From: Diacronema lutheri
Taxonomy: Eukaryota > Haptophyta > Pavlovophyceae > Pavlovales > Pavlovaceae
Length of the DNA: 46,258 nucleotides
Assembly: GCA_019448385.1 (NCBI GenBank)
Contig: JAGTXO010000096.1
Coordinates: 1-46,258, forward strand
Reading direction: 5' to 3'
The notes under the pieces are model-generated. The model had not been told where the DNA came from. It worked only from the letters and a program-made list of their open reading frames with translations, and did not search any database. The position numbers and the translations under genes were made by a program. This document shows, piece after piece, positions 1 through 46,258 of the stretch. Every line of letters begins with the position of its first letter. Within the stretch, counting starts at the first letter, position 1.

Positions 1-689
1 GGCGCGGTCCGGGCTGGTCCGGCCAGTGTAAGGCGAGAGTACGACCCGGGTCGTACAATCAAGGGTTAAAAGCCAGGCAAGAGCGCTCGAGGGTCGGACG
101 ATGCTTAGGACGAGCCTAGGACCGAGACCCCCTCCTGACCGGCGATTTGAGTAGAATTCGGGGTCGAGCGGGCGCGGCGGACGGAGGGCCCGAGCGGGCC
201 GACGGAGGACCGACCCCGGAATGCGGGCGACCGGAAGGGCTGGGTGATTGACGCGAGTAGAATAGAATGGCGGATTCCGGGGGGACGCAACTGGCATCGC
301 GCAAGCTGAGCCCTCTGACTGACCGGCGCGCCGAGTGCCGCGTGCACCCCGTGGAGGGCGCGGCCAGTCGGACACTCTCGCGACTGAGCTCGCCGCGGCA
401 TACCGTGCGCTGCGCCGGCGCGCTACTTGCCGTTGGCCGAGCTGCGGGTGTCGCGCACGGCCGTGCTGCGCAGCCAGCGCCTCGATGCGCCGGTGGCCGG
501 AACCAAGCCTCGACAGCATGTTGCTCACTTGGGCTCGGTGCGCGGTGCGCGGCTCTGCCGGCGCGGGGCGCGTGCGCGGGCGCGGGCGCGACGCTTCGGA
601 CTCGCTGCCGGCTCTGCCTGTGCGGGCGCGATGCACTCGGACTCGATGCCCGGCTCTGCCTTCGTGGGCGCGGTCGCGGGCACGGGCGC

Positions 690-1500
690 GCCCTCGACCC
701 CGTCGCGGTGAAGACATCGAACTCGACGCACACGCCGTGGTCCTGAAGTCGGTGGCCTCGCTGTCGTTCGCGTAAGCCTCGGGCGAACTCGCAACGAGCG
801 ACGACATCTCGGCGTGGAGCCAGCACATCTCAGCTGCCAGCGTGATCAGGTTCTTGAGCGCTCCGTTGAAAGAGTCACTCTCACGGAGGCGCTCGCTGCA
901 CACACAGATAGCCATCGAGCTTGTGAGCGTGCTCGTGCGCCGTGCGAGGTCCTTGGAGAGCGCGTCGGCGCGCGCGCACATGCCGTCGCATGATTGGCCG
1001 GTGTCATGCTGTGCTTCCAAGGCATGGTGCTCGGCGTTGAGCGTGTCGTGATCCACGCGAACGAGCTGCAACCAGCTGCAGCAGCCGCGCGACGCCGCTG
1101 TCGCCGACGATGCGCTGGAGCATGTGGCCCATGAGGTGCGCGCGGCACGTGGCGAGCGCGACGTTCTTGCGCAGCAGCGCGAGGATCCGGGCGCCGCGGA
1201 CGAGCCGGCCCATGCACTTGAGCGCGTAGATTCGGGCCGCACATGCACGCGCCGACGACCGAGTCGGCGGGCCCGCCGTCGAGCCAAAAGTTGGCCTCGG
1301 CCGCATCGCGGCGGCGGGCGACGCGCTGAAGGATGCGCACGCGGTAGTGCCGGTCGACGAGCAGCTCGTCGCCGAAGATCTCGTCGGGCAGCAGCTCGAG
1401 ACGTTCTGGGGTACATGTTGTGCGAGCGAGCACGCGACGAGATCTCGTCGGGCGTGCCGTCCGTTCGTTCAGAGCAGAGCGCGTCGGACCGGCAGACAGA
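690..1500 (-). pseudogene. degraded hypothetical coding remnant
   Basis: Three minus-strand frames each carry a protein-like stretch that would join only through frameshifts. About 1240-1450 reads LPDEIFGDELLVDRHYRVRI followed by a segment with FWLDGG. About 1075-1235 reads RIYALKCMGRLVRGARIL and continues with MGHMLQRIVGD. About 700-1070 reads RVDHDTLNAEHHALEAQ and continues as an amphipathic helix-rich segment with AEMCWLHAEMSSLV. The shifts fall near 1235 and 1070. Residue composition differs from the Arg/Ala noise of the other frames. No family was recognised. It may be a decayed gene or a gene whose small introns I cannot resolve. Confidence 0.35.
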
Positions 1501-1830
1501 CGATGCAGCGCGCGAAGGCACCTGCAGCGCGCGGCGTGGCCTCGCGTGCCGTCACGAAGCCGCCTGCGCGCACTGCGGAGGCGGCGAGCGCGACGAGGGC
1601 GGGCGCGGACGAGGTGCTGAGCGGCGTCACGTACGCGCCCTCGCCCGCCGAGCTCGACGCCGCGGCGCTGACGATGCGCGCGGCATACCACACCGACCGC
1701 CTCTGAGACGATGCGCGGCGCCTGCGGAGGACTGGTCCGTTGGCGCGCAAACCGTGGGCGAAAGGGCGCGAAGCCAACGGCCGTCCGCGCACGTTCAAAC
1801 GCGCGCATACGGGTGGCTTCCTCCCACCTT

Positions 1831-2153
1831 CGGCGCCGCTTTCAAAAGGGTGTAGGGTGTAGGGTGTCGGATGCAAACAAGCCCTCCCCACATTTGGGCC
1901 CGACGTCATTCCTTCTTCGAAGCCGTGACGTTACTCACATACGAGTACTTTTACTTAGTGTAGGATGGATCTATTCTCTAAGTATTTACATAGTGTAGGG
2001 TGTAGGATAAGTACGGTTATGAAAGTCCCATAGGGGGAGAAGGAATGACGCTGTGACGGAAGAAGGAGGTGACGTCGGGCCCAAATGTGGGGAGGGCTTG
2101 TTTTTGCATCCTACACCCTACACCCTACACCCTTTTAGAAAGCGGCGGCGCCT
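1831..2153. mobile_element. foldback / MITE-like inverted-repeat element
   Basis: The left arm (about 1831-1920) and right arm (about 2058-2153) are near-perfect reverse complements of about 90 bp. They share an unbroken core of roughly 34 bp that includes GACGTCGGGCCCAAATGTGG, and three GGGTGTA-type heptamers (CCCTACA on the other arm). The spacer of about 137 bp (1921-2057) is clearly more A/T-rich than the surroundings and holds further GTGTAGG units. It contains no coding sequence. The structure fits a non-autonomous foldback or MITE, or an interstitial block of telomere-like heptamers in head-to-head orientation. A target-site duplication was not identified. Confidence 0.7.
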
Positions 2154-2337
2154 CGGAGCATGGCGGCTCGACAGCATGGCGCCTCGACAGCATGGCGTCG
2201 TCCAGCGTCACGCCGCGTCGTGGTCCTGCCGCTCCTCCGTGGCGCACGGATGGCGCTCCTCCGTGACGCAGCCGAACGACGCCGCGGCGTCACGGCCGGG
2301 CGCAGTCGCCATCCTGGACGCACGGATAGCGAACCGG

Positions 2338-3858
2338 TCGACGAGATCCGGCACGAGGACGTCTGCGCCATCGCCACGCAGCTCGACTGCGTCTACACGG
2401 GGCTCACGGGCTCGATGTTTGGCACCAAGTGGAACGTGTGCGGGGTCATGCTCCCGAAGCGCGCCGAGCAGCGGCCGCAGCCCGGCTCGGACGCCTTCGC
2501 CTCGTACAGCGTGGCCGCCTGGGCCGACACGTTCGACTCCACGGGGCTGTACGTGCCCGACGAGCGCGAGCGCGCGGCGGCGCTCGCGGCGGTGGCCGGT
2601 CTGCGCACGGCGCGCGCGCCGGCCGGGCCGGGCGGGCGCGAGCTCGCGCGCGCGCAGGGCTACGATCGCGCCGAGCAGGCTGCGAGCGCGGCGGCGGCGC
2701 GCGCGGCGATGGCCGAGGCCGGCCAGCAGCGCGCGCTCCACGGCGCGGTCGTCGACTCGGCGCTGCGCGGCGTGGGCGACCGGCTGCACTTTTGCGACGC
2801 GCCGGGCGGCACGGGCAAGACGTTCGTCGAGCGCGCCATCATCGCCGCCGTGCGCGCGGATGGGCACGCGGTCGTCGTGTGCGCGTCCTCGGGCGTCGCC
2901 GCCACGCTGCTGCCCGACGGCCCGCACCTTCCACTCGACCTTCAAGGTGCCCGTCGGCGCCGACTCGGACGGGCAAGCGGTTCAATGGCGTGCCGCGCTC
3001 CGAGCGCGGGCGCTCCGTGGCCGCCGCGGCGAATGATCGTGGGGGACGAGGCGCCGATGCAGAAGCGGGGCCGCCTCGACTCGCTCGATCGGTGTTTGCG
3101 CGACGTGACGGGCGTCGACGAGCGCTTCGGCGGCAAGACGTTGCTGCTCGCCGGCGACTTTTGCCAGTGCTTGCCGGTGGTGCGGCGCGGCTCGCGCGCG
3201 CAGATCGTGCGCTCCTGCCTCGAGTACTCGGCATCGTGGCAGCACGATCGGCCGTACGCCTTGGTCGAGAACTCTCGCGCCTCGAACGCGGCGCGCGACA
3301 CGGGCGACGCGCTCGGCGCGGGCGAGTGGGCGAAGCTGCCGCGCAGCCTCGGCGACGGCGCCTTTCCCGCGGCGGTGCCGCCTGCGGGGGCCATGCCCGG
3401 CGCATTCCCGCTCGATCCCGTGCAGCTGCCCGAGGCGTCTCGGCCTACCCGGCGGAGCTCGTAGCCACTCGCCTCCTCTCGCTCGGCGAGGGGCTGTGCA
3501 GCGGCACGCGGCTGGTCGTGCGCGGCGTGCGCGCCGGCGGCCGGCTGCTCGAGTGCGCGCGACCCGGCGCGGCCGCCGGGCGCGACAGCACCGTGCTCAT
3601 CGCGCGCATCGACCACCACTCGCCCGACGAGGGCACGTTCGCGTTTGCATGGCTGCACCGCCAGTTCCCGGTGCGGCCGGCGTAACAAGGCGCAGGGTCA
3701 AGCGCTCGGGTGCGCGGGCGTGTGGCTCGCCGAGCCGTGCTTCACGCACGGCCAGCTCTACGTGGCCGCTTCGCGCGTCGGGCACGCGTCGCGCATCCGC
3801 TTTGCGCTTGGCCCGGACCATGTGACGCGCACCGTCGTCTTCAAAGAGGTGCTCCGCG
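2338..3858 (+). pseudogene. Pif1/Helitron-type DNA helicase, frame-broken
   Basis: SF1B helicase motifs appear in order but in three frames. Walker A is DAPGGTGKTF (about 2800-2824), followed by ASSGVAATLLPDG. A one-base loss near 2923 moves TFHSTFKVPV to another frame. Walker B is VGDEAPMQ (about 3039-3062), and LLLAGDFCQCLPVV is motif III (about 3145-3182). The normal segment between motif III and the C-terminal half is shortened. GLCSGTRLVV and RQFPVRPA (to 3684) lie in a second frame and end at a stop where the family has a conserved TINKAQGQ stretch. A small deletion there leaves NKAQGQ and HGQLYVAASRV in the third frame (3685-3800). The motifs match the helicase half of Helitron and Pif1-like proteins; no HUH replication-initiator domain was found upstream. 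I read it as a decayed mobile-element helicase. Confidence 0.75.
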
Positions 3859-5666
3859 CGGTCAGCGGTGGCGAGGCGGCGGCGGCGGCGGCGGCATTCG
3901 CCGCGGCCGCCGTCGCCGCCGCGCGCGAATGCGCGGCGGCGGCGCGCGGTGGCGGCGGGCGCGGCGGGCGCGGCTCGGACGGCGCGCGCGGCGCCGGCGG
4001 CGGGCGGCGCGCTGGCGGCGGGCGCGACGCCGGCGCGCGGTGCTGCCCAGCACCCGCCGGCGCGACGCCCGTCGCGCCGCTCGCGGCCGACGCGCAGCCG
4101 GCGGGTGCTCGCCAACACCGCGCGCCGCGCGACTGGCCCGCGTACCTGCGCGCCCTTCTAGGGCGCGCAGGGGCCTCAAGCCGGCGCGCTGCCCGCCGCC
4201 GCGTGGGTCGCCGCCGCGCGCGTGCCGTCGGCGCTGCCGCCGTCCGGCGTCGCGCTCGCGCCGCTGCCGCAACCGCAGCCGCCGCCGCCGCCGCCGCCTG
4301 CCGGCAAGCTGGGCAAGCGCGCAGCGGCGGCGACGGCGGTGCGCGGCCCGGCGAGCAAGCGGTAGCGGTGCCGCCGAGCCGGGGGCGGGCTCCGTGGGCG
4401 ACGCGGCTTGGCTCGCCACTCGCACCACTCGCGCCGGGCGCGCACAACGCGCCGTGGTCCGCTGCGCGGCCGGGCGAAAATGCGGTCCTGGCTGCGGGGC
4501 GGATCCGACACGCCGTGGCCGTACAGCGCGTTCGGCATGGATTTGTTACTCATGCCATGGCGTCGCGCCACGATGACGCCCGTGGCCCCGGCGGCCAGCC
4601 TCGCGCCGCTACGCCGTGTCGTCGCGGCCGGCGCACACAGCGAACTGTGTGTCCGCGGCACATGCCCGGCTGCTCGCGCGCTGCAAGCTTGCCGAACTGC
4701 TCGCGCTGGAATGGCGCGTTGCGGGCGTGCCCGCGCACCGCGCGTGTGCCATGCGCGTTCCGGGAGCGCCGCGCCGCGCGCCAAAGCGGCGCGCGGCGGA
4801 CGTGCGGCCTCGGGCCGAAGAGGGGCCGGCGCGACCGGCCGCGAGGCGGGCGCAGACGCTCGGCGTGCCGGTCGATGCGTCGTCCAAATCCGCGTCGGGC
4901 GGATGCGCGCCTGGGCCGGCGCTGCGTGCAGTCGGCGGGGCCCGGCCACGCGCTCGGGCGTAACGTTCGCGCCTGTTCGGCCGAGGCGCACTCGCCGTCC
5001 CCTCGCGCCGGCAACGTGCGTGCGGGCCAGCACGCAGGCAGCGTACGATGCCACGGCAGCGGCGAGCGCGTCCCCGCCGGTGTGCCGCTCGGCGCCCCGT
5101 CACGCGCAACGTGCGCGCCGCCCGCTGCATGCGCACGCATACGCGCGCTGGCAGCGTGCGCAAAATTGCCCGGGCAAGATCGTCCCGCGCTCGCGCCGCC
5201 GACGCATCATTCCATGTGTCCGTTTCGGCATCTGCCACCATCCACCAGCCCTCGAAAGCCGGCTTGCGCGTGGGCGCCCGTCCGGTGCGAGAAGCGGCTC
5301 GCGTCCTCGCGCGGGGCGCCTCCGCGCCAGGCGCCCGGCGCGCGCTCGTCTTGCCGCGCCACCACGCTGATCTGCGCCCAACCCTCGCTCGCCAATTCCC
5401 CCGTCGTCCCTGCTGCGCAGCCCGCAACAGCGCGCGCATGGCGCGTGCACGGCGCGGCGCCTTGAGCAAGTTTTACGTCGTCGGTCGGCAGCCTGTGGAA
5501 GACGCGTTTGACGGCCCGATGTGGCCGGTGAGAGTGCCCGGCGTGCCGCGTGGTGAGCGCCTGCACGGCTTGCCGGGCTCGGCGCGCGCCCAGCCAGCCT
5601 CCCTCCATCCCGCCGCAAACCGTGCGTGCGCACCCCGCACACCCGGCGCTGCGCGGCGCGGCGCAG
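3859..5666. other. no identifiable gene; Ala-codon-rich low-complexity DNA
   Basis: Open frames run through this stretch on both strands, but their products are Arg/Ala/Pro-rich without motifs, as expected from GC-rich non-coding DNA. A GCG/GGC-rich block follows the helicase (about 3876-4060). Upstream exons of the USP-like gene that begins at 5667 could lie here, but I could not place them. Confidence 0.4.
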
Positions 5667-7107
5667 GCGCGAAAAACGAGGGCAGCGCGTGCTACACGAC
5701 CGTCCTTATGCAATCGCTCTTCGCCCTGAACATGCTCCGTGCGATGCTTCGCTCCGCTTCGCGCCGTGCCAACAGCGTCGAGAGGGCGCGTTTTCGGGAC
5801 TTTGGCACGCTGATCGAGGACACCAGGGCGCCGACACGGCTGTGTCTTGTGTCCGTCATCGACGTCATCTCGGGCCGTGGCGCGCGAAGGACGCCGCAGG
5901 ATGCCGCTGAGTTCTTCCGGTTGCTGCTCGGCCGAGTGCCCGGGCTCGCTGCGGCCTTTGAAGCCGACACACGCGTCGGGCCAGTGCTCGAGCAGATCGC
6001 CGTGCCTTCAGAGGCCGGCGAGGGCATCGCCGTACTCGTCAGCGTCGGCGGCGATGCGGCGCGCGCGCTTGCACACGCTCTGGGGGGCGCCGCTGGGCCG
6101 CCGCGGGATCGCCACACGAACGCGGGCCACTCGGGCGTGCTCACGCCAGCCAGCATTGCTGTCGAGGCGCCGCGCACGACGCGCGGCAATGGCTCGCAGT
6201 GCAAGAACAACCGCGCGCTCGTGTGCGCGCCGCGGCTGCTGCTCGGCGGGCGCGACCACCTCCCCGTCGCCGGCGTGGTGCACGTGGGCGAGGGGCCGAT
6301 GAGCGGGCACCTTGTCGCCATCGTGCTCCGCAACGAGGCTTGGTTTCCGTGCGACGACTACAACGTGCGGCGGCGCGCACGGTCGCTCGGTGCCGCGACC
6401 GGCGGTCGAGCGCAGCCGCGACCGCCCCGTCCTCCCGCGCGGCACGCGCGCGTGGCCTGAAAGCTCGCGCGCGCGCCTGCCGCACGCACGCGCGTTGCCC
6501 GCGCAGATCTACAACGTACCTGAGTCCGACGCGCTGGCGTGGGCAAGTGGTGCGAGCATGCTCGTTCACAGCCGGCTCGACGTGGAGCCGTTGGACCCGG
6601 CGCTGGGCTCAGCGTCACCGCCGTCGGCCGCATCGCCTGCGTGGCCGAGCTCGGAGCCCGACGCGCCGACCTTGCCGGCAGCCTGGCCGCGGGTGCGGCA
6701 GATGGCAGCGGTGCCAACAGATGCGACGATCGGCATCGCGGAGACGGCTGCAGACATCTCTACGGCGGCGATCGGCCCAGCTGCGTGCGAGGCCCGCCAA
6801 GTTGTCTCCGTGACGCGCGCATTGCCAACAGCGGTGAGTGCGTCCTCGTCTCCGGCGGCCGCTGTGCCCCCCCCCCCCCCCCCCCCCCCCACACACACAC
6901 ACAACTCTCCCTACCTTCTTCCTCCTTTCGCACCTCGCACGCGCACGCCGTCCGCTGTCCGCTGTCCGCGGCCCAAATTGCCTTGCGGAAGCCGAGCAGG
7001 CAGAGCCCTGCTTGGATGGCTCCAGCGCGCATCTTGTGGATGGCGACGCTGTGGGCGAGCACGGACGCTCAAATGTGACCAGTGGCGCGCACGTGCACGT
7101 GCGCTAA
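5667..7107 (+). CDS. USP-type (peptidase C19) ubiquitin hydrolase-like protein, 5' end unresolved
   Basis: The Cys box is NEGSACYTTVLMQSLF with the catalytic Cys codon at 5690-5692. QDAAEFFRLLL (about 5898-5930) matches the conserved QDAxEF motif. The His box MSGHLVAIVL has the His codon at 6308-6310, followed by W and a DDYN Asp motif. Predicted exons are 5667-6364, 6507-6833 and 7000-7107. The introns 6365-6506 (GTGCGG...GCGCAG) and 6834-6999 (GTGAGT...AGCAG) restore frame, giving 376 visible residues. An acceptor GGCGCAG immediately precedes 5667, so at least one upstream exon is missing. Family members remove ubiquitin from proteins. This catalytic domain is short, with little between the Cys and His boxes, so it may be a minimal or mobile-element-borne protease. 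The second intron holds a poly-C tract and a CA repeat. Confidence 0.65.
6867..6903. repeat. poly-C tract followed by CA repeat
   Basis: About 24 consecutive C residues pass directly into alternating A/C. The tract lies inside the predicted last intron of the USP-like gene. Confidence 0.9.
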
Positions 7108-7199
7108 CTGGACGTCGAGCGTGTGCGCCTTGTCCGCACGTGTGCACTCACGTGCGTCTGCGGCGATCTGCCCGGCGTAGTAGTCCGCGCGCGCGGGAG

Positions 7200-7360
7200 C
7201 CGCGTCGGCAGTAGGAGCAGGATAACGTACTTGCGCCTGACGAGGACGGCGAGAAGTGCGGCTTTTCGCTCGGGGTCTACCATGCCGCCGAGGTTGGCGC
7301 TGGCGCGCGTGAGGCAGTCGGAGCGCGCTGGGCCCGGGTTGAAGGCCTCACCCCGGGGGA
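7200..7360 (-). mobile_element. possible LINE (non-LTR retrotransposon) remnant
   Basis: Read on the minus strand, a frame contains GEAFNPGP, then about 15 residues later NLGGMVDPERKAALLAVL and KYVILLL. Many non-LTR elements have a GDxExNPGP (2A-like) motif just before an APE endonuclease domain that begins with an N-x-x-G-L...K...L pattern. The order and spacing here resemble that start, but the 2A motif is degenerate and no further endonuclease or reverse-transcriptase motifs follow. This is an inference from a short match. Confidence 0.3.
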
Positions 7361-7445
7361 CGGGAGGATTCAAGGCGCCGAGCCGCTGCGGGTGCGGCGG
7401 GAGGCCCCGGGCGGGTGTGCTAATGCGGCTCGATGGCCGCCTGCC

Positions 7446-7468
7446 GGGGGGGGGGGGGGGGGGGGGGG
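7446..7468. repeat. poly-G tract
   Basis: 23 consecutive G. On the minus strand it is a C run ending in CCGGCAG, which could be a splice acceptor with a C-rich tract. Confidence 0.9.
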
Positions 7469-7559
7469 CGTTGGGCCGCCCGCGGAAACGGAGGTGAGCG
7501 TGTGGGAGCGGCGCGCGTCGGCGCGCGCGGCTGGCGTGCAGCACGGATAAGTCTTGTGT

Positions 7560-8416
7560 GGACTTCGCGGGGCGGATCCCGGTGCAGGGATTGCCGACGT
7601 AGGCCGCGAGCGCGAGCAGGGCGGGGATGAAGACGGATGATGGGGTTGGGGCCAAGGCCGCCGCACCCGCAGCTATCACGGTGGCAGCGACCGCCACGGT
7701 CAGTGCGAGGCTCGCGTGGCCGCTGCGCGGGCAGCTCGCCCGCCAGGTCCAGGAGGGCCGGCCTGCGGCCTCAGTGCCCAGCGTTGGGCATGTCAGCGTC
7801 TGCGTCTGCGGGCCCGCCACTGCGATGGCGCTTTGAGCCTGGCGCACCAAAACGCAATCGGTCCGCCGATCGGGGGGGGGGGGGGGGGGGGGGGGGGCGA
7901 GGCGTGCGCGGGGGCTTGGGGTGGGCTCCGGGTGCCGGCGCTGTGCCAGCGGCGGGCTTGGTTGACGCCGTCTCGCCGGGGCCCTTGCGCCTTGCGGCGC
8001 GAGCGTCGCGGAGGGGCGTCGGCTGCGCTGGCTCCGCGTCGGCGGTGGCGTGGGGCAGGCTCTTGTGGAGGGCGGAGCGCTCGCGCACGAGTCGGTTGCC
8101 AAGGCGGGCTGTCTGCGTGCCGTTGGGCTGCGCTTGGGCAGGTAGGACCTGCGGCCTCGGGGGCGGGCGCGTTTTCGTGTTGGGCCAGGCGGCAGCGCGC
8201 ACCGGCCGTGTTCGCGGCCGGCAGGCGGACGTCCGCAGCGGGGCGGAGAATGCGGGCGAAGCGCCTGCATGAACGCGGTTCGCACCTGGCGGCCAGGCGA
8301 TCACGAACCGTTGGGTCGCCCGGCTGTTTGGTGGAGCCGAGGGCAGCAAGGATAGCAAGCTTGGCCGCCTCATCGGTGACGAGCGGCACTGTTGCCCAGC
8401 TCTGTACCTCGAAGCC
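7560..8416 (-). other. coding-like minus-strand fragments, gene not resolved
   Basis: Two stretches have protein-like composition. One is 8286-8416 (includes WATVPLVTDEAAKLAIL), flanked by CCAG and a GTGCG donor-like site. The other is about 7560-7838 (includes TVAVAATVIAAGAAALAP and VFIPALLALAAYVG, both hydrophobic). The intervening sequence carries a poly-C run on that strand. The simplest splice between the two does not keep frame, so I do not propose a gene model. They may belong to the same decayed element as the LINE-like fragment. Confidence 0.25.
7872..7897. repeat. poly-G tract
   Basis: 26 consecutive G residues in otherwise mixed sequence. Confidence 0.9.
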
Positions 8417-8419
8417 CTG

Positions 8420-9810
8420 GATGTGCAGGCGTCGGGGAAGTTCCCGGCAGCGTCGCCTGCGTCCGTCGAGAGGCGGACCGAACTCGCGCCCGTGCCCCCG
8501 TTGGCGACACCGAGCTCTCGCTCGTTCACACCGGCCCGCCGACGCGGGCGCGTGGTGCGCGCGCGTTGGGTGCGTGTCTGCCTCGAGCAGCGTGCCCAGT
8601 CGCAGTGTGGGCGCGTGTCCGTCTGCCTCAAAACGCCACGTGGAGGGGAAGGCGCGGGGCGGGCTCGCCGAGGAGGTGCCGCCGCTCGCTGCCACCCGGC
8701 GCGGGCTCGGGGCAGCCGTCTTCGGGTGCCGCGCTCTTCGCGCCATGCACGAACGTTCCGCCGCGCTCGCAGCGCGCGAGCGCACACACAGAGCGCGCGG
8801 CGACCCCGGCGGGGGCAGTGCGTCCCGGTGGCACTCGCGGGCGCGCGCCTGGTCTGGGCGCAGCTTGGCGCGTTGCCGCCCGCGCAGCGAGCCGCCCGCG
8901 CGCCTCGCCGCGCGCGCGCTTCGTCGCACGCGTGCGCCCTGCATGCACGCGCACAGCGCGCGGCGGCTCGGCGCAGTGCAAGGCAGAGCGTGCTGCAACG
9001 GTTGCGAGGGCGCGCACGCGCGGCGCGGCGCGCCCCTGTGTGGTCGCCTGCGCGCGGCGCGTGGTCCGGACGCAGCTCGGTGGCGTGATGCCGTTCGTGC
9101 AACACAGTGCGCGTGAGAGCCGCACGTGCACATCTGCAGTGCAACGCGGCATTGCGCGCGTTGCGTGCGCGGAGCGCGGCTGGATGTGCCTGAGGTCGCG
9201 CAGCATGCCGCGCGCCGCGCGCTGTGCGGCGCAGCGAGTCGGCCATGCCCCTGGTCCTCGTCTCCGGGGGGGGGGGGGGGGGGGGGTTTGGTGGTGGTGG
9301 CAACCAGGATCCGCCAGCGCGTGGTGGGCGCCGTCCAACTCCCAACCAGGATGCGCCCCGTTCTTCCCCGACACTCTCCGTCCAAACCCGCCGCCCAGCC
9401 TGCCGCCGCACCCGCCGCCAACGCCGCCGCGCACCCATCCGCCGAGCTCACCGCGCGCGCGCTCGCGCTCACGCTGCGCGACGAGGCTGCGCAGGCCGGC
9501 GCGCGGCCGTGCAGAGCAGCGCAGGCCGGCGCGCGGCCGCGCGCGCGCGCTCACGTTGCGGCCGCGCAGCGAGCTTTCGCCGCGTCGCAGCCCCTCCGAG
9601 CAGCCACGATGCACGCCCCCGGAGGACGTTGGCCGCGCTCGGAGGCCGCGCTCGGGCGCGCAAAGAGAGGCGGCGCGGGCAAACGAGTAGGCTCGGCGCG
9701 CTGGCGGGTCCTGGTTGTGGGAGAGCGGGGCATTCTCCAGGGCATCATGTAAATTCTCCCAAGTATCATCCGGGCCGCCATCCGGACACTGACGTGCCCA
9801 CAGTCTGCAG
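8420..9810. other. no gene supported; GC-rich sequence with a poly-G tract
   Basis: A 21-G run lies at 9266-9286. Open frames on both strands give Arg/Ala-rich products without motifs. At 9700-9938 the minus strand also reads like ordinary protein (DGTTWGWVSPGDRMVL), overlapping the start of the giant gene on the other strand; I could not decide whether this is real. Confidence 0.35.
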
Positions 9811-12800
9811 ATGGAGGACTCCGTGAAGGACGCTTTGCCCGGCGGGCGGGGCGGCTCGGACAGTTTCTCGCTGGCCCTCAGCACCATTCTGTCGCCGGGA
9901 GATACCCACCCCCACGTGGTCCCATCCACTTGCCTCATCGCCCTGCTGCGTTACGCGGATTTCGGCACGAGCAGGGTTAGGGTGGGCGACACGGGGTGCT
10001 CGCAGCATGCGCTCAAGGTGGCGCTGCGCAACCTGGGCAAAGCATGCGCGGCTGCGGACCGGTTTGGGCAGGTGCTCGTGGTCGTGCTACCGTTCTGCCT
10101 CCGCGCGTCCAGCGGCCTCGCGCACTGGACGGCGGCGTACCTGCTCCTCGCGCCGCCCGCGCAGCGCGGCGCGCCGCCCGGCGCCGCGCTCGCCCTGCTC
10201 GCCGATTCGCGCACCTTGGGCAACGGCGAATCGGCGTACGCCACGGCGGCCGGCGTGCTCATCAAGAAGCTTGCGCAGCGCATCGGCAGAACAGCGCCGC
10301 CCATCGATGCCTTCAAGGCGCCCCCGCAGAGTGGGGCCGCGTGTTGCTTCGCCGCGGCAACAGTCGCGGCCGAGGTCGCGGCGAGCGCATCGACGCTCTA
10401 CGGCCGCCGCGCGAATGTCCTTGTCGAGATCAAGAAGGCTTTGGACGCGCGCCTCGCGCGCCTCACGACGGCCGCGTACGAGGAGACCCGCGCGCGCACG
10501 CTCCGCGCCGCCATCGGCGCTCTGCTCGGCGACCGCGCCAGGCGCTTCGGCCCGTTCACCCGCGAGGCCGCGCGGCTCGCCGAGGCCGCGCGGCTCGCCG
10601 AGGCGTGCGATGCCAGTGTCGGCGGATCCGCGCCCGACGGGCTGCTGCAGGCCGTCGAGGCGGCGCTGCGCGCGCCCGACGACCGCATCGCACGCACGGC
10701 CGCGCTCGACGCGCTCACGGGCGCTGCAGGCCGCGCGCTGTCGACGGCGGCCAGGCCGCGCGGCGCGGCGGCGCCAAGGCCGCCGTCGCGAGCGCCACCG
10801 CCGCGTGCGCCGCAGCGGCGCGCCGCCTCGGCGTGGGGGCCCCGACCATTCAGCCTCCTCGGCGGGGGCGAGGGCGACGGGGACGATGGCGACGCCACCA
10901 CCGCTGACGACGGGGAGGGCGCGGAGGACGGGGACGACGACCTCGCGGGCGCGGCGGCTGCGGCGGTGGCGACGGGCACGGCGGCGACGAGCGCGGTGGC
11001 GGCGGGCGCGGCGCCAACCTCGCCGGCGGCGGCGGACGGCGGTGGCTCGGCGCCGCTCGAACGCCGCTGCGTCTACACTGCGCCTGATGAGGGCGACGCG
11101 GACGCGCGCGTGTACGACGCCAAGGACCCCGAGCAGCTAAAAGCGGGTAGGGCGCGGCTGCGGGCGAACAGCGGGCGCGCGCCCGCCGTGGTCGACACGC
11201 TTTTCGCGCACGCGACGGGCACGATCGTCACGCGGCAGCGCACGGAGGGCGTGACCGGCGCGGGCATGCACCACCTCGCCGCCCCGACGCAGGGCGCGGG
11301 GTACGGTACCGTCGTGCGGGCCGAGCTGGGCGAGCCCGGCTTCGCGGGGACGACACGGCACATGACGTCGGGCGTGGAGAACCAGCCGCGCGCGGTACGA
11401 GCGGCCGCGCGCGCGTACGCGCACGACGGCTGGGGCGGCGTGTACAATGCGCACGAGGACTTTGCCGCCTTCGAGGGCTTGCCGCGGCTCGCCGCGCCCG
11501 AATCGCTCGCGGCCATCGCCGGCGGGTCGGCGGACGCGGTGTTCTGCTGGCGGTCCGGCCGGTCCGTCAACGGCGAGGTGACGACGGTTCACTTCAATGG
11601 CGACCGCGCCGCCGCCATCGACCACGCGCGGGCGCTGCGCGTCAGGCCCGATTGGCGCTCGCAGCCCAGGATCTACGAGGCGGCGTGCGGCGCGGAGGGC
11701 ACGGTGCTGCTCGTGTGGGTCGTGCCCGACCGTCACAAGAACCCGCGGCTGGACTGGGCGCCGATTCTCGTCGTGATCCACCTGCCCGCCGACCCCGACT
11801 GGCTCGCGCGCGCCACGCCGGCGATCGCGAAGGCGCGGCGCGAGGTCGAGGACGGACGCGCGCGCGCGGAGGCGCGCGGCGTGCCGCAGCACCTCGCCTA
11901 CACGCTGAGCCCACGCTTCCGAGGCACCGCGCCGCGCGGCGCCGCGCGCGTGCCGCCGCGCCTCGGCGCGAGCGACGCGCGCGAGGCGCGCGCGCTCGCG
12001 GCGCTCGAGTCGGCGCTCATGTTCGCGCCGGCCTGGCGGCGCGCGGTGCGCGCGGCGAGCCGCGCCCCCGGCAGTGGCGCCGCGGCCGTCGAGCGCGCGC
12101 TCGCGCGCCTGCACAACGCGCCCGAGCCCGATGACGAGAGCGCGCCCGAGTCGGCGCGCGTCGCGCCGCTCGCCGCCGCGCTCGAGCAGTCGGCGGGCTG
12201 GCCGGCGGGCACGGCGCGCATGGCGGCAAGCGTGACCAAGGGCCCCGGCGTCGGAGATGGCGCAGGTGGCGACGAAGCGATCAAGGTGGAGGAAACGGCG
12301 AAGACGAGCGGCGACGGCTGCACCGGCACGCCTCCTCTGCGCCCGGCCGCGCGCGCGGCCGGCGCGGCGGACGACGGAGGGGCGGCGGTCGTGGCGGGCG
12401 TCGAGGGCGAGCGCGACGCACTCGCCAAGACGGGCGCCGGCGGCTGCGACGACGACGCTCGCGAGCCGCTGTCGGCCGGCAAGCCCGGCGCACTCGCCGC
12501 CGCGGCGACCGTCGGGGGTTTCGGCGAGCTCGTCGGCAGCCTATGCGCGTGGCTGGCGCACGGCGCGGCTGGCGGCGCCATCGCGGCCATCTCCCCCGGG
12601 ACGGCCGCGCGCGGAGCAAACGGCACGCCGCAGCGCGCCGAGCCGCCGGCCGCCGGCGATCCCGTCGCTCCGCACGCGCGCGTCGCCGCTGCGGCGCCCT
12701 TGGCGGGCAGCGCGGCGGCGCCGTCGTCGGACGCGCGCGACGCGCAGCGCGGCGTCGCGGGATTCGACGCGGCCGCGCACGCGCACGCGCGCGACGGCAG

Positions 12801-15800
12801 GCGGGCGGCACGGCGGATGCGCGAGCAAGAGGGGGCGGTGCACAGGGCCTTCCGCATGTCCCTCTGGCGCGACGCGACGTTTGCCGAGTTCGTTGAGAAG
12901 CTGCGCCCCGACGGCGGCGCGCAGCTGCTCGCGCGCGAGCCCACGCGGCGCGCGGCGGCGGTGCTGTGCGAGCTCGCGCGCGGCCGCGACGGCGCGAGCG
13001 GCGCGGCCGGGCTGCTGCACGAGATGAGAGCCGCCGATGCGCGCGCGCGCGAGGCCGCCAAAGCGGCGGCGGAGGCAGCGCAGCTTGCGCACGGGACGCT
13101 GCGCATCGTGGCAACCGTGGCGCTGGGCGGTGCGGTCTTCGCCGGCATGTCAGCGCTGGTCGTTGCTTGCGCGGCGCGCACGGCGACCGGTGCGCTCTTT
13201 GGGGCCCGCCGCCCGCGGGCGGCCGCGCGCGGAGCCGACGACGCGCTCGGCACGCTGCAGCGCGCCGAGCCGCCGCCCACCGACAAGGGCAAGCGCAGGC
13301 GCGCCAGAGCCAACGACGACCCCGTCGACGCGGCGCGCAAGGCCGTGGGCAAGGCGGAGGGCAACTGCCGCAAGGCAGCCCGCCGGCTGCACCTCGCTGC
13401 ACTGGGCGAGGAGGAGGCGCAGCAGCGCGTGCTCGACGCCGAGGCGGCGGAGCAGCTGGCGCGCTCGCGCGAGCCGGCCGGCGGCTGGGTAGGCAGCGCG
13501 CGCGCGCGCGCGCGCGCGCGCCCCGCCGCGCGCGCGCCCGTCGATTGGCGTGCGCGCAGCGCAGAACGGCGCGCCAGCTCCGTCACCTGCGCGCCGCCGC
13601 GCCCGTGCCCCTCGCGCGCAGGGGCGCCCTGCGGACCTGCGGCTGCAACAGGCGCACTTTGGCATGCGCGAAGATGCCGACGCGGAAGTGCGCCGCGCGC
13701 ACGAGGCGCTGCGCCGGGCGAGACAGGGTGTGGCGTGCGCCAAGGCCAGCGTGCGGCAGATGGAGGCGGCGTTGCTCAACGCGACGCGCTGCGCCACCGC
13801 GGTGCTCGCGCCGCGTGGCGTGCCGGAGGGTGACGAGCAGGCCGCGGCGAGAGAGCAGGCGGCGCTGGACCGGGAGGCGCCGCCGGCCGCGCAACGCGCG
13901 GCGCCGACGGCGCGCTCGCCCTCGGAGCCGCCGTCCGAGTGGGGCCCGCCAGCGGTCGGCCGGCGCCCGACGCCGCGTGCACTGTCGCACGCCGCGGGGC
14001 GCGGGGACGACAACCCGTTTGCGCCGCTCGCAACCGTCAGCGGCGATTGGTCGCCCACGCCGAGCTCGCGCTCGCCGTCCTCGCCGCCGCGGCAGCCGCC
14101 GTCCGACCGCCGCAGCGCGCAGCGTCGCAGCGCGCGCGCGCGGCCGCCGAGGCCGACCGTTTCGCCCGAGGACGCGCTCGCAGCCGAGCGCCAGGCGCGC
14201 GCGCTGTCGGAGCAGGCGGAGCAGAGGCGCGCCAAAAAGGCCGCCGCCAAGGCCGCGCGCCGCGCCGCGCGCGCCGCCGACAAGCGGACGGCGCGCGTCG
14301 TCCATGCGTGCGTAAGCGCCGCCTTGCGGCGCGTCTGCACGAGCGTCGCCACGGGCACGCCGCTCGCCGTGCTCCGCGAGCGCGCCGAGGGGCCGCGCGC
14401 GCCGAAGGCGGCGCCCGCGCCGCCACGCCGCGCAGCGGACGGCGGCCGCGCGCTCCGCCACGCGCGTACGGCGGCCGCCGCGGCGGCGGAGCGCGAGGCG
14501 GCGGTGGCGGCCGACGCCGACGAGCGGTTCGAGCGGCAGCTCTCCGCCGCCCGGTTCGACGGCGGCGATGGCGGCGGAGGCGGCCACGTCGAGGCGAGCG
14601 CGCGACCGCGCGCCGGCGAGGCCGGCGAGGCTGGCGCGCACGGCGCGCCTGGCGCAGCGGGGACCCCGGCGGCGTCGCTCGCGTCGCGCAGCCCGTGTGA
14701 TGCGCGCCGCACGGCACGCCTCCCGCACGCACGCGCCGCAGCCACCTGCGCACGCAACGGCGGCTGGGGTGGCAACGTCGGCGGCGACGTGTGCGGCGAT
14801 TGTTTCGGCGGCGGCGGCGTCCGTCGCGACGCCTGCGGCGGCGGCGACGCCACCTGCGGCTGCGGCGATGGCGGCGTCGGTGCTGGCGCTGGCGAGGCCC
14901 CTGCACACGGTGCGCCGGCGCGCGCGACGGCGTCGCGCTTGCTGCGCTTGCTCGGCGCGCCACGCGCCGTGCTCGGTGCGATGGCGCACGCCGCGGTCGT
15001 GTTGGCGCGCGGCGTGGCCGCAGCCGTCGCTGGCGTGCGCGCCGCCGCGCGCGCCGTGCGGCGCGCGCGCCGCCGAGCGCCTCGCGCGCGCCGCACGGCT
15101 GCGCGGCGGGCTCGCGGCCCGCCGATGCGCGACGTCGACGGCGCCCTGCGGCCCTCGCCGTCCTGGTTGCGCACACGCCTCGTCTGCGGCCGGCGCCTCG
15201 CGCCTCTGCGCCGCGCGGGCGCGCGCCCGCCGCCCGCACACGCCGCGCCGAGTTCCCGCGCGCGCGCTGCGCAACCCGACAGCGACGCGCCGGCGTGCGC
15301 GCCGCGGCGCTCGGCGCCTGTCGGTGCGCCGCCGCGCGCGCGTGGCCTACGCGCGGCGCGCGCACGGCGCTTCCTCGACGTCGCCGGCCGCGCGGCGCGG
15401 AGCGCGCGCCTCGGCGCGCGCATCACGCGCCAGCGCACGCCGGGTTCGCCATCGGAGCCCTGCACGGCCGAGAGCGGCGACGGCGCGGGCGCCGGCGGCG
15501 TCGGCGCGGCGGCGCCTGGCGCGGCGACGATGCGCGCCACCGGCGCGCGCGCAGCGCGCGCTGCGGCGGCGGCGGTCGGTGGCGCCTCGCGTCTCGCGCG
15601 CCGCGCGATGGCAAGCGCCGCCGCCGCTGCCACCTCCATCGCCGGCGCTGCCGCCTCGACCGTCGCCGCCGCCGCCGTTGCCATCGGCGCGGCCGTCACG
15701 TCACCGGCGTTCGCCGCGGCGCGCGGCATGGCGGCCGCATGCGTCGCTGCCTGCGCCCGCCCCACCGCCGCGCAGGCGGCCGCGTCGCGCGCGCTCGGCG

Positions 15801-18018
15801 CGCTCTTCGTGCTCGTCGACGCGGCCGACGCGGCGGGCGACAGCGACGCCGCGCTCGGCGCGCTCGCGGCCGCGGTCGACGCGACGGAGCTGCGCCCGCC
15901 GCCGGCCTTTTGGCGCGCGGGCCGCGCCGCGGCGTACGCACCGCGTCCGCCGCCCCTCGACTCGGCGCGGCCGCGCTACAACCGGCGCGCGCGCGCACCT
16001 AGCCCTCCCGTCGCGGCCGCGCGGCGCAATCTCGCGCGCGCGGTGCGCGAGCTCACGCGCGCCGCGCGCGCTGAGCGCGATCGCGCGCCGGCGCCGCGCG
16101 GCGCGCGCGGCGGCGTGCTCCACGCGCTGCGCGCGTCGCTCCCCGTGCACGCGCGTGCCGCGCTCGGCACGGACGCGGAGCTGCGCGCGGACATCGCCGC
16201 GTTCGCGCGCGCGCGCCGCGAGCTGCACAGCCTCACCGACGCCGAGGTGGCGGCGCTCGCGCGCCCGGACGGGCCGCCGCTGCCCGTGCGGCTCGCGTGC
16301 ACGGCGGTCGCGCGCGCGCGCGGCGTGACCGTGCTGCTCGACATCGTGCCGCGCGGCGGCGGCGCGCCCGAGCGGCTCGTGTGCCGCGCCCGTCGCCGCG
16401 GCGCCGCCACGCGCACGCCACGGCCGACAGCCGCCGTTATCGCGCGCGCGCCTTGCATAGCGGCGCGCGTTGGCCACACTGAGCCGGCGCGCGCGTGCGC
16501 GGGCGGATCGATCGGGGTCGCGCGCCTCCGTTCAGCGCGCCGCCGCTCTTGGCGTGGGGCGCGGCTCGACGTGCACACCCGCGAGCGGCTGGCCACACCG
16601 GTGCCAGGCCACGTCGTGGCCTGCGCCGCCGCCTCGGCCATCGGCGCGTGCGTCGCTCGCGCGCGGCTTGGGCTTGCACGGCTGGCGCGCGCGTGGCCCT
16701 GCGCCTCCGCTCCACTGGCCACTGCTGCTGTCGCCTTCGCGCCTGCCGCCGACGGTGTTTTCTGCGCCCCGCTGGGCGCTCCTGCATCCGCCTTCGCGCC
16801 TGCCGCCGACGGTGTTTTCCCCGCCGTACTAGCCGCTGCTGCATCCGCCTTCGCGCCTGCCGCCGATTTTCCCGCCCCACTAGTTGCTCCTGCACTCGCC
16901 TCCGCGCCAGCCACCGACGGCATTTTCCCCGCCCCACTAGTCGCTGCCGCTGTCGCGTCCGCGCCTGCCGCCGCGGGCGTGTCTTCCGCCCCACCAGCCA
17001 TCGCCGCCGCGCCCGCCGCCAACGTGCGCACCGCCAACGTGCCCGTTGCCAACGAGGCTACCGCCACCGAACCAGCCGCCCTTGAGCTTCCCCTCCAACC
17101 CGCCAACTCGGCGCTGCTTGCGTGGGCGGGCGACGCGGCTGCGCGCCGGCTGGCCTCCGCCGCCGCGAGCGCCGGCCTCCCGCAGGCAGAGGTGGAGCGC
17201 ATCGCCAGCGGCGACATGCTCGCCTCAACCGTCGACGCGTGCTGCGAGGTCGTGCTGCGCGTGCACGGGCAGGCCGGCGGCGGGCATGTCTGCCACGTGC
17301 CGCTCGCCGCGCAACCCGCGGTGTTCCAGGACGGCGCCGAGCGCGCCGCGCTGCTGCACCGCCTGCGCAGCGAGGCGACAACGCAGGCTGTCATCGGCGT
17401 GTGGAGCCCGTCGGACGAGCGCGGCGGCGCGGGCGGTGACGACGGCGCGCAGCTCGCCTCCGGCCATTTCACCGCGTTGCGCCTTGTGCGCGTCGCGCGC
17501 GCGGGCGAGCATCGCTACGACGCGGTGCTCGTCGACACGCTCGCGTCGCCCTGCAGGCAGGCGCTCATGCTCGCCAAGGCGATAACTGCCACGCTGCACG
17601 CGGCGGGTCTCGACATTTCGCGCGTGCGCCGCGCGCTGCTGCTCAACGAGGCGGCGCAGCGTGGCGCGACGTGCGGCCTCGCGATAGTGGGCGCGCTCAA
17701 CGACGCGCTCGCCGCGGCGGGCTGCTCGTCCGCGCCGCGCACGTTCAGCGTGGCGGACATGTACGCTGTCGGCGAGCGCCTCCGCGTCGCGCTGACCGGC
17801 GCGGCCAGCGATCGTGCGCCGGGCGGCGTCTGCGCGGTCACGAGCGCGGTGCGTGGCGGGGGCAGCCCCGATCGCGCCGAAACGCCGCCGCAGACGCGCG
17901 GCGCCAAGGCCGCCGCTGGCGTCACCGCCGCCGCCACCGCCGCCGCCGCCGCTGCTGCCGCCGCCGTGGCCGCGCCGCCACCGCCGCCACCGCCGCCGCC
18001 GGCCGGCGACGAGGACGA

Positions 18019-18066
<48 letters not shown>

Positions 18067-21000
18067 GCGCACGTTCTTGAAGCTCGCGCCCAGGGCGCGC
18101 GCGGCCGCCTCGGCGCGTGAGGCGTTGCGCGCCGCGTGTGCGCGCGCGGACGCGGCGGCGTCGTCACACGCGTCGGCGCCGCACGCGCCCGCCGGTGCGC
18201 GCCGCCGGCGGCGCGCGGGCGCAGGCGAGCTGGCGCTCGCGGCTGCGCGCGCGCTCGCCTCGACGGAGCACGGCGATTTGACGGACGACGCGCTCGAGGC
18301 CGCCATCGAGCAGGAGCTGGGCGACGAGCGCGGCCAACTGCTGCTGTGCACGCGGGGCGCAGCGGCGCAAAGGCCCGCGCTTTGCCGGCTCCTGAAGCAC
18401 GCGTGCGCGTCGGCGCGCGCGGCAAAGCGCGCGCAATTCACGGTGTTCGTCGTGCGCGCGGCCACGCGCGGCGAGCGGGGGGGCGCCGCCGCGAGGCGCG
18501 TGGACTCGGTGGTCGAGCTGTCGTGCGCGCTGCACGAGAAGGCGGGCGCGCTCGGCGGCCTCCAGAGCGTCTGTGTGCGTGGCTTCGCCCTCGAGCGCCG
18601 CCGGACACTCGACGCTGGCGCCGAGGCCGGCGCGTCCGCCATCGGCCAGGACGAGCAGGTCGAGGCAGAGGCGGGCGAGGCGTGCGTCGCCGGCGTGACG
18701 ATGGCCAAGCAGCTGCGTCAGTTTGCCGAGCAAGCTGCCCGCGACGACGTGCTCTTCCACGTCGCCGTGTCCGAGGCCGACGCCCACGCCCGGCTGGCGC
18801 GCGTTGCGGGTGACGATGTCGGCGCGTACAGCGTCGTGCTCGCAGTCGCCGGGCTCGTCTGGCTGGCCAAGGCCGACGAGGTTGCGCCGGCGGCCGCCCA
18901 GCCCGCCGCCGCGCCGCCCGCCGCCTCGCCTGCTGCCGCCACGTCCGCCGACGCCGAGCGCGACGCCTCGCCTTCCGACCGCCTGCGCGCGCTGACGCTC
19001 GCCGTGCGAGTCGCGCTCGCGCGCGGCGTGCTGCGCCACCTCCTCGCCGACGCGTCGCCGGGCGCGTCCGCGACCGCTGGCGGTAGTTGCGCGACGCCCG
19101 TCGAGGCGGCCGCGTCCGCCGCCGCGCCGCCCGCCACGGGCGTCGTAACGAGTGGCGTTGCGGCGGGCGCTGTGGCGGCCGCACCGGCTGCTGCGGGCGG
19201 GGCGACGGCGGGTGCATCGCCCATCACGCGGCCGGCGAAGCGCGCGCGGCGCACGCTCACCGCCGCTCCAGCCACCTCGGCCGTTGCGGCCGCTGGAGGC
19301 GCACGCGCTGGCGCACGCGGCGCGGCCGGCGCGCCTCGCGCGCGCGCCGCGCGCGCGCCGGCCGAGTACGTCTGGCTTGCCATCGCGCGCCGGATGCTGG
19401 CGGCGCGACACGCGGCGGCCGCGGGCGGCGACTTTGTCGCGTCGTGCGTCGCCGCGATGCAGGCCGAGTACGGCGACGGCTGTGCCGTCGTCGTCGGCGA
19501 CGCGCCTGGTGACGCCTTGGTCGAGGCTGCGGCGGCGGCGCTGCTCGAGGGCAAGCACGCGGCGGTGAGCCTCGGCTGCGTCGACCGGCCGGCGGTGCTC
19601 GTCGTGCAGCGCGCCGTGGACGCGCCCACGTCGCGCGTGCACGGGTGGTGCGCGCACGCGGCGGGCGCCGCCGAGTTTGACGAGGGCGCCGCGCACGGCG
19701 TGTTCAACGCGATCGTCGAGCGCGCGTGGGCGCTGCGTCCGGACCCGGCCGACGGCAGCCCGCCGCCCACGCGCACGTGGGAGGTCGAGCGCATCGCTGA
19801 CGACGCGCCCGACCAGGCGGGCGTGGCCGCGCTGCGCGTGCTCTACGCGCTCGTCGCGGCGCACGGCCGCTACCGCTCGGCCGCCGCGCTCTCTGGCGCG
19901 CTCGCGCAGCTGCACGCGCCCGACGCCGCCGGCGCGCGCGCGGAGGTCGTCGCGGCGGCGTGCGCGGTGCCGCCCGGCGCGCGGCCGGGCGCCGCGCCGG
20001 CGGCCGCGCGGGACGACGCGAGGGAGCGCGCATGGGAGGGCGCTCGGATCGCCGCGCTCGCCGTCGGCGCGGACGCTGCGCGCAGGCGTGTCGCGCCCGT
20101 GCGCGCGCTCGTCGACGCGCTCGGCACGCCACCGACCTCGGCGATCACGGGCGGGCCGGCGGTGCGGCTCGCGGGCGCGGGCGACGGCGGCCACGGTGCA
20201 CGGTGGGTGGGCGGGCAGGCGGCGACGCCCGCCGAGCAGCTGCCGAGGGAGCTGCTGCGCGCCTACCACGAGGCGGTGCTGTGCGTCACGCCCGGCAGCC
20301 TCCAGCTCGACTCGGCGGCGCTCGACGCGGTCACGCGGCCGCGCGAAGACGACACGCTGGAAGGCCTCCTCGCGCGCGTCAGCTGGCAGTGCGGCGCGAG
20401 GGCGAGCACGTGCGCCATGCTCGCCACGTTTTCCGAGCAGGCGGGCACCGGCTCGCGCGTCGCGCTCAAGGCCCTCCGCACGAGCTCCGACCTGGCCGGG
20501 CTGACGGCGGCTGCGGTCGGGCAGCAGGCGCCGCAGACGCCGCCGCCGCCGCTGCTCGTGATGCTCGGCCGCTGCCCCAGCCCGCTCGTCGGCGGCGGCC
20601 TCTTCCCGCCCGACCGCGCGACGGGCGAGCCGGCGGTGCACGCGGCGACGTCCGAGCTCGCCGTCGAGCTGCTGCGCGACGCGCGCGCGCTGGCCGGCAC
20701 GGACGGGCGGCTCGTCGTGCTGTGCCTCGAGGCGTCCAACCCGCTCTGGTTATGCCCCAAGGTGCGCGAGCTCGAGCTGCCGCGGACGCGGTCGGACGGC
20801 GTGCGCGCGTCCGGCTGCACCTGCCCTGCGACGTGCAGCGATGCGCGCGGCGCGGCGGGTGGCGCTGCCCGCGGCGCATCGACGCGGCCGGCGGCGCGCG
20901 CGATCAACAAGGCGGTGCTCGACCACTTCGTCGCGCTTTTCGGCCGCGAGGGCTTCGCGACCTTTGAGTTTGCGGGCGGCGGCGAGGCGAGCTGGCTGTG

Positions 21001-24000
21001 CGACAGCGCGGCCGGCAAGACGACCGTCGCGGCGTGCGCGTCGCTCCCGCCGCGCATGGGCGATGGGCAGCTGGCCATCCGGCGGCACACGCTCGGCACG
21101 GGCGCCGACGCGCCGGCGCACGCCGTCGTCTCGCTCCGCGTCGCGCACGTGAGCCACGCCATCCGCCGCGCGGCGGACGACGGCGGCGCGCGCGCCGAGC
21201 GGATGGCGCGCGCCGCGCGCGCGTTTTGCGATGTGGCGGCCGCGCTGCGCGTCGACGCGATCCTGGCGGAGGTGCCCGAGGACCGCCCGACGGGCACGCC
21301 CTTCCTTGGCGGGCTGCTCGAGTTTTGGAACAAACGCCACGGGAGCTCGACGGCGCCAGCCACGCTCGCGCTCGGAGACGTGCGCGAGGTGGCCAAGCGG
21401 ACGGCCGACGCAGCGGCCGGCCGAGCGGACGAGGTCCCTGCGGCTGGCCGTCCGCAGGTCGCGGCGCGCGCGTGCGCTGGCGCGATTGGCGGCGGCGCGG
21501 GCGCGGCGGGCGCCTCGGACGCTGCGCCCCGTGCACTGGCGGGCGCGTCGGGTGCGCGCACGGACGGCGGCCCTGCCGACGCACCGCGCCAGCTGGAGAG
21601 CCGCTACGGCGAGGCGAGCAAGCTCGACCTACCCCAAGATTCCACTACGGGCTGCGTCCTCGACGCTCGCGAGGCCCAGGACCGCGCGCGCGTGCCTGCT
21701 GCGCCCGACGGCACAGCGCTGCGCCGCGTGCTCGACGCCGTCGGCGCGGGCGCGCCCGCGCAGCGCAGCCCGCGCTGGCACGACGAGCGATGGGAGGAGG
21801 TCACGGGCAGCAAGGTTGGCGACGTCGTGAACGACAACGCCGGCGTCGCGCACGAGACGCTCACCGACGAGTACGTGCACCGGCGGCGGCGCGAGGTGCG
21901 GACCAAGGCGACGACCGCGGGCATCCTCGGCGAGGCCGTCGCGCTGCGCAAGCTGGCGGCCGCGTACGGCATCACCGTCGTGTGCAACCTGCCGATGGTG
22001 CGTGCGGACCCGCACGACAAGAGCGCGCCGTTCGCCTTCTCGCCGGACGGGCTCGCCATCCTCCCCGAAGACAACGAGCAGGTCCTCGTCGAGGTGAAGA
22101 CGCTCACCAAGGCGGACGCCAAGGCGCACGAGGACGGGCCGCCGCAGCCGCACCGCGATCAGCTGCAGCTCGGCATGCACGTCCTCGGCGTGCGCAAAGC
22201 GCTCTACGTGCAGTACCTCAGGCACGAGGACCGGATCGTCGTGCACGTCGTGACGCGCGGCGTCGGCTGGCTTGCATTCGCGCAGCCGAGGGTGCAGGCC
22301 TTCTGGGCGCGCGTCGTCGAGCGGCGCGCGCGGCTCGAGCGCGCGCGCGCCGACCACCCGGCTGCGAGCCGGCGGCACCGGCGGCAGCGGACGCCGGCCG
22401 GGCCGCCGCTCGTGCTCGCGCTGGACGGGCGCATCCCCGCCGCGCGCGCCGCCGCGCTGCACGCCGTCGCGCACGGCACCGCGAGCGCGGCGGCGGTGGC
22501 GGCGACGGCGGCGACGGGCGACGCGACGGCGTTGCAAGACGCGATCGCGGCGCTGCGCGCGCCCGTCGGCAATGCGGCGATCGACAGCGCAGCGCGTGCG
22601 GAGCGCGCGGCCGTCGAGCGGGCGATCGCGTACCTCGGGCAGCCGGCAGGCGACGCCGCCGCCCGCGGCACGGCCGAGGCGGCCGAGGAGGAGAGGACGG
22701 TCGACGCCGACATCTGCGCGTTGCTGCACCAGCTCGGCGCGAGCGTGGCGCACGTGCACGTCGAGGACGCGGATTGCGTCACGCGTGAGCACTGGGGCGA
22801 GGCGGTGCTCGCTGCAGCGGGCGACCCGTCGAGCGCCCCCGCCATTTCGAGCGTCATCGTCGCGCACATCGTGCGGCTCGCCGGCTTTGGCGTCGAGCTC
22901 CCGCAGTCGATTCGCGTCGCCCCCAGCACGGCCGACTGGCACGAGGGCTGGCTCGACGTGCAGTGCGTGCTGCTGCGCACGCGCCGGCGCGGGCGGCGCG
23001 ACGACGACTTTGTGGCCGTCGTCAGGCGCGGTGGGCGCTGGTTTGCGTGCGAGCCCGGCCGCGCGCGGCGGCTGCAGTGGCGGTCGGTCCTGCGCCGCGC
23101 GCGCGGCGGCGTCGACGGGACCGGCGAGGAGGCGTTCGCGGTCGTCTACGTGCGGCGCGGCGACGCGGCCGGCGACGCGGCTGGCGACGCGCAGGCCGAA
23201 CGGGCGCGCGGCGGGCGCGCGCGCAGGCGCACGCGCGGCGGCACGCGCAAGCGCAAGCGCGGCGCCTCCGCCGGGCTCGAGGCGGCCGCGCCCGCCGGCG
23301 CGCCGGCTGCCGCGCCCGCCGGCGCGCCGGCGGGCGCTGCTCACCGCCCGCCCGCCATGCGCGCGACGGTCGCCGCGCGCACCACGCGCTCTGTGACCGA
23401 CGCGCGGCACTCGGCGCCTGCCGCCACGGTTGCACCTGTCTTCGACTGGCGCGCCGGCCGCCCGCCCCCCGCCGCTCGAGCCCGCCACCCGCGGCCGCGT
23501 GGGCGCGCGCCACCGGGCAAGGCCTGGGACAGCGTCTCGGGTGCGTGGGCGGACAAGCCGACTGGTGCTGCCGTCGCCGGCGCGCCGCCGCCGCTGCCGC
23601 TCGCCGCCGCGCCGCCGCCCACCGCCGCGCCGCCGCCCGCCGCCGCGCCGCCGCCCGCCGTCGCGCCGCCGCCCGCCGCCGCGCCGCCGCCGCCGCCGCC
23701 ACCGGCGGCGCTCAACCGCTGGCAGCACGTCGGCGCGGGCGGCAGCGCGGCGGGCCGGCGGCTCGCGGCCATCGCACGGCGGCAGCGCGGCGTGCGCGCG
23801 CCGCCGCCCACCGCGCGCTTCCTCGCTACGCTGCCGCCACCGCCACGCGACGGCCTCGCGCGCACGAGCAAGCAGGCGCGCGCGAGGCGCAACGCGGACG
23901 GACGGCCGGCGCACGCGCGCGCGGCCAACGCGCGCGCCTTCTACCGCGGCGTGGAGCTCGGCGTGCACGCGACGCGCGCCATCGTCGACGCGCGCCACGC

Positions 24001-27000
24001 CGACCTGCCGCAGGCCGTCTTCGTGGCGGAGGCGCGGGCGATCGTCGCGCGCTCCGCCGGCGGCGGCGCGCTGCTCGCGCCGGACGACGTGCGCGACCTG
24101 TGCGACGCGCAGACGGACGCCGATCGCGCTGCGATCTGGGCGTCGGTGGGCGCGCACGAGGCGACGCGCATCTTCGCGCTCGTCACGCGCAACGCGAGCT
24201 TGGCGGGCGCGGCGCTGCTCGTGCTGCACACGCCGGCGGGCGCGCCGGCGCGCGCGCTCGGGCTCGTGGCGACGCGCTCGCGCGCGCCGTCGACGGGCGC
24301 GCCGCGCGACGCGCACAGGGCGCTGGTGCAGCGGTTGGACGTGCTGATGGACGCGATCGCCGCGGCGCGAGGCGCGTCGCCGCTCGAGCTCGAGCTCGCG
24401 CTCGCGCCCGAGCCGCAGAGCGCGTGCAACGCGCGTGCGGCCGCGCTGCTCTGCCTGCAGGCCGTCGCGGACGCGAGCGGCCGTCCCGCCGCTGAGGACG
24501 CGCTGGCCGCGCTCGACGACGCGCGCGGCATCGACCGGCACTGCCACGCCGTCCGGCAGCAGATCGAGGCGAAGCTCGCGTGGCGGCGCGCCGACGGCGC
24601 CGTCGGCGTTGACGGCGCCGACGGCGCGCCCGCGCTCGCGCCTGCCGCCGCACCGCCGGCGTGCGCGCCGGCGCACGCTGCCGGCGAGGCGGCGGTCGAC
24701 CAGGCGATCGTCACGCGGGTGCGCGACGCGCTGCGCGCGTGGGCGACGACTGGCACCGCGCCCAGCGCGGCGGTGCTCGACGACGCCTGCGCCGCGTACA
24801 CGGCGCGCGCACGCGCGCGCAAGGACGCGCGCACGGCGCTGGGCCCGACGCGCGCGGCCGAGCTGCTCGCCGCGGCCGCGCGCGGCGGAGCCGACGGGGC
24901 GGATGCCGCGCGCGCGCTGCTCGGCGGCACGCCGCGCCTGCTCGTCGTGCTCCTCTGCGTGCCCGTCGCCGCGCCGTCCGGCGAGCCGCCGCGCCCGGTC
25001 GGGCTGCTCGTCGCCGACCGGCCGATGGACGACTCGCGCCCGGCCGCGCTCGTGCGCTACGACTTTGCGCCGCTCGACGCGGACGTGGCCGTCGCGGTCG
25101 GCGCGCATGCCGTCGCGCTGGCCAGTGCGATCTGGGCGCTGCTCGCGGCCGAGGGGGAGCCGCGGCCATCGCCCGTCGTGCGCTCGCAGCCGCGCGGCGG
25201 CGACGATGGCGCGCGTGCGCTCGCAACGTTCGCGTGCCTCGACGCGCTGATGACCGCCAGCGTCGGCGCGCACGGCCTCGCGGGCGGCGCGGGCATGCTG
25301 CCCGCGCTGGTCGCGCGAGGCGCCGCGGCCGCCCAGCGCGAGCGGCAGCTGCGCGCGGCCGCCGAGAGGCTGGGCGGCACGGTCGCTGGGTGGCCGGACA
25401 CGGGCGCGAGCGCGGCGGGCGCGAGCGTCGACGAGGAGGCGCGCACGTACGAGGTCGAGGCGGTCGTCGACGAGCGCCGCAAGGCGGGCAAGAGGGTGAC
25501 GTTCCAGTTCCGGATCAGGTGGCGGGGCTACGACGAGAGCGCCGACACGTGGGAGCCTGAGGCCAACGTGAGCAGCGACCTCGTCGCCCAGTTCCGCAAG
25601 ACGCGCGACGAGCAGAAGCGGCGCGCGGGCGGATCGGGCAGCGGCAGCGGCGGCGCGGGCGCGGCGTCGGCATTGGCGTCGGCGCCGCTTCGCGCGCACG
25701 GCGTGTCGGGCGCCGCGGGCGAGCGCGCCGCGGCGGGTGCCGCCGCGAGCGCGCGCGACGCCGCGGGCGCGCGCGCGCCGAGCGTTCCCCGCGCGCGCGG
25801 CGTCGAGCGCGCGCGCGTGGACGAGCCCGCTGCGCCGAGCGCGCGCGCCGCCGGCGGCGCGACGGCGCGCACGCGCGGCAGCGTGCTCCCGGGCTTCGTG
25901 GTCAAGCGCTCGACGCTCAACGCGGGGCCGCAGGCGGTGACGGCGCAGCCCGGTGCGCGGACGGAGCTGCGGCGCATCGCGGCGGCCGTGCACAGGCTCA
26001 CGACACAGGCGTACCGCGTCATCAACAAGGTGGTGCGCGACGAGGCTGCGGTGGCGAGCGCGCAGGCCGTCGGCGCGGCGTCGGGCGGCCCGTCGACCAG
26101 CGTGCACACGTCGACCACGATGGACAAGGGAACCGTCCGTGCGATCTTCTCGGCCATCGGCTGGCACAAAGACGAAAGCAGGTACGGTGCAACGCCCACG
26201 GGCAGGCCCACCGAGCAAGCCGCCGCGCAGACCAAGGCGGCGACGGCGCGCGCCGTCGGCGAGATGGCCGAGGGCGTCCAGCCCGTCTGCGCGGTGGGCC
26301 TCACGGAGATCCTCAGGGAGGAGGCGACGCAGGTGTCCACCGCGTGCCTGATGCACCCATCGCGCGTCGTGAACGGGCTGCTCCGCGACGTCGTCCGCGC
26401 GGCAGTCGAGCGCGACGAGGCGCTCGTCGCGCTGCCCGAGATGCAGCGAAACGTGCGCGTGCGCGAGCTGTGCGAGCGGCTGCTGCGCGGCGACGTGGAG
26501 GGCGCGCGCGTCGGCTGCCCCGCCGCGCTCGACCGCCACCTGCCCGACATGGTCCTCCACAAGATCGACTACAAGTGCACGCCCACGAAAAGGTGGAACT
26601 ACGACCGGCACACGACGCGCTACTTCCTCGTGCAGATCCGCAACCTGCAGCACGTGGCCGAGGGGCAGGCGCTGCTCTGCCGGCTCGCGCACATCCACAC
26701 GCAGCTGACCGGACGGCCGCCGCGGTACAATGTGGCGCCACTGCGCACGCACAATGTGCGCGCGAGGCGCGGCTGCCGCTGCCGCCGCCGAGCGCCCAAG
26801 CGCGCGCGCCGCCGCCGTGCGCGCCGCCCCGCGGCCAGGTTGGTCACGCGCCCGCGCGCTCGCATGCCGCGCGCTGCGCGCAGGTGCCGCGCAACGTGCG
26901 CCTCACCGCGAACGCCATCTGGGAGACGCTCCCGGACGACGAGCGCAAGGAGCTGCGCGTGCGGCTCAAGGCGCTGGACCTGCGCGACCACGATGGTGAG

Positions 27001-28388
27001 CCGATCAGGTGGACAGGCACAAACGGCAACACCCCGCCGATGTCGGACGTGCGCGTCAGGTACGCGGTCTTTGCGACGCGCTTCGACATCTCCAACCGCG
27101 TCTTCGACTACGCCGGGCGCGAGCGGCCGCCGGCCGATCTGCCGTGGCACGCGCGGCGCTCGTGGGTTGGCCTCGCGCCGCTGCCGCGCGTGCCGCTCCC
27201 GGGCCGGCAGCCCGTCACGTCGGTGGTGACGGACGGCGTCGCCGTGCACGCCGTCGGGACCGTCCTCGTGCCGAAAGCGCAGGCGCCGGCCGGCGGCTCG
27301 GGCGTCCTGCACCGCTGGCGCCGGCCGGACGGGCGCATCGCCGTCGCGCTCGGCTCCGAGCTGCGGCGGGCGATCGACGTCGAGGCGGCGGTCGTCGTCG
27401 CGGCCGACCCGAACATGGGCAACATCACCACCTACTCTGCGCACGTCGGGCGGGCGGCCGTCTGGCGGCAGTTCACGCAGCGCGCGCGCGCGCGCGCCGC
27501 GGGCTTTGCGCGCGAGACGGCCAAGACCAACGCGGCGCGGCGGCGCGTGCGCAAGGACGGGCGCGGCGAGGAGTTCAGCGTGGAGGCGGACGAGGCGCGG
27601 CTTGGCGAGGCGCACAGCGCCAAGGTGCTCGACGCGGGCAAATACATCGCCTTCCACCGCGAGAGCGCGCGGGTGCGCGAGCGCGCCGCCGAGCACGTGT
27701 ACGACGCGCCGGCGCGCCGCAAGGAGCGCTGGCGGCGCGACAGCGGCGGGCGGTCCAACGCGGCGTGCGTCGCCGAGGCGCTCATCGCGGCGCACTGCGT
27801 CGACGGCGTGACGCGCGACCGGCTGCTCGTGTGCGTGGGCAAGTGGCTGCGCGACCACAAGGGCGCGCAGCCCAAGGGCGCGCCGCCCGCCTTCCAGGTG
27901 GGGCTGCTGCGCGAGCTGCGGCGGCGCGGCGTCGCGGCCGTCTTCGTGCCCGAGCCGTACACGTCGATGCATTGCTCGATGCCGCGGCTCGCCAAGGGCG
28001 GCAGGCTGCAGCGCTGCGGCGCGGAGCTCGCGCAGAACCCGCGCCTGCCCGTGGCAAAGGGCGGCACGCGCACGGTGCACGCGCTCGTCATCTGCCCGGC
28101 GTGCAACGGCGGCAAGAAGCCCGTGCACCGCGACTACAACGCCGCGCGCAACATCTTCTACGACGTGCACGACATGGCGGCGCACGCGGCCGGGCGCGAC
28201 ACCACGTCGACGCCTGAGCGCTTTGCCCTCGTGCTCGCCTGGTGGGCGCGCGGCGAGGTGTGGGAGCGTGAGGAGCGCATGGTGCACGGCGAGGGCGACG
28301 ACTGCGACGACGAGTGCGACGGCGACGACGAGGGCGACGACGAGGGCGACGACGACGACGACGACGACGGCAGCGGCGACGGCGGCGG

Positions 28389-28421
<33 letters not shown>

Positions 28422-28608
28422 AGGCGGCGGCGGCGACGACGACGATGACGGCGGGGGAGGCGGCGGCGGCGACGGCGGTGGCGACGACGGCGGCGGGCGC
28501 GGCGGCGGTGGCGGCGGCGGCTCTCGCGCCCGCACCCCCGCCCGCGGAGCTGCCAGCGCCAGTGCCGGCGGCGGCAGCGCGCGCGGGCCGAAGCGCGGCC
28601 GGCGTTGA
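9811..28608 (+). CDS. giant polyprotein: Ulp1-like proteases, YqaJ nuclease, chromodomain, Fanzor nuclease
   Basis: The predicted exons are 9811-13488, 13622-26755 and 26884-28608. The introns 13489-13621 (GTAGGC...GCGCAG, 133 nt) and 26756-26883 (GTGCGC...GCGCAG, 128 nt) restore frame exactly, giving 6,178 residues. Order of modules: C48-like protease (about 35-185), possible membrane helix (1097-1120), Ala/Arg-rich linkers, second C48-like protease (about 2440-2590), less clear modules (about 2780-3800), YqaJ exonuclease (about 3940-4110), Pro- and Lys/Arg-rich segments (TRKRKRG near 23245 could be a nuclear signal), chromodomain (about 5165-5225), and Fanzor (about 5320-6050) with an acidic tail. 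The middle exon alone is an uninterrupted frame of more than 13 kb. The ATG at 9811 follows TCTGCAG, so an upstream exon is possible. I infer a mobile-element polyprotein, perhaps self-processed by its proteases. Alternatives are two or three separate genes, or a domesticated host protein. Confidence 0.7.
9913..10365 (+). other. Ulp1/C48-like cysteine protease module (first)
   Basis: Residues about 35-185 of the giant protein show the C48 order His-Asp-Gln-Cys. The His is in LAHWTAAY (H105, codon 10123-10125), the Asp in LLADSRT (D132), and the Gln and Cys in PPQSGAACC (Q173, C178/C179). The HW, DS and Q-x-G-x-x-C patterns match Ulp1/SENP-type proteases, many copies of which occur in plant, fungal and algal DNA transposons. 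All catalytic residues are present, so it could be active. Assignment is by motif only. Confidence 0.5.
13099..13170 (+). other. possible transmembrane helix in the giant protein
   Basis: Residues 1097-1120 (LRIVATVALGGAVFAGMSAL and onward) form an uncharged hydrophobic stretch between charged, helix-prone segments. It is the only clear membrane-span candidate I saw in the protein. Confidence 0.45.
13489..13621 (+). other. predicted intron 1 of the giant gene
   Basis: Donor GTAGGC follows a Trp codon and acceptor GCGCAG precedes GGG CGC. Phase 0, 133 nt; it moves the frame from the first to the second open segment. It contains a (CG)n run. A shorter alternative acceptor at 13564 (76 nt) also keeps frame. 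Confidence 0.6.
16709..17035 (+). repeat. in-frame minisatellite encoding Ala/Pro-rich ~20-residue repeats
   Basis: About five degenerate copies of a ~60-bp unit encode variants of PLVAAAASAFAPAADGVFPA. They lie in the giant protein just upstream of the second C48-like module and probably form a flexible linker. Confidence 0.7.
17250..17730 (+). other. Ulp1/C48-like cysteine protease module (second)
   Basis: SGHFTALRLV provides the His (H2508, codon 17465-17467), VDTLAS the Asp (D2531) and AAQRGATCGL the Gln and Cys (Q2572, C2577). The order and the Q-x-G-x-x-C-G pattern are those of C48 proteases. It is clearer than the first module and all catalytic positions are intact. Confidence 0.55.
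18015..18066 (+). repeat. GCC trinucleotide repeat (poly-Ala)
   Basis: An uninterrupted GCC array follows a Pro-rich segment inside the giant coding frame and encodes polyalanine. The repeat unit is three bases, so length changes keep the frame. Confidence 0.9.
21750..22295 (+). other. YqaJ / lambda-exonuclease-type nuclease module
   Basis: The module starts with SPRWHDERWEEVTGSK, typical of the R...TGS entry of YqaJ recombinases. It continues with ILGEAVALRKL (Glu near residue 3997), FSPDGLAI (D4035), VLVEVKTL (E4050 and K4052) and DQLQLGMHVLG (Gln motif), followed by a VQYLRHEDRIVVHVV strand. This is the full GE-D-ExK-Q signature of the lambda exonuclease branch of PD-(D/E)xK nucleases, which digest DNA ends in recombination. 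Such domains occur in phages, large DNA viruses and eukaryotic mobile elements. Confidence 0.85.
23590..23710 (+). repeat. Pro/Ala repeat (APPPA units)
   Basis: A 15-bp unit encoding AAPPP is repeated about seven times within the giant coding frame. It is preceded by PPGKAWDSVSGAW and a Lys/Arg-rich segment. Confidence 0.85.
25440..25615 (+). other. chromodomain
   Basis: YEVEAVVDERRKAGKR followed by FQFRIRWRGYDESADTWEPE reproduces the HP1-type chromodomain. The three aromatic-cage positions are present: Y5169, W5193 and Y5196, and W5203 of the WEPE signature is conserved. Chromodomains bind methylated histone H3 tails, and in chromovirus integrases and some DNA transposons they direct insertion to heterochromatin. 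Here the domain lies directly upstream of the Fanzor module in the same exon. Confidence 0.9.
25900..28210 (+). mobile_element. Fanzor (eukaryotic TnpB-like, OMEGA) RNA-guided nuclease module
   Basis: The RuvC-I motif VVVAADPNMGNITTYS gives D5779 (codon 27406-27408). RuvC-II lies in AVFVPEPYTSMHC with E5961 (codon 27952-27954), the Glu-x-x-TS arrangement typical of Fanzors rather than bacterial TnpB. RuvC-III is VHRDYNAARNIF with D6021 (codon 28132-28134). Zinc-ribbon cysteines are C5968, C5982, C6008 and C6011; the usual C-x-x-C of the first knuckle is altered because the second Cys is Pro. The N-terminal part (25900-26755) is helix-rich and would be the recognition/wedge region. Fanzors are RNA-guided DNA endonucleases encoded in eukaryotic transposons and giant viruses. 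All catalytic residues are present. Confidence 0.88.
26756..26883 (+). other. predicted intron 2 of the giant gene (inside the Fanzor module)
   Basis: Donor GTGCGC and acceptor GCGCAG, 128 nt, phase 0, between Asn and Val codons. It shifts the frame to that of the RuvC exon. The retained-intron frame ends at a stop at 27227-27229, so splicing is needed to make an active nuclease. Confidence 0.75.
28271..28605 (+). repeat. GAC/GGC repeat coding acidic Asp/Gly tail
   Basis: Imperfect GAC and GGC codon repeats encode a tail of Asp and Gly runs of about 80 residues, ending in the basic stretch GPKRGRR before the TGA stop at 28606-28608. The basic end may serve nuclear import. Confidence 0.85.
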
Positions 28609-29009
28609 CGCACGGCCGAGCCGCGCAGCGGTCGACGCTTTGCGGGCTCTGCCCAGGTCGCGCGCGGCTGGCGACGCGTACCGCATTCGGCACGCCCGTG
28701 CACGCCGCCACCCGTGGCCGAGCGCGCCGCACCAGCCGGCCCGCTCCAACCGCCGTGCGGATCACGGACGCTCGCTACGGCTCGTCGGCGCGCGTCACCT
28801 GCGCCGGCGGCCACGGCGCCGTCTGCTCCGGCCTCGTCGCGAGCAGCCCGACCGCTGCTCGCCGCCCGCACGCCGCCGCAGCAACGCTGCGCGTCGTGCT
28901 CCCCCGCTCGCCAAACGCGAAGAGCTCCCTCACAAGGACGTCCTTCCGAATGGCCCGCGCTGCACTCGGGGCGCTCGATCGTGCCCCTGATCGGATTTGG
29001 CTTGACCAT
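28609..29009. other. convergent intergenic region; candidate location of a Fanzor guide RNA
   Basis: 401 bp lie between the giant gene stop and the calcineurin B stop on the opposite strand. No gene or terminal inverted repeat was recognised. In known Fanzor and TnpB loci the guide RNA overlaps or follows the nuclease 3' end, so this is where it would be expected. No structure was demonstrated. Confidence 0.3.
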
Positions 29010-30050
29010 CTATACGATTGACGGGATGACGAGCGAAAGCGTCTGGTCCAGTTCGACATCGGATGACGCGACGACCTCGCAGAATTCGTCAAAGCTCACC
29101 TTGCCGTCTTTGTCCTTGTCTGCAAAAATCATGGTCTTGTCAACCACCTGCGCCAAGGGCCCGGGGGAATGGGAGGGAAGGGGAGGGAAGGGGAGGGGGA
29201 TGGGGGGGGGGGGGGGGAGGGGGGGTCACGAGCGATGGGAGATCCGACGGCACGTTCGCCACAAGGCGAGAGACGGGGCTAGTGCCGAATGCGCGCGCGC
29301 GCCCAGGGCAGCGGCCGAGCGCTCGCCTGCTGCAGCTGCGCGTCGCCCAGGTTGTCGCCGACCATCATCTTGAGGACGGTGAAGAGCTCGCCGTTGGTGA
29401 TGAAACCGTCGCCGTCGATGTCGTAGATTTTGAATGCCACTGCGACCGGGGGGGGGGGGGGGGGGGGGGGGAAGGGGTGGGCGGGGGGGGGGTGGAAGGG
29501 GCGGGACGGGGGTGGTATCAAGGGTGTCGCAAACGGGCCGGCGGGCGGGCGAGCTCAGCGGTTCCCTTTTTTAAAACCTCCCCCCCCCCCTCCCCTCCCT
29601 TCCCCCCCCCCCCCCCCCCCGCCCAGCGCGCACTGTGCAGCTTGTCGCCCTCGTTCTCCGAGGAGAAGACGGAGAGCGCCTGCACGAACTCGGCGAAGGA
29701 GATCTCGTTGTCGTTGTCCTTGTCCAGCACCGCCATCACGCGCTGCACGAGCGGGTTGGACGCTATGGACGGCACCTGTTTTCAAACACGATTCAATTGG
29801 GGCGGGGGATGGGTTTGAAAAGGGGCTGGCCGAGCGCGCGGCAACGCCACGGCGCCCGCGCTCGCGCTCGCGCGCGCGCAGGGCGCCGTCGCGCGGCTGG
29901 GCGGCGCGGGCACGGCAGGTGCCCCGTCGCGCACGGGGTGGGCGCTGGCTTGGGCAGGGAAGAAGGGGGGGGGGGGGGGGTGGGGGGGAGGGGGGGGGGG
30001 GGCACAACTGCCGGCGCGCGCACGTGCTCTTGCAGCTTTCGTGCAGGCCG

Positions 30051-30104
<54 letters not shown>

Positions 30105-30861
30105 AACCTCCTCCCTTCCCCCCCCTCCGCCTTTGCCGCGTTTCAGCTGCCCGCACGCAGCTGCGTGTGGCGACGCGCCGTGGCGCCACGGAGCGCACGG
30201 GCTCGCGGGTGCCCGGACCGCCCCGCGGCTCGCGGGTGCCCGGACCGGCGCGCTCAACGCCGCCCGCCCCGCGGCTCGCGGGTGCCCGGACCAGCGCCCT
30301 CAACGCCACCCGCCTCGCGAACCACGCCTCTCTCCGCGCGCGCGCAGTGCTCGCGCGAGCGCGCAAAAGGAGGAAACGGGGTGAGGGCGATGGCGGCGGG
30401 CGAGGGGCGGGGGTGCGCTCGCCTGCATGAACTCGGCGCGCGAGATCTGGCCCGAGCCATCCTCGTCGAGTCGGCGGAACGCGCGGAACAGCTTCTTCAC
30501 CTCCGCCTCAGTGACTGCGCCCGGCGCGCGCCGCGCGCGCGGCGCGCGCAGTCGGCGCGCGTGTGAGCGCCACGGCGCGTTGCGGGCACGCGCTGCTGCG
30601 CGGCGCGCGCGGGCGCGGGCGCAGGCGAGCGGGCGGGCAAGGAACGGGGCCGAGCCAGGGGCGACATGGCGCGCCAAGCCACTCGCGCGCGGCGGCCGCG
30701 CTGCGCGCAAGCTTGGCGTCGACTACGCCCGCGGCGAGCGCCCGCCGGAGCGCGCCGGCGCGCGCGGAGGCGAGGCCAGCGGCGCGAGGCGCACAGTGCG
30801 AGCAGAGGAGCATCTCGTCCATCTCCTCGGTCGTAAGGTTGGCCGCATGCGCGTTGCCCAT
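29010..30861 (-). CDS. CNB1: calcineurin subunit B (regulatory EF-hand subunit)
   Basis: Five exons: 30795-30861, 30423-30514, 29634-29775, 29327-29439 and 29010-29147 (552 nt, 183 aa). Exon 1 starts MGNAHAAN with a Met-Gly N-terminus suited to myristoylation. [14 protein letters not shown] crosses intron 1. Four EF-hands follow: [42 protein letters not shown] and [14 protein letters not shown]. The segment [17 protein letters not shown] is almost diagnostic for calcineurin B. The protein binds calcium and the catalytic A subunit of the calcineurin phosphatase. Introns 2 and 4 use GC donors (CAG|GCGAGC) and introns 1 and 3 use GTGCGC. Introns 2-4 contain long G or C homopolymers. The C-terminal tail ([14 protein letters not shown]) is longer than in animals. 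Confidence 0.95.
29440..29633 (-). repeat. intron 3 of calcineurin B: G-rich/C-rich inverted repeat
   Basis: On the plus strand a G run (about 29448-29472) followed by GAAGGGG and further G blocks mirrors, as reverse complement, the C blocks at about 29579-29620. The two halves abut the two splice sites, so the intron can fold into one long G:C hairpin. Confidence 0.75.
29960..30101. repeat. poly-G / poly-C pair in calcineurin B intron 2
   Basis: A nearly pure G block (about 29967-30002, interrupted by T and A) is separated by about 49 nt from a 50-nt pure C run (30052-30101). They could pair as a stem. Confidence 0.85.
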
Positions 30862-31459
30862 CGTGCGCGGCGCGACGGTTCGCGGCTCCGCGGCTCCCGC
30901 GTCTCGCGAGCGGTAGGGGCGCTCCCCTCCCCCCTCGTGTGAGGGTTTAAAGCCGAGAGAACCTGCTGCGCAATTTCTCCCAATGCGGAGTAACTGACTG
31001 TCGAGTGTCGACCCTCCGTGCTCGCCAGTCTGGCCACTGGCGCGAGGCGTGTGGCGGAGGGAGACGGCAGGAGCACACGCGTCTGGGCCGGAGCACGAGC
31101 GGAGCGTCGTGCAGCCAGTGCCAGCCACGCGGTCGTTCTGACGGCGTCAGCGAACGGCGGGTGTCACCTCTCCGGTGCGGGATTCCAGTTCGCCCGTGCC
31201 CTCGGGGCTCGAACTCTCGATGCTCGCGAGCGGCCGTCGTGCGCACCGTGCTGGGCGGCCACATGGCAGCCCGCCCGCCTTCGACCCTCTGCACGGCCCG
31301 GCGAGCAGCCCCGCGCCAGCCGTGAGCCGGCGCAGCGCGCCGCCGGCCGCGCCGGCCGCCGACGCGCGCCCGGCCCGGCGCCCCCCGCGCCGCCGGGCGC
31401 TCCCGCAGCGGCCGTCGTCCATCGCGCGACCACGCGCGCCGGCCCACTTGGCGGCGCGC
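30862..31459. other. intergenic: upstream of calcineurin B, downstream of eL36
   Basis: No gene was found. The calcineurin B promoter must lie in the left part; a TTTAAA at about 30947 is the only AT-rich site close to it. The rest is GC-rich without repeats or motifs that I could name. Confidence 0.4.
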
Positions 31460-32065
31460 CTACTTTGCGCGCATCGAGCGCAGCACCGAGCTCATCTCCT
31501 CGCGCTTCGCCTTCGCGCGCTTGTGCGAGCCGAGCTTGGACTTTGCGAGCTTGAGCGCGCGCTTCTCCTTGCCGACCTTCAAGAGCTCCTGTAGCCGCCG
31601 CTCGTAGGGCGCGAACCCGCAGACCTGCGCGGGCGCGCGGGTCCGACCGGCACGTGCGTTCGCGCGTGTGTGCGTGTGCGCGCGCGCAAGGGCCGCGCGC
31701 GCCAGCCGGTGCGCGCGGCGCGACGGCGTGGCGACAGGCGCACGCGACGCGCGCGGCGTGACGCGGAGAAGGCTGTGCGCACCTCGCGCACAATGTCCTT
31801 CACCACCTGCACACCCTTGGGCCTGTTCTTGCTCTTGCCCGTCTGCTTGCTCGCCGGGATGGCGCGCTTCGTGGTGACGTGCCCGCGGTTCTTGCCGACG
31901 GCGATGCCCGTCTTCGCGACGACCTGCGGCGCGGCGCGGCGCGCGATGCGCGCGATGCGAGGCGACGAAAACGTGTCGGCCTAGCGCGCGCCCCGCGCGA
32001 GCGCGCCGCGCCGCGCCCCGAGGCCACGCGCCGCGGCCCTGCGCATGGTGGCCCACCTTCGCCAT
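31460..32065 (-). CDS. RPL36: 60S ribosomal protein eL36
   Basis: Exons 32057-32065, 31783-31923 and 31460-31624 join to 315 nt (104 aa), the usual length of eL36. Exon 1 is only nine nucleotides (Met-Ala-Lys). Exon 2 encodes [15 protein letters not shown] and then [16 protein letters not shown]; exon 3 encodes [35 protein letters not shown] and [14 protein letters not shown]. These are the conserved eL36 blocks. The protein is a basic component of the large ribosomal subunit. Introns (133 and 158 nt) use GTGGGC and GTGCGC donors with CAG acceptors. The start codon lies 103 bp from that of the divergent coiled-coil gene. Confidence 0.95.
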
Positions 32066-32168
32066 TGCTGACCCACGTGCCGCGCGACCAGGTGGAAACA
32101 CCCGGACCAGCCGGACTCGGCGAGCGCACGCCCGCCGCCATCGTGCGCGCGGCCGTTCCCGGCGCACG
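32066..32168. promoter_or_regulatory. divergent promoter region of eL36 and the coiled-coil gene
   Basis: Only 103 bp separate the two start codons, so both promoters and 5' leaders must share this interval unless transcription starts inside the neighbouring gene. No TATA box is seen. Confidence 0.5.
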
Positions 32169-32678
32169 ATGTCGTTGTCCCACGACATCGTCTATCGCAT
32201 ACGGCCGCGGACGGCGGCGGCGCCGGGGAAGAGCGTGGGCGCGCCGCTGCCTGCCAAGCTGCGCCGGCAGCTCGGCGCCAAGGCCGGCCCCGCCATCGAC
32301 GGCCGCCCGCGCGAGCTGCGCGCGCTCCCGCCGACCGCCGTCGCCACGATCGGCGCGCTCGCCGCGCTCCGGCGCGGCGACACGGGCCCGCTCGGCGGCG
32401 TGGTCTCGCCGCCGCGGCCGACGACGTCGGCGGGCGCGTACCGCCGCCATCTCAGCCGCGTCGGCTCCGCTGGTTCCGCCGCCCACTCGGGCGGGCAGGG
32501 CGCGCTCATCGCGTCGTACGCGCACGGCGGCCGGGCCGGCGGCTCGCGCGTCGACGCACCGTGGGCGGAGGGCGGCGACGACGGCGTGGGGCGGTGGGTG
32601 GATGGTCGCGCCAGGCCCACGCGCGCGCGCTCCGCGCGCGCGCTCCTTCGCCACGCCCGACACGGCGCGTCATTTGAC

Positions 32679-32709
<31 letters not shown>

Positions 32710-34653
32710 GCAATGACACGCGCATGCGAAGCGGCGGCGGGAGCAGCAGCGATGGGGGCGGCGGTGGCGGCACGCGCGACTCGTCGCCTCGTGGCGGCGC
32801 CGGCCGCGAGCCGACCGCGCGCGGCTCGCCGTTCGGCGCGTGCCGCCGCGCGCGCAGCCCGCCGCACGCCGCCGGCGCGCGCGCGCACGGCGGCGCGGGC
32901 GCGCGCGCGGCGGCGCGCGGCGGCGGGTTCTCGGCGGTGGGTGTGCTCGCCGTGACGGCGGCGCAGCGCGAGGAGGCGGAGCTCGCGGCGGAGGCGCGCG
33001 CGTACGCCGCGCGCGGCGGCCGCTCCGCCAACGCCGCGGAGGATTCGGCCAAGCGCGAGCTGCAGCACACGCTTTTAAAAGTCGACCACTTGATGGCGCG
33101 CATCGCCGGTGCGCGCGGGCGCGCGGGCGCGTGGGCGCGCGCCGCGCGCCGCGTGCGCGGCGCACACGCCGGCACGCGGCGCGCGGCGCGCCTCGCGCGG
33201 CTTGCACGGGTTGGGGGGGGGGGGGGGGAGGGGGTTGGGTCGCCGCGTCGCGCGCATGCGGGGGCAAGGACGCTGCTGGGCGCGGATGGGGATGACGCGG
33301 AGGATCCGTCCGCATCAAGCTGCGCGCGCTCGCCCTCAGCGGAGGCATTCGCCAGACCTGCGGGGGCACCGGACCTTCCGGACGCGGACGGCGCTGCGCG
33401 CGCTCGCCCTCAGCGGAGGCATTCGCCAGACCTGCGGGGCCACCGGACCTACCGGACGCGGACGGCGCTGCGCGCGCTCGCCCTCAGCGGAGGCATTCGC
33501 CAGACCTGCGCGCGCGCGCGTGCGGCGCCGTTTTGCGCGCGCGCGGCAACGCCGCTGGCCGCGCGCCCCCGCGCCGCGCGGCCGTCGGCTGGCCTTTTCG
33601 GGGGCGCTTCATTTGGGGGGGCGCGATTTGGGGGCGCTTCATTTGGGGGGGCGCTATTTGGGGGCGCTTCATTTGGGGGGGCGCTATTTGGGGGCGCTTC
33701 ATTTGGGGCGCTTATTTTGGGGGCGCTTTTTTGTAACGCTCGCGCGCTTGCGTTGCCGCGCTGTGTCGCACCACGCGCGCGCCGCCTGCGCCCGCCGCGC
33801 GCAGCGCCGGTGGAGGACGAGGCGAACGCGGCGTCGCACGTGCGCGCGGCGAGCGGCGCCGCGCGCGCGCGCACCGTTCCGCCCGCGGGCGTGATCGCGC
33901 ACGTTGACGAATTCGAGTCGGACGATTTTGACGAAACCTCGGACGACGGAAGCCACGATGGCGGCGCGACGTTCAGCCCTGCGGTGCAGGCGCGCGACGC
34001 GGCGGCGGCGGCGGGCGCGCGCCGGCGCTCGGCGGCGCCGCGCGGCGGCGTGGCGGCGGTGCGTCCCGCCGCCGCCGCGGACGCGGACGGCGGCGTGGCC
34101 GCCGCCGCGGCGGCGGACGCGAGCGAGCGCCTCTCGCTCTCCGAGTGGCGCAAGGCGCGCGTGCTGAAGCGCGTGGGCGCGATCGAGGCGCGCGCGATGG
34201 CGCGTGACGTGGCGATGGAGGGGCTGCGCGTGTCGTTGGCGTGGGAGGAGGAGGCGCTGGCCGAGCTCGTCGCGCTCGAGGCGCAGCTCGCCGAGGCGGA
34301 GCGCGCGCTCGAGGGCGGCGCGCGCGGCGTGGGCGGCGGGCGCGGCGTGGGCGGCGCGGGCGGCGCGGGCGGCGCGGGCGGCGCGGGCGGCGCGGGCGGC
34401 GCGGGCGGCGCGATGCGCGGCGGCGGCGGTGGCCGGCGGCGCTCGTGCCGCAGCTCCACGAACGGTGACGGTGACGGTGACGGTGACGGTGACGGTGGCA
34501 GTGACGGTGACGATGCCGCTGACGACGATGGTGACGGTGACGGTGACGGTGACGGTGACGGTGACGGCGTGCGCGCGTTGCGCAGCGGCAGTGTCGGCCC
34601 GGCCGGCGCCGCCGCCGACCGCTCGGGCGACGGCGCGCGCGGTGACGACGCCG

Positions 34654-34690
<37 letters not shown>

Positions 34691-37600
34691 TGAGCTGCCG
34701 CACCTCGACACGGTCGGCGCCGACGGGTACGCCGACGCGATGCGCGCGTTCGCCGCGCGCAAGAGCCACCGCCTTGTTGCGCTCGGTGAGCTGCACGACG
34801 AGCTGCTCGCGCAGATCGGCGCGCGGGAGGCGGCGCGCGCGCGCGGGGGGCTACGCGACGCGCTCGCGCGCGCCGAGGCCGAGCGCGCGCGGCTCGCGGC
34901 GGCGGTGGCGGCGGCGGCGACGGAGGCGGAGGCGTCGCGCACGGTCGCGGCGCGCGCGCTCGGCGAGGCGGACGAGGCGCTCAACAGCGCGCGCGCGCAG
35001 CTCGAGGCGGAGGCGGAGGACGCGCGGGCGATGGCGGACGCGCAGCGTGCGGCGGTGCTCGGCGCCGCGGCGGCCGAGATCGCCGCGCTTGAGGCCGAGG
35101 CAGAGGTCGCCGCCGGCGCACTCGCGCGCGCGCACGGCGCGAGCGGCGGCGGCGGAGGAGGCGGCGACGATGGCGGCGGAGGCGGCGGAGGCGGCGGAGG
35201 CGGCGTGGCGCTGTGGCGCGCGACGGCGGCTTTGAAGGCCGTTGCGACCGCGGCCGCGCGTGAGGCGGAAAGCGCAGCCCAACTGCTCGGCGTACGGCTG
35301 CTCGAACACGAGCGCCGCCTGGTTGACGCGCGCGCGCGCATCGTCGGCTGGGGCGGCGTCGGCTCGGGCGGCGTCGGTTGGGGCGGCGTCGGTTGGGGCG
35401 GCGGCGCGCGGGGCGAGGAGGGCGACGGGGAGGCGGCGGAGGCGGCGGCGGCGGCGCGTGCGCTCGGAGCGCAGCTGCGTGGCGCGCAGGGCGTGGCGGA
35501 CGGCGAAGTGGTCGCAGCGATGGCGGACGGGGCGGGTGACGGCGAAGTGGTCGCAGCGATGGCGGACGGGGCGGCGGACGGCGCGCATGCGCGCGCCGAG
35601 GCGGAGGCGAGCGGCCGGCGCGCGGCCGAGCGGAGCGCCGCGGCGGTGGTCGCCGAGCTCGACGTAGTCTCGTCGCGGCTGCTCGAGTTGGACGCGGCGG
35701 TGGGCGAGGCGCGCGCCGAGGCGGCGGCCGAGCGCGCGCGCGCGGACGCGGCCGAGGTAGAGGCGCGCGAGGCGCGCGAGCGCGCCGTCGCCGCCGTCGC
35801 CGTCGCGGCCGCGGCCGACGCGCGCGGCGCGGCCACCGCGGCGGACGCGAACGCGCGCGTCGCGGCGGCTGAGGCGCGCGCGCGCGCGGCCGAGGCGGCG
35901 GCGTTGGCCGCGCTGCGCGCGGGCGGCACGCACCTGGCGCGCGCGCTCGCGCCCGGCGGCGGCGCCGACGCCGCCGCGCGCGCGCTCGCGCGCGCCGCCG
36001 CGCGCGCGCTCGCACGGCTTGCCGCACGGCTCGGCGCGCTGCAGAGACGAGTTGCCGCGCTGCCCGCGGCGTTGGCCGGCGTCGAGGCGCGCGCGCTGCG
36101 CGCCGCAGCCGAGCGCCTTGCGGCCTCCGAGCGCGCGCTGCGCGTGGAGACGGCCGCCGCAGCTGCGCGCGGCGGCGACGGCGGTGGTGGCGGCGGTGGT
36201 GGCGGCGGTGGTGGTGGTGGCGGTGGTGGCAGTGGTGCCGGCGGTGGCAGCCGATCCGCCGAGGACGCGCCGCCGCGCGCCATGGCGCGCGAGTTTGTCA
36301 TCGACGAGGCGCTGATGCGCGCCGCCTTGACGGTGGCGGCGGCGCGCGCCACCGCCACCACCGTCGGCGACGACGACGACGACGGCGGCGGCGACGGCGC
36401 CACCGTTGACGTGGGTGCCGTCGCCGCGCTGCTGCGGACGGCCCTGCGCGCGTCGATGGCGGGCGCGTTCGTCCCGTTCTCAAAGGAGACGCCGATTACG
36501 CTGCGTGTTCACGCCGACGGCGAAACGGCGAGCGTTGTAACGGCCGTGCGGCGCGCGCCGGTGGCGGGCGATGCGCGTGACGGAACGCGCGGCGTGCGCG
36601 GCGGCGGGGAGGCGGCAGGCGAGGCGAGCGACGACGACGAGGGCGACGACGACGACGACGACGACGCCGCGGGTGCATTCGCCGGCGACGAGGGCGGCGA
36701 CGGCGGTAGGCGCGCGCGCCGGAGCGCGCAGCGCGACGCGGCGAGGCGCGCGGCGGTGCGCGCGGAGGCGGAGGCGGCGGCGGCGGACGCGGCGCGCGCG
36801 GCGGCGGCGGGGCTCGGCGGCGCGGCTGTGGCCGCCGCGCTCGCTGCCGCCGAACCGCGCATCGAGGCGGGTGATGAGCATGGCGGCTTCCACTGGCTGA
36901 CTGTGGACGGTGTGCAGGTGTGCGCATTTGCTTCGCTTCACTGGGTTGCCCTTCTCTCACTGGGCAGCCCGCCTCTCACTGGGCAGCCCGCCTTGCACTG
37001 GGCAGCCCGCCTTGCACTGGGCAGCCCGCCTCTCACTGGGCAGCCCGCCTTGCACTGGGCAGCCCGCCTTGCACTGGGCAGCCCGCCTCTCAATGGGCAG
37101 CCCGCCTCTTACTGCGCGGTTCCGCTCTCACTGGGCCGCGCCTGGGCATGCTCTCCGTTTTACCGAGCGCTTGCGCCGTGCGGTGGGCGACGGGCGGAGC
37201 TGCCCGCGTCGCATGCCGACCGCGCCGCGCGCGCTGGCGTGTGCAATGCGCGACGCTCGTTGCGCTCTTTTCTGGCGACGTGGCCGCGCGGAGAGTGTTT
37301 GCGCGCCAATCACATTGCCCCGCGCGTGTGCAGATTGGCTGATTCTGGATCCCACGCGCCGCGCCCTTTTCCCACCCTTTTTCCCGCCCTTTTCCCGCCC
37401 TTTTGCCCGCCCCCGCGACCGGCGCAGGTGCGCGAGCTCCTGGGCGGCGGGGACGGCCGCTCGCCGCACGGCCTGCTGCCGGCCCTGGTCGCCGCGCAGG
37501 AGGCGGCGGACGCGAACGCGGCGCACGACGTGGCGGCCGACGCGCGCGCGCTCGAGCTCGCGCGCAAGTGGCGGCGCAGCGCGGAGGCGCGCGGCGGCTC

Positions 37601-37813
37601 GCTGCCGCGTCCGCCGCTCCCGCCCGGTTCGGCCACGGAGCCGACGGCGAAAGTGCGGCCGCGCCGCCTGTCGGCGGAGACGGCAGCCATCGTAGCGATG
37701 CGCCTCGCGGGCCAGCCGTCCGTGCGCGGTGGCGGCGCCATCTCTGCCGAAGGGGCCCTTCTGCGCCAGCGACGCCACTCGGGCGGCGCGCGCGTGCCGG
37801 CGTCGGCGTGGCT

Positions 37814-37846
<33 letters not shown>

Positions 37847-40332
37847 CGGTGGCGGTGGTGGTGGTGGTGGCGGCGGCGGCGGCGGCGGTGGGGCGGGCGG
37901 AAGGGCGTCGTCGGGTGGCAAAGGTGGCGACGGCGCGCGGCCGGGCAGCGGCGGCGCGGACGGCGCGGACGCCGGCGGCGGGCCGAGCGGCGAGGCGGGC
38001 GGCTCGCCGCGGCTCCGGCCGTTGCAGCGGAAGGCGTCGCTCGCCGTCGCCGCCGTGCCGCGCGCCGTCTACGATGAGGCCGCGGCGAAGCTGCAGCAGG
38101 CGCACGCCAAAGTGGCGCAACTGCGCCGACGCGTCGCGCATGCCGACGGCGTCGCGCGCGACAACGCGTGGCTCACGACGCAGCTCGCCGAGGCGCGCGC
38201 CGCGCTCGACGCCGAGCGGCTCGCGTCGCAGGCGGAGGGGCGTCACACGGCGCAGCTCTCGGCGGTGCGCGCCGCGCCGGCGCGCGCTCGGCCGCGCGGG
38301 AGGGGAAGGGGGGGCTGGGGGGGGGGGGGGCGGGGCGGGAGGCGAGGGGAGAGAGAAGGCACGCGGTTCGCTGGCGCACCGGCGCGGCGCGCGCGCGCGC
38401 GCGCCGCGCCGTCGCCGCACGCGCGCGCTCGCTTGCGGCGCGCGCGCGCGCGACCGACACCGCCGCGACCGACACCGCCGCGACCGACACCGCCGCGACC
38501 GACACCGCCGCGACCGACACCGCCGCGACCGACACCGCCGCGACCGACACCGCCGCGATCATCATGGCGGTGCGCGCGGCCGGGCGCGCGCAGGCGCTCG
38601 ACCGCGCCGACGCGGAGCGCGCGGCGGCGGACGCGGCGGCGACGGGCGCGCGCGCGCGGCTCGAGGCGGTGCGCGAGGCGAGCGGCGCGTTTGACGAGGC
38701 GGCGGTCGAGCGCCGGCTGCGGTCGGTGGCGGCGGGCACGTCGCCCGTGGGCACGCCCGAGCTTGGCCGACGGCGCCTCGTGGGCGGCGCGCGAGCCGAG
38801 GGCGCGAGACATGAGGACGCGCGAGACGTGGGCAACGCGGCCGACAACCGCGCGGCGGCGATGGGGGACGCGGCGGTGGCGGCAGACGTTGCGTTCGAGC
38901 ACGCGCTCGCGCACGTGAGCCGCTTGACCGTCGGCATCGCGCAGGCGTCGCGCGTCGCGCTCGAACGTGGCTTTGGCGCCGCCGCGCAACTCGTCGCTGC
39001 GCTCGGCGCGCTCGGCGCGCAGGGCGCGCCGCCGCCGCGCGGCGGCAGCGGTGGCGGCGGGGGCGGTGGCGGCAGCGGCGGTGGCAGCGGCAGCGGCGGC
39101 AGCGGCGGCGGGGGTGCAGAGGCAGACGAACCGTTCGCGGCGGCGAGCCGCGCCCCCGCGCTCGCCGCCGCCGCGCGCGACGCGCGCCGCTCGGCGACCC
39201 TGCTCGTGCGCATGGCCGACGCGCTGCGCGCGGGCGGCCAACTTGCGCTCGTCGAGCCGCCCGCGCTCGACGCGGCGGAGGCCGAGGCGACCGTCGCGCT
39301 CGCCGCGCTGACGGCCGGCGCGGCCGGCGTCGCCGGCGGTGCCGCCGCCGCCGGCGGCGCCGCCGCCGCTGCGCGCACGGCCGCGCGCGACGGCGCGCCG
39401 CGCGAGCGGCTCGCGCGCGCGTTGCGCGTCGTGCACGCCTCGGCGCACGAGGCTGTGCGCGCGGCGCGCGCGCTCGCCGCACTGCCCGAGCTCCTCGCGG
39501 CCGACGCGGCGGGCGCGCTCGCCGCGGCGGGTGCGGCGCGCGCCGCCGACACGGCGCGCGTCGTGGCGGTCGAGGCGGCGCTGGGCGAGGCGAGGCAGCG
39601 CGCGGACGACGAGGCGCGCAAGGAGCGTGGGCTGAGCTCGGCGCAGTTCGAGCAGCTCGCGGCCAGCGGCGACGGCGTCGCGCGCGCGCTGGGCAAGCGG
39701 TGCGTGCGTGCGCCGCGCGTCGCCGCGCCGCGCCGCTGGCCGCGCCGCGCCGCCGCCGCGCCGCATCGCCGACGCCGCGCCGCGCCGACGCCGCGCCGCG
39801 CAGGAACGCCGAGCTCGAGCAGCACCTCGCCGCCGTGCTGCAGGCATCGCGCGCGAGCGGCCACGTGCCCACCGCCGAGGCGCAGTGGCGCGCGTCGGTC
39901 GCCGTGCGCAGCTCGCAGCTCGCGCGTGAGCGTCGCGTGTCGGCGCAGGCGGCGCAGGTGGCGTACGTGAAGCGCGTCGAGCTGCTCACGGCGCGGCTGC
40001 AGCGCCTGCCGCGCGGCGGGCGCGCGGCGGCGCTGCTGGCGAGGCTCGACGCGCTCCGTGCGGTGCAGGCGGCGCGGTGGGCAACTCGACGCGACGCGCT
40101 GCGCGCGGCGGAGCGCGCCGCGCTGCACGCGGCGCTCGACGCGGTCGTGCGCGTCGCGCCGCAGCCGCCAGGCTCGCCGCGCCGCGCCGCCGCCGCCGCC
40201 GACGCCGAGCCACCGGCCGTGCGCGGCGCGCGCGCGCGGCTTGACGCGCGGCCGGCGAGCCGCGGCGGCGCGGGCGGCGGCGTGGCGTCGGCGCGCGTCG
40301 GCTCGTCGTCGGTTGACCCGCTGCCGCGCTGA
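32169..40332 (+). CDS. large coiled-coil protein, function unknown
   Basis: The predicted exons are 32169-33108, 33805-36917, 37428-38264, 38594-39699 and 39804-40332 (6,525 nt, 2,174 aa). All four introns restore frame with consistent junctions (GTGCGC, GTGTGC, GTGCGC and GTGCGT donors). The N-terminus ([15 protein letters not shown]) is basic and low in structure. Long Ala/Glu/Arg-rich heptad-like segments lie at about 34130-34320, 34700-35120, 35450-36170, 38050-38720 and 39580-40160, separated by Gly-rich, Asp-rich and poly-Ser/Asp stretches. A more globular segment with [12 protein letters not shown] and [16 protein letters not shown] lies at 36290-36560. No enzyme motif was seen. Its composition suggests a cytoskeletal, centrosomal or scaffold protein; this is inference. 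Exon 2 may hide further introns. Confidence 0.65.
33320..33511. repeat. 74-bp minisatellite, about 2.6 copies
   Basis: Copies start at 33320, 33394 and 33468 with CTGCGCGCGCTCGCCCTCAG and differ at very few bases. They are inside the predicted first intron (33109-33804) of the coiled-coil gene. Confidence 0.9.
33598..33730. repeat. 30-bp minisatellite, about four copies
   Basis: The unit GGGGGCGCTTCATTTGGGGG plus GGCGCTATTT repeats in tandem, the last copies being shortened. It lies in the same intron as the 74-bp repeat. Confidence 0.9.
34470..34566. repeat. GACGGT hexamer repeat (Asp-Gly)
   Basis: Two blocks of GACGGT units flank a short interruption within exon 2 of the coiled-coil gene and encode alternating Asp-Gly. 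A pure GAC run (poly-Asp) follows at about 34648-34690. Confidence 0.85.
36954..37118. repeat. 20-bp minisatellite, about eight copies
   Basis: Variants of CACTGGGCAGCCCGCCTTG repeat in the third predicted intron region (36918-37427) of the coiled-coil gene, followed by a pyrimidine-rich stretch of CCCTTTT blocks (37364-37412) before the acceptor. Confidence 0.9.
38446..38558. repeat. 15-bp minisatellite, about seven copies
   Basis: CGACCGACACCGCCG is repeated almost perfectly inside the predicted intron 38265-38593. A poly-G run at about 38318-38331 is in the same intron. Confidence 0.9.
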
Positions 40333-40709
40333 ACCCGTGCGGCACGCGCCGGACTGTCCGGCTGCCGCGCGCTCTGAGGGTGCCAGAGTGGGAGGCCCAG
40401 TGTGGAAGGCCCAGTCGCTTGGGGGTGAAGGTGACAGCTCAGTGACAGCCGCACCACATTGGCTGGTTGGCACTCGGGCGCTCTGGCGCGCGACGTCTTT
40501 CCGCCTCCTTTTTCAGCACGCTCGCCGAGGGGCGGGGCACATCCACACGCGGCCCAGCGAGGGGCCGCGCTCTCGTCGCGACGAGTCGATCTCGCCTGGC
40601 ATGGCGGCGCGTGGTGCAGCCGCCGAGAAAGTCGATCGATGACTGTGCAGTGTGCTGACTGTGCAGTGTGCACTCGCGACTGGGCCGCGGCGGCGCGGAC
40701 GTGCGCACG
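40333..40709. other. intergenic between coiled-coil gene and EAF gene
   Basis: 377 bp without a gene. It contains two direct 16-bp copies of GACTGTGCAGTGTGC plus T or A at 40641-40672, about 40 bp before the EAF start codon. These could be upstream elements of EAF, but no function is shown. Confidence 0.45.
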
Positions 40710-42030
40710 ATGGACGCGCGGCCAAGCGTGAGGGCCGGGGTCTACGAGGTGACCGTCGGCGACTCGCTGCGCAAGCGCACGCGCGGCGAGGCGGACGAGC
40801 CCGCGTTCCACACCGCGCGCTGTGAGCCGCGCGCGCCCTGCCGCGACGCGCGGCGCCACGCGCGCGCGCGGCGCGCGCGCGCGCGCACGTCGCCGCCCGA
40901 CGCGCGCCCGCCGCGCGCCCGCAGTCAAGTTCAAGCCGGCGTCGGTGCCGTGGGAGAACGGCGGCGAGCTCGAGCTGCACGGGAACGGCGACGCGCGCTA
41001 CATCATCTACGCCGACGACGGCGCCGACGATGCGCGCGGCCGCGTGAACGGCGCGCGCGCGCCGAGCGCCGCCGCCGCGCGCTTCGCGGGCGCGTACGCG
41101 AGCCACCGGCCGACCGAGTGCGTGCTCGTGCAGGAGGGCGGCTCGTTCCGCCTCGAGCGGCTCACGCGCGTCATGAGCCTGCATGCGGCCGGCGGCGGCG
41201 CGGCCACCGCCCCGCGCGCGACGCCCGCGCGCGCGCCCGCCGCGCCCGCGCGCGGCGGGGCGTGCGGCGCGCCGGTCGCCGTCGCGGCGCCGCCGGTCGT
41301 GGCGCGCGAGCTCGTGCAGGCCATGCCGCTGCACGTGCAGCCGATGCGCATCGTCCAGGCCGTGCCGCTCACGCTCGCGCCCGCGCCCGCGCCCGCCGCC
41401 GCGGTGGCCAGCGGCGGCGCGGCCGGCGCGCGCGGGCGCGGGCGGGGCAGCGGCCGGCCGCGCGGCCGGCCGCGCGGAAGCGGACGCGGGTCGCGCGGCG
41501 CGAGCGCGGCGCCGCCGGACGCGGCCGCTGGCTGCGTGGCCGCTGGCTGCGTGGCCGCTGGCTGCGTGGCCGCTGGCTGCGTGGTCGCGCGCGAAGCTGT
41601 CGCCGAGCCCGACGCGCCCGACGCGCGCCGCGGGCCGGTCGCGCTGCTCGTCGACGACGCGCTCGATACGCGCCTGCACGCGGCCGGCGGTGGCACGGGC
41701 GGTGGTGGTGACGGTGACGGTGACGGTGGCGGTGACGGCGGTGACGGTGATGGTGACGGTGACGCGTGGTGCGGTGGTTCGCTCGGTGCGGCGGTGGCGG
41801 GGGCGTCGCACGTGCGGTCGGCGTGGGCGGCGGTGGCGGCGGAGGCGAGGCCGCAGGTGCGCGCAACTTTGAATTCCGGCGCGGCCCTCGGCGGGCGTGG
41901 CGGACCGAACGCGCTCGCATGGGCGGCCGCGCTGGCCGGGCCCGGCCGGATTGCCGCTGGCCGGCCGGGCGCCCAGCCGGCGCACCGCAGCAGCAACAGC
42001 ACTAGTAGTAGCGATGAGAGTGTTCTCTGA
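40710..42030 (+). CDS. EAF: EAF-type RNA polymerase II elongation factor
   Basis: Exons 40710-40821 and 40925-42030 (intron 103 nt, GTGAGC...CCGCAG) give 405 aa. The N-terminal EAF domain is split by the intron: VYEVTVGDSLRKR and AFHTARF in exon 1, then KFKPASVPWENGGELEL, FAGAYASHRPTECVLVQEGG and SFRLERLTRVMSL in exon 2. The F-H-T-x-R-[FY]-x-F-K-P-A-S motif and the ECVL...F-x-L-E-R-L end are typical of ELL-associated factors, which bind ELL and stimulate RNA polymerase II elongation. The rest is low complexity (Ala, Gly, Arg) with a CGCTGGCTGCGTGGC repeat near 41527-41583 and an Asp-Gly repeat near 41700-41765. The Ser-rich acidic end SSNSTSSSDESVL resembles the acidic tails of EAF proteins. 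Confidence 0.85.
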
Positions 42031-42222
42031 TTCCCTCCCCCCTTGCGCGGCTCGGCTTCTTTGCGCGCCTGTTTGATGCCCCGCCAAACGGCAGACCGCG
42101 GCCCCACCACGACGCCTTCCAGCCCGCGAACGGCCAAGTCGCGTGCATTCGTCCGTCCGTTGGGCGGCAAGAATGCCCTTCTCTTAGAATCTGTGCCCTT
42201 CCGGCCTGGCGCACGAGAGCCC

Positions 42223-43983
42223 TCAGGGGCAGCGCGACGGCGCGCGCGCGCGGCGGCGAGGCCTGCGCGGCGGCACGTAGAGCGTGGGCGGCGCCCACAG
42301 CGCCTCGACGCCGTAGAGCAGCAGGCGCGAGGCGCTCTCCGCGCCGAGCGTCGGCGCCGCGCGCCGCACGCAGCTGCGGTCGGCGAGGCGCTCGAGGTCG
42401 GGTGGAATGGTCAACCACCAGCCGGCGGCGGACGTGGCGTCGCGGAAGGCGCGCGCCGTCGCGAAGAAGGAGCTGACGGGCCTGCCGAGCGAGAGCAGGC
42501 CGCGCGAGCGCGCGAGCATCCACCAATCAGCGAAGACCTTGTCGCGATTCGATTGGTCGAGGAGCATGCTCGCGTTCGAGACGAGCGGGTGGGTGGCGAC
42601 GCCCGGCGTGAGGCGCACGGCGGGCCACAGGGCGCGAGCGCACGCCGCCATCCGCGCCGAGTCGGAGAGGACGACGGGCGCCAAGCAGCGGCCGGCGGCC
42701 GGCGGCGCGCGACCGGCGGCGGCCAGCGCGCCGCCGCCATCGCCACCACCACCCCCGCCACCGCCATCGCCGCCGCCATCGTTACCGCCGCCATCGTTAC
42801 CACCGCCATCGTTACCGCCGCCATCGTTACCGCCGCCATCGTTACCGCCGCCATCGTTGTCGCTCGCGAGGGCGAGGCACCGCACCGCGCGCTCGGGCGC
42901 GGCGTGGAGCGCGCGCAGCTCGGCGTTCGCCTCGGAGGTCCAGCGCCAGCCCGCGCGCGCGCCCGCGTGCTCGAACCAGACCGAGTCGCCCAGTCGCGTG
43001 TGCAGCGTGGCCGCGTGCAGGAGCGCGCCGCCGCCGCCGCCGCTGCCGCCGCCGTCATCAGCGCCGGCGCCGTCGTCGGCGCCATCGGCGGGCGGGACGA
43101 CGGCGCGCTGCAGGCGCGCGAGGGCGGGCGTCGGCGCGAGCAGGTAGCGCAGCAGGCAGCCGACGAGCTGCGCCGCTGGCGCCGTTCGCTCGGCGAGCGC
43201 GCCGATGCGCCGCGCCAGCGCCGCCCGGACGGCGCCGGACCGGTCGAGCAGCGGTCCGGCGCCGTCCGCCATCGAGATGTACAGCCGGACTGGTCCGGCG
43301 GTGGCGGCGAGGCGGCGCGCGGCGGCGGCGCGCGCCGCGTCGGACGGCGAGTCCCAGCCCGCGAGCGCTGCCTCGCCCGAGCCGTTACACCGCGGCGGCG
43401 CGCCGGGCGGCGGCGCGTCGGCGCCCCACAGCCGCGCCGCATCGACGTTGAGCGCGGCGCGCGCGCGCGGCGGGAGGGTCCAATCGAAATGGGCGCCGCG
43501 CAAGTACCGGCGCAGCTGCGCGGAGAGCTCGACGCGCCGCCCGAGGTCAAACGCCGGCTCGTCGCACTCGAGGACGAGCGCGCGCCCGAGCACGATGGCG
43601 AAGAGGAGCGCGGCCGGCAGCGTGAGCAGGTAGTTGCCGAGCGCGCCCGAGCGCGCGCAGTGGATGAGGACGTGGCCTCGCAGGCGCCAGCGCGCGTGGA
43701 GCCGCGGGTAGATTGAGAGCAGGTAGGGCGTCGCCGGGCACGTGGCCGTCGGCAGCCCCCAGCGCGGCGCGGCGCGCGCGCGCGCGGGCACAGACGGCGG
43801 CCGCCGATGCTCGCGCCGCGCGCACGCGGCGCCGCGCAGCGCGTCGGCGCGCGCGCGCGCACCGACGCCGCGCGCGCACTCGGCGAGCGCATCGTGCGCC
43901 GTCGGCGCGGCCGGCGCGCCCGCGCGCGCCGCGAGCAGGCCGAGCGCGAGCACGCCGCGCGCCGGCCATCCCCTCGTCCCCAT
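42223..43983 (-). CDS. fucosyltransferase-like secretory glycosyltransferase
   Basis: A single exon of 586 aa. The start MGTRGWPARGVLALGLLAA gives a signal peptide or anchor, which supports this ATG. CARSGALGNYLLTLPAALLF and AIVLGRALVLE match the G-x-G-N-x-L...A...R-x-L nucleotide-sugar motif of fucosyltransferases. ATLHTRLGDS resembles the H-x-R-x-x-D motif. Near the C-terminus, VVLSDSARMAACARALWP and VFADWWMLARSRGLL with a following SLGRPVSSFF match the SD and D-W-x-x-L-x-x-S...G-S-x-F parts of the GT37/GT23/GT65 group. A 15-bp repeat (42775-42858) inserts GGNDG units. It likely acts in the Golgi on glycoproteins or polysaccharides. The exact family is uncertain. Confidence 0.6.
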   Translation of the reverse strand: MGTRGWPARGVLALGLLAARAGAPAAPTAHDALAECARGVGARARADALRGAACARREHRRPPSVPARARAAPRWGLPTATCPATPYLLSIYPRLHARWRLRGHVLIHCARSGALGNYLLTLPAALLFAIVLGRALVLECDEPAFDLGRRVELSAQLRRYLRGAHFDWTLPPRARAALNVDAARLWGADAPPPGAPPRCNGSGEAALAGWDSPSDAARAAAARRLAATAGPVRLYISMADGAGPLLDRSGAVRAALARRIGALAERTAPAAQLVGCLLRYLLAPTPALARLQRAVVPPADGADDGAGADDGGGSGGGGGALLHAATLHTRLGDSVWFEHAGARAGWRWTSEANAELRALHAAPERAVRCLALASDNDGGGNDGGGNDGGGNDGGGNDGGGNDGGGDGGGGGGGGDGGGALAAAGRAPPAAGRCLAPVVLSDSARMAACARALWPAVRLTPGVATHPLVSNASMLLDQSNRDKVFADWWMLARSRGLLSLGRPVSSFFATARAFRDATSAAGWWLTIPPDLERLADRSCVRRAAPTLGAESASRLLLYGVEALWAPPTLYVPPRRPRRRARAPSRCP

Positions 43984-44039
43984 GCCCTTGGGATGCGCCG
44001 TGGGCGGGGGAAGGGCGGGAAGGGCGCGGAACGGCCGCG
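43984..44039. promoter_or_regulatory. 56-bp bidirectional start region
   Basis: Only 56 bp separate the ATGs of two divergently transcribed glycosyltransferase genes. The interval contains GC-box-like GGGCGGGG and GGGCGGG and no TATA box. Confidence 0.55.
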
Positions 44040-45379
44040 ATGGCGGTCGGGCGCGAGCGTGGCGGCGCGCGGCCGCGCGACGCGCTCGTCGTGGCGTGCG
44101 CGATGGTGTGCGCGGCGCGCGCGTGCGGCGCGGGCGGCAGCGCGGATGAGCTCGCGCTCGGCGGCTGGCGCGCGCGCAACCGCACGACGAGCGCCGCGCT
44201 CGACTGGCCGACGGCCGGGCGGCAGTGCAACGCGTCGACGCGCGCGGGCGCGCTCGGCTCCGTCGGCGCGCTGCTCTTCGGTGCGCGGCGCTTCGCGTAC
44301 ACACCGGTGCGCGCGGGCCCAGCCGGCGCGCCCGCTGCTCCCGCCGCCACCGATGGCGTCGCGTCGGTCGTCGCGCTGTTGATCGAGTACCGCGCGTCGA
44401 GCGGCACGGTGCAGGGCTTCAGGCAGCGCCTGCCCGGCTGGCACGAGCGGCTGCTCGGGCCACACGGGCTGACGCTGCTGCTCATGCTCGGGCCGCGCAC
44501 GGGCGTGCGCGACATTGCCGGCGTCGTCGACTTCGCCGCGCGCCTCGGCCTCGCGCGCACGCCGTGCGCCGGCGCCGACGCGGCGCGCGCGTGCGCGGCG
44601 CTGCTCGGCGTTGACCGCGGCTACGTTCACTTCGCGCTGCGCACGGCGGGCGCGCCGAGCGCGTCGAGCGTGCTCGTCGGCAGCGTGGACGTGCCGCTCC
44701 CGCGCTGGGCGCTCGGCGTGCGCGCGGCCAAGCTCGACCGCTGGAGGACGCCAATGTGTAACCGCGCCAATTTTGCCTATGTGCGCGCAGCCCGCGCGCG
44801 CCGCGCTGCGAGGGCGGACGGCGTGGCGGGTGCACGGGTGGTGGTGGGGGTGGTGGTGGGGTGGGGGTTGGGGGTGGGGGTGGGGGGGGGGGGGGGGGGG
44901 GGGGGGATGGGGGGGGGGGGGGGGGGGGGGGCGACACGGCGAGGGGCGCAGCAGAGGGCCAGCCGTGCCGCACTGGCAGAGCCAATATCCCACCACACAA
45001 CCGACCCAAAAACAAAATGCGGCGGGCGCGCAGGTGCTTTCCACGGCATTCTACGTGCACGACATGATGCGGTTACGCGTCCTCGATTATTTCGAGTACG
45101 CTTTTAAAATTGACACGGACGTTGCGTTCATCGCACAGCTGCCGCGTGTGGGCGGGCGCACGCTCGGCGAGCAGGCGAGCGCGGCGGGCGCCCTGTTTGT
45201 GAAGACGTCGGACGACGGGATGCGCGACGACGCGAACTGCACGGGCAATTTGAACGACTTTGTCGAGACGTACTTGCGCGCAGAGGGCGCGCGCTGCGGC
45301 GTGGGGCGCGTGCGCGCCGCCGGCGAGCGCGCGCGCGAGTGGGGTGACGCGACCGTGATGGCGTACGGCAACTTTGTAG
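44040..45379 (+). CDS. glycosyltransferase (GT-A/GT15-like), 3' end beyond the window
   Basis: Exon 1 is 44040-44780 and exon 2 45034 to about 45379; intron 44781-45033 (GTGCGC...GCGCAG) contains long G runs. The protein starts with a short basic N-terminus and a hydrophobic stretch ([19 protein letters not shown]), so it enters the secretory pathway. [18 protein letters not shown] is followed by a segment with a CNRANFAY motif, then after the intron [20 protein letters not shown] and IDTDVAFI, a DxD-type metal-nucleotide site. [16 protein letters not shown] ends the visible part and resembles the W-G-D segment of alpha-mannosyltransferases. The coding sequence leads into a donor at 45376 or 45380 and then the hexamer array, so the rest of the gene is missing. 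Confidence 0.6.
44852..44931. repeat. G-rich and poly-G tracts in an intron
   Basis: GGTGGTG units pass into two long G runs broken by AT, inside the predicted intron of the last glycosyltransferase gene. Confidence 0.9.
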
Positions 45380-45396
45380 GTGTGCGCGGCTGGGGC

Positions 45397-46258
45397 GGGT
45401 TCGGGTTCGGGTTCGGGTTCGGGTTCGGGTTCGGGTTCGGGTTCGGGTTCGGGTTCGGGTTCGGGTTCGGGTTCGGGTTCGGGTTCGGGTTCGGGTTCGG
45501 GTTCGGGTTCGGGTTCGGGTTCGGGTTCGGGTTCGGGTTCGGGTTCGGGTTCGGGTTCGGGTTCGGGTTCGGGTTCGGGTTCGGGTTCGGGTTCGGGTTC
45601 GGGTTCGGGTTCGGGTTCGGGTTCGGGTTCGGGTTCGGGTTCGGGTTCGGGTTCGGGTTCGGGTTCGGGTTCGGGTTCGGGTTCGGGTTCGGGTTCGGGT
45701 TCGGGTTCGGGTTCGGGTTCGGGTTCGGGTTCGGGTTCGGGTTCGGGTTCGGGTTCGGGTTCGGGTTCGGGTTCGGGTTCGGGTTCGGGTTCGGGTTCGG
45801 GTTCGGGTTCGGGTTCGGGTTCGGGTTCGGGTTCGGGTTCGGGTTCGGGTTCGGGTTCGGGTTCGGGTTCGGGTTCGGGTTCGGGTTCGGGTTCGGGTTC
45901 GGGTTCGGGTTCGGGTTCGGGTTCGGGTTCGGGTTCGGGTTCGGGTTCGGGTTCGGGTTCGGGGTCGGGTTCGGGTTCGGGTTCGGGTTCGGTTTCGGGT
46001 TACGGTTTCGGGCGGGTTTCGGGTTCGGGTTCGGGTTCGGGTGGGTTCGGGTTCGGGTTCGGGTTCGGGTTCGGGTTCGGGTTCGGGTTCGGGTCGGTCG
46101 GGTTCGGGTTCGGGTTCGGGTTCGGGTTCGGGTTCGGGTTCGGGTTCGGGTTCGGGTTCGGGTTCGGGTTCGGGTTCGGGTTCGGGTTCGGGTTCGGGTT
46201 CGGGTTCGGGTTCGGGTTCGGGTTCGGGTTCGGGTTCGGGTTCGGGTTCGGGTTCGGG
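45397..46258. repeat. TTCGGG hexamer array, about 143 copies, to the window end
   Basis: The hexamer is perfect over most of the array. Variants cluster at about 45961-46100 (GGTTTCGGGTTACGGTTTCG, GGGCGGGTTTCGGG, GGGTGGGTTC, GGGTCGGTCGGG). The G-rich strand runs 5'-3' toward the right edge, as at a right-hand chromosome end. It starts 16-20 bp after a candidate splice donor, so it could equally be an intronic satellite where assembly stopped. Confidence 0.95.

Follow-up and report, generated by a model that had tools for sequence, protein, structure and literature searches.

Fanzors reportedly occur in eukaryotes and viruses, as Jiang et al. are said to have found in 2023. In IS200/IS605 elements, the RNA-guided nuclease TnpB lies on the 3′ side, a motif lies to the left of the element, and the right flank is variable with no clear duplication. 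In Fanzors, the RuvC-I aspartate is found near-exclusively in DPG, and the RuvC-II glutamate is relocated to six residues ahead of the zinc finger (ExxxxxxC) (PMC10711439). SpuFz1, the Fanzor1 of Spizellomyces punctatus (PDB 8gkh), was described by Saito et al. (2023, PMC10432273); by that structural account its RuvC residues are D383/N385, E541 and D606, D383 and N385 are metal ligands (DxN), and its TAM is CATA. SPu-1, which is taken to be SpuFz1, has 633 aa and lies in an about 2.1-kb element with 33-bp TIRs, according to PMC3627910. The algal elements CRe-1/2/3 of Chlamydomonas carry a multi-exon Fanzor1 at high copy, with a nearly fixed 3′ end and hairpins at both ends; they are non-autonomous Helitron2 elements with a TTTT target and TSDs in truncated copies, and the passages of PMC3627910 on them do not mention a giant gene, a chromodomain or an exonuclease. 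The element analyzed here resembles them in its algal host, multi-exon Fanzor1, high copy number, nearly fixed 3′ end and hairpins at both ends. The most abundant repeat in the genome of another alga, Auxenochlorella, likewise encodes a Fanzor, and the relevant passage of PMC12633428 describes it as uncharacterised only, with no architecture. The giant transposons of Ectocarpus (KDZ, EnSpm and Sola-1; some larger than 30 kb, with extra genes) are like the present element in size and in having additional genes, but they are DD(E/D) transposons, and the main text of PMC12477816 names neither Fanzor nor YqaJ.

We analyzed 46,258 nucleotides of a Diacronema lutheri contig (the window). For this alga, three RNA-seq libraries are described in PMC8379373. 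Positions 1-29015 are a high-copy mobile element with defined ends, and the nuclease under study is its 3′ part, which explains the presence of the nuclease here. The features are as follows.

1..29015, + strand, whole mobile element; this copy is 29.0 kb, the commonest size class 31.0 kb
1..56, + strand, 5′ terminus GGCGCGGTCCGGGCTGGTC; 236 genome matches; 18-nt perfect palindrome at 39-56
2724..3368, + strand, PIF1-like helicase domain of a 5′ gene (Pfam PF05970, 2.3e-37)
5666..5932, + strand, ubiquitin carboxyl-terminal hydrolase-like (UCH) domain (Pfam PF00443, 4.3e-8)
9811..13488, + strand, exon A of the giant gene; ATG at 9811, codon periodicity, a single 3-nt indel against copy C34
13489..13621, + strand, intron 1; 133 nt, frame phase change
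13622..26755, + strand, exon B of the giant gene; 4,378 codons (periodicity, C34 comparison, shuffles)
21752..22327, + strand, YqaJ/RecE/lambda-exonuclease-type domain (phrog_434 RecE-like exonuclease, 1.2e-15)
25448..25600, + strand, chromodomain 5′ of the Fanzor part (Pfam PF00385, 4.5e-12)
25883..26755, + strand, presumed N-terminal Fanzor half; collinear, 6.6 bits against the profile of Fanzors B/C/D
26756..26883, + strand, intron 2, GTGCGCGC...GCGCGCAG; 128 nt, phase 0
26884..28605, + strand, exon C; RuvC nuclease, zinc ribbon (TNB 27916-28155), Gly/Asp-rich tail; stop 28606-28608
27406..28134, + strand, catalytic codons D5779 (GAC 27406-27408), E5961 (GAG 27952-27954) and D6021 (GAC 28132-28134)
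28609..29015, + strand, 3′ untranslated stretch and terminus, candidate omega-RNA region; ends ...TTGACCATCTATAC
28840-28861 and 28968-28987, + strand, 3′ hairpins; both predicted in a second subfamily too

The original prediction placed three RuvC motifs at D5779, E5961 and D6021, and these residues were found there. They are kept in 16, 17 and 17, respectively, of the 17 copies examined (window counted). The RuvC-I aspartate expected of a Fanzor1 is present in DPN, not DPG, at 5779-5781 (DPN in 14 of the 17 copies, DQN in two); with N5781, this layout is like that of SpuFz1. As had been predicted for its context, the glutamate was found at the relocated Fanzor1 position, in EPYTSMHC, and the RuvC-III aspartate follows the zinc finger in an RD motif, HRD[YH]NAARN, both in all 17 copies. 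The zinc ribbon exceeds the cut-off of Pfam Cas12f1-like_TNB (27.8 bits against 26.3) and its second cysteine pair is CPAC, whereas its first pair is C-x13-C (CSMP...QRC), not CxxC. The predicted completeness of the Fanzor is uncertain, since the presumed N-terminal half (part of exon B), where the REC and WED domains would lie, is collinear with the other Fanzors of the genome at 6.6 bits only. The profile check confirmed a relationship to solved Fanzor1 proteins, with SpuFz1 as the best match by the joint profile, and the predicted fold (a weak model) again had SpuFz1 as the closest solved structure. Two of the three outcomes named as contradicting the original prediction, a missing Fanzor profile hit and a predicted fold with no RuvC core, thus did not occur. 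These sequence and model comparisons support a Fanzor1-type nuclease.

The coding frames are frame 1 (9811-13488), frame 2 (13622-26755) and frame 1 (26884-28605), and add up to 6,178 codons, counted from the ATG. At third codon positions, GC mostly reaches about 0.9 or more, and the three-base phase shifts at both proposed introns (scan step 400 bases); periodicity is weaker near 14.4-15.8 and 16.4-17.4 kb. The frame-2 ORF has 4,578 codons, compared with a maximum of 1,515 when this stretch was shuffled 300 times (order 1), and no frame-breaking indel was found across exons A-C in comparison with C34. Thus, periodicity, the C34 comparison and the shuffles bear out the prediction that a single very long frame, here found conserved, terminates in the Fanzor. 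Intron 1 is one of seven GT..AG combinations that leave the frame open. The splice sites of intron 2 are identical in 13 of the 15 copies looked at (window counted); the two exceptions are a copy without the acceptor motif and a copy that was read on the wrong strand. Among the matches listed, 86 of the 150 copies scored have an open frame of 4,400 codons or more around the exonuclease domain. In the C14 copy (21.5 kb), window positions 6866-17093 are replaced by 2.4 kb of other sequence, and the copy retains an ORF of 4,190 codons with this Fanzor region at its end; the 21.5-kb length was found in 8 of 38 pairs, of which C14 alone was read. The stretch 6866-17093 holds exon A and the beginning of exon B. 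The frame is most simply read as encoding one long translation product, predicted at 6,178 residues. In contrast to SPu-1, the nuclease domain here is the last part of a frame of 6,178 codons, and the surrounding element measures 29-31 kb and has no TIRs. No Fanzor at the end of one enormous gene in an about 30-kb transposon was found in the literature searched.

A second nuclease and proteases had also been predicted in the long ORF. The former, of the YqaJ/RecE type, is upheld by the phrog_434 match. The domain matches NCBIfam TIGR03033 at 7.6e-6, under its cut-off, and Pfam YqaJ at 0.005, under the cut-off in the window copy and over it in 150 genome-wide matches listed; the exonuclease part alone had no match in the PDB below E 0.68. 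The chromodomain also matched PDB 2dnt (chromodomain Y-like, 1.1e-8). The proteases were motifs read by eye, and the Ulp1-like proteases were dropped, as they were unsupported by Pfam on ten segments of the long ORF or by segment-to-segment comparison. No peptidase model matched the ten segments; their profile search gave three unrelated models only, all under their cut-offs. Overall, the earlier interpretation stands for a Fanzor1-type nuclease ending a long frame but not for the proteases, and it overlooked the mobile element with the giant gene at its 3′ side.

On the 5′ side, the PIF1 region is split between two frames in both C75 and C34, and C34 has a Pif1_2B domain (6.2e-13). The UCH domain, which is supported by its profile match, apparently belongs to a separate second 5′ gene; the PF00443 domain was not found in C75 at E<=1. 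For C34, a domain that binds single-stranded DNA was considered ahead of PIF1 and dropped (AlphaFold pLDDT 33; PDB E 0.77 and 1.1 only).

The element, with ends GGCGCGG...CTATAC, occurs in size classes of 31.0, 26.2-26.9 and 21.5 kb. The GC content is about 77%. The first base of the contig is the first base of the element, and the 5′ start is identical in the C75 and C14 copies. The C75, C69, C14 and C1 copies have sequence in common with the window up to 29015/29016, and C34 through the end of the retrieved piece. Genome-wide, there are 198 exact 3′ termini and 236 5′ termini (at most one mismatch, against none for a reversed-pattern control). Insertion is just after TATATA plus one base, and TATATA was found upstream of 32 of 36 5′ junctions. 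In the 20 copies with both ends within a contig, the flanks differ on both sides. Both flanks have 0-1 nt in common in 19 of these copies and 3 nt in one, and no consistent target duplication was found among them. Since TATA is present at both junctions, a hidden 4-bp TATA target duplication is possible. No empty site was found in the available sequence. A TIR search gave none, the 3′ terminal pattern matching the window only once. No known transposase was detected by Pfam in the element frames scanned, a search that could miss divergent ones.

Taken as RNA, the final 200 nt are more stably folded than 195 of 200 shuffled versions (z -2.14), and the final 91 nt, taken as DNA, do not differ notably from their shuffles (z +0.42). 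The genome contains at least four Fanzor-type lineages (A, B, C and D); family B has a different upstream gene part, yet its Fanzor is also on the 3′ side. In a 5.8-billion protein set, where only the candidates with the most words in common were scored, the nuclease exon had one relative, and neither the long ORF nor family B had any. IMG/VR gave no confirmed relative with a query that included about 440 wrong-frame codons upstream of exon C, from which two of the six peptide patterns derived. A public 570-aa predicted protein begins near exon C, on a contig of 2,435 bases.

On balance, we favor the reading that this is the C-terminal Fanzor1-type nuclease of a giant gene in a high-copy 29-31 kb haptophyte element, which would be spread by RNA-guided homing. 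The element with its two ends, the conserved coding frame, the kinship with Fanzor1 and the retention of the catalytic residues in almost every copy examined are shown; the homing scheme is inferred. The 3′ end of the element would be transcribed as omega-RNA, the host sequence immediately past CTATAC would be the guide, and the TATATA 5′ of the element, which resembles the CATA of SpuFz1, would be the target-adjacent motif. The Fanzor would then cut sister or allelic sites without the element, and repair templated by the copy that carries the element would bring it back or propagate it, a scheme already proposed for TnpB in IS200/IS605. Tethering of the nuclease to chromatin would fall to the chromodomain. 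RNA-guided cutting of element-free sites followed by repair that copies the element in is a likely, putative role. The locus is like IS200/IS605 in its 3′-side nuclease, left motif, variable right flank and lack of a clear duplication; it differs in that TnpA was not found and in being eukaryotic and far larger. The discussion in PMC10432273 states the benefit of cutting to Fanzors as unknown. Here, the ends of about 200 close copies are defined, the 3′ flank of each copy supplies a predicted guide, TATATA mostly lies on the opposite side, and the host alga is sequenced and culturable; therefore, the homing hypothesis is directly testable. A Fanzor linked to a chromatin reader and accompanied by PIF1 and an exonuclease of the resection type would also represent a new natural way of copying very large DNA under RNA guidance.

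It is quite unlikely, in our estimate, that the element is in addition a self-contained machine. In that scheme, the Fanzor, held on chromatin by the chromodomain, would make a guided break at an element-free site, the element's own lambda/RecE-type exonuclease would resect the ends, and the PIF1 helicase would drive break-induced replication, by which about 30 kb would be copied into the break; therefore, no classical transposase would be needed for spread within a population.

A real possibility, though short of probable, is that the Fanzor is released as a shorter protein, a chromodomain-Fanzor or the Fanzor alone, through alternative promoters, splicing or proteolysis; "giant polyprotein Fanzor" would then be an overstatement, real though the long ORF is. 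The C14 copy, which keeps its long ORF despite the replacement and thus indicates that the N-terminal part of the giant gene is exchangeable, is consistent with this, as are the upstream part of family B and the 570-aa protein. However, the intact frame against C34 over exons A-C and the exon B-to-C splice sites, retained in 13 of the 15 copies, argue against a separate short protein. The nuclease might instead be an accessory of a Helitron2-like rolling-circle element with Rep in trans, as in CRe-1/2/3. This is fairly unlikely: a PIF1 helicase as in Helitrons, hairpins by both ends (39-56 and 28968-28987, the 3′ 91 nt being unremarkable as DNA), the lack of a clear TSD, the Fanzor1 that Bao and Jurka place within Chlamydomonas Helitron2 (PMC3627910) and one Helitron Rep in the genome are in its favor, but the target is TATATA rather than the reported TTTT and the ends are without TC...CTRR. 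Moreover, Rep/HUH was not found by Pfam on both strands of about the 5′ 10 kb of C75, nor in the + strand frames scanned and the one ORF scanned on the - strand of 10-29 kb. PF14214 matches once genome-wide, on contig C63, and so Rep is not in the element copies at that sensitivity, which a very divergent Rep could escape. A Helitron assignment was rejected, with no Rep found in the element at that sensitivity and differing termini.

We regard it as quite unlikely that the nuclease rides along as a passenger and benefits the host or the element by cutting competitor elements rather than by homing. The several Fanzor-type lineages would suit such a role, and other chromatin could be targeted via the chromodomain; on the other hand, the place at the 3′ end by a structured terminus is the usual omega-RNA layout as given in PMC10432273, and the Fanzor of family B is likewise on the 3′ side. 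Chance resemblance or an assembly artefact, to which we give next to no probability, is already contradicted. The high GC content makes chance ORFs longer and certain contigs stop at element ends, but the differing flanks of the 20 within-contig copies, the ORF length against shuffles and the profile and fold matches stand against it.

Other element types were also considered. For a chromodomain LTR retrotransposon, no reverse transcriptase or integrase was found by Pfam in the frames scanned (the - strand of 10-29 kb in part). A 5′-truncated LINE-like element, suggested by the C69 copy beginning at window position 7750, was rejected: the two kinds of terminus are equally common, and the frames scanned contain no match to a reverse transcriptase. 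A telomere-bound element was suggested by contigs stopping at the 3′ terminus; an assembly break at the repeat is simpler, and the contig of the window itself begins at the 5′ terminus.

Comparison of the copies shows that a single element spans positions 1-29015 of the window. The D. lutheri genome (43,492,796 bases in 103 contigs) was searched with the termini of the element. The 3′ terminus gave 198 matches (reversed control, 0) and the 5′ terminus gave 236 with at most one mismatch allowed, part of which are the ends of short derivatives. For the pairing of ends, 62 of the 100 listed 5′ ends (contigs C1-C48) and 100 of the 198 3′ ends (C1-C50) were used. Among the matches listed, a 3′ end no more than 40 kb away could be assigned to 38 of the 62 5′ ends; three of these 38 share a single 3′ end, and 24 5′ ends had no partner. 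The paired lengths among these matches were 31.0 kb (13), 21.4-21.6 kb (8), 26.2-26.9 kb (6), 29.2-29.4 kb (3) and others (8). Assuming a length of 20-31 kb for most copies, the family would occupy on the order of one tenth of the genome. The genome paper reports 22.9% repeats, the annotated ones being mainly LTR elements, and "transpos" and "helitron" are absent from its main text as available (PMC8379373). Contigs C1, C3, C8, C12, C14 and C43 and the start of the window end on, or one base off, an element terminus. Thus, the repeat seems to limit the assembly. Relative to the C75 copy, the window copy has many single-base indels at its 5′ end, as expected for poorly polished contig ends.

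The element carries the following features.

+ strand: PIF1 helicase gene (2.3e-37)
+ strand: ubiquitin-hydrolase-like domain (4.3e-8)
9811-13488, 13622-26755 and 26884-28605, + strand: exons A, B and C of the giant gene, which encodes a RecE/lambda-type exonuclease (phrog_434, 1.2e-15), a chromodomain (4.5e-12) and a Fanzor
26756-26883, + strand: intron 2 of the giant gene, GTGCGCGC...GCGCGCAG, phase 0

The ubiquitin-hydrolase-like domain was not found in the C75 copy. The protease-like stretches that the original prediction placed in the giant gene had been seen by eye, and Pfam did not confirm them. The C34 copy, at L024:6168-6905 (- strand), contains the beginning of an unassigned N-terminal part of the PIF1 gene (about 250 aa). 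This beginning sits in about 1.1 kb that C34 shares with the family B locus, which carries another Fanzor lineage, and that is absent from the window copy; an inverted repeat of about 0.5 kb adjoins it in the C34 copy.

The original prediction puts the Fanzor in the final exon of a gene with three exons, and the codon phase switches at both proposed introns (scan step, 400 bases). Counted from the ATG at 9811, the frame has the expected 6,178 codons, with D5779, E5961 and D6021 as catalytic residues, in agreement with the earlier numbering. The splice sites of intron 2 are the same in 13 of the 15 copies examined; the remaining two are a copy read on the wrong strand and a copy that has no acceptor motif. 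Intron 1 at 13489-13621 keeps the frame, but it is one of seven choices that do so. In the same scan, third-position GC was mostly about 0.9 or above, and codon periodicity was weaker near 14.4-15.8 kb and 16.4-17.4 kb. The 4,578-codon ORF is far longer than expected by chance, the maximum in 300 shuffles of the same stretch being 1,515 codons.

Three indels, each divisible by three in length, separate the C34 and window copies over 18,420 nt of the giant gene including introns; over 9,052 aligned nt in the 5′ half there are 36, and 33 of these are not divisible by three. Against the window, the giant gene has a single 1-nt indel in C75 and two in C69, each a multiple of three, and exon B has five in C14, two of them frame-breaking. 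Of 150 scored copies (from 203 candidates), 86 have an open frame of at least 4,400 codons around the exonuclease domain. pN/pS was calculated from simple substitution counts, uncorrected for base bias. For C34, C14, C1, L008 and L006, the ratio was 0.24-0.44 in the nuclease exon and 0.79-1.23 in exon B. The nuclease exon gave 0.63 and 0.86 in the copies L098 and L101, exon B gave 1.46 in L101, and exon A gave 1.15 in C34; C75 and C69 have too few differences to be telling. Because the copies compared are not independent, the lower ratios in the nuclease exon of five copies are suggestive only.

Upstream of the lineage B Fanzor there is a copy of the element 5′ terminus, at a distance of about 24.6 kb on C75 and 24.1 kb on C25, and we infer that these termini and Fanzors form one unit. 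A 3-kb PIF1 module is common to the B locus and the C34 copy (94%), but at the B locus the Fanzor is a different one and so is the gene before it. In the C14 copy (21.5-kb class), another 2.4-kb sequence replaces the N-terminal part of the giant gene, and the frame is still open for 4,190 codons. Thus, a Fanzor is found repeatedly at the 3′ side, and the remainder of the element is exchanged. No published report of such an architecture was found in the accessible literature on Fanzor, Helitron, giant and algal transposons, YqaJ, PIF1 and chromodomains, which included few subscription papers. PMC6338049 mentions both Fanzor and chromodomain, and their fusion is not described in its available text. 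Three more Fanzor-type lineages (loci L091, L103 and L099) occur in the genome; the lineage D fragment (L099), on C36, ends about 1.2 kb from an element 5′ end.

TATATA plus one base precedes GGCGCGG at 32 of 36 fetched 5′ junctions, the base at -1 being uninformative for 20 because these were chosen for G there. These 20 copies have both ends, and their two flanks have 0-1 nt in common in 19 cases and 3 nt in the remaining case. Since the element 3′ end reads ...CCATCTATA, each junction carries TATA, so that a duplication of these 4 bp at insertion is possible. CTATA is followed by C in seven copies not picked by end sequence (an eighth, L005, was read on the wrong strand). In three copies picked for an incomplete 3′ pattern, A follows in two and the third is shorter. 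Folded as RNA, the last 200 nt outperform 195 of 200 shuffles; the last 91 nt folded as DNA do not stand out. With its motif on the left and a free flank on the right, the element resembles IS200/IS605, whereas no HUH protein was found in it. The genome search found a single Helitron Rep-like domain, at C63:35738-36019 (L030), within a 326-codon frame. Two short derivatives with the element 5′ end (L081, 53 bp; L082, 151 bp) stand immediately before another 5′ end. Thus, the element seems to insert beside the TATA ends of its own kin.

The simplest account would be a guided cut followed by repair copying: RNA from the element's 3′ end would guide the Fanzor, the Fanzor would cut sites without the element, and repair would then copy the element into the cut site. 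PIF1 is, in general, a helicase of break-induced replication. In a bolder version, the presence of the exonuclease and PIF1 suggests that resection and copying may be done by enzymes that the element itself supplies. A further recombinase would still be required for insertion at new sites.

In the flank, a 2,346-codon open frame (31878-38918, + strand) gave only a weak pentapeptide-repeat match, below the cut-off. Directly downstream of the element, the end of an EF-hand coding region (29010-29180, - strand; ...SLVIPSIV*) runs into the element, whose terminal CTATAC supplies its last Val and stop (GTATAG).
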